64,000 bases of DNA. It comes from Muribaculaceae bacterium. Lineage in GTDB: Bacteria > Bacillota > Clostridia > Lachnospirales > Lachnospiraceae. The stretch lies in the NCBI GenBank assembly GCA_023666425.1, contig JAMPCA010000001.1, positions 8,216 to 72,215 on the forward strand. The letters run 5' to 3'. The notes under the pieces are model-generated. The model had not been told where the DNA came from. It searched no databases and worked only from the letters and a program-made list of their open reading frames with translations. The position numbers and the translations under genes are program-made. Shown piece by piece: positions 1 through 64,000 of the stretch. Each line of letters starts with the position of its first letter. Position 1 is the stretch's first letter.

Positions 1-260
1 ATTCCCGGATCCGGCCGCGACTGGTTTTCCACACCGAGCAGGGAAATGCACACGCCCTCCTCTGTCCAGAACTTTGCAATGTCCCTCTCCTGCTCATGGA
101 GCTTCCCGTCGTCCGCCTTGTACTGGCTTCCAGCCACAGCCGGAAGTAAACTGTCCGGTTCCACAACCCGCTCCCCTTCAAAGAGAAGCACATTTACAAT
201 GTCTGCAAATACTTCATTGTAATCCTCAAGGAGCTTCTCTGCCATATCCTTTTGTGCCAT
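1..260 (-). CDS. Rpn-family nuclease/transposase-like protein, 5' part only
   Basis: An open frame runs from an ATG at 260 leftwards off the window edge, about 86 codons with no stop. The start is preceded by GGAAGGAG at good spacing. The opening residues MAQKDMAEKLLEDYNEVFAD followed by a IVNVLLF stretch are what I recall as the beginning of Rpn-family (PD-(D/E)XK recombination-promoting nuclease, 'putative transposase') ORFs that are abundant in Lachnospiraceae. The catalytic region lies outside the window, so activity cannot be judged. It shares orientation and family with the two ORFs at 395-613 and 679-1533, so this is an Rpn-rich patch. Confidence 0.65.
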   Translation of the reverse strand, partial: MAQKDMAEKLLEDYNEVFADIVNVLLFEGERVVEPDSLLPAVAGSQYKADDGKLHEQERDIAKFWTEEGVCISLLGVENQSRPDPG

Positions 261-349
261 CCTATTGCTCCTTCCCAAAATGCATTACTTCTTTTTGCCC
301 TTATTTTAACACACGGTATAGAAAAATACCACATTATTTTCGCGATATA

Positions 350-380
350 AAGAAAGGGCTGCCGCTTCACGCGACAGCCC
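350..380 (-). terminator. Rho-independent terminator, copy 1
   Basis: On the minus strand, GGGCTG-T-CGC pairs with GCG-G-CAGCCC around a GTGAA loop, followed by TTTCTTT. It sits just downstream of the remnant ORF at 395-613. The same 32-bp segment recurs at 1678-1709. Confidence 0.75.
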
Positions 381-394
381 GCTTATTTGCAGAC

Positions 395-613
395 TTATTT
401 AATTCCGTATTTCTTATAGCATTCCTTGCGGAACTGCTCGTCTGACGCCGCCCTGCGCACTTCGTCGTATCTTCCCTCCTCTGAAAGCTTTAAAATCAGT
501 AATCCCAGACTGTTCTCTCCCTGCGTAATTCCCTGCGTGATTCCCTGTGTTATCCCCTGCGTAATTCCCAGATTAAATTCCTTTTTCTTCATTTCCTCTA
601 TCACTGTGCACAT
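395..613 (-). pseudogene. C-terminal remnant of an Rpn-family ORF
   Basis: This 72-codon frame starts at ATG 613, behind AGGAAGG. It contains only what is normally the C-terminal end of Rpn-type proteins: an MCTVIEEMKKKE segment, a run of four GITQ tetrapeptides, then an amphipathic helical tail. The nuclease core (D...E-x-Q) is missing. I read it as a truncated paralogue of the neighbouring genes, although the intact ribosome binding site means a small protein could still be made. It lies 65 bp downstream of the full-length Rpn-like gene and ends at a strong terminator. A genuine stand-alone short protein cannot be excluded. Confidence 0.5.
521..568. repeat. Four tandem 12-bp units encoding GITQ
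   Basis: Units CTGCGTAATTCC, CTGCGTGATTCC, CTGTGTTATCCC and CTGCGTAATTCC lie head to tail. On the minus strand each encodes Gly-Ile-Thr-Gln. Copy number would change protein length in frame. Confidence 0.9.
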
Positions 614-678
614 ATCCGTCACCTTCCTCTGATATACATCTTTATGCTGCTACCCTGCTTTTTCACTCAAATCCCTGA

Positions 679-1533
679 TTACGCTAACTGCATGACCTCC
701 GTTTCAATTTCCTTTAATACGTCAAGCGACAGTGAAGGAACACAATCTGCAATTTCCTCCAGTGACATTTTCCCCTTCCTTATCATTCTTTCCGCCGTTT
801 TTCTCGCTTCTCTAAGAGTAACGCTATCCTCAATATCCTTTGCATACGCGTCCCAAATCTCCTCATCATCAAACAATGTCATCATAATATCCACAACCTC
901 CTTTTCCTTATTTTCAAAATACTCTCTCAGGACATTTCTGTCCTTACAGATACGAATGGTTTCTGTCACTGCCTGCTTGGTCTGCCCGTATTTCTTTCTC
1001 TGCTCATTATACACCTTGCAGAAAATAATATACTGCCCGATAATACTGCTCTCATCCTCCTGATACAGCACTTTGACCTCTGCGTCTATCGCTATTTTTT
1101 CACCGCCGAAAAAGTCTTTTGAAAGGGATATGGTATCGGGCGGACTGTTCGGCTTTTCGCCTGTAAAAATCACATACAGTTCGGGGGTCGGCATATTCAC
1201 TTTTTTAGAGCCGTACAGATTTTGTCTGGTACGCTTGAAAAAATCGTGGTATGTCTGTATCAGATACATCAGTGCACGGATAATGATGTTCAATGTCCAT
1301 GTGGACTGACTCTCAACCAAAACGACAAGTCTGTCTCCAACTGAAAATCCAAGGTCATTATAGTCTGCGTCCACCAGTATATGCTTAATGGTAACATCTT
1401 TTATATCATCTTCCGTCACATCGCTGTCCTCCGGGTGGAGAGCTTTGTATAGGCAGAGCAGATATTTTTTATCCTGAAACAGATTTGTAAATACACTGTC
1501 CTTTATTTTGCGCTTTGGCATATTTTGTGCCAT
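679..1533 (-). CDS. Rpn-family PD-(D/E)XK nuclease/transposase-like protein
   Basis: This 284-residue protein starts at ATG 1533, behind GAGGTGG. Around residues 50-80 it shows D-x-D-Y-N-D-L-G-F followed by a strand ending V-E-S-Q-S, which fits the Asp ... Glu-x-Gln pattern of the PD-(D/E)XK fold used by Rpn proteins. The C-terminal third is charged and helical and lacks the GITQ-like repeats of its neighbour. Known members of this family promote recombination and act as DNA endonucleases, and many are domesticated. The gene has its own sigma-A-type promoter at 1597-1625 and reads toward the remnant at 395-613. The family call is fairly secure; activity is inferred. Confidence 0.75.
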   Translation of the reverse strand: MAQNMPKRKIKDSVFTNLFQDKKYLLCLYKALHPEDSDVTEDDIKDVTIKHILVDADYNDLGFSVGDRLVVLVESQSTWTLNIIIRALMYLIQTYHDFFKRTRQNLYGSKKVNMPTPELYVIFTGEKPNSPPDTISLSKDFFGGEKIAIDAEVKVLYQEDESSIIGQYIIFCKVYNEQRKKYGQTKQAVTETIRICKDRNVLREYFENKEKEVVDIMMTLFDDEEIWDAYAKDIEDSVTLREARKTAERMIRKGKMSLEEIADCVPSLSLDVLKEIETEVMQLA

Positions 1534-1596
1534 TTTACCACCTCACCCCAATAATTTCGCAGAACACAGGGCATACTCTGTTCCTGCTATGCTTCA

Positions 1597-1625
1597 ATTA
1601 TACATAAAATTTCTGGTGCTTACAA
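1597..1625 (-). promoter_or_regulatory. Sigma-A promoter for the Rpn-family gene
   Basis: On the minus strand, TTGTAA (1620-1625) and TATAAT (1597-1602) are separated by 17 bp, about 65 bp upstream of the ATG at 1533. Confidence 0.6.
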
Positions 1626-1677
1626 TAAATTTCACATAAAATTCCGGCTACTTCCCCTGTATTTTCCAAAAATATCA

Positions 1678-1709
1678 AAAGAAAGGGCTGCCGCTTCACG
1701 CGACAGCCC
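1678..1709 (-). terminator. Rho-independent terminator, copy 2
   Basis: This is the same hairpin as at 350-380: stem GGGCTGTCGC/GCGGCAGCCC, loop GTGAA, then TTTCTTTT on the minus strand. It begins 20 bp past the amylase stop codon. Confidence 0.8.
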
Positions 1710-1728
1710 CCCTTGGGAAACTATGAAA

Positions 1729-4700
1729 TTATTTAACTTTTACCTTAATCTTTACGGTCTTAACTGTACCGTTTTTCAGCGTAACCTTCGCCTTTACAGT
1801 TGCCGTTCCGGGCTTCTTTGCCGTAATCTTGCCGTTGGAAGAAACCTTCACAACTGTCTTCTTGCTGGACACATAGACTACAGACTTCACGTTGTCCATG
1901 TTCAGCTTGCTGTCAAAGTCAAATGTCTTCGACTTTCCATTCTTCACAGTTACGCTCGTCTTCTTCGGCTTAACGGTCTTAACAATCTTCTTGTTAATCT
2001 TTTCTGCCTGCGCTGCATCTACCAGCTCGTAAGTCGCCTTCTTCGACGCAGATACAGACACACTGCCCTTCTCATCAACCTCATAGACCTTTTTGTTGAC
2101 CATGACATACTCACCGGTCTTGGAGTCTACCTTATAAATATAAAGGTCATTTCCCGGCGTCAGGTCTGCCGTATCTACCTTGTACTTATACTTTGTACTG
2201 CCGCTCGTATTCTTAACGGTCACAGTAATCTTTACGGAGGACTGTCCCGCCGCATCCGTGAGCTGCTCTACCACATCACTGGTAATCGTTGTCTTTGTCG
2301 AATTGGTAACAGTCACTGTCACCGCCGCCTTCGCCGAAGTCACATTGCCCTCTGCATCCGACTTTACCGTAACAGTTGCCGAGGTATTCTCTGCGATATT
2401 CTCAATCGCGGACTTCTCGGTGGTAGAAAGCACATTGCCCTCTGCATCCTTCTTCGTTACCGTAGTAACCTTCACATCATTTCCAGCCTTGTTGGTAGCT
2501 TCCTCTGTGACAGTCTCTGTCACTGAGCCGTCCTCAGCCACTTCTACCACCTTGTTGGGAGCGGTTTCCGTGCTGGTGGTCGTGCTCGTAGAAGAAGAGC
2601 TGCTGCTCGTGATTGCGCCCGTTCTAACGAGAATTACCGTACCGCCGTCTGCTGCCGCCGGAATCGTAACGCTCACATTGCCAGAGCCGTCCGAATTATA
2701 CTGAGTCCCGCTGTACAGATCCGTATATACACCGGAAACACCCGTTGCAACTCTAACCGATGCCGCCGTATCCTTAATGTTCATGCCTACATAGAGCGTC
2801 GTGCCGTTGTAGCTTCTGGAGAACACATCGTAGCCATTTGCATCCGAAGCATCTAACGTCGTCCGGGTTCCCCTTGCAAACACATCTGTGTACTGGTTAC
2901 GGATGGAAAGAAGCGTCTTGTAATGCTGATAAGTAACATTACTGTCATTCACTGCCGACCAGTCAAAATCATAGCGGTTCGTCTGCCATGGATAGTTATT
3001 AAGTCCGGTCTGCCCTACTTCTTCACCATAATAAATAACCGGAATTCCCTCTGCCGTCAGCTGCAGGGTCGCCGCCACCAGAGATGCCGCTGTCGCCTGT
3101 GCTTCCGTCAGATGCTTGTTATCCATCAGGTTCTGCTTAAAGCCATCCTCATCATGGCTGCCTAAGAACTGTCCTGTCAGATTCGTGTTATTGATTGCGG
3201 CATTTCTGGCGGACATAAAGCTTTCTACTGCACTAATTCCACCCGTTACAAAATTAGTTGCCTGATCATTAAAATCAAAATCCAGATCCGCATCCATCTG
3301 TCCGGTTCCTAATGTGCCGCCATTGGAAGCATAGCCGCCTCCTGCATACTCACCGATCATCTTAAAGGACGGATCAATTTCAACCTCGGCATTCTTTAAC
3401 GCCGCCCATGTAGTACCCTCCACATGCTTCACAGTATCCACACGGAAATAATCAATACCATAATCCTTAATCCACTCGGTCTGCCATTCTACCAGCTGTT
3501 CCCTTACCTCCGCATTTTCCGTCAGGAAATCGGGAAGTCCTGACAGAGGCGCCTTCTGCGTATCACCGGCAACCACATCATCGCCCGAACGAAGCATCTC
3601 GCCAAAGGTACCCTCTGTATCATATCCGGCATGGTTGATCACGATATCTACCATAATCTTAATTCCATGCCTGTGTGCCTCGGATATCAGCGTCGAAAAT
3701 TCTTCACTCGTACCGAGCGTCGGATTCAGCTTGGTAAAATCACTTGCCCAATAGCCATGATAAGCCGCATTATATGGAACTTCTGCCGCTCCGGTTCCCG
3801 TTACAGTAACTCCCGGGATATTCTCCACAATCGGCGTAATCCAGATCGTATTGATGCCCAGCTCCTGCAGATAATCCAGTTTCTGGGTAACACCCGCGAA
3901 GTCTCCTCCATGGTACAAACCATCGTTCTCTCCATAGGTCTGCGCGCCGCTTGCTGTGTTATTCGCCGTATTTCCATCAAAGAAACGGTCAGTTACCATG
4001 AAATATACAATGGATTCCGCCCAGTCAAAGTCATCTGCCGCAGACATCTTTGTCCTCGCAACCACATTCACACTTGCAGAGGTGCTATACTCATTACCAT
4101 ACTGATCCTTCACCACGATGGGAAGCGTCTTTGCTCCCAAAGAGGTAGAATCCGTAACAGAAATCGTAACTGCCTTAAGCGCCGGGTCAATCGCCATCTT
4201 ACTGCTTCCTCCCAGGGAGGACACATCAATACTTGCCTCTGCGATTTCCAGTGCAGCCGCGTCTGTTCCCCCAACCTCAAGCTTTACAAGATTATTCTCA
4301 TTGTAATTAAATGAAGGATTCTTAACCGTCGCACTAATGCTGGCATTCAGTTTGCGATACTCTACATAATTGTAGTCCGCACCATTATACTGCTCCTTAT
4401 TTTCATTGTATTTGTCCAGCACATATTCCGCGCCAACCTTATAGCGATAATGGATGCGGCCGTCACTCAAACCGTTCTGTACATATTCAAAACGTTTATT
4501 TTTTGCATTGTAGGTCATCGTCTGCTCGGTTCCATTGATATCTACCTTCACGGACGAATCCGCCGCATTTCCAGCCAGCACTGCAGCATCGTCTCTGTAG
4601 TAGAAGCTGATCTTCTCCTCGGACGGTTGCAGCTCATATCCAATATTATACGGTGCGCTTAAAACCGGCTCCTCTCCCTTGTTCAGACTTGCGTAAACTA

Positions 4701-6354
4701 CCGTCTGGTCTAACGGGAAAGAAATAGAGTGGTCTCCGCCGTCCTTAACCCACGGGTCTGCCGTTGCATCTAAAGCAATGACAAAATCAACCTGCGAGCA
4801 CGTGGAGGATACCTGCACGGTCGCCAAATACTTTCCACTGCCTGTCTTGGTAAAATTCACCAGCTTGCTGTCCTGCGCCGTACCGATTGTCCAGCTGTAA
4901 AAATTCGGAATCACATCACCGAGATCATTGTTCTCATATTCCAGATAAAGGTATCTCTTAGCTTTTTTCTCAACCGTCGGCTTTGTCGTAGTCGGATTCT
5001 TTCCAAATACATACCACAAGGTTACATTGTCTGTATCAACGGTAAAAGTGCGGTCTCCATCTTTTCCAGTCCAGTCTCCTGCCGTAGGTCTTGCAATTAA
5101 CCCGAGAGAACTGTAAGGAAGACTCACCGTTGCCTGCACCCATGTGATATCATTGTCTTCATCCTCGACGGTATTGTCAAAAACAATCTCATAGGATTTT
5201 CCACTGCCTTGGTATTCCCAAATATATACATCTGAGGCTCCCGCCACCATGTCAAAATCACTTGCATACATATTGATGGTCACGTTGTAGGCTTTAGCCA
5301 CAACCGGGAGCGTAAACTCCTGCGAATACCCATTATAAGTTGCAACGATGGTTACTTCACTTACAGAGGCATCTGAAACAGTAATCGCACTTCCCAATAA
5401 GGAGACATTTGCGGGCGAACCTTTCAGCGAATAAGTAACTGTTACGTCGCTTGTCTCTGTCCCATCATAATACTCTGCGTCTGTATCCAGCGTAAAGGCG
5501 CTTCCTCTGACGATAAAATCATTCTTTATGGTCAGGTTCACCCGTGATTTCTGGGTAACAGTAACGCCTTTTGAGCTATCTGTAAGATCAATCGTAAACG
5601 TCACGTCAGCAGCACCTGCTACCGTTACACTGCGGTTGCCCCCCTCACCTGTCCCTGAACCCCAAGGCAAATCCCAGCCTTTGCTTTCAGGATCCTGAAG
5701 AATCTTATATGAATACTCACCAGCCTGAACATTTTCAAACGTAATGCTATATTTATTAGTATTTGAAGCATCCTGCGTAAGCTTATTGTTCATATCTGTG
5801 GGGTTCCAATTACTGCTTTTTGTCAGCCCAGAGTCACCAGCAAGGACAAAAATGTTCTGAATTATAGGATATGGAATCTCTGTTGTCTCGTCCGCTTCCT
5901 TATACCACTTATCCTCTGTCGGGTCATAATAAGCTTCGGAAAGATTTTGTTCTGCAATCTTAGTGTTCCAGCATTTAAGTTCAGTGGCATCCGTTTTGAC
6001 AAATGCCATGCCTGTAATCGTTCCAGTGATAGTTACATATCCCCAGCCCACATGGTCAGTAGACTCTTTAAGTGCCGGAAGATTGGCTCCCTCACCCCAG
6101 CTCGATGGGCGAAATTCATTGTCCGTATCTCCATCTACAGTTACATCTGCCACCTCCCAGGCATTTACACCCCAATCCGTTACACTGGTTCCACTCGGCA
6201 GCTTAAAATAGAGCTTGACTCCACTCGCCGCCTTAACACTTTCCACCCCCCCAAACGGAGTCAGGGTGAGAACCATTGCAACCGCGAGAATCACGCTCAA
6301 AAAGCGGCTTAAGATTCCGTGGTGCGTTTTGAAAACTTTTGTTTTCTTGTCCAT
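1729..6354 (-). CDS. Secreted multidomain alpha-amylase (GH13)
   Basis: This 1541-residue extracellular enzyme hydrolyses alpha-1,4 links in starch-like glucans. I chose ATG 6354 because GGAAGGAGAGG lies just upstream; the frame stays open for 15 more codons. A signal peptide ends near A43 (VKA-AS). Residues about 50-770 look like beta-sandwich modules, including starch-binding types resembling CBM25/26 and pullulanase-associated CBM41. The GH13 barrel spans about 775-1240: D-I-V-I-N-H near 905, nucleophile D973 in FRVDTVKH, acid/base E1002 in MIGEYAGG, and D1068 in GSHDEDGF. A Ser/Thr linker follows, then a Thr/Val-rich region and a C-terminal Big2-like domain. There is no LPXTG motif, so attachment is probably through the Big2-type tail or another wall interaction. 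It is monocistronic, with its own promoter and terminator. Confidence 0.9.
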   Translation of the reverse strand: MDKKTKVFKTHHGILSRFLSVILAVAMVLTLTPFGGVESVKAASGVKLYFKLPSGTSVTDWGVNAWEVADVTVDGDTDNEFRPSSWGEGANLPALKESTDHVGWGYVTITGTITGMAFVKTDATELKCWNTKIAEQNLSEAYYDPTEDKWYKEADETTEIPYPIIQNIFVLAGDSGLTKSSNWNPTDMNNKLTQDASNTNKYSITFENVQAGEYSYKILQDPESKGWDLPWGSGTGEGGNRSVTVAGAADVTFTIDLTDSSKGVTVTQKSRVNLTIKNDFIVRGSAFTLDTDAEYYDGTETSDVTVTYSLKGSPANVSLLGSAITVSDASVSEVTIVATYNGYSQEFTLPVVAKAYNVTINMYASDFDMVAGASDVYIWEYQGSGKSYEIVFDNTVEDEDNDITWVQATVSLPYSSLGLIARPTAGDWTGKDGDRTFTVDTDNVTLWYVFGKNPTTTKPTVEKKAKRYLYLEYENNDLGDVIPNFYSWTIGTAQDSKLVNFTKTGSGKYLATVQVSSTCSQVDFVIALDATADPWVKDGGDHSISFPLDQTVVYASLNKGEEPVLSAPYNIGYELQPSEEKISFYYRDDAAVLAGNAADSSVKVDINGTEQTMTYNAKNKRFEYVQNGLSDGRIHYRYKVGAEYVLDKYNENKEQYNGADYNYVEYRKLNASISATVKNPSFNYNENNLVKLEVGGTDAAALEIAEASIDVSSLGGSSKMAIDPALKAVTISVTDSTSLGAKTLPIVVKDQYGNEYSTSASVNVVARTKMSAADDFDWAESIVYFMVTDRFFDGNTANNTASGAQTYGENDGLYHGGDFAGVTQKLDYLQELGINTIWITPIVENIPGVTVTGTGAAEVPYNAAYHGYWASDFTKLNPTLGTSEEFSTLISEAHRHGIKIMVDIVINHAGYDTEGTFGEMLRSGDDVVAGDTQKAPLSGLPDFLTENAEVREQLVEWQTEWIKDYGIDYFRVDTVKHVEGTTWAALKNAEVEIDPSFKMIGEYAGGGYASNGGTLGTGQMDADLDFDFNDQATNFVTGGISAVESFMSARNAAINNTNLTGQFLGSHDEDGFKQNLMDNKHLTEAQATAASLVAATLQLTAEGIPVIYYGEEVGQTGLNNYPWQTNRYDFDWSAVNDSNVTYQHYKTLLSIRNQYTDVFARGTRTTLDASDANGYDVFSRSYNGTTLYVGMNIKDTAASVRVATGVSGVYTDLYSGTQYNSDGSGNVSVTIPAAADGGTVILVRTGAITSSSSSSTSTTTSTETAPNKVVEVAEDGSVTETVTEEATNKAGNDVKVTTVTKKDAEGNVLSTTEKSAIENIAENTSATVTVKSDAEGNVTSAKAAVTVTVTNSTKTTITSDVVEQLTDAAGQSSVKITVTVKNTSGSTKYKYKVDTADLTPGNDLYIYKVDSKTGEYVMVNKKVYEVDEKGSVSVSASKKATYELVDAAQAEKINKKIVKTVKPKKTSVTVKNGKSKTFDFDSKLNMDNVKSVVYVSSKKTVVKVSSNGKITAKKPGTATVKAKVTLKNGTVKTVKIKVKVK

Positions 6355-6422
6355 AGTTTCCTCTCCTTCCCTTTTTTGCGCCTGCATCCGCGCAGGCACG
6401 TTTCGTTTATTTTCGTACTTTT

Positions 6423-6451
6423 AATATACCCCCATTTTCCAAGGATTTCAA
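6423..6451 (-). promoter_or_regulatory. Sigma-A promoter of the amylase gene
   Basis: On the minus strand, TTGAAA (6446-6451), a 17-bp spacer and TATATT (6423-6428) lie about 70 bp upstream of the ATG. The leader contains a short GCCTGC/GCAGGC hairpin. I did not find a convincing catabolite-repression (cre) site. Confidence 0.65.
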
Positions 6452-6521
6452 GTATACAAATCAGCAAAAAAATTTTGCCAATTTTTGTTCAAAATTTATA
6501 ATTTAAAAAAATCAGACCTGC

Positions 6522-7811
6522 TTATCCTTTCTTTTTTGGCATCCACAATGGTTCATACAGCCGTTTTAAAGTGTGCACCACGCTGTTGATGTCCCCGGTA
6601 TCCACCACCACGTCATAAGCCCCGGGAACCGTGCCAAAGGTCACCGCCTTTGTAAGCCCGGTGCTCTCTTTTAGCTGTGCAATCATATTTTCCTTCGTCG
6701 CATTGCGGTTAAAAATTTTTATGTAGGCATAGCCCGGATAATCCACAGAATCATAGGCCAGCACCTTTAATTCCTCCAAAAGCCCCGCCGCTTTTAACTT
6801 CTCATAGAAACTGTCGATTACAGCTTTCGGATAGAGCAGCATGAAATAGACCACCCGCTCCGACTCCGGCACCGGACGCTGCACATAATTGCGGTAGGGC
6901 GAGCGGCGCAGCTCCTCCACCAGCCGCTTTTGTATTCCGTCCTCCAGCTTATCGTAATAAATAATCAAAAGGTCGTCTATGATGACATTTGTAAAACAGC
7001 ACAGTCCCTCGTCGTGAATCAGCCCCAGCACCTGCTGGGAGGTTGCGGAGGAAATGACATACACTTTCAGATAACAGTTTTCCCGGATATCGTAGAGCGC
7101 CGCGCCGTCCATCGCAATCACCGGAAGCGCAAGCCGCACATCCTTTGTCGCCTCCATCACGGCGGCGGGAGTCAGCACGGTAGAAATGGTAAAATTCGCG
7201 CCCTCGTCCAGCATACGGTTCAGCTCCACACGATTGTAATCCCCCAGCCGGTGATTATGATCCAAAAGTATCCCGTCCAGCCCGGAGATAAACAGCACAT
7301 CCCTCTGTTTTTTCCTCGGCAGGGAAAAACTGTTCACAAGCACCCCGATCGCGATTCCGATTACCGTGTCGAGAAAACGGTTCCACACAAACAGGTAGGG
7401 ATCCGCGTCCCCGATGTGGTTGACCACAATGCTTAAAAATACCACGCAGGAAAAATAGGAGGCCTGCTTTTTCTTAATCAGCACCGTAGTATAGAGCACC
7501 AGCACAATCATCAGGGCAATCACGGCCGCATCCAGATACAGCGCGGGCTGTCCTCCCACCGAAAGCTTTGCCCGGAGCAGAAGAAACAACAGCCCGTACA
7601 GTGCGCCAATCACTGTGCCTAAAAACCGCTGTTTCGCATTTTTCCATGTATTTACCGTATACATCTGGATACACCAGAGCGCGGCGATGTGCGAGTAGAA
7701 TACAATCCCGCTTCCGCCTCTGGCAAAGGCCACTAAAAAACACAAAGCCACCGCCACGGCGGACTTCACAATCCGAAGTCCCACCGGGGGCAGCCTCCTC
7801 TCCCTTTTCAT
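6522..7811 (-). CDS. FUSC-like membrane domain fused to a degenerate HAD domain
   Basis: This 429-residue protein has two halves. Residues 1-165 hold about five hydrophobic helices and resemble the FUSC/aromatic-acid-exporter-type membrane domain. Residues 172-425 align with the Cof-type HAD phosphatase fold. The catalytic sites are damaged: the first motif reads S-G-L-D-G-I at 176-181, so the nucleophilic Asp position is Gly177 and the Thr is Ile181. The late G-D-x-x-N-D motif reads G-T-V-P-G-A from 393. The Ser/Thr of motif II survives (TISTVLTP). A regulatory or binding role for the HAD half is more likely than catalysis. It lies 49 bp downstream of the toxin gene, so readthrough from the toxin-antitoxin promoter is possible. 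The substrate is unknown. Confidence 0.7.
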   Translation of the reverse strand: MKRERRLPPVGLRIVKSAVAVALCFLVAFARGGSGIVFYSHIAALWCIQMYTVNTWKNAKQRFLGTVIGALYGLLFLLLRAKLSVGGQPALYLDAAVIALMIVLVLYTTVLIKKKQASYFSCVVFLSIVVNHIGDADPYLFVWNRFLDTVIGIAIGVLVNSFSLPRKKQRDVLFISGLDGILLDHNHRLGDYNRVELNRMLDEGANFTISTVLTPAAVMEATKDVRLALPVIAMDGAALYDIRENCYLKVYVISSATSQQVLGLIHDEGLCCFTNVIIDDLLIIYYDKLEDGIQKRLVEELRRSPYRNYVQRPVPESERVVYFMLLYPKAVIDSFYEKLKAAGLLEELKVLAYDSVDYPGYAYIKIFNRNATKENMIAQLKESTGLTKAVTFGTVPGAYDVVVDTGDINSVVHTLKRLYEPLWMPKKKG

Positions 7812-7860
7812 CTGTTATTCCATCCTCTCCCTCTCAAAGCCTGATTGCAATTTGCTGAAT

Positions 7861-8178
7861 TTAAAGAAGACATTTCTTCCAGTAGTTTTCCAACTGATGA
7901 AATATTCCGACAATATTCACCGTCTCCGTTTCAATACAGAATACTATGATATAGTTCATTTGTCCGATGACAGCCTCATGGTATCCTTTATCTGCCAAAT
8001 ATGTATCCCTGCTAATTGGAAATTGCAGAGGATTTTCTTCCAGACGGTCATATATGTTCTTCATTTCGTCCAACAAATGTACCGCCGCCTGTTCATTTTT
8101 CAACTGATAAATCAGGTAACGCAAAATACGGTCAAGCAATTCGTCTGCGTGTTCTGTAACAACCAGTTTATAAGCCAT
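7861..8178 (-). CDS. ParE/RelE-superfamily toxin
   Basis: This 105-residue basic protein begins with an MAYKLVVTEHADELLD strand-helix, has a central LEENPLQFP segment, and ends with IVFCIETETVNIVGIFH. That order is typical of ParE/RelE-fold toxins, which inhibit gyrase or cleave ribosome-bound mRNA; which of these applies here cannot be decided. Its start lies inside the upstream antitoxin gene (11-bp overlap), the usual arrangement for coupled translation. Confidence 0.8.
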   Translation of the reverse strand: MAYKLVVTEHADELLDRILRYLIYQLKNEQAAVHLLDEMKNIYDRLEENPLQFPISRDTYLADKGYHEAVIGQMNYIIVFCIETETVNIVGIFHQLENYWKKCLL

Positions 8179-8428
8179 ATTTCGTCCTCATTTCCGCCAA
8201 AGCTGTTCTGGCATCTTTGACCTGCCCGCTTTCGATTTGCTGTTCTGACCGTTCAATGTCCCTGTATACAGAAAGCCGCTGCATGGTGCTTTCATAAATC
8301 TCCATACTCATAATAACCATATCTCCATATCCATTTTTTGTAATATAGATTGGTTCTTCTGATTTATGGCACATATCAGAAATCTCTGATGTATTTTTTA
8401 AATCCTTAATGGGAATGATTTGTGGCAT
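8168..8428 (-). CDS. Phd/YefM-family antitoxin
   Basis: This 86-residue protein starts MPQIIPIKDLKNT and contains EPIYITKNGYGDMVIMS, the classical Phd/YefM N-terminal DNA-binding fold. A charged C-terminal helix (about 50-86) would wrap the toxin. It precedes and overlaps the toxin gene. Members of this family bind inverted repeats over their own promoter, and a matching palindrome is present at 8448-8474. GAGGAGG lies 10 bp before the ATG. Confidence 0.85.
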   Translation of the reverse strand: MPQIIPIKDLKNTSEISDMCHKSEEPIYITKNGYGDMVIMSMEIYESTMQRLSVYRDIERSEQQIESGQVKDARTALAEMRTKYGL

Positions 8429-8447
8429 TTCACATATACCTCCTCTT

Positions 8448-8489
8448 TAATATGGTCAAATTATACCATAATTACCCCCTGCTTCACAA
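8448..8489 (-). promoter_or_regulatory. Toxin-antitoxin promoter and candidate operator
   Basis: TAATATGGT (8448-8456) faces ACCATAATTA (8465-8474) around an 8-bp centre, forming a near-perfect palindrome. The minus-strand TATAAT (8460-8465) lies inside it, with a weak TTGTGA 18 bp upstream at 8484-8489. Autorepression by the antitoxin is inferred from the layout. Confidence 0.55.
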
Positions 8490-8508
8490 GACACAGAACT
8501 CAATTTGC

Positions 8509-8762
8509 CTATTGCGGGCGATGGAATGCGCTAAAAAGGCTCTCAAAGCTATCTTTGTGATGGAAAATTGGATTTTCTTATGTTCTGTACAGAGTCAGCG
8601 ATTACGGGACACGGATGTCCCGTGAAGCCCGCACTGAGCCACGATGGCGAATTGCGGGCGGTCGCGTCAGGGGATACCACATTCCCAGAACATATAGAAA
8701 ATCCATTTGACGGAACAGATAGCGCAGAGGCTTGTTAGCGCATTTCATCGTCCGCAATAGCC
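8509..8762. repeat. Imperfect long inverted-repeat element with structured centre
   Basis: Arms at 8509-8587 and 8686-8762 are about 78 bp each and largely complementary (for example CTATTGCGGGCGATGG faces CATCGTCCGCAATAG). The 98-bp centre holds a perfect 8-bp hairpin ACGGGACA-CGGA-TGTCCCGT (8604-8623) and a further GCCCGCA/TGCGGGC stem (8627-8633 with 8653-8659). The arms encode mirror-image short frames, as expected for a palindrome, so I do not call genes here. It may be a non-autonomous mobile element of MITE type or a structured RNA. With the toxin-antitoxin promoter on its left and the transporter promoter on its right, it accounts for most of the 453-bp gene-free stretch 8429-8881. 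Confidence 0.7.
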
Positions 8763-8795
8763 AAACTGATTTCCGCGTCCACAAAGCTTTCCATA

Positions 8796-8824
8796 TTGCC
8801 AATTCCGCTTTAACGTGCTAATAT
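8796..8824 (+). promoter_or_regulatory. Candidate promoter of the ABC importer operon
   Basis: TTGCCA (8796-8801) and TAATAT (8819-8824) are 17 bp apart and 58 bp upstream of the lipoprotein ATG. The match to consensus is moderate, and no riboswitch was recognised in the leader. Confidence 0.4.
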
Positions 8825-8881
8825 AAATCGTGACTAACACCGAAAACATATACTTTGAGGTGAAAGAAAGGAAGATGCAAA

Positions 8882-9886
8882 ATGAAAAAGAAACTACTGA
8901 CACTGGCACTGACGGCAGCGATGGCATTGACTGCCCTCGCAGGCTGCGGCTCCTCCCGGGAGGGCGACGCCCAAACGCCCGGCGCGGAGGCTGTGGCCAT
9001 CCGCATCGGCGGGCTCAAAGGCCCCACTTCCATGGGACTTGCAAAGCTGTTGAACGACGCGGAGGCTGGAACCTCTTCCAGCAAAATCGAGTACACGCTG
9101 GCGACGGCGGCGGACGAGCTGACCCCCGCCCTGATTCAGGGCAATCTGGACATGATCGCCGTACCCAGCAATCTGGCGGGCGTTCTCTACAACAAGACCG
9201 GGGGACAGGTTTCCGTGCTTGCGGTGAACACGCTGGGCGTTCTCTATATTGTAGATACCGGGGACTCCGTCAGCTCCTTTGCCGATCTAAAGGGCAAAAC
9301 GATATACGCGACCGGGCAGGGCGCGACCCCGGAGTACTCCCTGAAATATCTGTTACAGCAAAACGGCCTTGACCCGGAAAAGGACGTGACCCTCGAATTC
9401 AAATCCGAATCTGCGGAGATCGTATCTCTGATGACCTCCTCCGGGGAAGAGATCATTGCCATGCTCCCGCAGCCCTTTGTCACGGTTGCACAGACGCAGG
9501 TGGAAGGACTGAACGTCGCCCTCGATCTGAACGCAGAGTGGAATGCACTGGACAACGGAAGCAGCCTCGTCACCGGAGTTCTTGTGGCGCGCAACGCCTT
9601 TTTGCAGGAGCACCCGGAAGAGGTCGCGGCCTTCTTATCCGAATACAAGGCCTCCACAGACTTTGCCAATGAAAATGTGGAGGAGGTATCTGCCATGATT
9701 GAAGCGCTGGACATTGTAAAAGCGCCGGTTGCGCAAAAGGCTCTGCCCTTCTGCAATATCACCTATCTGGATAAGTCAGATATGAAGGAGGCCGTGAGCG
9801 GATATCTGCAGGTGCTTTATGAGCAGAACCCGCAGAGCGTTGGAGGAACCCTCCCGGCGGACGACTTCTATTATAACGCGGAGTAA
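8882..9886 (+). CDS. ABC transporter substrate-binding lipoprotein (SsuA/ThiY type)
   Basis: This 334-residue lipoprotein has a signal peptide ending at a lipobox (A-L-A-G-C22), so it should be anchored on the outer face of the membrane. The mature part has the two-lobed NMT1/SsuA-like pattern: I-R-I-G-G-L-K-G-P-T-S near the start, then a D-M-I-A-V-P-S-N-L segment and a K-G-K-T-I-Y-A-T-G-Q-G hinge. Relatives bind sulfonates, nitrate, thiamine precursors or similar small molecules; the ligand here is not identifiable. It heads a three-gene operon, with the permease ATG 2 bp after its stop. AAAGGAAG supports the start. Confidence 0.85.
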   Translation: MKKKLLTLALTAAMALTALAGCGSSREGDAQTPGAEAVAIRIGGLKGPTSMGLAKLLNDAEAGTSSSKIEYTLATAADELTPALIQGNLDMIAVPSNLAGVLYNKTGGQVSVLAVNTLGVLYIVDTGDSVSSFADLKGKTIYATGQGATPEYSLKYLLQQNGLDPEKDVTLEFKSESAEIVSLMTSSGEEIIAMLPQPFVTVAQTQVEGLNVALDLNAEWNALDNGSSLVTGVLVARNAFLQEHPEEVAAFLSEYKASTDFANENVEEVSAMIEALDIVKAPVAQKALPFCNITYLDKSDMKEAVSGYLQVLYEQNPQSVGGTLPADDFYYNAE

Positions 9887-9888
9887 AG

Positions 9889-10683
9889 ATGCAGAGAAAT
9901 CAAAGAATCCCGGCCACAAATACAAATAACAGGACAGAGAAAGCGGTAGCCGTCGCTACCGCTCTTCTTGTCTGGCAGTTTATATCCATGCTGCTCAATC
10001 AGCGCATCCTGCTGGCCTCCCCCCTCGATGTGGCAAAAGCGCTCGCAGGACTTATCCCCTCGGCGGATTTTTTAAAGACCGTTTGGTTTTCCTTTTCCCG
10101 GATTGCGGCGGGCTTTTTCCTCGGGCTTGCCGTCGGCTGCATCTGCGCCGCCTGCAGCGCCAGATTCCATATCGCAGAGGTGCTGCTCTGGCCCTATATG
10201 GCTGTGATCAAAGCCACTCCCGTGGCCTCCTTTATCATTTTATGCCTTGTGCTGCTGACCCCGCAAAAGCTTTCGGTCTTTATCAGCTTTTTAATCGTTC
10301 TTCCGGTCATCTACACCAATCTGCTGGCGGGACTTAAAAGCCGAAAGCCGGAGCTTGCAGAGATGGCAGCACTGTACGAAATCTCCCCTGCGAAACGCTT
10401 CCTCGCGATAGATCTGCCCCAGCTTCGCCCCTACCTTCTCTCCGCCCTCGAGCTTTCCCTCGGTATGGCGTGGAAAGCCGGTGTGGCGGCGGAGGTGATC
10501 GGCACCCCGGCCGGTTCCATCGGGAAAATGCTCTACAACGCGAAAATCTATCTGGCGACGCCGGAGCTGTTCGCCTGGTCCATCGTTGTCGTCGTCGTGA
10601 GCGTTGTATTTGAAAAGGCCGTGGTATGCGTGTGCAAAATAATCTTTGGAAAACTGGAGAGTCTGTTATGGATATTAAAATAG
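9889..10683 (+). CDS. ABC transporter permease (SsuC/TauC type)
   Basis: This 264-residue inner membrane protein has about six hydrophobic segments. The coupling-helix region (E-L-A-E-M-A-A-L-Y followed by F-L-A-I-D-L-P-Q-L-R-P-Y) matches the EAA motif of BPD-type importer permeases. It ends inside the ATPase gene (16-bp overlap). The import direction follows from the lipoprotein partner; the substrate is unknown. Confidence 0.88.
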   Translation: MQRNQRIPATNTNNRTEKAVAVATALLVWQFISMLLNQRILLASPLDVAKALAGLIPSADFLKTVWFSFSRIAAGFFLGLAVGCICAACSARFHIAEVLLWPYMAVIKATPVASFIILCLVLLTPQKLSVFISFLIVLPVIYTNLLAGLKSRKPELAEMAALYEISPAKRFLAIDLPQLRPYLLSALELSLGMAWKAGVAAEVIGTPAGSIGKMLYNAKIYLATPELFAWSIVVVVVSVVFEKAVVCVCKIIFGKLESLLWILK

Positions 10684-11261
10684 AGCATTTAGATTTTCGG
10701 TACGGAGAGCATAAAGTTTTTTCCGATTTCTCCATGGAGCTTCCCGAAGGAAGCATCACATGTATCATGGGAAAGAGCGGCTGCGGAAAAACTACCCTCC
10801 TTGGACTTTTAACCGGACAGCTTTCCCCCTCCTCCGGGCTAATATCCGGCGTCAAAAATAAGCGGATCTCCATGGTCTTTCAGGAGAACCGCCTGTGTGA
10901 GGATTTTTCCGCAAAAGTCAATGTAAAGCTCGCCTGCTCCCGGGGCTGTTTTCCAGACCACAGCGCCCCGGCAGAGACTGTCATTCTCCGGCATCTTGCC
11001 GCCGTGGGACTTAAACGCGTGGCCGACCGGAAGATCTCGGAGCTTTCCGGCGGCATGAAGCGCCGGGTAGCCATTGTCCGCGCCATATTGTCTGACAGTG
11101 AGCTGCTGCTCATGGACGAGCCTTTCAAGGGGCTGGACGCCGCCACAAAGATGCAGACTCTTCGGTATGTCCTGCGGGAAAGGGGAACGCGGACGCTCCT
11201 TCTCGTCACCCACGACCCCGACGAGGCTAACGCACTGGGGGGGAGGCTGATCAGGCTTTAA
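10668..11261 (+). CDS. ABC transporter ATP-binding protein (SsuB/TauB type)
   Basis: This 197-residue ATPase energises the importer. I chose ATG 10668 (MDIKIEHL) rather than an earlier in-frame ATG at 10626 because ABC ATPases normally begin with this strand. Visible motifs: Walker A GKSGCGKTT near 35-43, Q-loop VFQEN, signature LSGGM, Walker B LLLMDEP and switch histidine in LLVTHD. At 197 residues it is shorter than the usual 240-260, lacking a C-terminal extension. The stop codon lies inside the terminator hairpin. Confidence 0.9.
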   Translation: MDIKIEHLDFRYGEHKVFSDFSMELPEGSITCIMGKSGCGKTTLLGLLTGQLSPSSGLISGVKNKRISMVFQENRLCEDFSAKVNVKLACSRGCFPDHSAPAETVILRHLAAVGLKRVADRKISELSGGMKRRVAIVRAILSDSELLLMDEPFKGLDAATKMQTLRYVLRERGTRTLLLVTHDPDEANALGGRLIRL

Positions 11262-11287
11262 CAGCCTGCGCGCCTCCCCCCATTTTT
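11237..11287 (+). terminator. Terminator of the ABC operon
   Basis: A G-rich arm GGGGGGAGGC pairs with GCCTCCCCCC, with an inner AGGCT/AGCCT pairing, followed by ATTTTTAAT. The left arm is coding sequence for the end of the ATPase. On the minus strand no T-run follows, so rpoC termination here is uncertain. Confidence 0.75.
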
Positions 11288-11291
11288 AATT

Positions 11292-14200
11292 CTATTCTTC
11301 TACTGCACCCGCAAGCTCTTTCTCGGGCACCGTGACAGTCGGAATAATCTCCTCCTCCCCGGCCTTGGGCTTCTCTTCCATATCGAAGTCCTCGAAATCC
11401 TCCAGGGTTAATTCTTCCTCCCCGTCAATATCGCTGTCCAGCTGGATATTGCGGTATGTCTTCATGCCGGTTCCGGCAGGAATCAGCTTACCGATAATCA
11501 CATTCTCCTTCATGCCAATCAGCGGATCGATCTTGCCCTTGATGGCCGCCTCGGTGAGCACCTTGGTAGTCTCCTGGAAAGAAGCCGCCGACAGGAAGGA
11601 ATTCGTCGCCAGAGACGCCTTTGTGATACCTAAAAGCACCTGGGAGCCTTCCGCGAGCGTTTTGCCCTCCGACTCCAGCTTCTCGTTCATCTCCATGAAT
11701 TCCAGCGCATCGACCATGCTGCCCGGAAGCCACTCGGAATCTCCATTGTCCTCGACACGGATCTTCTGCAGCATCTGGCGCACAATTACCTCGATATGCT
11801 TGTCGTTGATCTCCACACCCTGCAGGCGGTACACACGCTGCACCTCTCTCAGCATATAGTCCTGCACAGCCCGGACTCCCTTGATTTTCAGGATATCGTG
11901 CGGGTTGACAGAACCCTCGGTCAGCTCGTCGCCGGCCTCCAGAAGCGCCCCGTCCATAATCTTGATGCGGGAACCGTAGGGGATCAGATAGCTCTTCGTC
12001 TCCCCGTCCTCGGGATTCGTCACAATGACCTCCCGCTTTTTCTTGGTATCCTTAATCGTCGCAATACCGCCAAACTCTGTAATGATTGCGAGTCCCTTCG
12101 GTTTGCGCGCCTCAAAAATCTCCTCCACACGGGGAAGACCCTGCGTGATATCGTTACCCGCCACGCCTCCGGTATGGAAGGTTCTCATCGTAAGCTGCGT
12201 ACCCGGCTCACCGATGGACTGGGCTGCGATAATACCGATTGCCTCGCCCACCTGTACGGCCTGCCCGGTCGCCATGTTCGCGCCATAGCACTTTGCACAG
12301 ACGCCCATGTGGGAACGGCAGGTCAAAATAGTACGGATTTTCACCCGCGTAACCGGGTTGCCCTTCTCGTCTACGCCCTCATTGACCACCTTTGCCGCAC
12401 GGCGCGGTGTGATCATGTGGTTCGCCTTGACGATCACATTGCCGTCCTTATCGCAGATTGTATTGCAGGAGAAGCGTCCGGTAATTCTCTCCTCCAGACT
12501 TTCAATCTCCTCCTTGCCCTCCATGAACGCCTTGACGATCATGCCGGGAATCTCTCTGTCGGTTCCGGCACAGCAGTCCGACTCGCGGACGATCATGTGC
12601 TGCGACACATCTACCAGTCTCCTGGTCAGATAACCGGAATCGGCAGTACGAAGCGCCGTATCCGACAGACCCTTACGGGCGCCGTGGGCGGACATGAAAT
12701 ACTCCAAAACGTCCAGACCCTCACGGAAATTAGACTTAATCGGCAGCTCGATGGTACGTCCCGTCGTATCCGCCATCAGTCCGCGCATTCCTGCCAGCTG
12801 CTTAATCTGCTTATCAGAACCACGGGCGCCGGAGTCCGCCATCATAAAGATATTGTTGTACTTGTCCAGACCGGACAACAGTGCATGGGTCAGCTCGTCG
12901 TCCGTCTCCTTCCATGTCTCCACAACCTCTTTATAACGCTCCTCCTCCGTAATCAGTCCGCGCTTATACTGTTTCGTAATCTTATCCACCGTATCCTGCG
13001 CATTCTCGATCATCTGCGGTTTCTGGGGCGGCACGGTCATATCGGAGATCGACACCGTCATAGCTGCCTGCGTCGAATACCGGTATCCCATCGCCTTGAT
13101 ATCGTCCAGCACCTCTGCCGTCTTGGTCGCGCCGTGGATATTGATAACCTTCTCCAGAATCTGCTTGATCTGCTTCTTGCCGACATGGAAGTCTACCTCC
13201 AGACGGAGCGCGCCTTCCGGCGTCGAGCGGTCCACGAATCCGAGATCCTGCGGTATAATCTCATTAAAAATCAAAAGTCCCAGCGTTGTCTTAATGAAGC
13301 CGGAAACCTCCGTGCCATCCTCCAGCTTTGCCCTGCGGAACACATAGATCGGCTGGTGCAGCGTAATCTCTCCGTTCTCATAAGCCAGCAGCGCACGGTT
13401 CATGCTGCTGAAATGATAGCCGAACAGATCCATCGGCGTACAGAGCACCCGGCGGTTTTTATCTGCCATATCCTCAAACCAGATGAGGTCGTAAAGTCCC
13501 AGTTTGCTCTTTCCGGTCTTTGCATCGGGAGTCGTCAGCTTCCTAAGCTCCTCTATATCGTTATATACCTTGTCAGATACCGGCTTTGCACCCTTCTGCC
13601 CGCTTCTGTCTGCAATCTTGTGCAGCGTCAGATAGTACACGCCCAGCACCATATCCTGGGACGGCACGGCCACCGGGCCTCCGTCCGAAGGCTTTAACAG
13701 ATTGTTCGGAGACAGCAGCATAAAACGGCACTCTGCCTGTGCTTCCACAGACAGCGGAAGGTGAACCGCCATCTGGTCGCCGTCGAAATCCGCATTAAAC
13801 GCCGTACATACCAGGGGATGCAGCTTAATCGCCTTACCCTCTACAAGAATCGGCTCAAATGCCTGAATTCCCAGACGGTGAAGGGTTGGCGCACGGTTTA
13901 GCATCACCGGGTGCTCCTTGATTACTTCCTCGAGCACATCCCACACCTCAGGCTGCAGACGCTCCACCATCTTCTTTGCGCTCTTGATATTGTGAGCGGT
14001 TCCGTTCGCCGCCAGCTCTTTCATTACAAAGGGCTTGAACAGCTCGATCGCCATCTCCTTCGGCAGACCGCACTGATAAATCTTGAGCTTCGGCTCCACA
14101 CAGATAACCGAACGCCCGGAGTAATCGACACGCTTTCCCAGAAGGTTCTGACGGAAACGCCCGCCCTTACCTTTTAACATATCTGACAAAGACTTGAGTG

Positions 14201-15158
14201 CGCGGTTGCCCGGCCCCGTGACCGGACGACCCCTGCGTCCATTGTCGATCAGCGCGTCTACCGCCTCCTGCAGCATACGCTTCTCGTTGCGCACGATGAT
14301 ATCCGGCGCGCCGAGATCCAGCAGCCTGCGCAGGCGGTTGTTGCGGTTGATGATTCTTCTGTACAGGTCATTCAGGTCTGAGGTCGCAAAACGGCCGCCG
14401 TCCAGCTGTACCATCGGACGAAGATCAGGCGGAATGACAGGAATTACCGTCATAATCATCCACTCGGGCTTATTGCCGGACTCCCGGAATGCCTCTACGA
14501 CTTCCAGCCGCTTGATAATGCGCGCCCGCTTCTGGCCGCTGGAATTCTCCAGCTCTGTTTTTAATTCCATGGAATCCTTCTCCAGATCAATGGACTCCAA
14601 AAGCTCGCGGATTGCCTCCGCGCCCATTCCCACGCGGAATGCGTTGCCGTACTGCTCCCTTGCCTCCTGGTATTCCGCCTCCGTCAGTACCTGCTTGCAC
14701 ACCAGAGATGTATCTCCTGCATCCAGCACAATATAGGATGCGAAATACAGCACGCGCTCAAGCACTCTTGGCGACAGGTCAAGGATCAGTCCCATGCGGG
14801 ACGGAATCCCCTTAAAATACCAGATATGAGAGACCGGAGCCGCCAGCTCAATGTGTCCCATGCGCTCCCTGCGCACACTGGACTTGGTAATTTCCACGCC
14901 GCAGCGGTCGCAGACTACACCCTTATACCGAATCTTTTTGTATTTGCCACAGTGGCACTCCCAGTCTTTCTGCGGCCCGAAAATCTTTTCACAGAACAGT
15001 CCGTCTTTCTCCGGCTTTAGCGTTCTGTAATTGATCGTCTCCGGCTTTTTCACCTCGCCGTGCGACCATTCCCTGATCTTCTCGGGAGACGCCAGTCCTA
15101 TCTGGATCGCATCAAACTGCATGGACTGGTTCGTGTCCTTATTATTGTTTTCTGGCAT
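11292..15158 (-). CDS. rpoC: RNA polymerase beta' subunit
   Basis: At 1288 residues this is the catalytic beta' subunit. The N-terminal zinc site has C68, C70, C83 and C86. The active-site motif N-A-D-F-D-G-D places the Mg-binding aspartates at D457, D459 and D461. The second cysteine cluster is visible in [11 protein letters not shown], and the trigger-loop/bridge region is intact, including [10 protein letters not shown]. The acidic tail ends E-L-A-G-A-V-E-E. The start is ATG 15158, behind GGAGTG. It follows rpoB by about 39 bp in the same transcript. Confidence 0.98.
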
Positions 15159-15197
15159 GGTATGACACTCCTTCCCAATTATTCCGTAGCGGTTGCA

Positions 15198-19133
<3,936 letters not shown>

Positions 19134-19261
19134 TGACGTTTCACCTCTCGTTTTTATTTGCGCCGCCCAAAAATAGGCGTGAAAATGCCTATTGCACCAC
19201 AATAATGCAACCTATACTATACAACAAAAAAATGGGAAATGCAAGCAAAAGTTTTAGAAAT

Positions 19262-19294
19262 AAGAAAAAGGCCCGCACATCCCATGTACGAGCC
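19262..19294 (-). terminator. Partial terminator between rplL and rpoB
   Basis: On the minus strand an 11-bp stem (GGCTCGTACAT with ATGTGCGGGCC, allowing G-T pairs), a GGG loop and a TTTTTCTT run lie 17 bp after rplL. By analogy with other bacteria it would reduce, not abolish, readthrough into rpoB and rpoC. Confidence 0.75.
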
Positions 19295-19310
19295 TCGCAG
19301 AATATACTTT

Positions 19311-19688
19311 TTACTTTAATGTAACCTTAGCGCCCTCTGCCTCAAGCTTTGCCTTGATGTCGTCAGCAGTTGCCTTGTCCGCCTGCTCCTTAACAATCTT
19401 CGGAGCGCCGTCAACAACGTCCTTTGCTTCCTTCAGTCCAAGACCGGTCACCTCACGAACCACCTTGATTACCTTAACCTTGTTCGGGCCAACCTCAGTC
19501 AGCTCCACGTCAAACTCGGTCTTCTCCTCAGCCGCTGCTGCGCCTGTATCGCCTGTTGCTGCAACTACAACGCCTGCCGCTGCAGATACGCCGAACTCTT
19601 CCTCACATGCCTTTACCAGATCATTCAGCTCTAATACACTCAGCTCCTTGATCGCATCAATAAACTCTGCGGTTGTCATCTTTGCCAT
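19311..19688 (-). CDS. rplL: Ribosomal protein L7/L12
   Basis: This 125-residue stalk protein starts at ATG 19688 ([11 protein letters not shown]), behind GGAGG. The N-terminal dimerisation helices, an Ala/Gly-rich hinge around 38-55 and the C-terminal factor-binding domain (K-V-K-V-I-K-V-V-R, then G-L-G-L-K-E-A-K) are all present. It follows rplJ by about 39 bp, and the two are co-regulated through the L10 leader. Confidence 0.97.
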
Positions 19689-19727
19689 GATTTTTTCCTC
19701 CATTCAACAATTGATTATTCTACAAAA

Positions 19728-20321
19728 CTATTCTGCCGCTGTCTCTTCCGCTGCAGGAGCCGCCTCTGCTGCTTCCTCTGCCGCAGGCGCTGCCTCTTCT
19801 GCTGCCGGTGCTGCATCTGCCACGTCTGTATCTGACGCGCCGCCCTTCTCCGCGATCTGATTCAGAACACGGGCAAGGTTGGTAACCGGAGACTGTAAGC
19901 TTCCAAGAAGCTTGGAGAGAAGAACTTCTCTGCCCGGTACCTTCGCTATGGCCTTCATGCCTTCAGCGTCATAGAAGCTGCCCTCAACAATGCCTGCCTT
20001 CATCTCCAGCTTCGGCGCCTTCTTCGCAAACTCAGCCAGGATTCTGGCCGGTGCGGTCGCATCGTCCGTGGAAACTGCAAAAGCATTGGGGCCTTCCAGC
20101 ACATCCCTCAGGCTTTCAAACTCTGTTCCCTCGACTGCACGGTACACTAAGGTATTCTTATATACCTTATAGGATACGCCCGCCTCTCTCAGCTGTCTGC
20201 GCAGCTGGGTGTCCTCGGCAACAGAGAGTCCGCGATAATTCACGACAACCACTGACTGGGCGCCCTTAATGGTATCGGAAATCTCCTGAACGATCGGCTG
20301 TTTTAATTCTACCTTTGCCAC
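19728..20321 (-). CDS. rplJ: Ribosomal protein L10
   Basis: This 197-residue protein anchors the L7/L12 stalk on 23S rRNA. The ribosome binding site decides the start: GGAGG lies only 2 bp before an in-frame ATG (20327) but 8 bp before GTG 20321, so translation most likely begins at the GTG (MAKVELKQP), which also matches the usual L10 N-terminus. Conserved V-V-V-N-Y-R-G-L and Y-K-V-Y-K-N-T-L are present. The last 30 or so residues are an Ala/Glu low-complexity tail of repeated P-A-A-E-E-A, longer than in most L10 proteins. It is autoregulated through the leader at 20351-20470. Confidence 0.95.
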   Translation of the reverse strand: MAKVELKQPIVQEISDTIKGAQSVVVVNYRGLSVAEDTQLRRQLREAGVSYKVYKNTLVYRAVEGTEFESLRDVLEGPNAFAVSTDDATAPARILAEFAKKAPKLEMKAGIVEGSFYDAEGMKAIAKVPGREVLLSKLLGSLQSPVTNLARVLNQIAEKGGASDTDVADAAPAAEEAAPAAEEAAEAAPAAEETAAE

Positions 20322-20350
20322 GATCATTACCTCCTTTTTTATTTTGCCTA

Positions 20351-20470
20351 AGAAAAACCTCTCCGCCCGAAGGACAGAGAGGTAATAATCATTTACGATG
20401 CATAACATCTGTAAAATTCCCTCGGTAGGCGATACCACTTACGTCATACGACACCTACTGTCTTCGGCAA
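20351..20470 (-). ncRNA. Ribosomal protein L10 leader with attenuator hairpin
   Basis: Minus-strand RNA upstream of rplJ has the layout of the L10 leader: a GTAGGTGTC/GGTATCGCCTAC pairing near its 5' end, then a terminator-like hairpin CCTCTC...GAGAGG with loop GTCCTTCGGGCG (20358-20382) followed by TTTTTCTT. Known leaders of this class bind the L10-L12 complex to adjust expression. Exact boundaries are by eye. Confidence 0.8.
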
Positions 20471-20481
20471 TATGCTTTGCT

Positions 20482-20510
20482 ATTATAATATGGTATCCTG
20501 CAATTGTCAA
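20482..20510 (-). promoter_or_regulatory. Consensus sigma-A promoter of rplJL-rpoBC
   Basis: A perfect TTGACA (20505-20510), an exact 17-bp spacer and a perfect TATAAT (20482-20487) lie on the minus strand. Transcription would begin right at the L10 leader. Confidence 0.9.
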
Positions 20511-20558
20511 TCACTTTTTGCAGAATCCCCTGCTTGAAATTAGATCTAAACGCTCTTT

Positions 20559-21254
20559 TTACTGGGTGATCTTTACTACGTTCAGCTTTACGCCGGGTCC
20601 CATCGTAGAGGTCAGCGTCGCACTTCTGATATACTGGCCCTTTACGCTCGACGGCTTTGCTTTATTGATTGCACCCATAAGAGACTGGAAGTTGTCGCTT
20701 AACTGTTCGTTTGAAAAGGATGCTTTTCCAACTGGCACATGGATAATATTTGTCTTGTCCAGACGATACTCGATCTTACCGGCCTTGATGTCGTTCACCG
20801 CCTTGGTAACGTCCATCGTAACGGTACCAGCCTTGGGGTTGGGCATCAGACCCTTCGGTCCAAGGACACGTCCCAGACGGCCTACCACGCCCATCATATC
20901 CGGCGTAGCGACTACAACGTCAAAGTCCAGCCAGCCCTCGTTCTGAATCTTCGGGATCAGCTCCTCGCCGCCCACATAGTCGGCTCCTGCTGCCTGCGCC
21001 TCGTCAATCTTGGTTCCCTTCGCAAATACCAGTACCTTTGCTGTCTTACCGGTTCCGTGCGGCAATACCACCGCACCGCGAACCTGCTGCTCTGCATGTC
21101 GTCCATCACAGCCGGTTCTAAGATGAAGCTCGATCGTCTCGTCAAATTTTGCTGTGGCATTCTTCTTCACGATCTCAATCGCTTCATTTACATCATAGAG
21201 ATTCGCCCTGTCGTATGCCTTTACAGCTTCTTTATATTTCTTTCCTCGTTTCAT
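20559..21254 (-). CDS. rplA: Ribosomal protein L1
   Basis: This 231-residue L1 stalk protein starts at ATG 21254, behind AAGGAGG. It contains the typical V-V-L-P-H-G-T-G-K segment and the signature region [17 protein letters not shown]. It follows rplK after an unusually long 176-bp spacer that contains hairpins. L1 is known to repress its own mRNA in many bacteria. Confidence 0.97.
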
Positions 21255-21277
21255 GGTTTTACCTCCTTGTGGTATAT

Positions 21278-21365
21278 GTCATAAGCTGTCAGCTCTGCTG
21301 ACTGATTGCTTATGACCCAGCCCTTTTCCGCAGGAAAATGGGTTATCATGCTCTCAGCTTATGAC
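21278..21365 (-). promoter_or_regulatory. Hairpin-rich rplK-rplA spacer, candidate L1 operator
   Basis: A long hairpin (GTCATAAGC 21278-21286 with GCTTATGAC 21308-21316, plus an inner GTCAGC/GCTGAC stem) is followed by a TTTTCC/GGAAAA hairpin. A further copy of GCTTATGAC lies at 21357-21365. The placement just before the L1 start suggests a translational operator, but I cannot match it to the known 23S rRNA target with confidence. Confidence 0.4.
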
Positions 21366-21430
21366 TTTTCGGGCAGGAAACACCCTCCCACCATTCTTGT
21401 CTGTTTTATTTTCTGCTGATGAAAACGTCA

Positions 21431-21856
21431 TCAGTCGCACACTTCAACGCCCATGGATCTGGCTGTACCCGCGATCATGCTCATTGCCGCCTCAAGGGAA
21501 GCCGCATTCAGATCGGGCATCTTAAGCTCTGCGATCTCCTGCACCTGAGCCTTTGTGATCTTTGCAACCTTGGTCTTGTTCGGCTCACCGGAACCGGACT
21601 TGATGTTGCACGCCTTCTTGATCAAAACCGGCGCAGGCGGAGTCTTTGTAATGAAGCTAAAACTTCTGTCCGCATATACGGTAATAACTACAGGGATAAT
21701 TAAGTCGCCCTGATCGGCTGTCTTTGCATTAAACTGCTTGGTGAACTCCACGATATTCACACCGTGCTGTCCAAGCGCCGGGCCAACCGGGGGAGCCGGC
21801 GTCGCCTTTCCGGCAGGAATTTGCAGCTTAATGTATCCTTCTACTTTCTTTGCCAT
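21431..21856 (-). CDS. rplK: Ribosomal protein L11
   Basis: This 141-residue protein of the GTPase-associated centre has a Pro-rich N-terminal domain ([18 protein letters not shown]) and a C-terminal RNA-binding domain (G-T-A-R-S-M-G-V). Length and motifs are standard. It lies 14 bp downstream of nusG. Confidence 0.97.
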
Positions 21857-21870
21857 TGGAATTGCCTCCT

Positions 21871-22389
21871 TTAATTTACTCTCTTTACTTCTGCGAAACT
21901 TACTTCTACTGGCGTCTCGCGGCCGAACAGCTCCACATTGATCGTCACTGTCTGCTTGCCATGGTTCATCGCCGTAATCACGCCCGTGGTGTCCTTCCAG
22001 ACACCGCCGATCACTACGATCATATCGCCCTCGGCGAAATCAACCACAACATTCTCTGTCTTAATTCCGAGCGGTCTCATCTCGGCGTCCGTGAGTGGTA
22101 CAGGCTTGCTTCCCGGACCGACAAATCCGGTAACGCCTCTGGTATTACGAACCACATACCATGTGTCGTCGTTCATAATCATATGAATCAGCACATAGCC
22201 TGGAAAAAGCTTTTTGGATACCTGCTTCCTGACCCCGTTCTTAACCTCCGTCACTTCCTCAAGAGGAACGCGGACTTCAAGAATCTGATCCTCAAGGTGT
22301 CGGTTCTCAATCGTCTTGTCGATATTCGCTTTGACCTTGTTCTCATAGCCTGAGTAGGTATGAACCACATACCAGTTCGCTTCTGCCAT
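21871..22389 (-). CDS. nusG: Transcription elongation/termination factor NusG
   Basis: This 172-residue protein has the N-terminal NGN domain ([14 protein letters not shown]) and a C-terminal KOW domain ([12 protein letters not shown]). I place the start at ATG 22389 (MAEANWYVV), 11 bp after AGGAGG; a GTG three codons upstream is only 2 bp from the same site. It binds RNA polymerase beta'. It lies in the rpmG-secE-nusG-rplK-rplA order. Confidence 0.95.
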
Positions 22390-22404
22390 AAAACTCACTT
22401 CCTC

Positions 22405-22620
22405 CTAAAAATTAAGACCAACTAAGAAATTCACACCGTACTGGATAAGCCAGTCCAACAGTGCGATGATCAGACCGAGCACTACGGACACAGCGATTAC
22501 CGCGACCGTCTGCCTTGCAACGGAACCGCGATCCGGCCAGATGATCTTGGCAAACTCCGCCTTAAGCCCCGTAAACCACTTTGTCTTCGGAGCCTTTTCT
22601 ACGTTTTCTGTCTGTCCCAT
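22405..22620 (-). CDS. secE: Preprotein translocase subunit SecE
   Basis: This 71-residue single-span SecE is of the short Gram-positive type. A polar N-terminus with W-F-T-G-L-K-A-E-F-A-K-I-I-W-P precedes one transmembrane helix (about 40-60). It belongs to the SecYEG channel in the cytoplasmic membrane. It is 15 bp from nusG. Confidence 0.95.
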   Translation of the reverse strand: MGQTENVEKAPKTKWFTGLKAEFAKIIWPDRGSVARQTVAVIAVSVVLGLIIALLDWLIQYGVNFLVGLNF

Positions 22621-22644
22621 TTCGTACTCCTTTACTCTTCCTAA

Positions 22645-22794
22645 CTACTTGGTTTCCTTGTGTACTGTATGAGTCCTGCAGAATCTACAGTACTTTTTGA
22701 TTTCCATTCGGTCCGGATGAGTCTTCTTTTCTTTGGTCGTATTGTAATTACGACGCTTGCACTCAGTGCACGCTAATGTAATCTTGGTACGCAC
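22645..22794 (-). CDS. rpmG: Ribosomal protein L33
   Basis: This is a 49-residue protein beginning at GTG 22794, behind GGAGG, and ending at TAG 22645. It starts [17 protein letters not shown] and ends with [14 protein letters not shown]. Two C-x-x-C pairs (CTEC and CRFC) make it the zinc-binding form of L33. It is the first gene of the operon driven by the promoter at 22874-22902. No tRNA gene lies in front of it, unlike in many bacteria. Confidence 0.95.
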
Positions 22795-22873
22795 AACTTC
22801 CACCTCCGTTTTCTTAAATTAGTTGCCTTTCTAAAATTAGGCATAAAAAAAAGACCTGCTTTCAAGCCCTCCT

Positions 22874-22902
22874 ACTATAGCACGATTTTTCATCTCCGTC
22901 AA
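22874..22902 (-). promoter_or_regulatory. Sigma-A promoter of rpmG-secE-nusG-rplKA
   Basis: On the minus strand, TTGACG (22897-22902), a 17-bp spacer and TATAGT (22874-22879) lie about 80 bp upstream of the rpmG start. Confidence 0.8.
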
Positions 22903-23019
22903 CACTTTTTCCTTTAAAAACGCTCTAAATATGTCCGCAAAAACGCCGATAATATAGGAGGAAACGGCAAAATCACAAAATATTGTGCAAAAATCGAAAT
23001 TTTCTTATTTATACAGGTG

Positions 23020-23048
23020 TTGAAAAATTTGATAAAACACGATATAAT
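23020..23048 (+). promoter_or_regulatory. Sigma-A promoter of the FliD-like gene
   Basis: TTGAAA (23020-23025), a 17-bp spacer and a perfect TATAAT (23043-23048) lie about 55 bp before the ATG. It is not of the sigma-28 type, in contrast to flagellin. Confidence 0.75.
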
Positions 23049-23103
23049 ATATGTGTACAAATGGATTTGTACGCCCTGATCACGGAAGAAAGGAGGGAAG
23101 TCT

Positions 23104-24393
23104 ATGGCACGCATCGACAGCGCGTATGCATATTACATGTCCACATATGCGAATAAAGAAGTTTCCCGCTACGATTCACACAAAAAAAGTGAACTGCGCA
23201 AAGTTTACAACCGCATCGTTAAGGCGAACAAGGATTCACCTTTATATAAGATTGCCCATCCGTCCAGTGCGAAACGCTATGCCATCGACATTAAGGAGAA
23301 CGCCAAGTCGATCCAGAATGTGGTTGCCTCCCTGTCAGACCGGTATGGGACGATCGAGAACTCCTTCCAGAAAAAGGTAGCGGTCTCCTCCGACGAGGAC
23401 AAAGTCGGTGTTACCTATATCGGCGACGGAAACGAGGAGAACCCTGCTGACCATTTTGCAATCTCTGTGGAGCAGCTCGCTACACCGCAGACAAATATTG
23501 GCCATTATCTGCCCAACAATGAACTTTCTATACGGCCGGGGGCTTATTCCTTCGACCTTAGCGTGAGCTCCTCCGCCTACGAATTTCAGTTCAGCGTGAG
23601 TGAGAGCGAGACGAATCTTGACATCATCCAAAAGCTGGCAAGGCTTGTGAACCAGTCGAATCTAGGCATCACTGCGGATGTTTTAAGCGACGGGCAGGAG
23701 ACCAGCGCCCTGGCGCTCACCTCGGTACAGACCGGGCTTGGCGAAGGCGAAGAACAGCTTTTCTCCATCTCTCCGGACGCAAGCTCCGGCTCGCTGGAGA
23801 CAATGAAGCTTTTGGGAATCAATCAGGTAGCGGAGAAGGCGCACAATTCCAGCTTTACGCTGAACGGCGTTGCGCATACTTCTATGTCCAATACCTTTAC
23901 ACTGAACAATATCTTTGAGCTGACACTCAGGGAGCCCACCGACGGCCAGACCGCCACGATCGGCTTTAAGCCCAATACCGACGCAATTGCCGACAATATC
24001 CAGACGATGGTGGACGCGTACAACCGCATCCTCACCGTGGCGGAGAGTTACTCGAAGAGAGAGGGCAGCCGCCTGTTTAACGATATATCCGCTCTGGCGC
24101 GTCATAACCAGATTGCCCTGGAATATGTCGGACTGATGGTCGGGGACGACGGAGACCTCTCGATTGACCGGGATGTCCTTGCCCGCTCTGTGGAGCCGGA
24201 CCGGGCGGAGAACACATTTGCCGCTTTAAGCCGCTTCCGGGATACGCTGGGCGTCAAGGCGGAGAATGTTGCCATCGACCCGATGCATTATGTCAACAAG
24301 GTAATCGTGGCATACAAGAATCCGGGACATAATTTTGCTACCCCCTATATCAGCTCGATATACTCCGGCATGATGCTGGACAGCTACATCTAA
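23104..24393 (+). CDS. FliD-like (flagellar hook-associated protein 2-like) protein
   Basis: This 429-residue protein starts at ATG 23104, behind AGGAGGG. Residues about 120-310 resemble FliD: a S-V-E-Q-L-A-T-P-Q strand, a D-I-I-Q-K-L-A-R-L-V-N-Q-S-N-L-G-I flagellin-hook IN-type segment, F-T-L-N-G-V-A and a late T-D-A-I-A-D-N-I...V-D-A-Y-N helix. The usual FliD N-terminus (SGLD-type) is replaced by a Tyr/Lys-rich helical region, MARIDSAYAYYMSTYANKE. FliD caps the growing filament; whether this protein does so is uncertain. It is monocistronic, with its own sigma-A promoter and terminator, and lies outside any flagellar operon in view, although flagellin is 5 kb away. Confidence 0.65.
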   Translation: MARIDSAYAYYMSTYANKEVSRYDSHKKSELRKVYNRIVKANKDSPLYKIAHPSSAKRYAIDIKENAKSIQNVVASLSDRYGTIENSFQKKVAVSSDEDKVGVTYIGDGNEENPADHFAISVEQLATPQTNIGHYLPNNELSIRPGAYSFDLSVSSSAYEFQFSVSESETNLDIIQKLARLVNQSNLGITADVLSDGQETSALALTSVQTGLGEGEEQLFSISPDASSGSLETMKLLGINQVAEKAHNSSFTLNGVAHTSMSNTFTLNNIFELTLREPTDGQTATIGFKPNTDAIADNIQTMVDAYNRILTVAESYSKREGSRLFNDISALARHNQIALEYVGLMVGDDGDLSIDRDVLARSVEPDRAENTFAALSRFRDTLGVKAENVAIDPMHYVNKVIVAYKNPGHNFATPYISSIYSGMMLDSYI

Positions 24394-24404
24394 AAATAAT
24401 ACAA

Positions 24405-24441
24405 GGCTGTGAAAAATGCTCCATTTTTCACAGCCCTTTTT
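24405..24441 (+). terminator. Terminator of the FliD-like gene
   Basis: A perfect 14-bp stem (GGCTGTGAAAAATG with CATTTTTCACAGCC), loop CTC, then CTTTTT. It sits between convergent genes and overlaps the last codons of the glycosyltransferase at 24440. Confidence 0.9.
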
Positions 24442-26011
24442 ATTTCTGTATCTCTTTCTCCAGCGCGATCAGCTCTGCATCGTCCGGCAGCAGCCTGCGC
24501 ACCTGCGCCAGCACGGCGGCAGCCTCCTCCTTCATTCCCGCATCTGTCAAAATCCGAAGCTGCTGTTTGACAGAATCCGCCAGTGTGCGAAGCTCCTGTC
24601 CGCCGTCAGCCCCCTGCGCAGCGCTTTGTTCCTTCACTTCCTTCTCGCCCATCAGCGCGTCGGGCGCGACCTTTCGGATCATATCCATGACGGGCGTTAC
24701 TTTATTTCCCGCCTCTTCATACTCTGTAAGCTGGCTGCAAAAATATTCCCACAGCCCGGCATGTCCGTGCATGACGGCAATTGTCCTCTCAAAAACGGGT
24801 GTCCTGTGCAGCCCGCACATCGCGCGCACAAGGGTCGGCACCATCTCCTCAAACACATAGACATGTCCGCTGACCCATTCCAGCTTATCCAGATATTTTT
24901 CCAGATACGCCGTATTCCCCTGCCGGAGCCCGCTGCAGATCAGCAGGGAATATCCCTCCTTGATCATCACCAGATCCATGCACTCCCCCACAAAGGGCAC
25001 GGGCTTTTGTAAATACAGAACCGGCTCATTCTCCGTAAAAAAATCCTTCCACCGCAGATATTCCGCCGCTTTTTTCTCTGCTTCCGCAAAGCGTTCCAGA
25101 TAAAAATATGCCCGCGCCATATTCAGCGCGAGAAACGCCCGGCACAGCTCGGTATTGCGCTTATCTTTCTCCGCCTCCCCGCAGGCGGCCAGCGCTTCTT
25201 CGTAACGCTCCCGCTCCCTGCAGGCAATGACTTTTGCCCCATAAAAGCCGCCCAGTGCGATATTGTCATTGCGCTCGTTGCGCTCCGCCGTCAGTTTCAG
25301 ACACTCTTCGCCCAATGCGTAGAGCTTGTCATACTCCTTCACAGAACGGTATTCCTGCGCAAGCTGGATCCGCCAGCGCAGATTATCCGGCTCCTGCGCA
25401 ATCATCTCCATCAAAAGCGGCACATTCCGGTCAAAGTGCTTCCGCAGCGCCTCCTCCGTCTCATAGACGTAGCCGAAATGATGGACGATCGCCTTAAGCC
25501 CCTTACAGTCGCCCTCCGCAGGCTCCATATACTCATGGATCTTGCTCACAAAATGCGTATCATGCGACAGCCTTGTCATGCGGGATACCCAGCTGTCTGT
25601 GTACTGGGTCGCCTCCATATCCAAAAAATTCCTCTGGATATAGCTGGCTCTGCCGTAAGACTTATACTCCCCGCTGGCAAAAAAATCAATCAGCTCCTGC
25701 ACGTCCACAAACCACTCGTCGTCGTCCAGATACATATACCACTCGCCTCTGGCGTATTTGAGCGTCTCGTTGCGCGCTCTGGAAAAATCGTCGCACCACA
25801 CAAAGTCCGCGACCACATCCGCATATTGCTCAAGGAGCTTCCGAAGCTCCCGGCTGCAGCCCGTGTCCACCACGATCAGCTCACAGGGAAGCGCCTCCCG
25901 GACCGGCGTCAGGGAATCCAGGCATTTCTGAATCGTATCCTTACGGTCGGACGCTAAAAGCGCGATGGAGAGCACGGGAGCACCGGTCTTTTTCACGTTT
26001 TTATTTTCCAT
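24440..26011 (-). CDS. Family 2 glycosyltransferase with TPR region
   Basis: This 523-residue protein has an N-terminal GT-A domain (about 12-230): L-S-I-A-L-L-A-S, then D-D-F-S-R-A-R-N and the metal-binding M-Y-L-D-D-D-E-W. An alpha-helical TPR-like region (about 230-400) follows, then a C-terminal tail resembling those of the next two proteins upstream. Such fused proteins are common beside flagellin genes in Clostridia and are thought to glycosylate flagellin; the donor sugar is unknown. Its ATG directly abuts the TAA of the upstream gene, so they are co-transcribed and probably coupled. Confidence 0.8.
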   Translation of the reverse strand: MENKNVKKTGAPVLSIALLASDRKDTIQKCLDSLTPVREALPCELIVVDTGCSRELRKLLEQYADVVADFVWCDDFSRARNETLKYARGEWYMYLDDDEWFVDVQELIDFFASGEYKSYGRASYIQRNFLDMEATQYTDSWVSRMTRLSHDTHFVSKIHEYMEPAEGDCKGLKAIVHHFGYVYETEEALRKHFDRNVPLLMEMIAQEPDNLRWRIQLAQEYRSVKEYDKLYALGEECLKLTAERNERNDNIALGGFYGAKVIACRERERYEEALAACGEAEKDKRNTELCRAFLALNMARAYFYLERFAEAEKKAAEYLRWKDFFTENEPVLYLQKPVPFVGECMDLVMIKEGYSLLICSGLRQGNTAYLEKYLDKLEWVSGHVYVFEEMVPTLVRAMCGLHRTPVFERTIAVMHGHAGLWEYFCSQLTEYEEAGNKVTPVMDMIRKVAPDALMGEKEVKEQSAAQGADGGQELRTLADSVKQQLRILTDAGMKEEAAAVLAQVRRLLPDDAELIALEKEIQK

Positions 26012-26833
26012 TTAAGAAAAGTGTCCTCTCAGCTCTGCCTTAAGCAGCTCCAAATCCTCGTCCTCCGGCGTCATCTGCTGCAGCTGCTCCGCCACTGCAT
26101 AAGCCTCCGCATACATGCCCGAATCCATCAGATTTAAAATCTGCGTCTTTACCTGAATCGCAATCTCCGCCATCTCGCTGGAAGCTGCCGCAGCCTCCTG
26201 CACGCGCTTTGCCTCCTCGTCCCCGAGAAGCGATGCGTAATGCTTGATGATGGTTCCAAGCACCGGCCATTCTCTTGCCGCATTTCCCAGACAGTCCAGC
26301 CTTTTTCTGCTCTCTTCCTGCGTACAGGCAAATGCCTTTTCCACCCAGATCGCGCCCCGGATATGGTCGGGCAGAACTGCCTGCCCCTCCTCAAATGCCA
26401 GCGGCTGGTACACCTGCCTTGCGTAGCGCATATTCGCCGCCGCAAACTCCCGCATAAGCCGCTCCACGCTCTCTGTGCTGTCGCCCTGCAGGACGCCGCT
26501 CACCCAGAAATTCGACATATGCATTTCCAGGTAATCGTAGCGGATATCGTTTCTCGTGCGGATTCCCGCCAAATGCCTGCGCACAAAATCCCAGTGCTGC
26601 GCGGATTTCTTTCCGTTTAAAATATTGACCATAATCATCCATTTTGCCAGCGGCTGCTCCAGCAGCATAGTCTCCAGGGGAATACGCCCATTCTCCGCCG
26701 CCTGCCAGACTTCCTCGGGCAGAAGCAGAAAGCTTCCGCTGTCCGTCATAAGCTGCATCGTCTGCGCCTGCATGTGCTCGTCTACGCCAAAGCCCTGCAT
26801 CATTTCCTCATATCTATCCTTGATTTCGGTCAT
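26012..26833 (-). CDS. Helical protein with TPR-like tail, flagellin-glycosylation locus
   Basis: This 273-residue protein is not recognised as a known enzyme. I place the start at ATG 26833 (MTEIKDRYEE), behind AAAGGACGG. It is predicted mostly alpha-helical, with no signal peptide or membrane span. Its last 40 residues (ILNLMDSGMYAEAYAVAEQL and onward) resemble the C-terminal tails of both flanking glycosyltransferases. Position between them suggests a partner or scaffold in flagellin modification. Confidence 0.6.
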   Translation of the reverse strand: MTEIKDRYEEMMQGFGVDEHMQAQTMQLMTDSGSFLLLPEEVWQAAENGRIPLETMLLEQPLAKWMIMVNILNGKKSAQHWDFVRRHLAGIRTRNDIRYDYLEMHMSNFWVSGVLQGDSTESVERLMREFAAANMRYARQVYQPLAFEEGQAVLPDHIRGAIWVEKAFACTQEESRKRLDCLGNAAREWPVLGTIIKHYASLLGDEEAKRVQEAAAASSEMAEIAIQVKTQILNLMDSGMYAEAYAVAEQLQQMTPEDEDLELLKAELRGHFS

Positions 26834-26912
26834 ATTTACCGTCCTTTCTGGCCTGCCTGTTCGTACTGAAATATATTTCGGCAATCTCCCCGCATTTGAC
26901 AACCTTTGCCTG

Positions 26913-29063
26913 CTACTTTTTCAGACTTCCAAGCCTTGCCGCAAGCGTAAGCTCCGCCACCTCCAGATCGTTCGGCCGCATTGCGCGGAGCTGTGCGAGA
27001 ATTTCCAGCGCCGCCGGATACTGCGCTTTTTCCATGCAGGCGCGCACCTGCGCCTTGATTCCCTGCTCCAGCTTCCGCAGCTCCTCTTTCTCCTCCAGCT
27101 CCCGCCGCCTGCGCTCGTCTGCGATGGCCTGCAGGAGCTGTTTCACCGCTTCGCCGATTCCCTCATTCACAGAGGCCGCCCGCCGCATCAGCTCCGCCGC
27201 CTGCGGCATATCCGTCTCCTCGCAGGCAAAGGCGCGCTCCAGCAGAATCCCCGCCTGCACATAAGCCGGAAGAAGCTCCGGGTAATTCTCTATGATCTCC
27301 TCTTTAAAATAACGCCGTCCGAAGGCTGACGTCCTTTTGGCAAAATCCGCAAAGCTGCGCCTCCTTGCATTATAATCCTTCTCCCCCACACTGTGGAGCA
27401 CCCGCGCCTCCGCGAGCCGCGCGAGCGCGTAATCTATATGCACCGATTCCCGGCTTCGAATTTTCTTAAGCTCCTGCTCTGTCGCAAGAATGTCTGAAAG
27501 AGGCACCTTGCCAATGTAATCCGCAAGCTGTTCCTTCCACCTCTCAAAGGGCACGGACAGATAGCCCTCCTCTACAGAGACTCCATACTTATGCAGAACC
27601 GCAAGGACATTTTCCGGCGTCAGGAAAACGTCGGGCGTGTGCCGGCAGAACTCTTCAAAATCTTCCGCCAGATGGCTGCCGTCCCCGTTTATATCTGCGG
27701 CCAAAAGCTTCGCATACCAGATATACCAGAACTCTCCCTGCATTTTCGCCGTCATGCCAAGCAGATTCCGGTACGCCGGTTCCTGCCCGTTTTTCCCCTC
27801 GATCGCGGCAAACAGTTTTGCCGCCACCTCCTTGTTGTTCCAGAGATCCTGCATCGCCGTAAGCAGCGCTGCATCCTCCGGCTGCGTTGCCATCGCCTCC
27901 ACCAGAACCGGAAACAGATCGTCCGACATGTACATCACCTGCCGTCCCCAGCCCAGCTCGTCGTAGTGCTCTCTGAGCAGGGAAATATCCCCCCGCAGCA
28001 GGGCGCAGCCAATCCGCAGGGAAAGCGCGCGCTTCATGCACATATCGTCGTATGCCGTCCCCACCAGAAGCGCACCCTCCTGCTCGGCCAGCTCCTTCGG
28101 GTGCGCCGAAAAATATTTTCGCCCCTCCTCATAGATGCGCAGCTGCTCCTCCGCCGCCTCACATTCCCTTCTGCAAAAATGCAGGCGCGCCATCTGCAGC
28201 GCGCAATAGGCGTGGCACAGCCGGGAGAGGCGTTTGTCGAGCTTCATCGCCCGCTCTACCCCCAGCGCCGCATCGTAGCGTCCAAGCGCGACCAGGCTTG
28301 TCAAAATCCCCGCGTAAAAGGTTCCGATATCCCGGTAATCCTGCGGGTCTGTACACCCTGTTGTCACCCGGACAGACTCCTCGCAGAAGTGCAGCATCTC
28401 CTCCCACTTCTGCACATTGTTGAATTCCTGCACAATCTGCACCCGCCAGCGCAGACGCTCCGGCTCCTCCTTTAGCATCTGCAGAAGAAGCGGATAATTC
28501 CGCTCGAATTTTTTAAGCTTCGCCTCGCGGGTCAGCGCGATATAGCCGGTGTGGTTCACGACCGCCCGCAGATTGATGCACTGGCCGATCTGCGGCGCAA
28601 TGTACTCGTGGATCTTGCTGTAAAAGCGCGTCTCGGGATAGAGCCTGATCATTCTCGAAACCCAGTTATCGCTGCAAAAGGTTCCTGCCTGGTCGTGGAA
28701 GTTCCGCTGGATATAGTTGGCGCAGCCATAGCCCTTATATTTGCCGGAGCGGAAAAAATCTATGAGCTCCTGATATTCCACAAACCACTCGTCGTCGTCG
28801 ATGAACAGATACCACTCGCCTTCTGCCATTTTTACGCTGACATTCCTCGCTTTGGAGAAATCGTCGCACCAGTCGAATTCCGCCACCTTGTCCGTGTATT
28901 CCAGACACAGCTCATGCACCGACGGCTCCTTACTGGTATCTACGATGATCAGCTCACTGGGAATTTTATCCATGATCGGGCGCAGGGAATCCAGACAGCG
29001 TTTTACCTCCGCCTTGTTTCTGGACGCCAGCATTGCAATTGATAGTATAAGCTTTTCGGCCAC
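26913..29063 (-). CDS. Family 2 glycosyltransferase with extended TPR region
   Basis: This 716-residue protein starts at GTG 29063, 7 bp after GGAGG. The N-terminal 220 residues are clearly paralogous to the 523-residue transferase at 24440-26011 (D-D-F-S-K-A-R-N, L-F-I-D-D-D-E-W-F-V, N-Y-I-Q-R-N-F). About 450 residues of helical repeats follow, then the shared C-terminal tail. It is the first gene after flagellin, separated by a terminator. Probable role: sequential or alternative glycosylation of flagellin. Confidence 0.8.
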   Translation of the reverse strand: MAEKLILSIAMLASRNKAEVKRCLDSLRPIMDKIPSELIIVDTSKEPSVHELCLEYTDKVAEFDWCDDFSKARNVSVKMAEGEWYLFIDDDEWFVEYQELIDFFRSGKYKGYGCANYIQRNFHDQAGTFCSDNWVSRMIRLYPETRFYSKIHEYIAPQIGQCINLRAVVNHTGYIALTREAKLKKFERNYPLLLQMLKEEPERLRWRVQIVQEFNNVQKWEEMLHFCEESVRVTTGCTDPQDYRDIGTFYAGILTSLVALGRYDAALGVERAMKLDKRLSRLCHAYCALQMARLHFCRRECEAAEEQLRIYEEGRKYFSAHPKELAEQEGALLVGTAYDDMCMKRALSLRIGCALLRGDISLLREHYDELGWGRQVMYMSDDLFPVLVEAMATQPEDAALLTAMQDLWNNKEVAAKLFAAIEGKNGQEPAYRNLLGMTAKMQGEFWYIWYAKLLAADINGDGSHLAEDFEEFCRHTPDVFLTPENVLAVLHKYGVSVEEGYLSVPFERWKEQLADYIGKVPLSDILATEQELKKIRSRESVHIDYALARLAEARVLHSVGEKDYNARRRSFADFAKRTSAFGRRYFKEEIIENYPELLPAYVQAGILLERAFACEETDMPQAAELMRRAASVNEGIGEAVKQLLQAIADERRRRELEEKEELRKLEQGIKAQVRACMEKAQYPAALEILAQLRAMRPNDLEVAELTLAARLGSLKK

Positions 29064-29091
29064 GGCACAACCTCCACATCATTTTTCTAAG

Positions 29092-29119
29092 AAAAAAGGA
29101 GAGCGATTTCTCGCTCTCC
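29092..29119 (-). terminator. Terminator after flagellin
   Basis: A 9-bp stem GGAGAGCGA/TCGCTCTCC with a GAAA loop, followed by TTTTTTC on the minus strand. It would make flagellin mRNA far more abundant than the downstream glycosyltransferase message. Confidence 0.88.
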
Positions 29120-29159
29120 GTATAAAACATAAGGTTCATATCCCTTGCGGGCATTACGC

Positions 29160-30617
29160 TTACTGTAACAGTGACAGAACACCCTGAGTTGCCTGATTTG
29201 CCTGAGCCAGCATAGACTGTCCAGCCTGTGCAAGAATGTTGTTCTTGCTGTACTCAACCATCTCTTCTGCCATATCGGTATCACGAATCTGGGACTCAGC
29301 GCTTGTGGTATTCTCAACAACGTTGTCCAAATTCGAAATCGTGTGCTCCAGTCTGTTCTGGATTGCACCAAGCTCAGATCTCTGTGCAGAAACCTTTGCA
29401 AGTGCGTCTGCGATAGCGTCGATTGCGTAGGTTGCCTTCGCGCCTGTGGTATCCATAACGCTAAGACCCTTAATGCCAAGTCCCGGAGCGTCCATGGTGT
29501 CGATCGTGAAGGAAATCTTGTTCGTGCCGTCTGCATCTGCGCCTACATGTAAACCAATCTGTAAGCCCTGCTTAATCTGTACGTCGCCCTCGTTAATCTT
29601 GAAAGCAACCTGGGTCAGATCAGAAGAGTACTGGGTAGATGTCGCATAGTCGTCGGTGAATGAGGATGCCTCTACAGTTGCCTCATGTCCCGGATCCGCG
29701 CCGATGGAGCTTGCCTTGCGAAGCTCATCTGCGATCAGCTCATAAGCCTTCTTTGCGGAGATAACAGAACCATCATTGTCTGCAATACCGTCTCCCGCAA
29801 CACCCTTTGCCTCTACGCCGTCTGTCATTGCAACCAGCGTCTGTGTTCCAACGATAACCTTGTCGGTATCCTTGATCAGGTTCGCGATGCTCTCTCTGGT
29901 CAGGATATTATCGGTAACTACCTCATCTGCCTTATCCTCAACGATCTTGTACTCCGTTCCGTTGATGGAGATGATTGCGCCTTCCTCGATTGCCTTTGCC
30001 TCTACGCTGGTACCATTCTTAATGATGTCGCGAACCGCCTCAACGGTTGTACCGATGGTATAGCCTCTTGCTCCGATGGAAATGGTATCGCCATATTTCA
30101 GAGCGTCCATGGTAAAGGTTGCTACGCCGGTTCCAACTCCCTTAAGTGTTCCCTGAAGTCCTGCGTCCTTTGCAGCCACAATAGCAGTAGAGCTCTTGCC
30201 ATTGCCCTTCAACAGATATGTCTCATTGAACTTTGTTGTCTCAGCAACACGGTCAATCTCTGTGGTCAGCTGCTCGATCTCGTTCTGGATTGCCAGACGG
30301 TCGGATTCGCTGTTTGTTCCGTTTGCTGCCTGCACTGCAAGCTCGTTCATTCTCTGCAGCATAGAGTGTACTTCGTTCAATGCGCCCTCAGCTGTCTGTA
30401 CTGCTGAGATACCGTCCTGTGCATTGGAGGAAGCCTGATCCAGACCCCTGATCTGCTTTCTCATCTTCTCAGAAATAGAAAGACCTGCTGCGTCGTCAGC
30501 TGCACGGTTAATTCTGAAACCGCTGGAGAGCTTCTCCGCTGACTTGCCCTGACTTGTCGTTGTTACGTTCAACATTCTGTTGGCGTTCATTGCCTGCATA
30601 TTGTGCTGTACTACCAT
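29160..30617 (-). CDS. Flagellin
   Basis: This 485-residue filament protein starts at ATG 30617 (MVVQHNMQAMNANRML), behind AAGGAGG. Conserved N-terminal D0/D1 helices include S-S-G-F-R-I-N-R-A-A-D-D-A-A-G-L, and the L-Q-R-M-N-E-L-A-V-Q-A segment corresponds to the TLR5-contact region. Conserved C-terminal helices end Q-A-N-Q-A-T-Q-G-V-L-S-L-L-Q. The middle (about 150-400) is variable and Thr/Ser/Asp-rich, where glycans would be attached. It is exported by the flagellar type III system, hence no signal peptide. A sigma-28-type promoter precedes it. Confidence 0.95.
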   Translation of the reverse strand: MVVQHNMQAMNANRMLNVTTTSQGKSAEKLSSGFRINRAADDAAGLSISEKMRKQIRGLDQASSNAQDGISAVQTAEGALNEVHSMLQRMNELAVQAANGTNSESDRLAIQNEIEQLTTEIDRVAETTKFNETYLLKGNGKSSTAIVAAKDAGLQGTLKGVGTGVATFTMDALKYGDTISIGARGYTIGTTVEAVRDIIKNGTSVEAKAIEEGAIISINGTEYKIVEDKADEVVTDNILTRESIANLIKDTDKVIVGTQTLVAMTDGVEAKGVAGDGIADNDGSVISAKKAYELIADELRKASSIGADPGHEATVEASSFTDDYATSTQYSSDLTQVAFKINEGDVQIKQGLQIGLHVGADADGTNKISFTIDTMDAPGLGIKGLSVMDTTGAKATYAIDAIADALAKVSAQRSELGAIQNRLEHTISNLDNVVENTTSAESQIRDTDMAEEMVEYSKNNILAQAGQSMLAQANQATQGVLSLLQ

Positions 30618-30701
30618 GATTTTTCCTCCTTGAATTTCCTTGCAACTTGCCTGTTGCAATCAATGTTTGTGAGTGTTTTTATTACTACCTACTTGCCTTA
30701 T

Positions 30702-30728
30702 ATATCGGGAAAAATCGGAAGTACTTAA
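30702..30728 (-). promoter_or_regulatory. Sigma-28 (SigD/FliA) promoter of flagellin
   Basis: On the minus strand, TTAA (30725-30728), 15 bp, then CCCGATAT (30702-30709). This fits the TAAA-N15-GCCGATAT consensus for flagellar sigma factors, about 85 bp before the flagellin ATG. Confidence 0.8.
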
Positions 30729-30759
30729 CCCCTAATTTAAAATTTTTTATTTTATATCT

Positions 30760-31809
30760 TTAATTTGATAAAATCATCACCTTCATATATTCTTCTGTCT
30801 TATCCCTCATAATATGTAAGCCCTTTTCCAGTTCCTCAAAAGCAAAGCTCTGCGTAATAAATTCCTCCGGCCGGACGCTGCCCTCCGCCACGCGCTTTAA
30901 CACATAATGCCAGTCATCATCCTCTTCATGGGTAAAGGAAGAATTCCAGCTCCCCCTGACCGTCAGCTGATTGCGGAGTATCTTCCAGTAGGTGTCCCGC
31001 CCAAAGCTCATATCTGATGCAGGATTTCCAACCAGCTGGATCCGTCCGCCGGGAGCCGCCGCCTGTATTGCAGCCGCAACCGTCTCGTTTTTCCCGACAC
31101 ATTCAAAAAACACATCCGGCCCCATGCCGTCTGTGTTTTTTAAAAGCCATTCATGGGACTCCTCCCGCCTGCTGTCACAGTACGACTGTTCCGAAATCCC
31201 CAGCCTCGCCGCCTGCTCCTTTTGAAAATCCTTATTTCCAATTACATAAAGCTTTTGAACGCCAGCCTCCCGCAAAAACATAGTCAGAAGCATACCAATT
31301 GTTCCCAGCCCGCACACCGCGACACGGTCCTCCGGCCGAATCCCGGCTCTGCGCATCGCGTGTACTGCAACCGCCATGGGCTCCAGCATCGCCGCCGCCT
31401 CCCAGGATACCGACCCGGGAAGTTCAATCAGATTATCCGCAGGAACCACAGCGTATTCAGCAAATCCTCCCGCCGTTCTGGAACCCAGATAACTGTATTT
31501 GCGGCACATCTCATACTGTCCCCGGCGGCAGGGCAGGCAGGAGCGGCACGGAATCAGAGGAAATACTCCCACTCTTTTTCCAATCCAACCGGACTCCTCC
31601 GGAGCCGCCTCCACGACCCTGCCGGAAAACTCATGTCCCAGAATCAAAGGATACGAATATGTTCCCGTCCGATAGATCCGCGGAATATCCGAACCGCAGA
31701 TCCCCGCCGCCTTTACCTCCACCAGCACCTCATGCGCACCGGGCTGCGGCCGCGGAACATCTTCTAAACGTATATCACCTATATCATGCAGCACAAACGC
31801 CTTCATCAT
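30760..31809 (-). CDS. Zinc-dependent medium-chain dehydrogenase, TarJ/GatD-like
   Basis: This 349-residue MDR reductase has the catalytic zinc site C-G-S-D (Cys about 38) with G-H-E, a structural zinc lobe with four cysteines between about 89 and 103, and the Rossmann G-L-G-T-I-G. Family members include TarJ, Abp2 and galactitol- or sorbitol-type dehydrogenases. Neighbouring cytidylyltransferase and epimerase genes argue for reduction of a pentulose phosphate or a CDP-pentulose. It lies 11 bp downstream of the cytidylyltransferase. The exact substrate is inferred from context only. Confidence 0.75.
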   Translation of the reverse strand: MMKAFVLHDIGDIRLEDVPRPQPGAHEVLVEVKAAGICGSDIPRIYRTGTYSYPLILGHEFSGRVVEAAPEESGWIGKRVGVFPLIPCRSCLPCRRGQYEMCRKYSYLGSRTAGGFAEYAVVPADNLIELPGSVSWEAAAMLEPMAVAVHAMRRAGIRPEDRVAVCGLGTIGMLLTMFLREAGVQKLYVIGNKDFQKEQAARLGISEQSYCDSRREESHEWLLKNTDGMGPDVFFECVGKNETVAAAIQAAAPGGRIQLVGNPASDMSFGRDTYWKILRNQLTVRGSWNSSFTHEEDDDWHYVLKRVAEGSVRPEEFITQSFAFEELEKGLHIMRDKTEEYMKVMILSN

Positions 31810-31820
31810 TATCCCTCTTT

Positions 31821-32519
31821 TTATATATGTGCTTCTTCCAGCATCCGGAACTTTGCCAGATCACTCTGCGTCGTAATCTTAAAGTTCCCCTCATCGCCGG
31901 GAATCATTGCAATATCCAGCCCGAAAATAATTGCGGGCTCCGTAGAGCCCTTAATTTCTAAAATCCTATGTGGCATCAGCTGTCTGTTCGCCTCATAATA
32001 CTTTCCCAGCAAAAATGCCTCCGGCGCCTGCCCCGCATACACACAGCCGCGGTCCAGCAGCTTTGTGACCACCCTTCCGTCGCTGCTGTAATACACCGTA
32101 TCCTTCATTGGAAGCACCGGCATCACCCCGTCATGCCCCCGCAGACCCTCCAGACATTTCACAAGAATCTCCTCTGTAAGAAGCGGCCTTGCCGCATCAT
32201 GGATGAGCACCACATCCTCATCTCCTGCATATTCCCTTATATCATTCAGCCCATTCCAAATGGACAGCTGGCGATTCTCCCCCGGTTCTGAAAACCCGCG
32301 AAGCTTCTTCGCCGCGTGCAGCTTCTCTAAGGTATCTGTCAGCAGACCGTGCCAGCCAATATCCGCAACAATCTGTATCCCGTCTATTTTGTCGCTTTTT
32401 GCCAGTGTCTCAAGACAATATGCAACAACCGGCCTGCCTCCGACCTCTATGTATTGCTTGGGGATATCCCCTCCAAGCCTCGTCCCGGTGCCTCCCGACA
32501 GTACCAAAGCTATATTCAT
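31821..32519 (-). CDS. IspD/TarI-family cytidylyltransferase
   Basis: This 232-residue CTP transferase has the nucleotide-binding S-G-G-T-G-T-R-L-G...P-K-Q-Y, then H-D-A-A-R-P. The family joins CMP to methylerythritol phosphate (IspD), ribitol phosphate (TarI) or xylulose phosphate (Abp1). Overlap of 4 bp with the epimerase and closeness to a reductase favour a pentitol or pentulose substrate over isoprenoid synthesis. Both a TarIJ-like route to CDP-ribitol and an Abp-like route to CDP-arabinitol are possible. Confidence 0.75.
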   Translation of the reverse strand: MNIALVLSGGTGTRLGGDIPKQYIEVGGRPVVAYCLETLAKSDKIDGIQIVADIGWHGLLTDTLEKLHAAKKLRGFSEPGENRQLSIWNGLNDIREYAGDEDVVLIHDAARPLLTEEILVKCLEGLRGHDGVMPVLPMKDTVYYSSDGRVVTKLLDRGCVYAGQAPEAFLLGKYYEANRQLMPHRILEIKGSTEPAIIFGLDIAMIPGDEGNFKITTQSDLAKFRMLEEAHI

Positions 32520-33181
32520 CCAATCTTCATCTCCCGAATATCCTTTATGATTTCCTCATAGGGCTTGTCCTTTCCAAACAAGAGCGTCGTTCCCAGCACA
32601 AACCCGTCCATTCCCTTAGGCGCATACTCCAGAATCCGTTTTGCACTGCAGGCTCCGTCCCAAAAGAGCTCGAAATCCATCTCTTCCCTGAGCTTAATCA
32701 GCCGGGTCACCTTATTTCCTACATATGGCAGAAACATCTGCCCCGCATTTCCCGGATTCACGGACATCACCAGCACGCGCTTTACAATCCGGAGCATTTC
32801 CAGAACAGTCTCCACACTGGTTCCGGGATTGATGGCAATGCCCGGGATCATTTCCGCATCAATGATCTTTTGCAACGTTGTGGACGGGTGGTATTCCGCT
32901 TCCGGGTGAATATAGATGGTATCTCCCTTTCGCAGATGCTTAATAAAAAGATTGATATGCGTATTGGGATGCTCAATCATCAAATGCACGTCCATTGGTT
33001 TGTCCGTCGCTGACCGGATATAAGCCAGATCATTTAGGGACATGGCGTAATTCGGCACATACCTTCCGTCCATAATATCAATGTGAAAAGAATCGATGCC
33101 CGCCGCCTCCAGCGCGTGAACCTCCTTCTCCAGATTACCAAAATCCGCACACATCATCGATGCTGTCAGTTGAAAATTCAT
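32516..33181 (-). CDS. Ribulose-phosphate 3-epimerase family protein
   Basis: This is a 221-residue TIM-barrel protein. I chose ATG 33181 (MNFQLTASMMCADF); it overlaps the upstream stop as ATGA. Family motifs: F-H-I-D-I-M-D-G-R-Y-V-P-N (usually H-x-D-x-M-D-G-x-F-V-P-N), D-V-H-L-M-I and V-N-P-G-N-A-G-Q. The usual D-G-G-I near the end is D-G-A-C here, so it may be a specialised paralogue and not the housekeeping Rpe. The reaction would interconvert ribulose-5-P and xylulose-5-P, feeding the neighbouring cytidylyltransferase. Confidence 0.75.
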   Translation of the reverse strand: MNFQLTASMMCADFGNLEKEVHALEAAGIDSFHIDIMDGRYVPNYAMSLNDLAYIRSATDKPMDVHLMIEHPNTHINLFIKHLRKGDTIYIHPEAEYHPSTTLQKIIDAEMIPGIAINPGTSVETVLEMLRIVKRVLVMSVNPGNAGQMFLPYVGNKVTRLIKLREEMDFELFWDGACSAKRILEYAPKGMDGFVLGTTLLFGKDKPYEEIIKDIREMKIG

Positions 33182-35679
33182 TCTGTCTCCTCCAGCCTTC
33201 GGAATGTAAAAGTGAGCGCAACCGCTATGTCGCCATCCTTCCACATGTACTCAGACCCTTCCGCAATCGTCCCGCGTATATTGACAATCGCATAGTCCCC
33301 CGAGATTACACTCTTCTCGTTTGGATCGCTCTGCAAAGCGGCCGCATTCGTATCCGGATTCCCCGGCTCTAATACAAAACGGGTTCCGGGCATACTGTAG
33401 CCTTCCTGCAGCTCCAGCACAGAATTTTTCCTGCCGAACATTTTTAAATTTAGGTTTAACTTTGCGTCCTTTATACTGCCATCTTCCTGCTTCGTCAAAT
33501 CAATCGGCTGTTCCAGCACATTCCCCACCGGCACGGAGGATTTTATGATCTTGTTCTCAGGCAGCGTATGGTCAATATCAATCTGCGTGGACTTGAGCGT
33601 CACCTCCACCGGAAACTCACTCTGGTTTGCAACAACAATATCTTCGCCCCATATGTTTCCATTGGAAGCATACGGAAAAATTGTCATGGCAAAGCTCGTG
33701 GGCAGCACGACAGACACAACATCCATCTGCGATGCATGTACACGAAAAGACTGCTCTAATATATTCCCTACATTATCCGCAACGATTATTTCAATTGTAT
33801 GAATCTCATCATCCTGCAGCGGAATATCAAACGAAAAGCCGGAAACCACCTCTTCTCCGCTGCAAAGCAAAACTTTTCCAAATACATTTGGCGCATACTC
33901 TGTGTACGGAATACCATCCACCTTGCACTCGACATTATTAAGTCCTGATATAATTTCTCCGCTGTCCTCAAGGCTTACGCGCACCGCACTCGTCCCATCG
34001 GTTGGGGAGATCACATTGACATAATCAAGAACCGGCACCGTCTTCTCCGCAATTACATACTCCGTCATTTCTGCCGTGACATTACCATCCAGCCCCAGCG
34101 TGTAAAACCGTATCACGCCATTGTAGATTTCAGGCAGAGTAAAGGATGCATATCCATTCGAGAGCGGAAGCTCAAAGGCTTCCCCATTTAAATCACAAAA
34201 CAGTGCAGAGACTGCAGCTGCATCTACGGTCAGCTCATAGACAGCTGTTGACATCGCAAAGAATGTGTTCCCCATATAGTATCCACCCTCACGGGAAACC
34301 ACCTCCATCTGTGGTCCCGGCACAGGCTCTTCTTCCTCAGGCTCCTCCTCTTCGGATCCTTCTTCTCCGTCCTCTTCTCCTTCTGTGTCCTCTTCTTCCT
34401 CCAAAGCGCCAGATTCCTCAGCCTCTCCCTCAGAGCCTTCCTCTTCGGGCTCTTCGGGGATTGCCTCTCCCGTGTCCTCTTCTTCCGCGCCCTTCGAAGG
34501 CTCCTCTTCCGCGCCCACACCGGGAGTTCCTTCTTCTGTGCCCTCATTCGGAGTACCTTCCCCGGTCGCTCCCCCCGAGGGCGTCCCTGACGAAATGTCT
34601 GTATTCTCTCCAGCCTGATCCGCCGACCCAACAACAAAAGAAATGCTCCGCTTCACCGGCTCTTCCAGCTCTGCCGCCTGAATAATCACCGTCTCTGTAT
34701 ATTCCCCGGCCAACAGTCCGGTTGGAATGCGCACAACAAAAGAAAGCGTCTCTCCCCTCGGCAGACTCATGGTTAGCGTCTCCTCCGGCCGGGACTCTCC
34801 CTCTGCGGGTTCTTCTCCCCCGGTTTCTTCAGGTTTCTCGCCTTCCGGCTCTCCCTCTATGGCTTCTTCTTCCCCGGTTTCTACGGGATTCCCGTCTCCC
34901 GGCTCTTCCTCTGCGGCCTCTTCTGTCCCGGTCTCTCCGGGATTCTCGTCTCCCGGCTCTTCCTCTGCGGATTCTTCTTCCCCGGTTTCTACGGGATTCC
35001 CGTCTCCCGGCTCTCCTTCCGCGACTTCTTCTGTCCCGGTCTCTCCGGGTTCCTCTGCCTCTGGCTGGGACTCTTCATCCGTGGGCTTTTCTCCTCCGGT
35101 TTCTACAGGATTCTCCGGCCGGGGATCCCCTTCCGCAGCTCCGCTTCCCTCTGTCTCCTCACCCTCCTGCGGATGATGATACACCAGCACTTCCTCCTCA
35201 AGCCCGGTCTCTTCGTTCCGCATAAGCGCATAAACATCGCACAAATCAGCGGTCTGTACCTCCACCGCGCTCATATCCATGCCGTCCTCCGGGTTGGCAA
35301 GCTCTATCCTGTATGGTATGGTCTCCGGATATCCTTCAATAATCGGCGAATCCGGCCCCGTAATCGTAATCTCTAAGCGTGCGGGCGCTTCGTCCGGCTC
35401 CTGCACAGCCTCCGAAACCTCCTCCGGCTCCAATGCCCATACGCGCATGGGCGTCCTAACACAGTTCAGCGTCAGCATACCTGCACAGAACAGGCAGGCA
35501 TAGCGCAGACCGGATACTTCTTTGGCATTCTTAAACAAATGATAGCAGAACAAGCAGACCGCTACCACAGCGAGAATCCCCGCCCGGAGCACAGCATTCC
35601 TCCTGCCTGCCCGGACAAGCACGCACCAAATATCTTTTTGAAATTGTCTCACCAATGTCATTTCGCTTTGGCTTCTCAT
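33178..35679 (-). CDS. Large membrane-anchored surface protein with Glu/Pro repeats
   Basis: This 833-residue protein starts at ATG 35679 (MRSQSEMTLV), behind AAGGTGAG. Two hydrophobic segments near residues 31-48 and 57-72 act as signal/anchor. Then come a beta-rich domain, five exact-length 18-residue repeats (E-P-G-D-G-N-P-V-E-T-G type), a second beta-rich stretch, a very acidic Glu run, and about 370 residues of beta-sandwich-like domains. The C-terminal part carries V-V-L-P-T-S-F-A and N-Q-S-E-F-P-V-E-V, also found in the secreted protein at 38570-39667. It heads the operon with the epimerase, cytidylyltransferase and reductase. Function unknown; a wall or capsule-associated structural protein is plausible. 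Confidence 0.7.
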   Translation of the reverse strand: MRSQSEMTLVRQFQKDIWCVLVRAGRRNAVLRAGILAVVAVCLFCYHLFKNAKEVSGLRYACLFCAGMLTLNCVRTPMRVWALEPEEVSEAVQEPDEAPARLEITITGPDSPIIEGYPETIPYRIELANPEDGMDMSAVEVQTADLCDVYALMRNEETGLEEEVLVYHHPQEGEETEGSGAAEGDPRPENPVETGGEKPTDEESQPEAEEPGETGTEEVAEGEPGDGNPVETGEEESAEEEPGDENPGETGTEEAAEEEPGDGNPVETGEEEAIEGEPEGEKPEETGGEEPAEGESRPEETLTMSLPRGETLSFVVRIPTGLLAGEYTETVIIQAAELEEPVKRSISFVVGSADQAGENTDISSGTPSGGATGEGTPNEGTEEGTPGVGAEEEPSKGAEEEDTGEAIPEEPEEEGSEGEAEESGALEEEEDTEGEEDGEEGSEEEEPEEEEPVPGPQMEVVSREGGYYMGNTFFAMSTAVYELTVDAAAVSALFCDLNGEAFELPLSNGYASFTLPEIYNGVIRFYTLGLDGNVTAEMTEYVIAEKTVPVLDYVNVISPTDGTSAVRVSLEDSGEIISGLNNVECKVDGIPYTEYAPNVFGKVLLCSGEEVVSGFSFDIPLQDDEIHTIEIIVADNVGNILEQSFRVHASQMDVVSVVLPTSFAMTIFPYASNGNIWGEDIVVANQSEFPVEVTLKSTQIDIDHTLPENKIIKSSVPVGNVLEQPIDLTKQEDGSIKDAKLNLNLKMFGRKNSVLELQEGYSMPGTRFVLEPGNPDTNAAALQSDPNEKSVISGDYAIVNIRGTIAEGSEYMWKDGDIAVALTFTFRRLEETE
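34801..35070. repeat. Five tandem 54-bp units in the surface-protein gene
   Basis: The 54-bp period encodes 18-residue units centred on P-V-E-T-G-E-E-E or P-G-E-T-G-T-E-E. Two unit types alternate, so near-identical DNA also recurs every 108 bp (for example at 34872 and 34980). In-frame expansion or contraction is expected. Confidence 0.85.
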
Positions 35680-35725
35680 GCTTTTCTCACCTTCTGTTCT
35701 AAAATACACAAACTCTCTACCTTAT

Positions 35726-35753
35726 ATTATCGTCGGTCTATGGGAAAAATCAA
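35726..35753 (-). promoter_or_regulatory. Candidate promoter of the surface-protein/CDP-sugar operon
   Basis: On the minus strand, TTGATT (35748-35753), a 16-bp spacer and GATAAT (35726-35731). The same region carries GGGAAAAATC-AAGTACTT, also seen at the flagellin promoter. Confidence 0.4.
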
Positions 35754-35840
35754 GTACTTTTTTGTCAAAACCTAAATCTTCCTCCCCATACACCGATAAA
35801 TATGGTATATTATATCTATCAAACTATCACGGAGGATACT

Positions 35841-37736
35841 ATGAAAGAGAAACTAAAAGCAATCAATTTCAGCGCGGTCTGTGACGTTCTGCTGCTTATT
35901 CCTATTCTGTTTGCGGCAGCCGTCATTCCCCTTGTCGTGCGCATCACCTATTACAATCCGCAATTGTCCGGCTATTCCTGGTTTCCGGACTGGACCCTGG
36001 CCATGGATATGTTTATGTTCTATAAAAATAACGCCATGATGCTGCTGGACGGCGTACTTGCCGTTCTGTTTGTCGTGCTGCTGATCCGGCGGCGGCTCCC
36101 GGCAGCTGTCACCTATGCGCCACTGGGTATCTACCTTATATTAGTAATTATTTCATCCATTTTTTCCATTGCCCCGACACAGACATGGCACGGCTTCTAC
36201 GACATGATGGAAACTGCCTTCGCACTGTTTGGATATTGCATGATCTGCTACTACACCTTTGCGGTCGTCAGGTCTGAAACTCAAATCAAGATTATATTAT
36301 CAGTTCTTTTTCTGGGAGTATTCGTACTGTGCGTCATTGGCGTCCTCCAGTTTTTAGGGCGCGACCCATATATGAGCGACTGGGGGAAAAATCTGATTTT
36401 CCCCGCAAAGTACGCCGGATTCAAAAAGTTTCTGACACTTACCTTTGGTGAGAGACGCGTGTATGCCTCTCTTTATAACCCCAACTATGTGGGTGTGTAT
36501 GCCTGCATTATTGTTCCGTTTCTCCAGGTGCTCTCTTTCTCCATGCAAAAAAAGCGCTTCATTATTATTTATTTTGTTCTGGCGGCGCTGATCCTTACAT
36601 GTCTTGTTGGTGCAGGCTCAAAGACTGCGGTTCTCGCGATCATTCCCTGCATGATATTTGCGGCTTTCTATTATGGGAAAAAGCACTGGAAAAAACTTAT
36701 TCCGGTTTTTGCGGTATACATCGCTATATTCGCCGGGCTCAACGTCTACCAGGCCTCCTCATCGGTATTCGTCAATGCGATGGAGCAGCTGGGAGCCGAG
36801 TATATTCCCTCTGCCGAATACCATCTGACCGACATCACGCTGGGCGACGATGCTTTCACAATTACCTACGACGATACGGTGCTGGATGTGAAATACCTTC
36901 TGGATTCCGACGGCTGGTCGATTGAGGTGCGCGATCAGGGAGAAATCATCCGCGCCTATATCAATGAGGAACAGACCGGTTATGAATTCCACGATGCGCG
37001 TTTTGCGGATCTGCAGTTCATTTTCGGCGCCGACCAGCATATGAATGCAGGATTTTCCATTACCAGCGACGGACATTCCTTCTTTATTTACTATGACCAG
37101 AACCAGAATACTTATCTCTACCGCTGCCCGAACGGCAACGCCACCAAAATTTATAATGCCGACACCTTCGACTTCCCGCTGTTCCATATGCTGGGCGGCC
37201 TGAGCGGCCGGGGATATATATGGAGTAAGTCCATTCCCCTCCTGAAAAGTACCTTTATATTAGGAAGCGGACCTGACACTTATGCATTTATGTTTCCGCA
37301 ATACGACTATGTCTCCCTGATCCAGAACGGCTGGGAGGGAATTATGATTACCAAGCCCCACAACATGTATCTGCAAATGGCGGTGCAGACCGGAGTACTG
37401 TCGCTCATTGCCTTTTTGGTATTCTATCTGTGGTACATGTTTGCCTCCTTTAAACTCTATCGCGGCCGGAAGCTTGTCACTCTTGCCGAGCGCATCGGCG
37501 GAGCCATTTTCCTCTCTTCCATCTGCTTTATGATTGCCGGACTGGTAAACGACTCCACCATCGGCGTCTCGGTTGTATACTGGACGCTGCTTGGCCTTGG
37601 CTTCGCCTGCAACCGTATGGTTGCGGCACAGCCATCAGAGGCGACGGAGACGGTTCTCCCGGAGGAACCGGAGACAGTGCCTGAAACAGATACTGAAACA
37701 ACCGCCGAAACAGACAAAGTGGCAGAAATAAATTGA
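35841..37736 (+). CDS. O-antigen ligase/polymerase-family membrane protein
   Basis: This is a 631-residue polytopic membrane protein. ATG 35841 follows GGAGG by 5 bp. About ten hydrophobic segments flank a large extracytoplasmic loop (about 315-470). The Wzy_C-type region shows Y-N-P-N-Y-V-G, then G-R-G-Y-I-W and a conserved K-P-H-N-M-Y-L-Q. This family polymerises or ligates lipid-linked glycans on the outer face of the membrane. The C-terminal 50 residues are Glu/Thr/Pro-rich. It is likely to act on the product of the glycan operon beginning 2 kb away, on the opposite strand. Confidence 0.8.
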   Translation: MKEKLKAINFSAVCDVLLLIPILFAAAVIPLVVRITYYNPQLSGYSWFPDWTLAMDMFMFYKNNAMMLLDGVLAVLFVVLLIRRRLPAAVTYAPLGIYLILVIISSIFSIAPTQTWHGFYDMMETAFALFGYCMICYYTFAVVRSETQIKIILSVLFLGVFVLCVIGVLQFLGRDPYMSDWGKNLIFPAKYAGFKKFLTLTFGERRVYASLYNPNYVGVYACIIVPFLQVLSFSMQKKRFIIIYFVLAALILTCLVGAGSKTAVLAIIPCMIFAAFYYGKKHWKKLIPVFAVYIAIFAGLNVYQASSSVFVNAMEQLGAEYIPSAEYHLTDITLGDDAFTITYDDTVLDVKYLLDSDGWSIEVRDQGEIIRAYINEEQTGYEFHDARFADLQFIFGADQHMNAGFSITSDGHSFFIYYDQNQNTYLYRCPNGNATKIYNADTFDFPLFHMLGGLSGRGYIWSKSIPLLKSTFILGSGPDTYAFMFPQYDYVSLIQNGWEGIMITKPHNMYLQMAVQTGVLSLIAFLVFYLWYMFASFKLYRGRKLVTLAERIGGAIFLSSICFMIAGLVNDSTIGVSVVYWTLLGLGFACNRMVAAQPSEATETVLPEEPETVPETDTETTAETDKVAEIN

Positions 37737-37748
37737 AAAAGGCAAATA

Positions 37749-37777
37749 TTGACAAGTACGACAAACCATAGTATAAT
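37749..37777 (+). promoter_or_regulatory. Consensus sigma-A promoter of the 37.9-39.7 kb surface genes
   Basis: TTGACA (37749-37754), exactly 17 bp, TATAAT (37772-37777). A leader of about 165 nt separates it from the first ATG. Confidence 0.85.
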
Positions 37778-37812
37778 GGTACTATTCGAAGGTATCCATT
37801 TTCTATATGGAA

Positions 37813-37915
37813 TAATTATTAAAAATTTTTCCAGAAGTATCATATTTTTAATAATTACACCGATATAGACTATGGTACAAAACATAGCATATATGCTATA
37901 AACCACCAGCTGGTG
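37813..37915 (+). repeat. Palindromes in the leader of the surface-protein genes
   Basis: There are three features in about 100 bp. A perfect 14-bp inverted repeat TAATTATTAAAAAT (37813-37826) faces ATTTTTAATAATTA (37844-37857). ATAGCATATATGCTAT is a perfect 16-bp palindrome (37884-37899). CACCAGCTGGTG is a perfect 12-bp palindrome (37904-37915). They may be binding sites or leader RNA hairpins. Confidence 0.7.
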
Positions 37916-37948
37916 ATGGTAGTACATGTGCTAGGAAAGGATAATGTA

Positions 37949-38527
37949 ATGAGTGATTCAAACAGTTCCACTCCAGTTTCCGAGACACCAGTTGCTGAAT
38001 CGACCACTGCGGCGGCACCACCTCAGGAAAGTCCTCAAAAGAAGAAAAGTAATAAGGCGCTGATCATAATTATCATTTTATTGATTCTCCTTGTGCTGAT
38101 TCTTCTTTATGCACTATTCAGGCCGAAGCCTGAGGACGTGAACGACGGCCGCGCGACCTTTGTATCGCCGGATAATGTGGAAGAGGTACGGCAACAGTTG
38201 TCAGAGCCGGTCACAGATGCTTATTATACCACATCTATGACAGTTGACTGGTATTTTGACAACGGCGAGGCGGTCTCCACGAGCTCCTATGTGGAGAATG
38301 CAGAGGAGAATACGCGTACGGTATACTTTGATGTGACGCTGGAAGATGGTGAACTGATCTACTCTTCCCCCTACCTTCCGGTAGGCGAACGGATTGAGCA
38401 GATCATGCTGAACCGGGATCTGGATGCAGGTGATTACCCGGCTGTCTGTACCTACTATCTGGTAGATGACGACCACAATGTAATTACCAATGTGTCTGTA
38501 GCGGTCACCATACATGTTCTGAACTAG
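37949..38527 (+). CDS. Single-span membrane protein with extracellular beta domain
   Basis: This is a 192-residue protein. ATG 37949 (MSDSNSSTPV) follows AAAGGA. A Ser/Thr/Pro-rich cytoplasmic N-terminus, K-K-K-S-N-K, one transmembrane helix (about 37-57) and a 130-residue extracellular domain rich in Thr, Tyr and Asp can be seen. The domain contains L-P-V-G-E-R-I-E-Q-I and L-D-A-G-D-Y-P-A-V-C-T-Y. I do not recognise the family. It is followed 42 bp later by a secreted protein, probably co-transcribed; the pair may form a cell-surface assembly. Confidence 0.7.
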   Translation: MSDSNSSTPVSETPVAESTTAAAPPQESPQKKKSNKALIIIIILLILLVLILLYALFRPKPEDVNDGRATFVSPDNVEEVRQQLSEPVTDAYYTTSMTVDWYFDNGEAVSTSSYVENAEENTRTVYFDVTLEDGELIYSSPYLPVGERIEQIMLNRDLDAGDYPAVCTYYLVDDDHNVITNVSVAVTIHVLN

Positions 38528-38569
38528 TGATGTATTGCAGTCACAAAACATTTCAAGGAGGAAAGTTTT

Positions 38570-39667
38570 ATGAACAGAAAAAGAATTGCAGCCTTTATGA
38601 CTGCAGCAACAATGTTACTCAATGTAACACCGGTTATGGCAGCTGAGACAGCAAGTCAGGGCGCTACTACCGTAACAGGCTCTGGTACAGTCAGTGCTTA
38701 CGACAAGACTCCTCAGTTTAAGGTTACCCTGCCGACATCTATTGCACTTGACTTTACCGTTGATCCTTACGGCCTGCTGGATCTCCTGGACGGCGAGAGC
38801 GTGTCCGTTGACGAGCTGACAAACAGCGGTGCTATTATGTCAGCTTCTGGATCTGCTGCTATAATCAAGAATGAGAGCAGCGTACCAGTTACCGTATCCG
38901 TTACCCTGACCGCAACACAGACCAACAACAATACAGTTATTGATTTTAAGAATGTTGGCTCAGATGTTGCTACCGGCAGCGGCACAAACATGTTCTTAGC
39001 AATTATCCCCAGCGCAGACCAGGCTGACAGCGCAGATAACTATGTAGCGGCCAGCTACGCAATTCCGGCTACCACTTCTCCCAGTGGCGCAGATGCTAAG
39101 TTTAAGCTCAACAATGCAGAGTACGAAGTTGTGAACAACAGTGGCAGCTTTGCTATGCAGATTGTAAGCGGTGCTGCAAACTATGACTCTACTGTCTTCA
39201 AGGTAGGCGGTCTTGCAAATCCGGAAGCTGACTGGTCAGACTTTATGAGCGGTGGCGGCAGCGATGTTTCTTTGAGCGCTGTATTCTCTTATGAGCAGTC
39301 TGACGATGCTGAAGAGGTTGACGACAGCTTTGGTGTTTATGGCCTTGTATCCGGCAGCGCAACAAACATTACTGATGATATGGGCTCTGTTGGCGGCGCA
39401 TACACCAAAACCTACACCGGCGATCCTGTAACATTTACTGGAATCAAAAACTGCAACAACATGAGAGTTATCTATCTCAATGGCAAAGATGTTGATTTAG
39501 CATTAGCTAAGGACAACTTTGAATTTAGTGCATCAGAAGGATACATAACCTTTAAGACTTCTTGCTTAGAGAACCTGAAGAATCAAGGAAATAAAGTCTT
39601 CAAGGCAAAGTTATTCTTCCCCGAGAGCGAGAATAGAGAACCCGTTATCATTACCATCAATTTCTAA
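38570..39667 (+). CDS. Secreted beta-rich surface protein
   Basis: This 365-residue protein has a signal peptide (MNRKRIAAFMTAATMLLN, cleavage near A24-A25) and a strong AAGGAGG site. The mature protein is Gly/Ser/Thr/Asn-rich, with V-T-L-P-T-S-I-A-L-D-F near residue 52, then N-E-S-S-V-P-V-T-V. Both motifs match the C-terminal domain of the 833-residue surface protein at 33178-35679. There is no LPXTG and no obvious anchor, so retention may depend on the membrane protein encoded just upstream. Function unknown. Confidence 0.7.
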   Translation: MNRKRIAAFMTAATMLLNVTPVMAAETASQGATTVTGSGTVSAYDKTPQFKVTLPTSIALDFTVDPYGLLDLLDGESVSVDELTNSGAIMSASGSAAIIKNESSVPVTVSVTLTATQTNNNTVIDFKNVGSDVATGSGTNMFLAIIPSADQADSADNYVAASYAIPATTSPSGADAKFKLNNAEYEVVNNSGSFAMQIVSGAANYDSTVFKVGGLANPEADWSDFMSGGGSDVSLSAVFSYEQSDDAEEVDDSFGVYGLVSGSATNITDDMGSVGGAYTKTYTGDPVTFTGIKNCNNMRVIYLNGKDVDLALAKDNFEFSASEGYITFKTSCLENLKNQGNKVFKAKLFFPESENREPVIITINF

Positions 39668-39676
39668 TTTTAACTT

Positions 39677-39710
39677 AAAATGCATGTCGGAATAACCCGA
39701 CATGCATTTT
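39677..39710. terminator. Bidirectional terminator between convergent operons
   Basis: A perfect 14-bp stem AAAATGCATGTCGG/CCGACATGCATTTT with loop AATAAC and A/T runs on both sides. It ends the surface genes on the plus strand and the long glycan operon on the minus strand. Confidence 0.9.
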
Positions 39711-39723
39711 ATTTAAAGTGCCC

Positions 39724-41778
39724 TCATAGCAAATCCCGAATATCTGTCATTCGATTAAAAAACGGATCCTCCACCGTCAACCCCAGAAACGCTTTATCCC
39801 GAATAGAAAACCCATGAATCAAACGAAGAAGAATCTCATCTATCCCCTTTTCCGGCGTTCGGATTTCTTCCGGACATAGCTTTATATATTCCTTAAAATA
39901 ATCCATAATCCCAGACTGTACCTGCATGAAACATGCAATGTCCACCTCGCTGCGCGTTTCGTCCGCATAGCAGGGATTTCCTTCGCTGTCAAATTCCAGC
40001 ACCGACGGCATGGGAGAAGTAAGGATTGTCTCCAGTATATAGTACTCTTCGTAGATTGCGCTCTGAGCCCGCTCACTCTCATCATAGAATGCCTGTATGT
40101 CCAGTCCCTTATCCTTCATAAACGACTTTTCCAGCTGTAAAAAGTACAGACCCTCCAAATGGTTTGGCACCAATCTGGAGCAATACATCTGGCTTGTCCC
40201 CTTTGCCACAAAATCAAAAAAGCCAATAGAGCCCTCCCTAACGGACAGAGACTCCACATATTTAAGATTATTCTTTCGTTTCTCCTCCAGTTCCTCCAGA
40301 ATGACCTCTGTATAATCCAACAAGGCTTTTCCCTGCGTCTCCCCGTCCGGCCGCACAATTCCAAACCGCTCCTTTAGCTGCTGCCCCAGCGTGCCGCTGA
40401 ATTTCATTCCTCCAATATAAGAAATATCCTCCCTGCTCTGTACACCTGCCCTGAGTGCCGCCATGCGGGAGGTGAGTAAATACACCGACCTGTTCTCCGG
40501 TCGCAATATATCGTATAATTTCTTTATCAGAAAACCGTCCCGCGCACAGAACCAGATATTTGCAAGCTTCCGCTTCCTTACCTCCTCTGCGAACCAGAGC
40601 ACAAAGTCTGTGATCATTGGCGCCATAAATAAATATCCAATATCATATGCGCTGTCCACATGCAGCCTCTGCTCCTCATCCTCGCACAAAAAGGGACTAT
40701 TGAACACTTTACTCACAAGCATACCAAGCTTTAACCGTGAGGCGAGCGTATCCATAGAATCGCAAAAGCCCAGATATCCCATATCTTCCAGCAAATCCAT
40801 ACCACTGGGAACAGGAAAAGCCGACAGCCCCTCCTTCTGTGCGCTTTCTATATCCGCAGAACTGTCATCTCCCACATGCAGAGAAATCCTTCCTCCTAAA
40901 AGGCTCCTGAATTCCCGGAACAAATGCTGTCTCTTCCCGGTGTGATACTCGCAGGAGACCAAAAGCCCGTCATAGTCGCAGATTCCACATATTCGAAGCA
41001 TATGCGCAATCTGTTCCTGCCGGTAATACGAATCCGTAACAATATAGATTTGCTTCCCCTGCCTGTGGAGCTCCGATAGGAGCTCTGTCAGCTCCCTTCT
41101 CGGCACAACAAGCTCACAGTCCAGCTCCCACTCCAGTCTGGCAAGCTCTTCCGCAGTGGCAGAAACCGGAGATACCTGATCCAGTACGGACTGGTATATC
41201 ACTTCTAAAAAAGGGGCCTCCTCTTTCGAAAGCTCCTTTTCCGCGCTTATTCGCCGCCTTACAAAATCGTCAATATCAATTCCCCGTTCCCGCAATCGAA
41301 GTTCTAACAGCGTCACCACATCGGTCGGCAAAAGCACTTTGCGCATAATCAGTGTGTCAAACAAGTCAAAGCTTATAACCTCCACCTTCTCCGCAAGAGA
41401 AAGCAACTCTGTTTTTTTCGATCCTGCAATACCGGCAAAATGATAAGTCACCCGCTTTTGCACCAGCAAATCCTTTCCACGCACATCCAACAGCCGAATC
41501 TGATGCTCCTCACAAAATGCGCCTATCTTTTTGGCAATCGCCCTACATGACCCCGGACGCGCCACTACAATTATAAGCTGCACCCCGGCTTTCGCACAGT
41601 CCGGCAACGAAAGAATGTTCTTCCCGTAAAGTATTCCGTCCTCCCGAAAGCTGTCCAGCAGACCGACGATTTCGAATGCATCAAGCTCTGTCAGTGCTGT
41701 CTCTGTCTCTGTTCCAAGCCCATATAATGCAATCGGAATATTTTTATACTCTCCAAACAATTCTCCCAGTGACGCCAC
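39724..41778 (-). CDS. Rossmann-module protein with HAD-type hydrolase domain
   Basis: This 684-residue protein is the last gene of the glycan operon. Residues about 12-100 form a small Rossmann module (I-A-L-Y-G-L-G-T-E-T-E-T). Residues about 130-335 are a HAD domain with intact motifs: F-D-L-F-D-T-L (nucleophile Asp), I-V-T-D-S and H-V-G-D-D-S-S-A-D. The remaining 350 residues match nothing I recognise. The HAD domain could be a sugar-phosphate phosphatase; as no KdsC is seen nearby, Kdo-8-phosphate is one candidate substrate. That is inference only. Confidence 0.65.
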   Translation of the reverse strand: MASLGELFGEYKNIPIALYGLGTETETALTELDAFEIVGLLDSFREDGILYGKNILSLPDCAKAGVQLIIVVARPGSCRAIAKKIGAFCEEHQIRLLDVRGKDLLVQKRVTYHFAGIAGSKKTELLSLAEKVEVISFDLFDTLIMRKVLLPTDVVTLLELRLRERGIDIDDFVRRRISAEKELSKEEAPFLEVIYQSVLDQVSPVSATAEELARLEWELDCELVVPRRELTELLSELHRQGKQIYIVTDSYYRQEQIAHMLRICGICDYDGLLVSCEYHTGKRQHLFREFRSLLGGRISLHVGDDSSADIESAQKEGLSAFPVPSGMDLLEDMGYLGFCDSMDTLASRLKLGMLVSKVFNSPFLCEDEEQRLHVDSAYDIGYLFMAPMITDFVLWFAEEVRKRKLANIWFCARDGFLIKKLYDILRPENRSVYLLTSRMAALRAGVQSREDISYIGGMKFSGTLGQQLKERFGIVRPDGETQGKALLDYTEVILEELEEKRKNNLKYVESLSVREGSIGFFDFVAKGTSQMYCSRLVPNHLEGLYFLQLEKSFMKDKGLDIQAFYDESERAQSAIYEEYYILETILTSPMPSVLEFDSEGNPCYADETRSEVDIACFMQVQSGIMDYFKEYIKLCPEEIRTPEKGIDEILLRLIHGFSIRDKAFLGLTVEDPFFNRMTDIRDLL

Positions 41779-41789
41779 TTTGTCTCCTC

Positions 41790-42941
41790 CTACGTCCCGC
41801 CATGCAAAAATTCATTAGAAAACCAGCGAATCTTTTCATCTAAAAAGCCCCGTTCCAGCAAATCTTTTTTGATATCCAAAGCGGTTTTTTCTGAAATATT
41901 CGCAATTATCAAATGCTCATATTTTGTATTTGTTTTGTCAAATTCGTCCACCGTTTCCACGGGCAGACCCTCGCTCTTGTAATGACCCGCATTCCGGTCG
42001 AGCCACGCAACGACCTCTATATCCTTCTCCCTGCAATAGGCATATAAGCTCTGACCAAGACCTCCTGCTCCATAAATAACGATCCTGCTCCCCTTATCTA
42101 TCCCCCCATAGGGATAAAGCAAAACATTCTCGCTGTCCCAATAGGTCATATCCCGCAACACAAGATATTTTCTATAGATATCTAAATGCCGTAAAAATTC
42201 TTTGGAATTCGAAAATTCCCGCTTTAAATGTGCGATTAAGAAATCAATTCTTTCTATCTCATGTTTGTCTTTATGCTTTGTAATAGAACCCGTATGCTGC
42301 ACATAATGATAACCGCATATATCTGTAAGCAAAACTCTCTCACTGTGATAGATATATGGATATACTACTGCTGCATCTTCTCCCACGCATATTCTGTTGT
42401 CAAGTCTCCCCTGGATCCGTTTGAGCTTTTCTGTCTTATACAGCTTTGTAACCCCATGCGGCTGTATGCCATACTCAAAAAATGTCCCGCTATAAAGCAT
42501 ACTCTCTATAATCTCTTTCACATTATAGATGCCACACTTCATATTGTTCGTCACAACAGAAGAAGCTTCCCCAAAATCATAATATAAATTTGCTGCCACC
42601 ATATCCACATGAACGGCAAGCATGGCCTCCATCATTCGGGCAAAATAATCCGGCTCAATCCAGTCGTCCGCATCGACCCATATGATGTATTCACCCTCTG
42701 CAAATGTTGTGCCGGTTCTCCGCGCTTCCACTAATCCGGCATTGTTCTGATGATGCACATATATGTCTGCGTATTTCTGCGAATACCCGTCACAAACCCT
42801 GCCTGACGAATCCGTCGAGCCGTCATCGATCAAAATAATTTGTTTGTTTTCATAGGTTTGCGCGACAATACTGTCCAAACACCTCTCAATATATTTTTCT
42901 ACATTGTATACCGGGACAACTACACTCAGCAAAGGCATCAT
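41790..42941 (-). CDS. Family 2 glycosyltransferase with C-terminal Rossmann module
   Basis: This is a 383-residue GT-A enzyme: L-S-V-V-V-P-V-Y-N-V, I-D-D-G-S-T-D and the metal-binding W-V-D-A-D-D-W. After the catalytic domain (about 1-225) and a helical segment, residues 280-380 form the module I-V-I-Y-G-A-G-G-L-G...V-V-A-W-L-D, the same type found at the N-terminus of several neighbours. It probably adds a sugar to the lipid-linked repeat unit. Gaps of 11 and 17 bp separate it from its neighbours. Confidence 0.85.
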   Translation of the reverse strand: MMPLLSVVVPVYNVEKYIERCLDSIVAQTYENKQIILIDDGSTDSSGRVCDGYSQKYADIYVHHQNNAGLVEARRTGTTFAEGEYIIWVDADDWIEPDYFARMMEAMLAVHVDMVAANLYYDFGEASSVVTNNMKCGIYNVKEIIESMLYSGTFFEYGIQPHGVTKLYKTEKLKRIQGRLDNRICVGEDAAVVYPYIYHSERVLLTDICGYHYVQHTGSITKHKDKHEIERIDFLIAHLKREFSNSKEFLRHLDIYRKYLVLRDMTYWDSENVLLYPYGGIDKGSRIVIYGAGGLGQSLYAYCREKDIEVVAWLDRNAGHYKSEGLPVETVDEFDKTNTKYEHLIIANISEKTALDIKKDLLERGFLDEKIRWFSNEFLHGGT

Positions 42942-42958
42942 ATACCGTATCTCCCCTT

Positions 42959-43918
42959 CTAAACAATCCCCGTTCCGATAATGGACTGCAGTCGAATCGT
43001 CCCCACGACGCGGCCATTCTCCACCACCGGCATACTTGCAATATTATTCGCTTTCATCTGATTGAGGGCATCCACCGCCAGACTTCCGCACTCAATATAT
43101 TTAGGAGCTCTGGTCATTACATCTCCTGCCGTCATATGATAGATATCCGCGCCCTTTTCCAGCTGTCTGCGCAAATCCCCGTCGGTAATCACGCCAAGAA
43201 GCCTCTGCTCCATATCGGTAATTGACACAATTCCCAATCCCTTACTGCTAAGCAGAATAATAATCTGTGGCAGCTGCATGTCCTCGGAACCCACCGCATT
43301 GTCATCTCCTGCCACCATCAGCTCGTCCACTGTGATGGTAATCTTTTTCCCCAATGCCCCGGCAGGATGATATCTCCCGAAGTCAATATCACAAAAACCG
43401 TTCCGCTCACTTACGGCCACCGCTAAAGCGTCTCCATAACACAGTGCCTGCGTCGTGCTGGAGGTCGGCGCCAGCCCCAGAATACACGCCTCGCCATAAT
43501 CCGGCAGCACCTGCACGATATCCGCATATTTTGTCATCGCAGAGCCTGCTTTCCCGGTAATGGCGACAACGACCGCACCCGACAATCGAATCGCTGGCAG
43601 GATGCGGTTAATCTCATCGCTCTCCCCGCTGTGACTGATCGCAATCACGATATCCTCCCGGCTTACCATCCCCAAATCCCCATGCAGAGCCTCCGCCGGA
43701 TGCAGAAAAAAGGAGGAAGCCCCCAGGCTGGCAAAAGTCGCGGCAATCTTGCGCGCAATATGCCCCGATTTACCCATTCCGGTAACAATGACTTTTCCCT
43801 TACAGCCGACTATCAGATCAACAATTTGTGAAAAAACCGCGCCGAGACAGTCCCTCGTCGCTGACAGTGCCTCGATTTCCCTGTCAAATACATTCCTTCC
43901 CCTTGAGACCGCATCCAT
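42959..43918 (-). CDS. kpsF: Arabinose-5-phosphate isomerase (KdsD/KpsF type)
   Basis: This 319-residue protein has a SIS sugar-isomerase domain (about 35-175; G-M-G-K-S-G-H-I-A-R-K, S-H-S-G-E-S-D-E) and two CBS domains (about 205-319). It has the full domain layout of KdsD/KpsF/GutQ enzymes, which convert ribulose-5-phosphate to arabinose-5-phosphate, the precursor of Kdo. The next gene upstream is KdsA, 5 bp away, which strongly supports this role. In Gram-positive bacteria this enzyme is uncommon. Confidence 0.88.
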   Translation of the reverse strand: MDAVSRGRNVFDREIEALSATRDCLGAVFSQIVDLIVGCKGKVIVTGMGKSGHIARKIAATFASLGASSFFLHPAEALHGDLGMVSREDIVIAISHSGESDEINRILPAIRLSGAVVVAITGKAGSAMTKYADIVQVLPDYGEACILGLAPTSSTTQALCYGDALAVAVSERNGFCDIDFGRYHPAGALGKKITITVDELMVAGDDNAVGSEDMQLPQIIILLSSKGLGIVSITDMEQRLLGVITDGDLRRQLEKGADIYHMTAGDVMTRAPKYIECGSLAVDALNQMKANNIASMPVVENGRVVGTIRLQSIIGTGIV

Positions 43919-43923
43919 CGCCT

Positions 43924-44718
43924 CTATACCTCCGTCTCCTGCACCGCGGCATAAACTCTCAAAAGCTTCTTTAACAGCCTTTCCACCTCATCCAGGCGCA
44001 CCATATTGGATCCGTCAGACAGCGCCTGCTCTGGCTCCGGGTGCACCTCCATAAATAAAGCGTCCGCCCCCGCCGCGATTCCCGCTTTGGCCAGCGGTTC
44101 CACATAACAGCGGTTCCCTCCGCTTACAGTTCCGTTCCCTCCGGGCTTTTGCACACTGTGGGTTGCATCCATGACCACCGGATACCCCAGCTTTTTCATC
44201 TCCACAATTCCGGTCATATCCACGACAAGCGTATTGTAGCCAAAGCTGGTTCCCCGTTCACACAGCAGAATGCGGCGGCTTCCGCTCTCCTCGATTTTCC
44301 TGACTACATTTTTCATATCCCACGGTGCTAAAAACTGCGCTTTCTTTACATTGATAAGGCATTCTGTCTTTGCCGCTGCCACCAGCAAATCGGTCTGCCT
44401 GCACAAAAATGCCGGAATCTGAATCAGATCCGCCACCTGCGCGGCTTCGTTCGCCTGCCAGGGCTCGTGTATATCCGTCGCTATTTTCAGACCGTAAGTA
44501 TCCTTCACCTTTTGCAGCAGCGCAAGCCCCTTTTCGATTCCCGGCCCCCGGTAGGAGGACAGGCTGGTTCTGTTCGCCTTGTCAAAAGAAGCCTTAAAAT
44601 AATAATCAATATCCAGTCTCTGCGCAATTTCCTTCATCTCCCGCGCAACCCACATCAGATTTTCTTCCGATTCTATCACGCAGGGGCCTGCAATCAGTGT
44701 AAACTTCTCTAAAGTCAT
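43924..44718 (-). CDS. kdsA: 3-deoxy-8-phosphooctulonate synthase
   Basis: This 264-residue TIM-barrel enzyme condenses arabinose-5-phosphate with phosphoenolpyruvate to Kdo-8-phosphate. Motifs: I-A-G-P-C-V-I-E-S, F-K-A-S-F-D-K-A-N-R, C-E-R-G-T-S-F-G-Y and M-D-A-T-H-S-V-Q. Cys13 in I-A-G-P-C is the metal ligand of the metal-dependent class (the metal-independent class has Asn). It overlaps the CMP-sugar synthetase gene by 4 bp. Both size and motifs are typical of the Gram-negative enzymes. Confidence 0.92.
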   Translation of the reverse strand: MTLEKFTLIAGPCVIESEENLMWVAREMKEIAQRLDIDYYFKASFDKANRTSLSSYRGPGIEKGLALLQKVKDTYGLKIATDIHEPWQANEAAQVADLIQIPAFLCRQTDLLVAAAKTECLINVKKAQFLAPWDMKNVVRKIEESGSRRILLCERGTSFGYNTLVVDMTGIVEMKKLGYPVVMDATHSVQKPGGNGTVSGGNRCYVEPLAKAGIAAGADALFMEVHPEPEQALSDGSNMVRLDEVERLLKKLLRVYAAVQETEV

Positions 44719-45356
44719 GCTCCCTCCACCATCCTTACCGCCATATCATAATCCTGCTGCTCATCAATATCCACCGCTTCCATACCGCTTACCTCCTGAA
44801 TATAGGGGCGAAAACCAATCCGGCGGCGGTGCTCGGTAAATACTTCTTTTTGAAACATGTAAAAGCCGCTTGTCTCCACCCAAATGGGCTCCATATCCTG
44901 CGTCCGCGGAACATCATTCAGATTATAATTGACAGGCTCGTTTTTGTACCACGCAAAGGTCTGTATCCGCTCTGCAGAAAAGGCGGAATCGTTTTCACCC
45001 TGCAATACATGCTCCAACGCGTTTGCAATAGAAGAAGCCTGCAAAAAGGGAGACGTCGTATGAGCGAGAATGTATACCTGTGCATCGACCTCCCGGATAA
45101 AGCTCTCATAAATCTCAAAGCCCTTTACGAGATCACCGTCTAAGCTTTCGCTCCGTCTCAGAAACTTTGCCCCATCGGGAAGATACCCGCAGACTGCCGG
45201 ATCGCTGCAATATACATACACATCATCAATTCGCTCTACCTGCAGCAATGAATTCACAATATGCCAGCAGAGCGGATGCCCCGCTATCGGCAGAATATTT
45301 TTGTGCGGCAGCCTCTGGGAATCCAGCTTAATCGGTACAAAAGCAACCACCTTCAT
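44715..45356 (-). CDS. CMP-sugar synthetase (KdsB/NeuA-type cytidylyltransferase)
   Basis: This 213-residue cytidylyltransferase begins F-V-P-I-K-L-D-S-Q-R-L-P-H-K-N-I, the CTP-binding signature of the acylneuraminate/Kdo cytidylyltransferase family. It also has H-T-T-S-P-F-L and an acidic metal-binding M-E-A-V-D-I-D-E near the end. The sequence looks closer to NeuA-type than to classical KdsB, but placement directly before kdsA suggests that it activates Kdo or a Kdo derivative as CMP-sugar. It overlaps both neighbours by 4 bp. Confidence 0.8.
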   Translation of the reverse strand: MKVVAFVPIKLDSQRLPHKNILPIAGHPLCWHIVNSLLQVERIDDVYVYCSDPAVCGYLPDGAKFLRRSESLDGDLVKGFEIYESFIREVDAQVYILAHTTSPFLQASSIANALEHVLQGENDSAFSAERIQTFAWYKNEPVNYNLNDVPRTQDMEPIWVETSGFYMFQKEVFTEHRRRIGFRPYIQEVSGMEAVDIDEQQDYDMAVRMVEGA

Positions 45357-46960
45357 ACTCGTTCCTCCTCGAAAAAATTATATGTGACGGGCAGACCGTA
45401 CCGCAGATCCCTCTCTGAGAGATCGTCCCAGAGGCAGGCTTTCATCAGCTGTGCTAAATGCATATCAAAGGCCGCATTCTGCTCCTTCGTCATTCCCTTC
45501 TGTACTGCCTCCTGCAAGGCCGTTTCTATCTCAGACCGGTCCCTGACTTCGTAGGCACAATTCTTTCCCTGAATCGCGCTTCTCCCCACCGGGAGCACTG
45601 GCTTTCCATACATCAGCGCCTTATATTCCACCGCCGACGCCATACAGACAGTCACATCGGACATTTGAATGAGACTGTCCACATCGCGGTCCAGAACCAG
45701 AATTATCCCGGAGTCAATATCTGCAATATCCGGCAGATTTCCCTTATTATAATGCGGATGCGGCTTAAAAATCAAATTCCAGTCATTTCTGCGGCATATG
45801 TCATACAGAAATGCCAGCATCTCCTTTGAGGACTGAAAGCAATGGCTCACATACTGATACCAGTAGTCTGACGCAGGATTCATGCCCATCCCTTCATCAT
45901 CCATCCCCGCCACAAATACCGTTTTCCTGTCAGCATCCAGCTTCGCCAGACACTCATCATCTGTTGTCGTTCTGTGAAAGATTCCTGTATCTCTCTGTGA
46001 ATCTATGATATAAGCTTTTACCGCTCCTGCCTTGTCAATCTCTTCCTTTTCCACTTCGATATCCAGCAGCTTCTGCGGATTCAGCGCATACTCTCCCTGC
46101 CCCTGAATCCCTTTTCTGTCTACCTGATAGGTACCGGGTATCCAGCCAAACTCCATAAAACCAATAGGAATCTGATGTACCTCTGCCACCCTGCTAAGCA
46201 CATATCCCTGAAAATTCCATGCCGCCCATACGATTATTCTTTTTGCTTCCAAAATCATCAGCAGCTGCTCATAATACTCATACATAAGCGCAAGACACTG
46301 CTTTGTGCTGTCCGCATCCTCCACACGCTTTCTGTGCATGATTTCTAAAATCTTTTCGTTCTCGCAGCCTTGTCCCGGCTCCTCCGCTTTCAGCGCCTCC
46401 CTGTACTCCCTGGTTTCATACCAGTTACTCAATAAAGGCAAATCAATCACGTCCCAGCCATATTTTTCAATTACGCCCGATGTGTCCATTCCTTCACAGT
46501 CCGTCAGAATGATACACTGCTCATTCTTATGCGCTTCCTGATAAGCGGCAAGAAAATTGAGCATAGTTCCGTTTTGGCGCATGGTAAAAACCGGGATAAA
46601 CAACAATGTGGTGTTTTTGTAATTCTTTACGGTTGCAAATTCCCTGCACTGTTCTATGCTTTCACGATATGTAATCTTTTTATGATCACAGAGCATATCA
46701 TAGGTAATGAAATCCGTCCCTGCCTTCAATCCCCTTGCGGTCAGATCGTCTACAATCTCTGCATAAACCTTGCACATAATAATTACAAATAATCCCTGCC
46801 AGTCCTCTATGGCTTCGGGAGACACCACCTTTTTTCCATAAAACTCCTCTCCAAAATAATTGGAGTCAATAAAAAACGACGGTTCTATTTTCGCATTATT
46901 CTCTAAATAAGCCCTGCAGAAAGTACCCACTCCCCAGAATACTATGCTTTTTTCCTTCAT
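45353..46960 (-). CDS. Rossmann module fused to KpsS/KpsC-like glycosyltransferase
   Basis: This is a 535-residue protein. Residues 1-100 form the small Rossmann module (I-V-F-W-G-V-G-T-F-C). The rest resembles capsule-synthesis proteins of the KpsS/KpsC kind: I-F-K-P-H-P-H-Y and C-M-A-S-A-V-E-Y-K-A-L-M-Y-G-K-P-V-L-P-V-G. KpsC and KpsS are retaining beta-Kdo transferases in Gram-negative capsules, so a Kdo-transferase role is attractive here beside kpsF, kdsA and the CMP-sugar synthetase. The homology is read by eye and remote; other CDP- or CMP-dependent transferases are possible. Confidence 0.6.
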   Translation of the reverse strand: MKEKSIVFWGVGTFCRAYLENNAKIEPSFFIDSNYFGEEFYGKKVVSPEAIEDWQGLFVIIMCKVYAEIVDDLTARGLKAGTDFITYDMLCDHKKITYRESIEQCREFATVKNYKNTTLLFIPVFTMRQNGTMLNFLAAYQEAHKNEQCIILTDCEGMDTSGVIEKYGWDVIDLPLLSNWYETREYREALKAEEPGQGCENEKILEIMHRKRVEDADSTKQCLALMYEYYEQLLMILEAKRIIVWAAWNFQGYVLSRVAEVHQIPIGFMEFGWIPGTYQVDRKGIQGQGEYALNPQKLLDIEVEKEEIDKAGAVKAYIIDSQRDTGIFHRTTTDDECLAKLDADRKTVFVAGMDDEGMGMNPASDYWYQYVSHCFQSSKEMLAFLYDICRRNDWNLIFKPHPHYNKGNLPDIADIDSGIILVLDRDVDSLIQMSDVTVCMASAVEYKALMYGKPVLPVGRSAIQGKNCAYEVRDRSEIETALQEAVQKGMTKEQNAAFDMHLAQLMKACLWDDLSERDLRYGLPVTYNFFEEERV

Positions 46961-46962
46961 TT

Positions 46963-48129
46963 CTAATTACGCTCCCTCTGCCTTGCCGCAGGAACTACAT
47001 AATTTTTACTATTACTCCCATGACATCTTCTGCACATACTTAAATATCCTTTTTCAGAATATCCCATATTAAATTCCAATAGCAGCTTCCTTCCCAAATC
47101 TCCCTCCGGAAGCGAAGTCAAATCCAAAAAATCCTCTTCTCCTATATGATAGCCCAGATTATCCGACACTGTCCGGGCCATAACACAAAAATAGAGCCTT
47201 CCATTTCTGGTTTCTCTGCAGGGAGTAGCACAAAGATCAAACTTCCGGATAATCTCTTTTTCCTCTCCCTCGTCTATATAATTTGCAAACCCATAATCCC
47301 ACCATTCTTCATCCTCTTTTCCCATGTTATATAAAACTCCGGCTCCCGCCAGCAGCTTTTCCAGTTTTTCATACTGATCATGTAAGGCTGGAATCGACCT
47401 TGTATAATTCGAAATCCGAACCAGAACCCCATACTTTTGGCAACTGTCTAATAACTCCCTCCCGGGAAGAATTGTTCCGTTTGTTGTAATACTGAATGTT
47501 CCGATCTTATCCCTGTACTTGTCTCCTATATATCGAACTGCATATTCCAAATCTGCATATAATAAGGGTTCTCCCCCAATCAATACAAACTCATGGATAT
47601 AGTCTACTTTAGAAAAGAATAAATCTGCGGAATTGTAAACATCCTCCAGGCGCATATCCTCTGTATTCCGATCCACCGCATAACACGCATGTGCACAGTC
47701 CGCACACTTTAAGGTACACCGCTCGGTCACACATATTTGTGCAAGATTCATAAACAGAAGATTCTTTTTATAAAACATATACAAAGGAAAAATTCTGTTC
47801 AAAAACCCCTCAGAATAGTAATAGGTACAGTTATCCTGCTTTAATTGTCTGCTAATTTCCTGTTCATGGGCAGAATTTGCCGCAATAATTATCGTCTCCT
47901 CCTTTGCATTCTCCAGATACCACTCGTAGGAATGCACAATCTCCCCGCAAAAACCGCTTATCTGCTTTTCCCCGCTGTTATCTATAAACCCTGCAAACAT
48001 ATCAAATTTAGATAATGTCACATATAATCCACGGCCAATATCCCCGGCGCCAAAGACATAAAAAGAACGGTTATCCAGATTCGGAATCCTTAGCTTGTCC
48101 AACTCTGATCCCTTGTGAGTCCATTTCAT
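46963..48129 (-). CDS. Radical SAM protein with N-terminal Rossmann module
   Basis: This is a 388-residue protein. The Rossmann module (F-Y-V-F-G-A-G-D-I-G, about 20-110) precedes a radical SAM domain with C138-x3-C142-x2-C145 (C-T-L-K-C-A-D-C) and G-G-E-P-L-L. Further cysteines near the C-terminus (C-A-T-P-C and C-R-R-C-H) suggest a SPASM-like auxiliary cluster. The reaction is unknown; in a glycan operon it could modify a sugar or a carrier. It overlaps the upstream glycosyltransferase by 4 bp. Confidence 0.75.
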   Translation of the reverse strand: MKWTHKGSELDKLRIPNLDNRSFYVFGAGDIGRGLYVTLSKFDMFAGFIDNSGEKQISGFCGEIVHSYEWYLENAKEETIIIAANSAHEQEISRQLKQDNCTYYYSEGFLNRIFPLYMFYKKNLLFMNLAQICVTERCTLKCADCAHACYAVDRNTEDMRLEDVYNSADLFFSKVDYIHEFVLIGGEPLLYADLEYAVRYIGDKYRDKIGTFSITTNGTILPGRELLDSCQKYGVLVRISNYTRSIPALHDQYEKLEKLLAGAGVLYNMGKEDEEWWDYGFANYIDEGEEKEIIRKFDLCATPCRETRNGRLYFCVMARTVSDNLGYHIGEEDFLDLTSLPEGDLGRKLLLEFNMGYSEKGYLSMCRRCHGSNSKNYVVPAARQRERN

Positions 48130-49223
48130 AATAATACTTTCCCTTCATTTATGATTTCCTTTACCTGTGTGTGTCTCAAATCGCGGCTGAACGCCCTCTT
48201 TTTATCCACCCACGAGCCAGCATAATGGTGTACGGAAAAGGAATTCTCTGTTTTATATAGCTGCCCGGTATAACCATCTAACGCATTCAGCACCTGCGTC
48301 GGATAAATCGTCATTCCCTCCAGTACTTGCGTTCGATTGCCTCCCCGCATCCCCCATTTCACCATGGCTCCTGTTTCCAGCTCCGGGCACGGCGTATCAT
48401 AAACTCTGCCATCCTCCTTAAGAAACACCCTGTCCTGATACAAGTCCATCAGCCTCTTAATTATGATATGATGTGCCATTGCCCCAAATCCTAATCCCGT
48501 GGCTACAACTCCCGGAAACATCAGCCCGCAATATGCCTCATTTTTTCGCAACGGATCCAGATTTTTCAGTAATTCCACATCTGTATCCAAATATATTCCA
48601 CCATATTCATAAACGACCTTTAGACGGAAATAGTCCGACACAAATGCATACTTTCCGCAATCATATGCCTGCCTTACAAATAGATTTTCATTCAAATCAC
48701 AATTATCTTCGTTCCACTCTTTAATCTCATAATCCGGGCAAAAACGCCGCCAGCTCTCCATACACCGCTTATATAAATCCGGTAAACTGCCTCCTCCAAA
48801 CCAGCAATAATGGATGGTGGGAGGAATAGAATATGCTTTGTTCTCCTCCCAGTCAAACTGCTCCTGCAGGGGTGCGCACGCCATATAACGATATATGTAA
48901 CACCTCGTGTTTTCCAATTCAGGATAGCTTTCTAACTGCCTGTATATCTCATAAATATATGTAGACGTAATGAGAATGGCATCCTCACTGTCTATGCTGC
49001 TTCTCAATTCTTCCGGGGATATGACCGGATACTCTGCCTCTCCTATCTTGTAAGTGGTTCCGCACCTATGATTATCTGCAATCCCCTTAAGCTTTTTGTT
49101 CCATTCCAAGTATCCAAACTGTCCAAGCATACCAGCCAGTTCCCCCCCTGCGCCAAAACAGTACAGGCTTCCAGCCTTTTGCTTTTCTAACAGTTCTTCG
49201 ATATTAGAATTGCTAAATCTCAT
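48126..49223 (-). CDS. GT32-like DXD glycosyltransferase with Rossmann module
   Basis: This is a 365-residue protein. An N-terminal module (L-Y-C-F-G-A-G-G-E-L, about 18-115) is fused to a capsular glycosyltransferase of the GT32/OCH1 type: I-P-P-T-I-H-Y-C-W-F-G-G-G, S-D-Y-F-R and the metal-binding Y-L-D213-T-D215. Such enzymes add single sugars, often mannose, galactose or glucose. It lies between the TPP enzyme and the radical SAM gene in the same transcript. Confidence 0.82.
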   Translation of the reverse strand: MRFSNSNIEELLEKQKAGSLYCFGAGGELAGMLGQFGYLEWNKKLKGIADNHRCGTTYKIGEAEYPVISPEELRSSIDSEDAILITSTYIYEIYRQLESYPELENTRCYIYRYMACAPLQEQFDWEENKAYSIPPTIHYCWFGGGSLPDLYKRCMESWRRFCPDYEIKEWNEDNCDLNENLFVRQAYDCGKYAFVSDYFRLKVVYEYGGIYLDTDVELLKNLDPLRKNEAYCGLMFPGVVATGLGFGAMAHHIIIKRLMDLYQDRVFLKEDGRVYDTPCPELETGAMVKWGMRGGNRTQVLEGMTIYPTQVLNALDGYTGQLYKTENSFSVHHYAGSWVDKKRAFSRDLRHTQVKEIINEGKVLL

Positions 49224-49270
49224 TTATGAATAGCTCCTTTTATAAAATTAGGCTTTCCCGGCTTCATCTA

Positions 49271-50998
49271 CTATTCCAAAAACGGATACAAATCGTCAAA
49301 CTCCGCCGCTTTTAGGGAACCATCGGGCATCACACGCGATGCAATCCTTGGCTCAATCGGCGCAAACTCCTGAACCATTACCTCACAGACCACCGGTCCT
49401 TCCATGTCCAGCACTTCCTCAAGCTTCTGCCGCAGATCATCCTCCGCCGTAATCCGAACGGCCGTAAGCCCGTAGGCCTGCGCCACCTTACAGAAATCCG
49501 GCGTCTGCAAACCGCTGTCCGGCCCAACCCCCAAAAATCGGTCGTTCATATAATTGTGCTGGTTATGCCGAATCAGCATATAACCGTTATTATTGTACAC
49601 AAACAGCTTGACCGGGAGCTTGTGATACGCCATTGTCGCAAATTCCTGTATATTCATCTGGGTGCTTCCATCTCCCGACAATGCAAGTACCTGCCGCCCC
49701 GCCTGACATGCGCCGATCGCGGTTGCCCATGAACCCATACTGGAAAAACCGCCGGAAGCCAGATAACGCTGCCCCCTTTTCAGCTTCCAGCTCTGGGACA
49801 CCATACAGTATACGCTTCCGGTATCCACCACAATATTACTGTCCGCAGGGGCAAGCACAGACAACTGCTCTGTAAAGTAATAGGCATTCAGCGGTTTCTG
49901 CGCGCGGTACTCCGGCTTTACAACCGGATAGCGTTCCTTGTTCTCCATGCAGAAGTGAATCCACTGTGTATGATCCTCCAGTGTCTCTCCCTCCAGTTGT
50001 CCCAAAAGTCTCTCCAAAAAGACTTTGGCATCCTGCCTATACTTGTGCTGAATCGGAACCGCATCGCGGACTAATTCCTTTTCATCAATATCAACCATAA
50101 TTTTAACCGCATGTTCTGCCAGACGCTCTGGGTAATAGCCGATTGTTGACACAGATAAGCGGCTTCCCAGAATCAGAAGTACGTCGCACGCCTGTACCGC
50201 GAAATGAGAAGCACGGTCGCCATAGCCGCCCGGTCTGCCCACATAGTACGGCGCATCCGAAGCAATCACATCAATTCCACCGCGGGAAGTAACCACCGGA
50301 ATCTGATATTTATTGCTTAACAGCTCTAACAGCTCTGCCGCGCCTGCGCTCCGCACTCCAAAGCCCGCCAGAATCAGGGGCTTCTTCGCTTCTAAAATAA
50401 TCCGGGCAATCGATGCGTAATCAATTGCATCCATCTCCTCTGCCGTCGGCTCATATCCCTCCATAGCCTCCGGCACCTGCCGGTTCTGAATGTCTACAGG
50501 GACGTCGATCCACACCGGACCCGGTCGTCCTGCGGTTGCATAATAATACGCTTCCTCCAATATTCTGCGGGTATCCTCCGGCCTCATAATGGTCGCACAG
50601 TACTTTGTGATACTCTGCACCACCGGCTCCACAAGCATACTCTGGCAGGCATTCTGCCGGATTCCGCTGTCGAGTGCATACTGGAGCAATCTGGAATTCG
50701 CCTGCCCGGATATAGCAAACACCGGAGTGGAGTCAAAATAGGCCTGCGCAATTCCCGTAATCGCATTCGTCACTCCCGGCCCAATCGTGACAAGGCAGGC
50801 GCCGGGAACATGGTTCACCCGCGCGTATCCGTCCGCCGCCATTGCAGCCGCCTGTTCATGGTGACAGCACACAGCCTCCAGCTCTTCATTGCGGTATAGC
50901 GCATCCGTCAGCCACATCGCAGAGCTGCCGGACACCATATACACCCGCTCACAGCCCTTTTTCTGCACAAAATCAAATATGTAATCCGCTACAGTCAT
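49271..50998 (-). CDS. Acetolactate-synthase-like TPP enzyme
   Basis: This is a 575-residue three-domain TPP enzyme. I chose ATG 50998 (MTVADYIFDF) because AAAGGTG lies 9 bp upstream; an earlier in-frame ATG has no site. The catalytic Glu lies in C-C-H-H-E-Q-A-A-A-M, and the TPP/Mg motif is G-D-G-S-T-Q-M-N with a late N-N-N-G-Y. It resembles IlvB and the YerE enzyme that adds a two-carbon unit to a CDP-keto-deoxysugar. No IlvN-type small subunit is nearby. In this operon, starting with RfbF and RfbG, a sugar-branching role is more likely than amino acid synthesis. Confidence 0.75.
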   Translation of the reverse strand: MTVADYIFDFVQKKGCERVYMVSGSSAMWLTDALYRNEELEAVCCHHEQAAAMAADGYARVNHVPGACLVTIGPGVTNAITGIAQAYFDSTPVFAISGQANSRLLQYALDSGIRQNACQSMLVEPVVQSITKYCATIMRPEDTRRILEEAYYYATAGRPGPVWIDVPVDIQNRQVPEAMEGYEPTAEEMDAIDYASIARIILEAKKPLILAGFGVRSAGAAELLELLSNKYQIPVVTSRGGIDVIASDAPYYVGRPGGYGDRASHFAVQACDVLLILGSRLSVSTIGYYPERLAEHAVKIMVDIDEKELVRDAVPIQHKYRQDAKVFLERLLGQLEGETLEDHTQWIHFCMENKERYPVVKPEYRAQKPLNAYYFTEQLSVLAPADSNIVVDTGSVYCMVSQSWKLKRGQRYLASGGFSSMGSWATAIGACQAGRQVLALSGDGSTQMNIQEFATMAYHKLPVKLFVYNNNGYMLIRHNQHNYMNDRFLGVGPDSGLQTPDFCKVAQAYGLTAVRITAEDDLRQKLEEVLDMEGPVVCEVMVQEFAPIEPRIASRVMPDGSLKAAEFDDLYPFLE

Positions 50999-51040
50999 AT
51001 CATTTTTCACCTTTCCATATTCTTTCATTGAATAAACAGT

Positions 51041-52222
51041 CTATTTATCTACCCTATATTTCGCCTTGAGCATCTCCTTCTGCTCTTCTGTATAAAAATA
51101 ATCCATTCTATCATTTCCAATATAATATTTTTCAATAACTTCCTTTGGAATCACTAACTCCTTCTTAACATCTGCATATAAATACTTGTATAGCTTTTCC
51201 CCGCCGACATTTGCATTTACAATTTGAAAATCTTTTACACCAATGAAATCACCTATTATCTCTCTGTTTTCATTCAAATTCTCTACCTTTAAAACCAATA
51301 TATCCCACTTTCCCTCTCTAATAAATCCATAACCTTTTTCTCTATTAAAAGGATATTGAAAAATATCAATATTCGTCAAATCTTTAAAATGGTCATCAAA
51401 CCAGTCAAATTCTTCTCCGTGCTCCGACTCACACTGCATTAGTAAATGCTTTCTAACTCCACTACATAGATCTGACAAAATTCTTTCATCATTCTTTTCG
51501 GCTAAAATATTAAATTCCGCAAAATATTCAAAATACCCAGATATCCCCCTTGCGATAGGTTCCCTTACTAATGTTATTATTTTTATCCTTTCATGCGACT
51601 CTTGAATATAATGCTTAAATCTCTGTTGTCGCGTAAAAAAATGTATTTGGACAACAGGAATTTCCATCAAATTCAATGAGCGATTCAGCGTTGAGGAACC
51701 TACTTTCCCCGACTGAAAAACCAAAACACCTATCTCTCGATGCAATAACAAATTGGTCATCCATTGACGTGTTACATTTTCTTCGACCCTTCCCTCCCAA
51801 ACATATGAAATGTACATTTTCCGCATCAAGAGAAATGAATTACGAAATGAATCATTTATTTTTTTCGACATAATATTTAACTCTACCGCAATTTTCAATC
51901 CCCCATAAGTATATATACCATGTGTATGAATTCCAAAATCCATGATATCTTTCAGCATGTCTTCCGCATACCTAACACTACTAATAATTATAATTGTCCG
52001 AACATCATCTGCAAGCGATTTAATTGCTTCTCTCCCTAAGACAGCATGTCCCTTTATAATTTTCCCCTGCTTATTCTTATCATATACTCCACAAATTTGT
52101 AATCCCATTCCATCCAAAAGTTCTATCGTTTTTTGTCCATAGTCTCCAGCCCCCCATATAAGAACATTGCTCTCAAAAAGAATGTTAATATCTTTAACTA
52201 AATCCATATCTCTAATCTTCAT
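51041..52222 (-). CDS. Sulfotransferase-like protein with Rossmann module
   Basis: This is a 393-residue protein. I place the start at ATG 52222 (MKIRDMDLV), 11 bp after GGAGG; longer TTG/ATG starts are in frame. The Rossmann module (V-L-I-W-G-A-G-D-Y-G) covers about 12-105. The rest resembles PAPS-dependent or capsular sulfotransferases: V-F-Q-S-G-K-V-G-S-S-T-L for the 5'-phosphosulfate loop and L-V-R-E-P-I-A-R-G-I-S-G-Y-F for the 3'-phosphate site. It would sulfate or otherwise decorate the glycan. The coding DNA is clearly more AT-rich than the TPP gene beside it. Confidence 0.65.
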   Translation of the reverse strand: MKIRDMDLVKDINILFESNVLIWGAGDYGQKTIELLDGMGLQICGVYDKNKQGKIIKGHAVLGREAIKSLADDVRTIIIISSVRYAEDMLKDIMDFGIHTHGIYTYGGLKIAVELNIMSKKINDSFRNSFLLMRKMYISYVWEGRVEENVTRQWMTNLLLHREIGVLVFQSGKVGSSTLNRSLNLMEIPVVQIHFFTRQQRFKHYIQESHERIKIITLVREPIARGISGYFEYFAEFNILAEKNDERILSDLCSGVRKHLLMQCESEHGEEFDWFDDHFKDLTNIDIFQYPFNREKGYGFIREGKWDILVLKVENLNENREIIGDFIGVKDFQIVNANVGGEKLYKYLYADVKKELVIPKEVIEKYYIGNDRMDYFYTEEQKEMLKAKYRVDK

Positions 52223-52245
52223 AACGTTCAATTCCTCCATATCTA

Positions 52246-54663
52246 TCAACTTATATTTCCATTTTGCATCAAATAATTTAATGTACTCGCTGGCACCAGC
52301 CGCTCAATTTTTTCAAAAGATTGTTCATTCATATATTTGCGAACCAGTGAAGCACTTATTACCTCTCCCTCTACTTCTTTTCTCTCTACTTCCACTAACT
52401 CAATTCCCGCAAGCGGAAGGATTCTTTTCATCTCCTCATTGTATTGAGCTGTAAAACGATCCAGAGGTTCTTTCCCAACAAATCTTTTTTCAATATGCAA
52501 AACAGGTGCTATCTCATATGCAAACAATTCCAAATCCATACTAGCATCTAAAACAATATCCTGTAAATCGTCTTTTTCAAAATACCCTGGTAAAGTTAAA
52601 TCAGAAAGTATGTACCTGCCACTCGGAAGAACTATTACATTATCTAAATCACAAACGCCCCTCTTCACCATTGCATATCGATCTTTAAAGGAGAAAAAAG
52701 ATTTATTTTCTTCCACAACAAACACAAATAGACGTTCTACCTGACTAGCTGCCATCTCTATTAAATAACGATGACCTTTTGTAAACGGATTACAATTCAT
52801 TACTACCGCACCGTTGTGGCAAACATCGCCTACAACACCCTTAAGCTGATTTAAGTACTTTTTCAATCCACCATCAGCCTCTTTCACCGTATACTTTTCA
52901 GGATTTTGGACAAAATTGATTACCTCCCTCGTATGCGATACTGCATAATTTTTAAAATCTATCCCCATCCGTTCCATTTGTGATAATATATACTGCACGA
53001 TTTTTTCCAAAACCGTGTGATTACAATGTAAAGGAACCTGCCAAATCCGGCTATAAATATCACAAAATGAACCATATACATTTGAAAACTCAATCACTCT
53101 ATCAGCATATTCTTTAAGTGTCTGTAGATCTAATGAGGTAATAAGTGTTGTCATCAATATCACAATATCCCCAGTTCGAAATGAATGGCAGCTTTGAATT
53201 ATCTCCAATAAATCTACACACACACCTCCATAAGCATATACATTCCATTCTGGATACTGCCTTTTCACTATCGCCGCCATAGAATCTCCATCAATTTCAT
53301 ATACTCCATTTATCAGACAACACCCAAAAATATGTATGCTTTTATGATTATCCAACTCAACAGCAAGAGGATTTCTTTCTACTGAATAAAACAAATCTCC
53401 CGCAACCAATGTCTTCATATACGGATTGGGCATTCTTAAAAAACAATCTGCAATTTCTTCATCATATCCCAAAAAATCTTTATAAAGCTTCTCGCACCCT
53501 TTCCCGGTTACTGGGCTATAGCTTCCATCATTACCCATAAAATCTGAAATTGATTCTACATCTGCTGCTGCCAGAACCGAATCGATGTTTTCAAGCTGAA
53601 TAAAATATGTACAAACATTGTTTTTTTCAAGCTCAGGTAATATAGTTTCACAGTACTGCTTAGTAACATAGCTTTCACAATCATAATAATACAAATCTGT
53701 AAATACATAAATATTATTATAATAAAATTGTATATTATCCGCTTGTAACCAATCCAAAACAACCAATAACCCATATTTTGCTTCTGGCCCAGTTAATTCG
53801 TATCGTTCTTTCTGATCATTCCAATGAATTCCAACCTTATTTGTTATATTATGTAAATCAGGATACTTTTCTGCAAGAAATGAAACTATCGAATTATGTC
53901 CATAAACAGCAACATTGTGATAACGCCTAAGTATATCCTTAAAATAGCTTTCATACCCATCATAACTGACACTTGCATTATTCAAAAGATTCAAAAAATC
54001 TTTTATGAAAAAAAAGAATGAGTGCAAATTACTATGGTTCACAGATTTTGCCCATATATAACGCCTAACTTTCTGCGCCAGATGATTTTCACCTGCATCA
54101 ACCCATACTGTATTCTCGTCATCCTCTATGCCTTTCTCCTCAATCAGATCCTCACATAATGCAAAAGTAACCATGACCCCTACTTTTTCCAAAAACTCTA
54201 TTATGGGACTAAGAAGTTCTATGTCCGTATCCTGCGTTTCTAATATTTTTACATTTCTAACATTAAACTGCTGTAATAATTCTAAAACATTTATCCCAGT
54301 AAAATTATTCCATTTATATCGTATTCCTTTACTAAAGCTATCCGAAGCAATGTAATCCTCTTCATAGTGCTCTACTATGCGCTTTTCATTATTCAGCACC
54401 GACACAGCATGAATATTCCTATGGGTATTGATATACCTACAAGCCTCTACAGAATCCGTCATCCAGGTAAACAACGGGTTATAATTGAAGGTTCCATTTT
54501 TTATTCCTTTTACAATGTCCTCAATTGTTATCGCTCCAACGAGTTCTTCATGCTCCTCCACATAAACTATTCCGTGTGGATGAGTTGCCAAATAACACAC
54601 TATCTCTTCCAGATTACTTTTCCAATTTTTATATAACTTATAATTATTACTTTTATGAACCAT
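52246..54663 (-). CDS. Citrate-lyase-ligase-like nucleotidyltransferase, multidomain, copy 1
   Basis: This is an 805-residue protein. The N-terminus (about 20-110) looks like a CBS pair (G-I-V-Y-V-E-E-H-E-E-L-V-G-A-I-T). Next come a degenerate Rossmann-like stretch (V-A-V-Y-G-H-N-S-I) near 240-330 and an SGNH-like segment (I-F-G-C-C-L-I-N-G near 450). The C-terminal 190 residues match the adenylyltransferase part of CitC: N-C-N-P-F-T-K-G-H-R-Y and S-F-K-D-R-Y. CitC activates acetate for citrate lyase, but no citrate lyase genes are here. A nucleotidyltransferase for a glycan substituent is a reasonable guess. It overlaps copy 2 by 11 bp. Confidence 0.65.
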   Translation of the reverse strand: MVHKSNNYKLYKNWKSNLEEIVCYLATHPHGIVYVEEHEELVGAITIEDIVKGIKNGTFNYNPLFTWMTDSVEACRYINTHRNIHAVSVLNNEKRIVEHYEEDYIASDSFSKGIRYKWNNFTGINVLELLQQFNVRNVKILETQDTDIELLSPIIEFLEKVGVMVTFALCEDLIEEKGIEDDENTVWVDAGENHLAQKVRRYIWAKSVNHSNLHSFFFFIKDFLNLLNNASVSYDGYESYFKDILRRYHNVAVYGHNSIVSFLAEKYPDLHNITNKVGIHWNDQKERYELTGPEAKYGLLVVLDWLQADNIQFYYNNIYVFTDLYYYDCESYVTKQYCETILPELEKNNVCTYFIQLENIDSVLAAADVESISDFMGNDGSYSPVTGKGCEKLYKDFLGYDEEIADCFLRMPNPYMKTLVAGDLFYSVERNPLAVELDNHKSIHIFGCCLINGVYEIDGDSMAAIVKRQYPEWNVYAYGGVCVDLLEIIQSCHSFRTGDIVILMTTLITSLDLQTLKEYADRVIEFSNVYGSFCDIYSRIWQVPLHCNHTVLEKIVQYILSQMERMGIDFKNYAVSHTREVINFVQNPEKYTVKEADGGLKKYLNQLKGVVGDVCHNGAVVMNCNPFTKGHRYLIEMAASQVERLFVFVVEENKSFFSFKDRYAMVKRGVCDLDNVIVLPSGRYILSDLTLPGYFEKDDLQDIVLDASMDLELFAYEIAPVLHIEKRFVGKEPLDRFTAQYNEEMKRILPLAGIELVEVERKEVEGEVISASLVRKYMNEQSFEKIERLVPASTLNYLMQNGNIS

Positions 54664-56758
54664 TTTCCCTAATTCTCCAAAATTCTGCTGCTAAAGTATT
54701 TGCATATATATGGCTTACATCTATTCCAAATTGAAGCAGACCATCAAAAATTTGTCTGGCATATAATGAACTGGAAATTAAAATATAATAATTTTCATAC
54801 TGCTCTTTCAGCAAATTGGGGGCAATTACTTTCTTTCCAAAAAAGAAAATCTCATTATCATTTGCTTTCTGGTCACAAAATTCAATCATATCCCTATCAT
54901 GAGCCTCAAGCGAATCATATATAGCAGTAGCATCCTTTCCAATTCCATATAAAATAATTTGTTTATGGCAATGAATAAAATTGCTAACTTTTTGCTTCAC
55001 ATCCTTGCCATAATGATAACTTACTTTTGTCCCACCCTTTTTTTGCAATAACCCATGGTACTGTCTCAAAAAATCAAACGTCGAACCGGGGACTAAGCTT
55101 TTCAGTTCCTTCCAATCCCCTTCCTTGTATCTATTTCGTACATATTTTGCACTTATAATCTTATTCCCAATCTGTTTCCTTGGAATCTCTTCTAACTCAA
55201 TTCCATAAAGCGGAAATACCTTTTTCATTTCCTGATTGTACTGATTTGTAACATAATCATTGGGTTCTTCCCCTACAAAACGTTTCGTAATATTCAGCCT
55301 TGGTGCAATATATTGGGCAAATATCCATACATCCCTCGTTACATCAACTTCTTTCTGCTCCGTTTCCTTTTTAAAATAACTTCGAAATGTATCTTTTGAT
55401 ATAATAAATTTTCCACTGGGAACAACTTGTATTCGCTCCAAATCCTTTGTTCCTTCTTTTACCAATTTGTATCTGTCTTCGAAAGAAAAAACGGATAAAT
55501 CCTCCTCCACAACAAACACATATAGAAACGCTGAGCGTGAGAGAGCATATTCAATGAGATATCTATGTCCGAGCGTAAAGGGATTGCAATTAACTACTAT
55601 TGCACCAGCATTGTCCTTCCCACAATTTACCGACCTAGTATATTGATCTATTTTTTGTTCCGTTATATAACTCAGCTGTGGAACTCCATAGCATAATATT
55701 TTTTCATCATTTTCACTAATGGCCTTTTCCCAAATATGCCTTACTATATGTTCAACTAATACCTTTGCAATCATTTCGTTTCCATATTTAGTAGTATGAA
55801 TAGGCGTATCCTGATATAACCACTTCTCTCCTGAACACCTTTGATAAAACTTTGTTAAATCCAAATCATATCCTTCTTTAAATCGCTCTAAAAATATAAT
55901 TATATCATTAGCATATATATCATACTCCAATATCTTTTTAAAAACATTTTCTTTGGTTGTATTCATTCGCACACAAATTATCTCATATCTTATCCCACAT
56001 TTTTTTAGGCAGGAAGATAGCATACATGGCAAACTCTCGCCCTTCAATTGCACTTCCCCTGTAACAATACATGGCCCCACTAAGTATATCTTTCTTTTTC
56101 CATCTCCAAAAGTTTTTTTATCAATTGTCTCCGACTCAAAACCTCTTTTAATTTCATCATATTTCATATCCGTCAAATGTGGTAATGCTCTTGATGCCCT
56201 TTCCTTCACAGAGTTTTTCCACATTTTTTTCATAGAAAAAGAATATCTCCATTTTTCATGTTCCTCATCTCTAATCAAATCTTTTCTATTAGGAATTCTC
56301 ACACAAAATGAATTTACGCCATTTAACCGTAATTCATTACTAACCCGTATATACTCGTATACTAATTCGTTTACATTGTAGCGTGAATGATCTCTCGAAT
56401 CAAAGAATTTCCAATCAGTCCCTGCTTTCCACTTTGGTTTCCCTATTGGAATCTGTTCAATATATGGGCGCTCCATAAAAAGTTTCTGTGCCTGAGCAAT
56501 CTCATGTTCGCTGTCAAGCCATACGTTATTTAACTCATAGCACATAAAAAATTGCATATCGGCCGGACAACTCCATGTCCTGAAATGATAATCTTCGACC
56601 GAAAAGAGATAATCATCTCCATCAAAAATCATAAATATCTTGTCCTCGACATCCCATTCCGTAAAATAATTAAACACAAACTCCCAAGAGAAATCACTTA
56701 ACTGCTTATACTCAACAAGCCTATTTGCAATCTCTAATTGTATATTTACCTGTAACAT
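54653..56758 (-). CDS. Citrate-lyase-ligase-like nucleotidyltransferase, multidomain, copy 2
   Basis: This is a 701-residue protein paralogous to its downstream neighbour in the CitC-like domain (N-C-N-P-F-T-L-G-H-R-Y, S-F-E-D-R-Y, F-V-G-E-E-P). It has a different N-terminus. An SGNH-like stretch (I-Y-L-V-G-P-C-I-V-T-G) lies near 235-370. The Rossmann module sits at the C-terminus instead (I-I-L-Y-G-I-G-K-D-A, about 610-695). No function can be assigned beyond a probable nucleotidyl transfer. The DNA is AT-rich. Confidence 0.65.
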   Translation of the reverse strand: MLQVNIQLEIANRLVEYKQLSDFSWEFVFNYFTEWDVEDKIFMIFDGDDYLFSVEDYHFRTWSCPADMQFFMCYELNNVWLDSEHEIAQAQKLFMERPYIEQIPIGKPKWKAGTDWKFFDSRDHSRYNVNELVYEYIRVSNELRLNGVNSFCVRIPNRKDLIRDEEHEKWRYSFSMKKMWKNSVKERASRALPHLTDMKYDEIKRGFESETIDKKTFGDGKRKIYLVGPCIVTGEVQLKGESLPCMLSSCLKKCGIRYEIICVRMNTTKENVFKKILEYDIYANDIIIFLERFKEGYDLDLTKFYQRCSGEKWLYQDTPIHTTKYGNEMIAKVLVEHIVRHIWEKAISENDEKILCYGVPQLSYITEQKIDQYTRSVNCGKDNAGAIVVNCNPFTLGHRYLIEYALSRSAFLYVFVVEEDLSVFSFEDRYKLVKEGTKDLERIQVVPSGKFIISKDTFRSYFKKETEQKEVDVTRDVWIFAQYIAPRLNITKRFVGEEPNDYVTNQYNQEMKKVFPLYGIELEEIPRKQIGNKIISAKYVRNRYKEGDWKELKSLVPGSTFDFLRQYHGLLQKKGGTKVSYHYGKDVKQKVSNFIHCHKQIILYGIGKDATAIYDSLEAHDRDMIEFCDQKANDNEIFFFGKKVIAPNLLKEQYENYYILISSSLYARQIFDGLLQFGIDVSHIYANTLAAEFWRIRENGS

Positions 56759-56794
56759 TATTGATAATCTCCTAAAACCTTTTATTGCTTCTAT

Positions 56795-57988
56795 CTATAA
56801 GCAATAATATACAAATGATATGTGATTCATATAAGATCTCAAATATATTTTATACGACGCATTATACTTTATAATCAAATTAGGAATCTCCCACATATCC
56901 CAAGTCTTATGATATCCCGCAATAGCAAGCTTGGGTCTATATTTTTCTATTGTTCTTTTGGCTCCTTGTAGCGCTTGAATCTCCGATCCTTCAATATTCA
57001 TTTTAATATATGTCGGCTTATTTCCATCAAGTGCCTTATCTAATGTAAGCGTCTGCACAGCCTCGTGACCTATATCTGCAATAAAACTGCCTGGCCCTTT
57101 TAGTGAATAGAACCTTGCTCCTCCCTCACCCTTCCATACTGCGACATTATATATATGCATTTTAAGCCGAATCTCGTCTGGCAATCCCCCCACATATTGT
57201 TGTAATGCTTCAAAATTAGCCTTATCTGGCTCAAACCCATAGTACGCATCAAACTGCTTTCCATTTTCAAGCAAAAAGGCTTTTGCACTAATCCCATTAA
57301 ATGCCCCACAATCAACAAATACCTCATCCTTTCGCTTATGATAAAATTCGCGTTCAAAATATTGCTTATCCTGTGGCAATGTTGGAATTGTAAGTGTATC
57401 GTCTATTAAACGAAACTGTAAAATCTTCAAGAAAACATCTCTTGATACATCATCTGCAAGATGCTCATATACAAATTCTATCTCTCGTTGATGATTTAGA
57501 ATGCAAGAAACATCTGAACACGACGGGAGGTTATAAGGATCTCCATCAAACAATTCATGCACTCTTCTAAAATAAGTATAATCAATGTCACTTTGTATAC
57601 CATATTCTCTAAGCATCTTATGTACACCGGCATGCCCCCCAACACGCAATGCCTCGTCAAAGCTTTTACAGTATCTTTTCCCATCCGTGTTAATAGTCAC
57701 AATTACCAAAGCATCTGTCCCAACACAATCCACAATCTGTTCAGGCGCAATAATTTCAAGCCCTTCACAAATAGTCCCCCATCTTTTTTCATTCATATCT
57801 ACAAAATATTTTGGTTCAATTCCAATATTCCTTAAATAATACAAAAAAGCAATTCCTGCACTCCCTGCTCCATATAGACATATTTTATCAGCCTGACTTC
57901 CCAACTCCTGCTTCATTTGATGAATTGAAACCTCAATATATCTTTTATTTTCCTGATATTCCTTAAATATTTTACCAATCGCACTCAT
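56795..57988 (-). CDS. FkbM-family methyltransferase with N-terminal Rossmann module
   Basis: This is a 397-residue protein. Residues about 30-125 hold the module I-C-L-Y-G-A-G-S-A-G...Y-F-V-D-M-N. Residues 205-397 are an FkbM SAM-dependent methyltransferase: V-F-V-D-C-G-A-F-N-G, Y-G-F-E-P-D and I-K-M-N-I-E-G-S-E. FkbM enzymes O-methylate sugars in glycans and natural products. ATGA overlap with the upstream gene indicates translational coupling. Confidence 0.8.
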   Translation of the reverse strand: MSAIGKIFKEYQENKRYIEVSIHQMKQELGSQADKICLYGAGSAGIAFLYYLRNIGIEPKYFVDMNEKRWGTICEGLEIIAPEQIVDCVGTDALVIVTINTDGKRYCKSFDEALRVGGHAGVHKMLREYGIQSDIDYTYFRRVHELFDGDPYNLPSCSDVSCILNHQREIEFVYEHLADDVSRDVFLKILQFRLIDDTLTIPTLPQDKQYFEREFYHKRKDEVFVDCGAFNGISAKAFLLENGKQFDAYYGFEPDKANFEALQQYVGGLPDEIRLKMHIYNVAVWKGEGGARFYSLKGPGSFIADIGHEAVQTLTLDKALDGNKPTYIKMNIEGSEIQALQGAKRTIEKYRPKLAIAGYHKTWDMWEIPNLIIKYNASYKIYLRSYMNHISFVYYCL

Positions 57989-59136
57989 TGCAAATATTGA
58001 TATATTTCCTTTCCATAACTTTTTTGATGACCCGAAACCTCATTCGAATTCTGTATCGTTAAATAATATCGAATAACCTCCAGACCCATCCCTATAAATG
58101 TTTCATCCAACAATATGTTCTCTTTTTTTAAACATTTTTTGTACTGATATGCAATGTCTTCCCATAATGTTTTGTAATAAATCATCCTCCACTTTTTAGT
58201 ATCGGTGTCTAATATCCAATGCTTATTTTCACCTCCCATAGATATTCTAATTTGATGATTTTCAAAATCCAAATAGCTATACTCAATATATCGTGGGACT
58301 ACATCTGGTTGTGGCAATTGAACAATTTCCTTTTTCATGGTGGATAAATCAATGCAGACAATATAATTCTTATTGTTAAAAAAGCACCACATAACCTTAT
58401 TGCCTATACTAATACTTTTTATCTGAGGAATCAATCCCTCCCATCTCTCTTGCAATAATTGCAATTCTCGCTTTGCACTCTTTTCTCCTAACTGGTATGA
58501 ATATAATTGATTTAAATCATCCACAATCCAAAATTTCTCACCATCATACTCAATACAAACAAAATGTATGTTTCCCTCACCTATTTCTTGAATCTTTATC
58601 TCATTGCAACTTAACTGTATTGTTATTAAAAAACAATCTACCACCATATATGCACAATTATCAACGATACATTTTATCCACCAAAATCTAGGAATTTTTT
58701 TTCTAACACCATTAGGAACGGCATACTTTTGCAAGGAAACATTTTGCATATTCAAGACAACTAATTCCTTCATAAAATCATGACACAAAAAAATCTTCTC
58801 TTCATATTGCACCGTAAAATATGGGCGTCCCTGCCGCTCATTTCTACTAAGGGGAGAATCTATCCGCATAAAACTCTTGTTGTACAGATTGTAAATACAT
58901 ATATTATTTCCCCTATGGGGTATAAATACCAGATTATTCTCATACACATATATATCTGTATAGAGCCTAAATTGAAACACCTCTTCCTCTGGAAATATCC
59001 CCATCAACTCGGCATTACCACCATCCGTCTCTGCACAAAATAATCCATTCATGATTGAACTCGAAAACCAAATCTTATTATCTATAACCACATAGTCCTG
59101 AAACATATGCCTTATTGTTTCCATTACATACCTCAT
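57985..59136 (-). CDS. Uncharacterised beta-strand-rich protein, possibly a beta-propeller
   Basis: This 383-residue protein is not recognised. The sequence alternates short hydrophobic strands with W/Y/F and D/N turns at a period of roughly 45 residues (for example N-K-I-W-F-S-S, N-L-V-F-I-P, E-K-I-F-L-C, E-K-F-W-I-V), suggestive of a beta-propeller. There is no signal peptide or membrane span. It overlaps both neighbours by 4 bp, so it is a genuine member of the operon. The DNA is very AT-rich, including an A8 run in the coding strand. Confidence 0.6.
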   Translation of the reverse strand: MRYVMETIRHMFQDYVVIDNKIWFSSSIMNGLFCAETDGGNAELMGIFPEEEVFQFRLYTDIYVYENNLVFIPHRGNNICIYNLYNKSFMRIDSPLSRNERQGRPYFTVQYEEKIFLCHDFMKELVVLNMQNVSLQKYAVPNGVRKKIPRFWWIKCIVDNCAYMVVDCFLITIQLSCNEIKIQEIGEGNIHFVCIEYDGEKFWIVDDLNQLYSYQLGEKSAKRELQLLQERWEGLIPQIKSISIGNKVMWCFFNNKNYIVCIDLSTMKKEIVQLPQPDVVPRYIEYSYLDFENHQIRISMGGENKHWILDTDTKKWRMIYYKTLWEDIAYQYKKCLKKENILLDETFIGMGLEVIRYYLTIQNSNEVSGHQKSYGKEIYQYLQ

Positions 59137-60416
59137 CTATTTTCTAAAAATTCCTCCGCCGCCCGCTTTCCGCTGAGCAGGCTCTGCTCCAGCCACAGAT
59201 AGTCCCACTCACCGAACCGCCCTGCGCAAAGTATTCCCTGCCTCTCAAGGTACTCCCGAACCGTTTTTCTCGCTTCGTAGATTTCCGGCGTAAACATAAT
59301 GTTTGCAAACTCCTCGAAACGGACGTCCTTTACTATAATATCCTCTTTCTTAAAGAGCCCCATATCTATCAGCTGTTCAATCACTTTTTCCTGAAGCTCT
59401 TCCTTTGTCCCCTCAAAGCTTCTATACCTGGAGACATACACCTCCGCCTGCAGGGAGCTGCAGCCCTCTGGCACGTTTCCCGGCGCCTTCTTATTTGGAA
59501 AATACACCCGCGCCGACAGAATCGACTCATCGTAAATGTAAAACCATATTGTGGGGAATGAAATCTCTTTATTTACACCTACAGATATCATATAACCGGA
59601 GGTATAATCCAACCGCTCCGCGGCTCTGCATACGGAGTCAGGAAGCCCTTCCGTCATCTCCGGCAAAAGACTTAAGGGCAGGGTCGTAATCAGATGGTCA
59701 TAACTTTCTTCCGAACCGTCCGCAAAGGTAATTCTTTTCTCCTCCGGCGCAAGCTTTACCACCTCTTTTTTGTATTCAATATCAATTCCTTTGATCAGTG
59801 GCTTAAGAAATCCCTGAAAGCCGCCCTCTTTTGGATAATGCATCTCTTTCGAATAGTGGACATTCGGCGTATCGCTCTCGAACGCTCCCCGCAGGATTTC
59901 CTCCAGCGAGGGTACATACATCCTTCCTTTTACCCATTCAGTCTCAAGCTTCTCCGGCTCAACTGTCCAGTACTTTCTGGTATACCGGTATGGAAAATGC
60001 TCAGCAAAATAATCTCCATACGCCAGTCTGAGCCACTGTCCATAGTTTTTCGGCTCCGTTTTTTCCTCGCGGTTTACATAATCTGTTATGACGCGGATTC
60101 TGTCCTCCACTGGCAGGCCACACAAATTATTCTGTACCGGATTGCGCACCCAGCTCCCTTCATAATAGTTCATCGCTTCCGGCTGGTGAATGAGGTAGGG
60201 AGTCTGCTCCTCTAAAAGAGCGTTCACCTGTGGATTTTTGGAAAAGGTCAGATGCGCGAAGTTGTCAAAATGAAAACCGTCAATGGTAAAGCCCCCACAC
60301 AGCCCTCCATAGGTATTCTTTTTTTCATATACCGTCGCCGGAATTCCGGCTTTTTTTAAATGATATGCCGCAGATATCCCCGCAGGGCCAGCGCCAAGAA
60401 TCGCAATTTTTCCCAT
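59133..60416 (-). CDS. FAD-dependent oxidoreductase of the UGM/protoporphyrinogen-oxidase type
   Basis: This 427-residue flavoprotein has an N-terminal dinucleotide motif G8-A-G10-P-A-G13, then E-K-K-N-T-Y-G-G-L-C. The C-terminus reads A-G-R-F-G-E-W-D-Y-L-W-L-E-Q-S, the typical FAD-closing segment of this superfamily. Members in glycan loci include UDP-galactopyranose mutases and uncharacterised sugar-nucleotide oxidoreductases. Following the split transketolase by 2 bp, it may act on the same CDP-sugar intermediate. Substrate not identifiable. Confidence 0.72.
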   Translation of the reverse strand: MGKIAILGAGPAGISAAYHLKKAGIPATVYEKKNTYGGLCGGFTIDGFHFDNFAHLTFSKNPQVNALLEEQTPYLIHQPEAMNYYEGSWVRNPVQNNLCGLPVEDRIRVITDYVNREEKTEPKNYGQWLRLAYGDYFAEHFPYRYTRKYWTVEPEKLETEWVKGRMYVPSLEEILRGAFESDTPNVHYSKEMHYPKEGGFQGFLKPLIKGIDIEYKKEVVKLAPEEKRITFADGSEESYDHLITTLPLSLLPEMTEGLPDSVCRAAERLDYTSGYMISVGVNKEISFPTIWFYIYDESILSARVYFPNKKAPGNVPEGCSSLQAEVYVSRYRSFEGTKEELQEKVIEQLIDMGLFKKEDIIVKDVRFEEFANIMFTPEIYEARKTVREYLERQGILCAGRFGEWDYLWLEQSLLSGKRAAEEFLENR

Positions 60417-60418
60417 CC

Positions 60419-61348
60419 TTATACCCCGTTTTGAAAATCTTCCGCAATTATATTTGCCACTGTCTCCGGGTCTAATCCATAAAGCTCATTGAGATATTCC
60501 CTGCTTCCGGTCACCGGGGCAAAGGTTCTCGGAAAACCGAATTTGTGCAGCCGGATTTCCCGCATATTTTTCTCAGAAAGCACTTCCTCTACCGCACTTC
60601 CCAAACCGCCTCTTATACTGTGCTCCTCCAGCGTATAGATGCAGGAATATTTTCCCTGCAACTGTTCAATAAATTCCACATCCATGGGTTCAATGGACGC
60701 TACACTGTATACCGCACAAGCAACCCCCTGCTTCTCCAGTAAATCTGCTGCACGCAATGCGTCTTTTACCATAGTTCCTGTAGAAAGCAGTATGGTATCC
60801 TTTCCCTCCCGCATGGGAATCACCTTCCCAATCTCAAAGGAAAGCGGACTTTGGTGTATGACCGGATCCACACTCCTGCCAATCCGGATATATGCGGGAC
60901 GGTTCGCTTCATAAACAGCATACATAATCGCGCGCATTTCCACCGGATCTGCCGGACAAAACACCATCATATTCGGCAATTCACGCATCAGCGCGATGTC
61001 AAAGTATCCATGATGGGTAGGGCCTGCTGTTCCATAGGCATGTCCTCCCCCAACGCCCACCAGTACCACCGGATTCTCCTGATAGCACACGTCCAGCTCG
61101 ATCTGCTCCCATGCGCGATAGACCATAAAACTGACCACATTATAAATAAACGGCTTCATTCCCATTGCCGCCAGCCCCGCTCCAAAGCTGACAAAATTCT
61201 GCTCTGCAATCCCCACATTGATGAACCGCTCCGGGAATTCTTTTTCGTATTGTTCAAAGACAGAAAATCCCGTGTCTCCAATCACGCACATGATCTTGTC
61301 ATCCTTCCGGGATAATTCAGTTAATGTATTGATAAAAGTTGTCCTCAT
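60419..61348 (-). CDS. Transketolase-like, C-terminal (pyrimidine-binding) subunit
   Basis: This 309-residue protein carries the pyrimidine-binding and C-terminal transketolase domains: N-V-G-I-A-E-Q-N with the catalytic Glu, then Y-G-T-A-G-P-T-H-H. It overlaps the N-terminal subunit gene as ATGA, so the pair forms one heteromeric TPP enzyme. In glycan operons such split enzymes are associated with making branched or modified sugars and not with the pentose phosphate pathway. Confidence 0.85.
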   Translation of the reverse strand: MRTTFINTLTELSRKDDKIMCVIGDTGFSVFEQYEKEFPERFINVGIAEQNFVSFGAGLAAMGMKPFIYNVVSFMVYRAWEQIELDVCYQENPVVLVGVGGGHAYGTAGPTHHGYFDIALMRELPNMMVFCPADPVEMRAIMYAVYEANRPAYIRIGRSVDPVIHQSPLSFEIGKVIPMREGKDTILLSTGTMVKDALRAADLLEKQGVACAVYSVASIEPMDVEFIEQLQGKYSCIYTLEEHSIRGGLGSAVEEVLSEKNMREIRLHKFGFPRTFAPVTGSREYLNELYGLDPETVANIIAEDFQNGV

Positions 61349-62181
61349 TCGGCATTCAACTCCTCTAATAATATTGCAAGCTGTTCATCATTCGGCGACT
61401 TAAAATGCCATTCCAGGCGGTTCTCCATGAACGAACCGCCCTTGCCCTTGACAGTATTGGCCACAACCACTGTCGGGGCAGCTCCATTCCTGCCATGCCC
61501 GGTCTGCAGCGCCCGGTAAATCTGGGCGTAATCATGCCCGTCTATCTCGATGACCTGGCAGCCAAAGCTGCGAAATTTTGCAGCCATGTCTCCCATATCA
61601 CAGACCTCCACGTCGCTGCCATAAGACTGCAGGCGATTCCGGTCAATAATGTAAGTCAGATTGCCGAGACGGAGCTTCGCGGCCAGCATTGCCGCTTCCC
61701 AGACGCTCCCCTCATTGCACTCTCCATCGCCCATCAGGACATACACATTTCCTTCCAGCCCCTGCACACGTTTCGCATATGCCATTCCAAGCCCGACATT
61801 TGCGCCATGCCCCAGAGAACCGGCAGACATTTCCACTCCGCGCACGCCGTTCGTAGCGTATTTGCGCGTATGTCCGGCATAGCACTCTCCATCTGCTATA
61901 TGCTTTTGTATATCTTCGATGGGAATGATTCCCGCATGTGCCAGCACAGTATAGAAGCTCGCGGCAATATGCCCTTTACTTAAAATAAAAATGTCCCTGC
62001 CCGGATCCTCCATATCCTCTGGATCGTACCGGAGCACAGAGGTGTACAAAACCGCCATGATATCAATCGCAGAATATCCTCCTCCAATGTGGGAATCGTT
62101 TGTTTTATTTAATATTTTTGCAACATCTACTCTCACATTTTTTGCAAATTTTGCCGCTTCCTGTTCGTTAAATTTCCCCAT
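61345..62181 (-). CDS. Transketolase-like, N-terminal (diphosphate-binding) subunit
   Basis: This is a 278-residue protein. I chose ATG 62181 (MGKFNEQEAAK), behind GGGGGA; the frame extends further upstream into the preceding gene. It has S-H-I-G-G-G-Y-S, S-K-G-H-I-A, S-L-G-H-G and the TPP/Mg motif G-D-G-E-C-N-E-G. The start lies 14 bp inside rfbG, giving tight coupling of CDP-sugar dehydration and the transketolase-like step. Confidence 0.86.
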   Translation of the reverse strand: MGKFNEQEAAKFAKNVRVDVAKILNKTNDSHIGGGYSAIDIMAVLYTSVLRYDPEDMEDPGRDIFILSKGHIAASFYTVLAHAGIIPIEDIQKHIADGECYAGHTRKYATNGVRGVEMSAGSLGHGANVGLGMAYAKRVQGLEGNVYVLMGDGECNEGSVWEAAMLAAKLRLGNLTYIIDRNRLQSYGSDVEVCDMGDMAAKFRSFGCQVIEIDGHDYAQIYRALQTGHGRNGAAPTVVVANTVKGKGGSFMENRLEWHFKSPNDEQLAILLEELNAE

Positions 62182-63229
62182 ACAATCCCCCAAAATAGTC
62201 AGAAATGTAATTCCTGCAGATTTCCTTCGCTGTCTGTCCGTTTGCATAGCGCTGTTCAAATTCTGCTGTCATTCGTATCGTTTCAGCAAAACAGTAACGC
62301 GGCTTCCAGCCAAGAATCTCTTTCGCCCTGCCGCTGTCCAGCTTTAAAATGTTTGTCTCTTTCACTGTATTATTCCCCGAAACCTGATATCGTCCCTCCG
62401 GGAAAATTTCACAGAGCATATCCGCTACCTCCTGCACAGTCACAAATCCGTCTGCGCCGGGGCCAAAGTTAAAGGCAGGCATTTCCCCTCCCTCAAGCTC
62501 CCCATCGTAAAGGCACGTCACATAAAGCATATAGCCATATAGGACGTCCAATACATTCTGCCATGGACGGATGGCGTATGGATTGCGAATCTGTGCTGTC
62601 TCTCCCTGCAGAAAAGAGGCAATCAGGCTCGGAAAAAGTCTTGTGCGGTTAAAGTCTCCGCCCCCGATTACATTGCTCGCTCTCGCTGTACCGATTTTCA
62701 CATTACTGTCTCTAAAAAAACTGTTCCAGTAGCATTCACTGACCAACTCCTGAACAGCCTTGCTTGCAGAATAGGGATCCTGCGCGCCAAAGCCGCAATT
62801 CTCGGTATAAGGCACATTTGTCTCTCTGTTGCGGTAACATTTATCGCTGGTTACAACCAAAACGGCACGCACGTCTTCCGTCCCGCGCACCGCCTCCAGC
62901 AGATTCACGACTCCCATTCCATTTGTCTCAAAAATGTAATGTGTCAGCTCCTGCCCCTGATTTACGGTAGAATGGGAGGCCAGATGGATGATTATCTCCG
63001 GTCTGCATTTCTTTACCGCCTCTGCGATCGCAGAGCGCTCCCGTATGTCTCCCCAGAAGCTCCCGACCGGCGCATCTGCACTTCTCCAAAATTCTGTCCC
63101 GCTGTCCGGCAATGCAAAGCCATAAAGCCTTGCCCCGCAATAGGAGAGCATCTGGCACAGCCATGTCCCTTTAAAACCGGTATGGCCGGTAATCAATATC
63201 CGCTTTCCCTGAAAAAAAGATTTCATCAT
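62168..63229 (-). CDS. rfbG: CDP-glucose 4,6-dehydratase
   Basis: This is a 353-residue extended short-chain dehydrogenase. ATG 63229 lies 7 bp after GGAGGG and overlaps the rfbF stop as ATGA. Motifs: G-H-T-G-F-K-G-T-W (NAD site), V-V-T-S-D-K-C-Y, and Y-S-A-S-K for the catalytic Tyr/Lys. It converts CDP-glucose to CDP-4-keto-6-deoxyglucose, the branch point for dideoxy and branched sugars. The close pairing with RfbF makes the assignment firm. Confidence 0.9.
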   Translation of the reverse strand: MMKSFFQGKRILITGHTGFKGTWLCQMLSYCGARLYGFALPDSGTEFWRSADAPVGSFWGDIRERSAIAEAVKKCRPEIIIHLASHSTVNQGQELTHYIFETNGMGVVNLLEAVRGTEDVRAVLVVTSDKCYRNRETNVPYTENCGFGAQDPYSASKAVQELVSECYWNSFFRDSNVKIGTARASNVIGGGDFNRTRLFPSLIASFLQGETAQIRNPYAIRPWQNVLDVLYGYMLYVTCLYDGELEGGEMPAFNFGPGADGFVTVQEVADMLCEIFPEGRYQVSGNNTVKETNILKLDSGRAKEILGWKPRYCFAETIRMTAEFEQRYANGQTAKEICRNYISDYFGGLYGEI

Positions 63230-64000
63230 TCCCACACCCTCCATGGCGGGTTTGGCTGCTGCCACATATGCTCCAGAAGATTTTTATCCCGCAGGGTGTC
63301 CATCGGCTGCCAAAATCCACGATGCTGGTATGCGGTCAGCTGTCCGTCCGCCGCCAGAGAATGCATCGGTGCATATTCAAAAATAGTCTCGTCTTTTGGC
63401 TCTATATAATCAAATACCTTGTAATCCAGCACAAAAAAACCGCCACTGATCCAGTTTCCGTCCTCCTTCGGCTTCTCCTGAAAACTCAGCACGCTCTTGC
63501 TTTCCTCATCAATATCCATCACTCCGAAACGTCCCCCGGGCTGTACTGCCGTGACGGTTGCAAGTGTGCCATGTGCATAATGATAGTCCACCAGCTCCTG
63601 AATATTCACATCTGAAACGCCGTCCCCATATGTCATAAGGAAGGTCTCTCCCTCGGGAATATACTTTTGAATGCGCCGGATCCGCCCTCCCGTCATGGAT
63701 GCATCTCCAGTATCTACCAGCGTCACCCGCCATGGCTCCGCCACGTTATTGTGGATCTGCATAGCATTACCATTGCGAAAATCAAAGGTCACATCCGAAG
63801 AAAACAGGTAGTAATTTGCAAAATATTCTTTTATCATCTGTCCCTTATATCCACAGCATATAATAAAATCCTGATATCCATAATAAGAATACTGCTTCAT
63901 AATATGCCAGAGAATCGGCTTTCCGCCTATCTCCACCATGGGTTTCGGGCGAATCTGCGATTCCTCACTGATTCGTGTCCCAAGCCCTCCCGCCAATATC
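63226..64000 (-). CDS. rfbF: Glucose-1-phosphate cytidylyltransferase, 5' end outside the window
   Basis: The open frame runs off the right edge: the last in-window codons read I-L-A-G-G-L-G-T-R-I-S-E-E-S, so only the first few residues (usually MKAV) are missing. Further motifs are R-P-K-P-M-V-E-I-G-G-K-P-I-L-W and Y-G-D-G-V-S-D. It makes CDP-glucose from CTP and glucose-1-phosphate. It is the most upstream visible gene of the operon, whose promoter must lie beyond 64000. Confidence 0.92.
   Translation of the reverse strand, partial: ILAGGLGTRISEESQIRPKPMVEIGGKPILWHIMKQYSYYGYQDFIICCGYKGQMIKEYFANYYLFSSDVTFDFRNGNAMQIHNNVAEPWRVTLVDTGDASMTGGRIRRIQKYIPEGETFLMTYGDGVSDVNIQELVDYHYAHGTLATVTAVQPGGRFGVMDIDEESKSVLSFQEKPKEDGNWISGGFFVLDYKVFDYIEPKDETIFEYAPMHSLAADGQLTAYQHRGFWQPMDTLRDKNLLEHMWQQPNPPWRVWE

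Follow-up and report, generated by a model that had tools for sequence, protein, structure and literature searches.

What is a Kdo pathway doing in a monoderm bacterium? Kdo is a sugar familiar mainly from the outer membranes of other bacteria. It serves as a marker of Gram-negatives, and the enzymes that make it serve as drug targets in them. The window analysed here, a stretch of 64,000 nucleotides from a monoderm, Blautia-like bacterium, holds a cassette of four genes, all on the minus strand, in the order of a gene for a 535-aa protein (45353-46960), a CMP-sugar synthetase gene (44715-45356), kdsA (43924-44718) and an arabinose-5-phosphate isomerase gene (42959-43918). A first-pass annotation had placed these open reading frames (535, 213, 264 and 319 aa), and their coordinates bear it out, with 4-base overlaps between the 535-aa gene and the synthetase gene and between the latter and kdsA, and the isomerase gene lying 5 bases downstream of kdsA. 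Two flagellin genes, unmentioned in that annotation and the main correction to it, flank the operon, which is set among flagellar genes. The flagella are probably decorated with Kdo, because the Kdo genes sit in a stretch of sugar genes between two flagellin genes. We lean, if only by a little, towards a cassette that supplies CMP-Kdo, or an 8-carbon ulosonate very close to it, to a cytoplasmic O-glycosylation of flagellin.

KdsA and the isomerase

The identity of KdsA (264 aa, 43924-44718, minus strand) is firmly established from its sequence, which scores 394.9 bits against TIGR01362 (equivalog cut-off 314) and finds the KDO8P synthase 1fwn as its top match in the PDB with 311 bits, compared with 104 bits for the top DAH7P synthase. 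Aligned with 1fwn, the protein carries AGPC at position 10 and KANRTS at position 47; we take KANR(S/T)S to be the substrate motif of KdsA and the Cys to be metal-binding. Its earlier placement in the metal-dependent class is kept, and arabinose-5-phosphate is the predicted substrate. Equally firm is the assignment of the KpsF/KdsD arabinose-5-phosphate isomerase (319 aa, 42959-43918, minus strand; PF01380 and PF00571), which scores 272.7 bits against TIGR00393 (KpsF/GutQ subfamily, cut-off 203.7) and 158 bits against the E. coli arabinose 5-phosphate isomerase 2xhz, contains the motifs GMGKSGH, SGESDEI and YHPAGALGK, and falls below the KdsD equivalog cut-off NF008141 (301 < 505 bits). The SIS domain assigned to it in the first-pass annotation stands, while the two CBS domains appear as one listed stretch in the domain search.

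With both enzymes above curated cut-offs and LpxC absent, the earlier claim of a Kdo-type octulosonate pathway in this Lachnospiraceae genome is supported. No LpxC was found in any of the 22 genomes with KdsA, the source genome included, a control having matched in E. coli and three others; the absence of lipid A genes, noted earlier for the window, extends to LpxC in the genome itself. The KdsA cassette recurs in other monoderm genomes, also in agreement with the earlier claim. The underlying KdsA scan took the best 80 of 587, G116 and G216 being one genome by their coordinates and counted once; the 17 genomes reached through their loci may be incomplete.

The synthetase and the phosphatase step

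In the place of KdsB the cassette encodes a PseF/NeuA-like putative CMP-ulosonate synthetase, here called X (213 aa, 44715-45356, minus strand). It passes the PF02348 cut-off (70.5 bits, cut-off 22.6), in keeping with its first description as a CMP-sugar synthetase, and lies below every NCBIfam cut-off, PseF TIGR03584 giving 60.9 of 205.7 bits. That X is itself a KdsB was rejected, the best KdsB model reaching 38.7 of 255 bits. When X and KdsB were separated by HMMs built in this analysis (nine X sequences aligned), X was found in 10 and KdsB in 5 of the 17 monoderm KdsA loci, and never both together; these counts include an X fragment 7 kb from KdsA (L004), an X with one intervening gene (L009), an X of only 28% identity (L013) and a KdsB fragment (L007). 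X at 41-52% identity is also found where KdsA is absent, which disqualifies it as the sole marker of Kdo and counts against the preferred reading of CMP-Kdo for flagellin. All ten such loci have a DRE-TIM aldolase adjoining X, a possible second ulosonate route.

The phosphatase step had been tentatively given to the HAD-domain protein at 39724-41778 (684 aa, minus strand; PF00702, 34.8 bits > 26.4). HAD phosphatases have a motif I with an Asp at D+2, the acid/base residue. In this protein motif I reads FDLFDTL at 137, with Phe at D+2, and the proposal is unlikely because the acid/base residue is missing; relatives carry a KdsC instead, with motif I DVDGxLTDG in L003, L129 and L153. An HMM built in this analysis finds KdsC in 10 of the 17 monoderm KdsA loci, and the KdsC of G022 lies above the curated TIGR01670 cut-off. 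The source genome has no protein over that cut-off, the best of four matches scoring 24.9 of 106.95 bits.

The candidate transferase

The 535-aa protein (45353-46960, minus strand) combines a PglD_N-like N-terminal part, assigned by eye and from a homologue search, with a PF05159/BFO_1060-like glycosyltransferase domain. Its likeness to KpsS/KpsC, proposed at first pass, holds in part: the PF05159 match is real but marginal (22.0 bits, 20.7 in a second search, cut-off 20), the NCBIfam BFO_1060 score is 26.8 bits against a cut-off of 200, and KPHP at 399-402 corresponds to (K/R)XHP, which passages of PMC12887879 give as the CMP-binding motif of retaining Kdo transferases. However, the QXXXD motif is absent from the strand where it is expected (VFVAGMDDEGM, placed by eye), the sole match of this type being QKLLD at 296-300, outside that strand. 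Because QXXXD is lacking at the expected place despite the K-x-H-P, the protein is a candidate Kdo transferase only. A counterpart in L002 is 90% identical. Homologues were found in 6 of 200 family genomes, five of them matching over only about 80-110 N-terminal residues, and residues 105-535 as query matched in 5 of 391 class genomes, in four of these over 60-90 residues. PF05159 matches occur in 4 of 291 class genomes, the source included, the other three proteins having a seemingly different architecture by eye. A PDB sequence search gave a single match with an E value of 0.7, the AlphaFold2 model, built from a two-sequence input, has a pLDDT of 31, and the literature searched holds nothing under the name BFO_1060.

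The surrounding island

The further genes of the neighbourhood described here likewise lie on the minus strand. Downstream of the isomerase gene lies a GT2 glycosyltransferase (383 aa, 41790-42941; PF00535, 122.8 bits); on the other side follow a radical SAM protein (46963-48129; PF04055, 43 bits; 97% in L002), a glycosyltransferase with a DXD region (48126-49223; PF04488, 61.8 bits), a TPP enzyme of the acetolactate synthase type (49271-51028; PF02775/02776/00205) and an NKWYS-family protein (51041-52249; PF10364, 62.7 bits > 25.1). The last is presumably sulfotransferase-like; Pfam labels PF10364 a putative capsular polysaccharide synthesis protein, and a homologue adjoins CysD/CysNC in G022. 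Beyond it are two proteins with citrate-lyase-ligase-type nucleotidylyltransferase domains (52246-56758; PF08218, 218.1 and 215.6 bits), an FkbM methyltransferase-domain protein (56795-57988; PF05050, 47.9 bits), an FAD amine-oxidoreductase-type protein (59133-60416; PF01593, 82.5 bits), a split transketolase-like pair (60419-62259; PF02779/PF02780 and PF00456), a CDP-glucose 4,6-dehydratase (within 62168-63996; TIGR02622, 323.7 > 278.45) and, by reading of the sequence alone, a glucose-1-phosphate cytidylyltransferase-like gene (63226-63996) cut by the window edge. The flagellin on one flank (29160-30659; PF00669, 156.8 bits; PF00700, 98.2 bits) is followed by a zinc alcohol dehydrogenase, an IspD-type cytidylyltransferase and a ribulose-phosphate 3-epimerase (30760-33244; PF08240, PF01128 with 114.9 and PF00834 with 164.7 bits), and lies beside GT2-like proteins (24440-29063; PF00535, 35.3 bits in 26913-29063, the others by similarity and by eye) whose homologues adjoin flagellin in G022, G184 and G213.

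In the proposed route, KdsD would convert ribulose-5-phosphate to arabinose-5-phosphate, which KdsA would condense with PEP to Kdo-8-phosphate; some phosphatase, to which none of the genes is assigned, would remove the phosphate, and the PseF-like X would form CMP-Kdo. Kdo would then be attached to flagellin, or to a glycan already bound to it, by a transferase that is most likely the 535-aa protein in Blautia and a protein of the Maf/GT42 fold in sister genera; further genes of the island may extend this glycan and perhaps sulfate it.

Alternative explanations

The surface glycan envisaged in the first-pass annotation holds in part for several other monoderm genomes, where the cassette lies near flippase-size proteins. 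That Kdo is a residue of a cell-wall or capsule-like polysaccharide, the flagellin neighbours being incidental, seems to us improbable. Eight of the 22 KdsA genomes have no flagellin match, which speaks for it, as do the proteins with at least seven predicted membrane segments in 8 of the 17 monoderm KdsA loci, L002 included. The window itself encodes a 644-aa protein with 11 predicted membrane segments (35802-37736); it lies on the strand opposite to the operon and outside it, as does its likely counterpart in L002. A hydropathy scan of the operon, however, found neither a polytopic membrane protein nor a KpsMT ABC exporter of the group 2 capsule kind, flagellar genes lie on both sides of the operon here and in G200, and KdsA glycan islands near flagellin appear again in G022, G184 and G213, so that 5 of the 14 flagellin-bearing KdsA genomes (G000, G200, G022, G184 and G213) show the arrangement. 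An island in another Lachnospiraceae genus unites KdsA, KdsD and KdsC with X, flagellin, PAPS genes and a protein of the Maf type, and a third island contains a true KdsB. The further suggestion of a reducing-end linker as in group 2 capsules finds no support here, the operon lying between flagellins without a polytopic protein and QXXXD being absent.

About equally improbable is that the pathway ends in a modified octulosonate, or in some other ulosonate of 8-9 carbons, rather than in Kdo itself. X resembles PseF/NeuA and not KdsB, its relatives adjoin a different synthase, the transferase candidate falls outside known Kdo families by motif, and the operon is rich in tailoring genes. Against this, KdsA and KdsD are both present, comparable islands contain a canonical KdsB (G184) or a TIGR01670 KdsC (G022), and the mutual exclusion of X and KdsB points the other way. 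Far less probable is that the cassette lacks a dedicated role and is left over from an ancestral LPS pathway. Passages of PMC5007114 describe kdsABCD together with lpx genes in diderm Firmicutes, but 21 of the 22 monoderm KdsA rows form, with three Paludibacteraceae, a 24-row clade (support 99/87) from which the Negativicutes rows are separate, and the tree and the LpxC result together led us to reject descent as a lipid A relic. The frames are moreover intact, the genes overlap, and a 97%-identical KdsA of a Blautia MAG is placed in the same island.

Flagellin decoration remains the preferred reading. A broader version is more doubtful: that motile Lachnospiraceae of the gut, lacking lipid A, natively modify flagellin with Kdo through a non-LPS KdsD/KdsA route, with X representing a new family of CMP-Kdo synthetases and with transferases that have the Maf/GT42 fold or, in Blautia, are unclassified, the DRE-TIM pyruvate aldolase replacing KdsA in sister loci as a second octulosonate route. 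A native Kdo pathway for flagella in gut Firmicutes would, if true, break the Gram-negative-marker rule and extend the known flagellin sugars by an octulosonate; it would also matter for the ways in which gut commensals vary the flagellin seen by the immune system. X is a directly testable CMP-Kdo synthetase candidate, and the DRE-TIM aldolase is possibly a new ulosonate synthase.

Comparison with known systems

The KdsD-KdsA-KdsC-KdsB pathway of Gram-negative LPS and group 2 capsules is matched by a KdsA and a KpsF/KdsD isomerase above cut-offs, and by KdsC and KdsB in sister loci; unlike it, the present locus has no LpxC, no KdsC over cut-off, a PseF-like protein for KdsB and a flagellar neighbourhood. 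Known flagellin glycosylation islands make nonulosonic acids (Pse, Leg) and use Maf transferases. The locus shares with them glycan genes beside flagellin, a CMP-ulosonate synthetase, an operon free of polytopic proteins and, in sister genera, Maf-type PF01973 proteins, but its KdsA route is 8-carbon rather than 9-carbon, and its transferase candidate differs, the source genome giving no PF01973 match at E <= 0.001 (the control matched in four archaea only). The 535-aa protein resembles the retaining Kdo transferases KpsS/KpsC (GT107), WbbB (GT99) and KrkA (GT140) in its weak match to PF05159 and in having (K/R)XHP, and differs from them in an extra N-terminal part and in the lack of their nucleophile motif, QXXXD, where it is expected. 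Among Gram-positive ulosonates, the passages of literature seen offered Kdn in the teichulosonic acid of Streptomyces (PMC7831098) and flagellin nonulosonates (PMC11339370) and none beyond these; titles and abstract beginnings, among the matches listed, mentioned neither native Kdo on flagellin nor a Kdo pathway serving a Gram-positive flagellum. The nearest precedent, in passages of PMC11339370, is a Clostridium Maf that in engineered E. coli transfers Kdo to flagellin from CMP-Kdo. It shows that Kdo can be placed on flagellin, but reflects donor promiscuity in an engineered host, the native sugar being a legionaminic acid derivative, whereas here the Kdo genes are native.

Gene content of the proposed Kdo cassette

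The four open reading frames that the first-pass annotation had read as a Kdo pathway are all present as it described them, on the reverse strand: a 535-aa KpsS-like protein (45353..46960), a 213-aa PseF/NeuA-like CMP-ulosonate synthetase standing in place of KdsB (hereafter X; 44715..45356), KdsA (43924..44718) and a KdsD/KpsF isomerase (42959..43918), with a 4-base overlap at each junction among the first three in reading order. KdsA passes the TIGR01362 cut-off (394.9 vs 314 bits) and contains the AGPC cysteine and a KANRTS motif, its closest solved structure being KDO8P synthase 1fwn (311 bits), with DAH7P synthase distant (104 bits). The isomerase exceeds the TIGR00393 cut-off (272.7 vs 203.7 bits) and stays below that of the narrower KdsD equivalog (301 of 505). 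X misses every NCBIfam cut-off, the nearest model being PseF (60.9 of 205.7 bits), and in the PDB matches PpNeuA first (68.9 bits), a mammalian-type CMP-NeuAc synthetase second (39.4) and CMP-Kdo synthetase 1gq9 third (32.1 bits, residues 2-121).

An Asp acting as acid/base is typical of HAD phosphatases at a motif position where the 684-aa HAD protein (39724..41778, reverse strand), reading FDLFDT, has Phe, and its proposed role as KdsC in this window is not upheld. Relatives read FDLFDT (L002, a Blautia MAG), FDVFGT (monoderm locus L020) and FDIFDT (genome G103), and a more distant one (L135:8933) has no such motif. Nothing in the own genome exceeds the TIGR01670 cut-off (best 24.9 of 107); Kdo-8-P is assumed to be dephosphorylated by a HAD phosphatase unrelated to this protein.

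The gene of the 535-aa protein lies directly upstream of X, and its product matches PF05159 (22.0 bits vs 20) and carries a KPHP motif. According to two papers, a KPHP-type CMP-binding motif is common to sialyl- and Kdo-transferases, and QXXXD is the nucleophile motif of GT99, GT107 and GT140 (PMC12887879, PMC10148158). QXXXD was not found at the expected place in the 535-aa protein, and PF01973 matches nothing in the own genome. Its position and one motif make the protein a candidate CMP-sugar transferase, perhaps an inverting one or one distinct in some other way.

Genomic context

The window covers C11:8216-72215 of the own genome (2.74 Mb, 98.11% complete). Flagellin and GT2-like genes lie at its left end, while on the right the gene row runs on past the window edge into the adjoining stretch L086, with radical SAM and GT2 genes recognised by eye and another gene whose product falls just short of PF04464 (20.4 of 22.1 bits). 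Next come transporter genes together with a binding protein of the sulfonate type (TIGR01728, 250.7; cut-off 163.5), CysNC (848 bits; cut-off 715) and CysD (505; cut-off 413), and then flagellin, FliD (Pfam) and FlgL (TIGR02550, 150; cut-off 127). Another gene matches FliW best, yet below cut-offs, and FliS, FlaG and FlgK were named by eye. The operon takes in window 39724-63996 and L086:231-4201, together ~28 kb, and a simple hydropathy scan found no protein in it with more than one membrane segment. The closest KdsA in the genome collection among the matches listed (97%) is that of the Blautia MAG, at 915500, likewise flanked by flagellins (901822 and 940149) and with the same surrounding genes, but no CysD/CysNC beside flagellin.

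In two genera, flagellin islands come with CysD and CysNC, which serve PAPS synthesis, and with an NKWYS protein (L086:7268-9992 with window 51041-52249; L129:16128-19999, in another Lachnospiraceae genus), suggesting that the flagellin glycan may be sulfated. Next to flagellin, 30760-33244 encodes an alcohol dehydrogenase, an IspD-type cytidylyltransferase and a ribulose-phosphate epimerase, suggesting that CDP-ribitol or another CDP-polyol may feed into the same glycan. An acetolactate-synthase-like TPP enzyme (49271-51028), a split transketolase (60419-62259) and a CDP-glucose 4,6-dehydratase, all of one operon, suggest a putative branched CDP-sugar. Two large proteins (52246-56758) contain citrate-lyase-ligase nucleotidylyltransferase domains, unexpected for a glycan operon.

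Distribution of KdsA and X

Among the best 80 of 587 KdsA loci, the 17 from monoderms (L002-L017, L020) have X in 10 cases, KdsB in five, neither in two and both in none, with KdsC in 10; in the other 63, no score for X exceeds 47 bits, and 30 have KdsB. KdsA exceeds the cut-off in 6/200 Lachnospiraceae genomes (one per genus), including G052, where it is divergent and outside the monoderm clade. Three Paludibacteraceae (Bacteroidota) sequences (L019, L023, L052) nest within that clade, pointing to probable KdsA transfer between gut lineages.

X also occurs, at 41-52% identity, in 10 of these 200 genomes with no KdsA over cut-off, and in all ten loci (L153-L162) it adjoins a DRE-TIM (HMGL-like) protein with a (L)DCTLRDG-type motif, about 530 aa long in nine (as at L153:694-2310) and 336 aa in L161 (6745-7755). 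All five that were family-tested match PF00682, with 4-hydroxy-2-oxovalerate aldolase as nearest NCBIfam model (76-97 of 229 bits), and the pairing suggests that an ulosonic acid may be made here by a pyruvate aldolase. KdsC-like genes occur in five of the ten loci (both of two tested exceed the TIGR01670 cut-off) and KdsD (60%) in one, L161, after the aldolase gene; an eleventh locus (L163, X at 33-34%) has no such aldolase within the 7.5 kb fetched. In the tree of X, 11 KdsA-associated rows and two DRE-associated rows group (96/96) inside DRE-associated diversity, the long-branched L013 standing apart from those 11. Either one ulosonate is made via two routes and handled by X, or the substrate of X changed; since X occurs beside a DRE-TIM aldolase without KdsA, it is less certain that X makes CMP-Kdo.

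Flagellin or envelope glycan

LpxC was found in none of the 22 KdsA genomes examined. Flagellin matches occur in 14 of these and are absent from eight; in five of the 14, against a rough expectation of 1.2 (P 0.0045, kinship and draft fragmentation ignored), flagellin lies within 25 kb of KdsA, and in the other nine it does not. With the second Blautia left out, the same rough calculation gives 4/13 (P 0.019). Proteins with at least seven membrane segments lie within the fetched stretch of eight of the 17 monoderm loci, including L002, there outside the operon. The cassette thus appears to serve flagellar islands and envelope glycans alike.

Native Kdo on flagellin is described in none of the titles and abstract openings of the papers listed. 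Kdo as the reducing-end linker of a surface glycan, after the manner of group 2 capsules, had been the earlier proposal and finds no support in this window; the best reading, which we rate slightly above even, is a native CMP-Kdo-type pathway within a monoderm flagellin glycosylation island.
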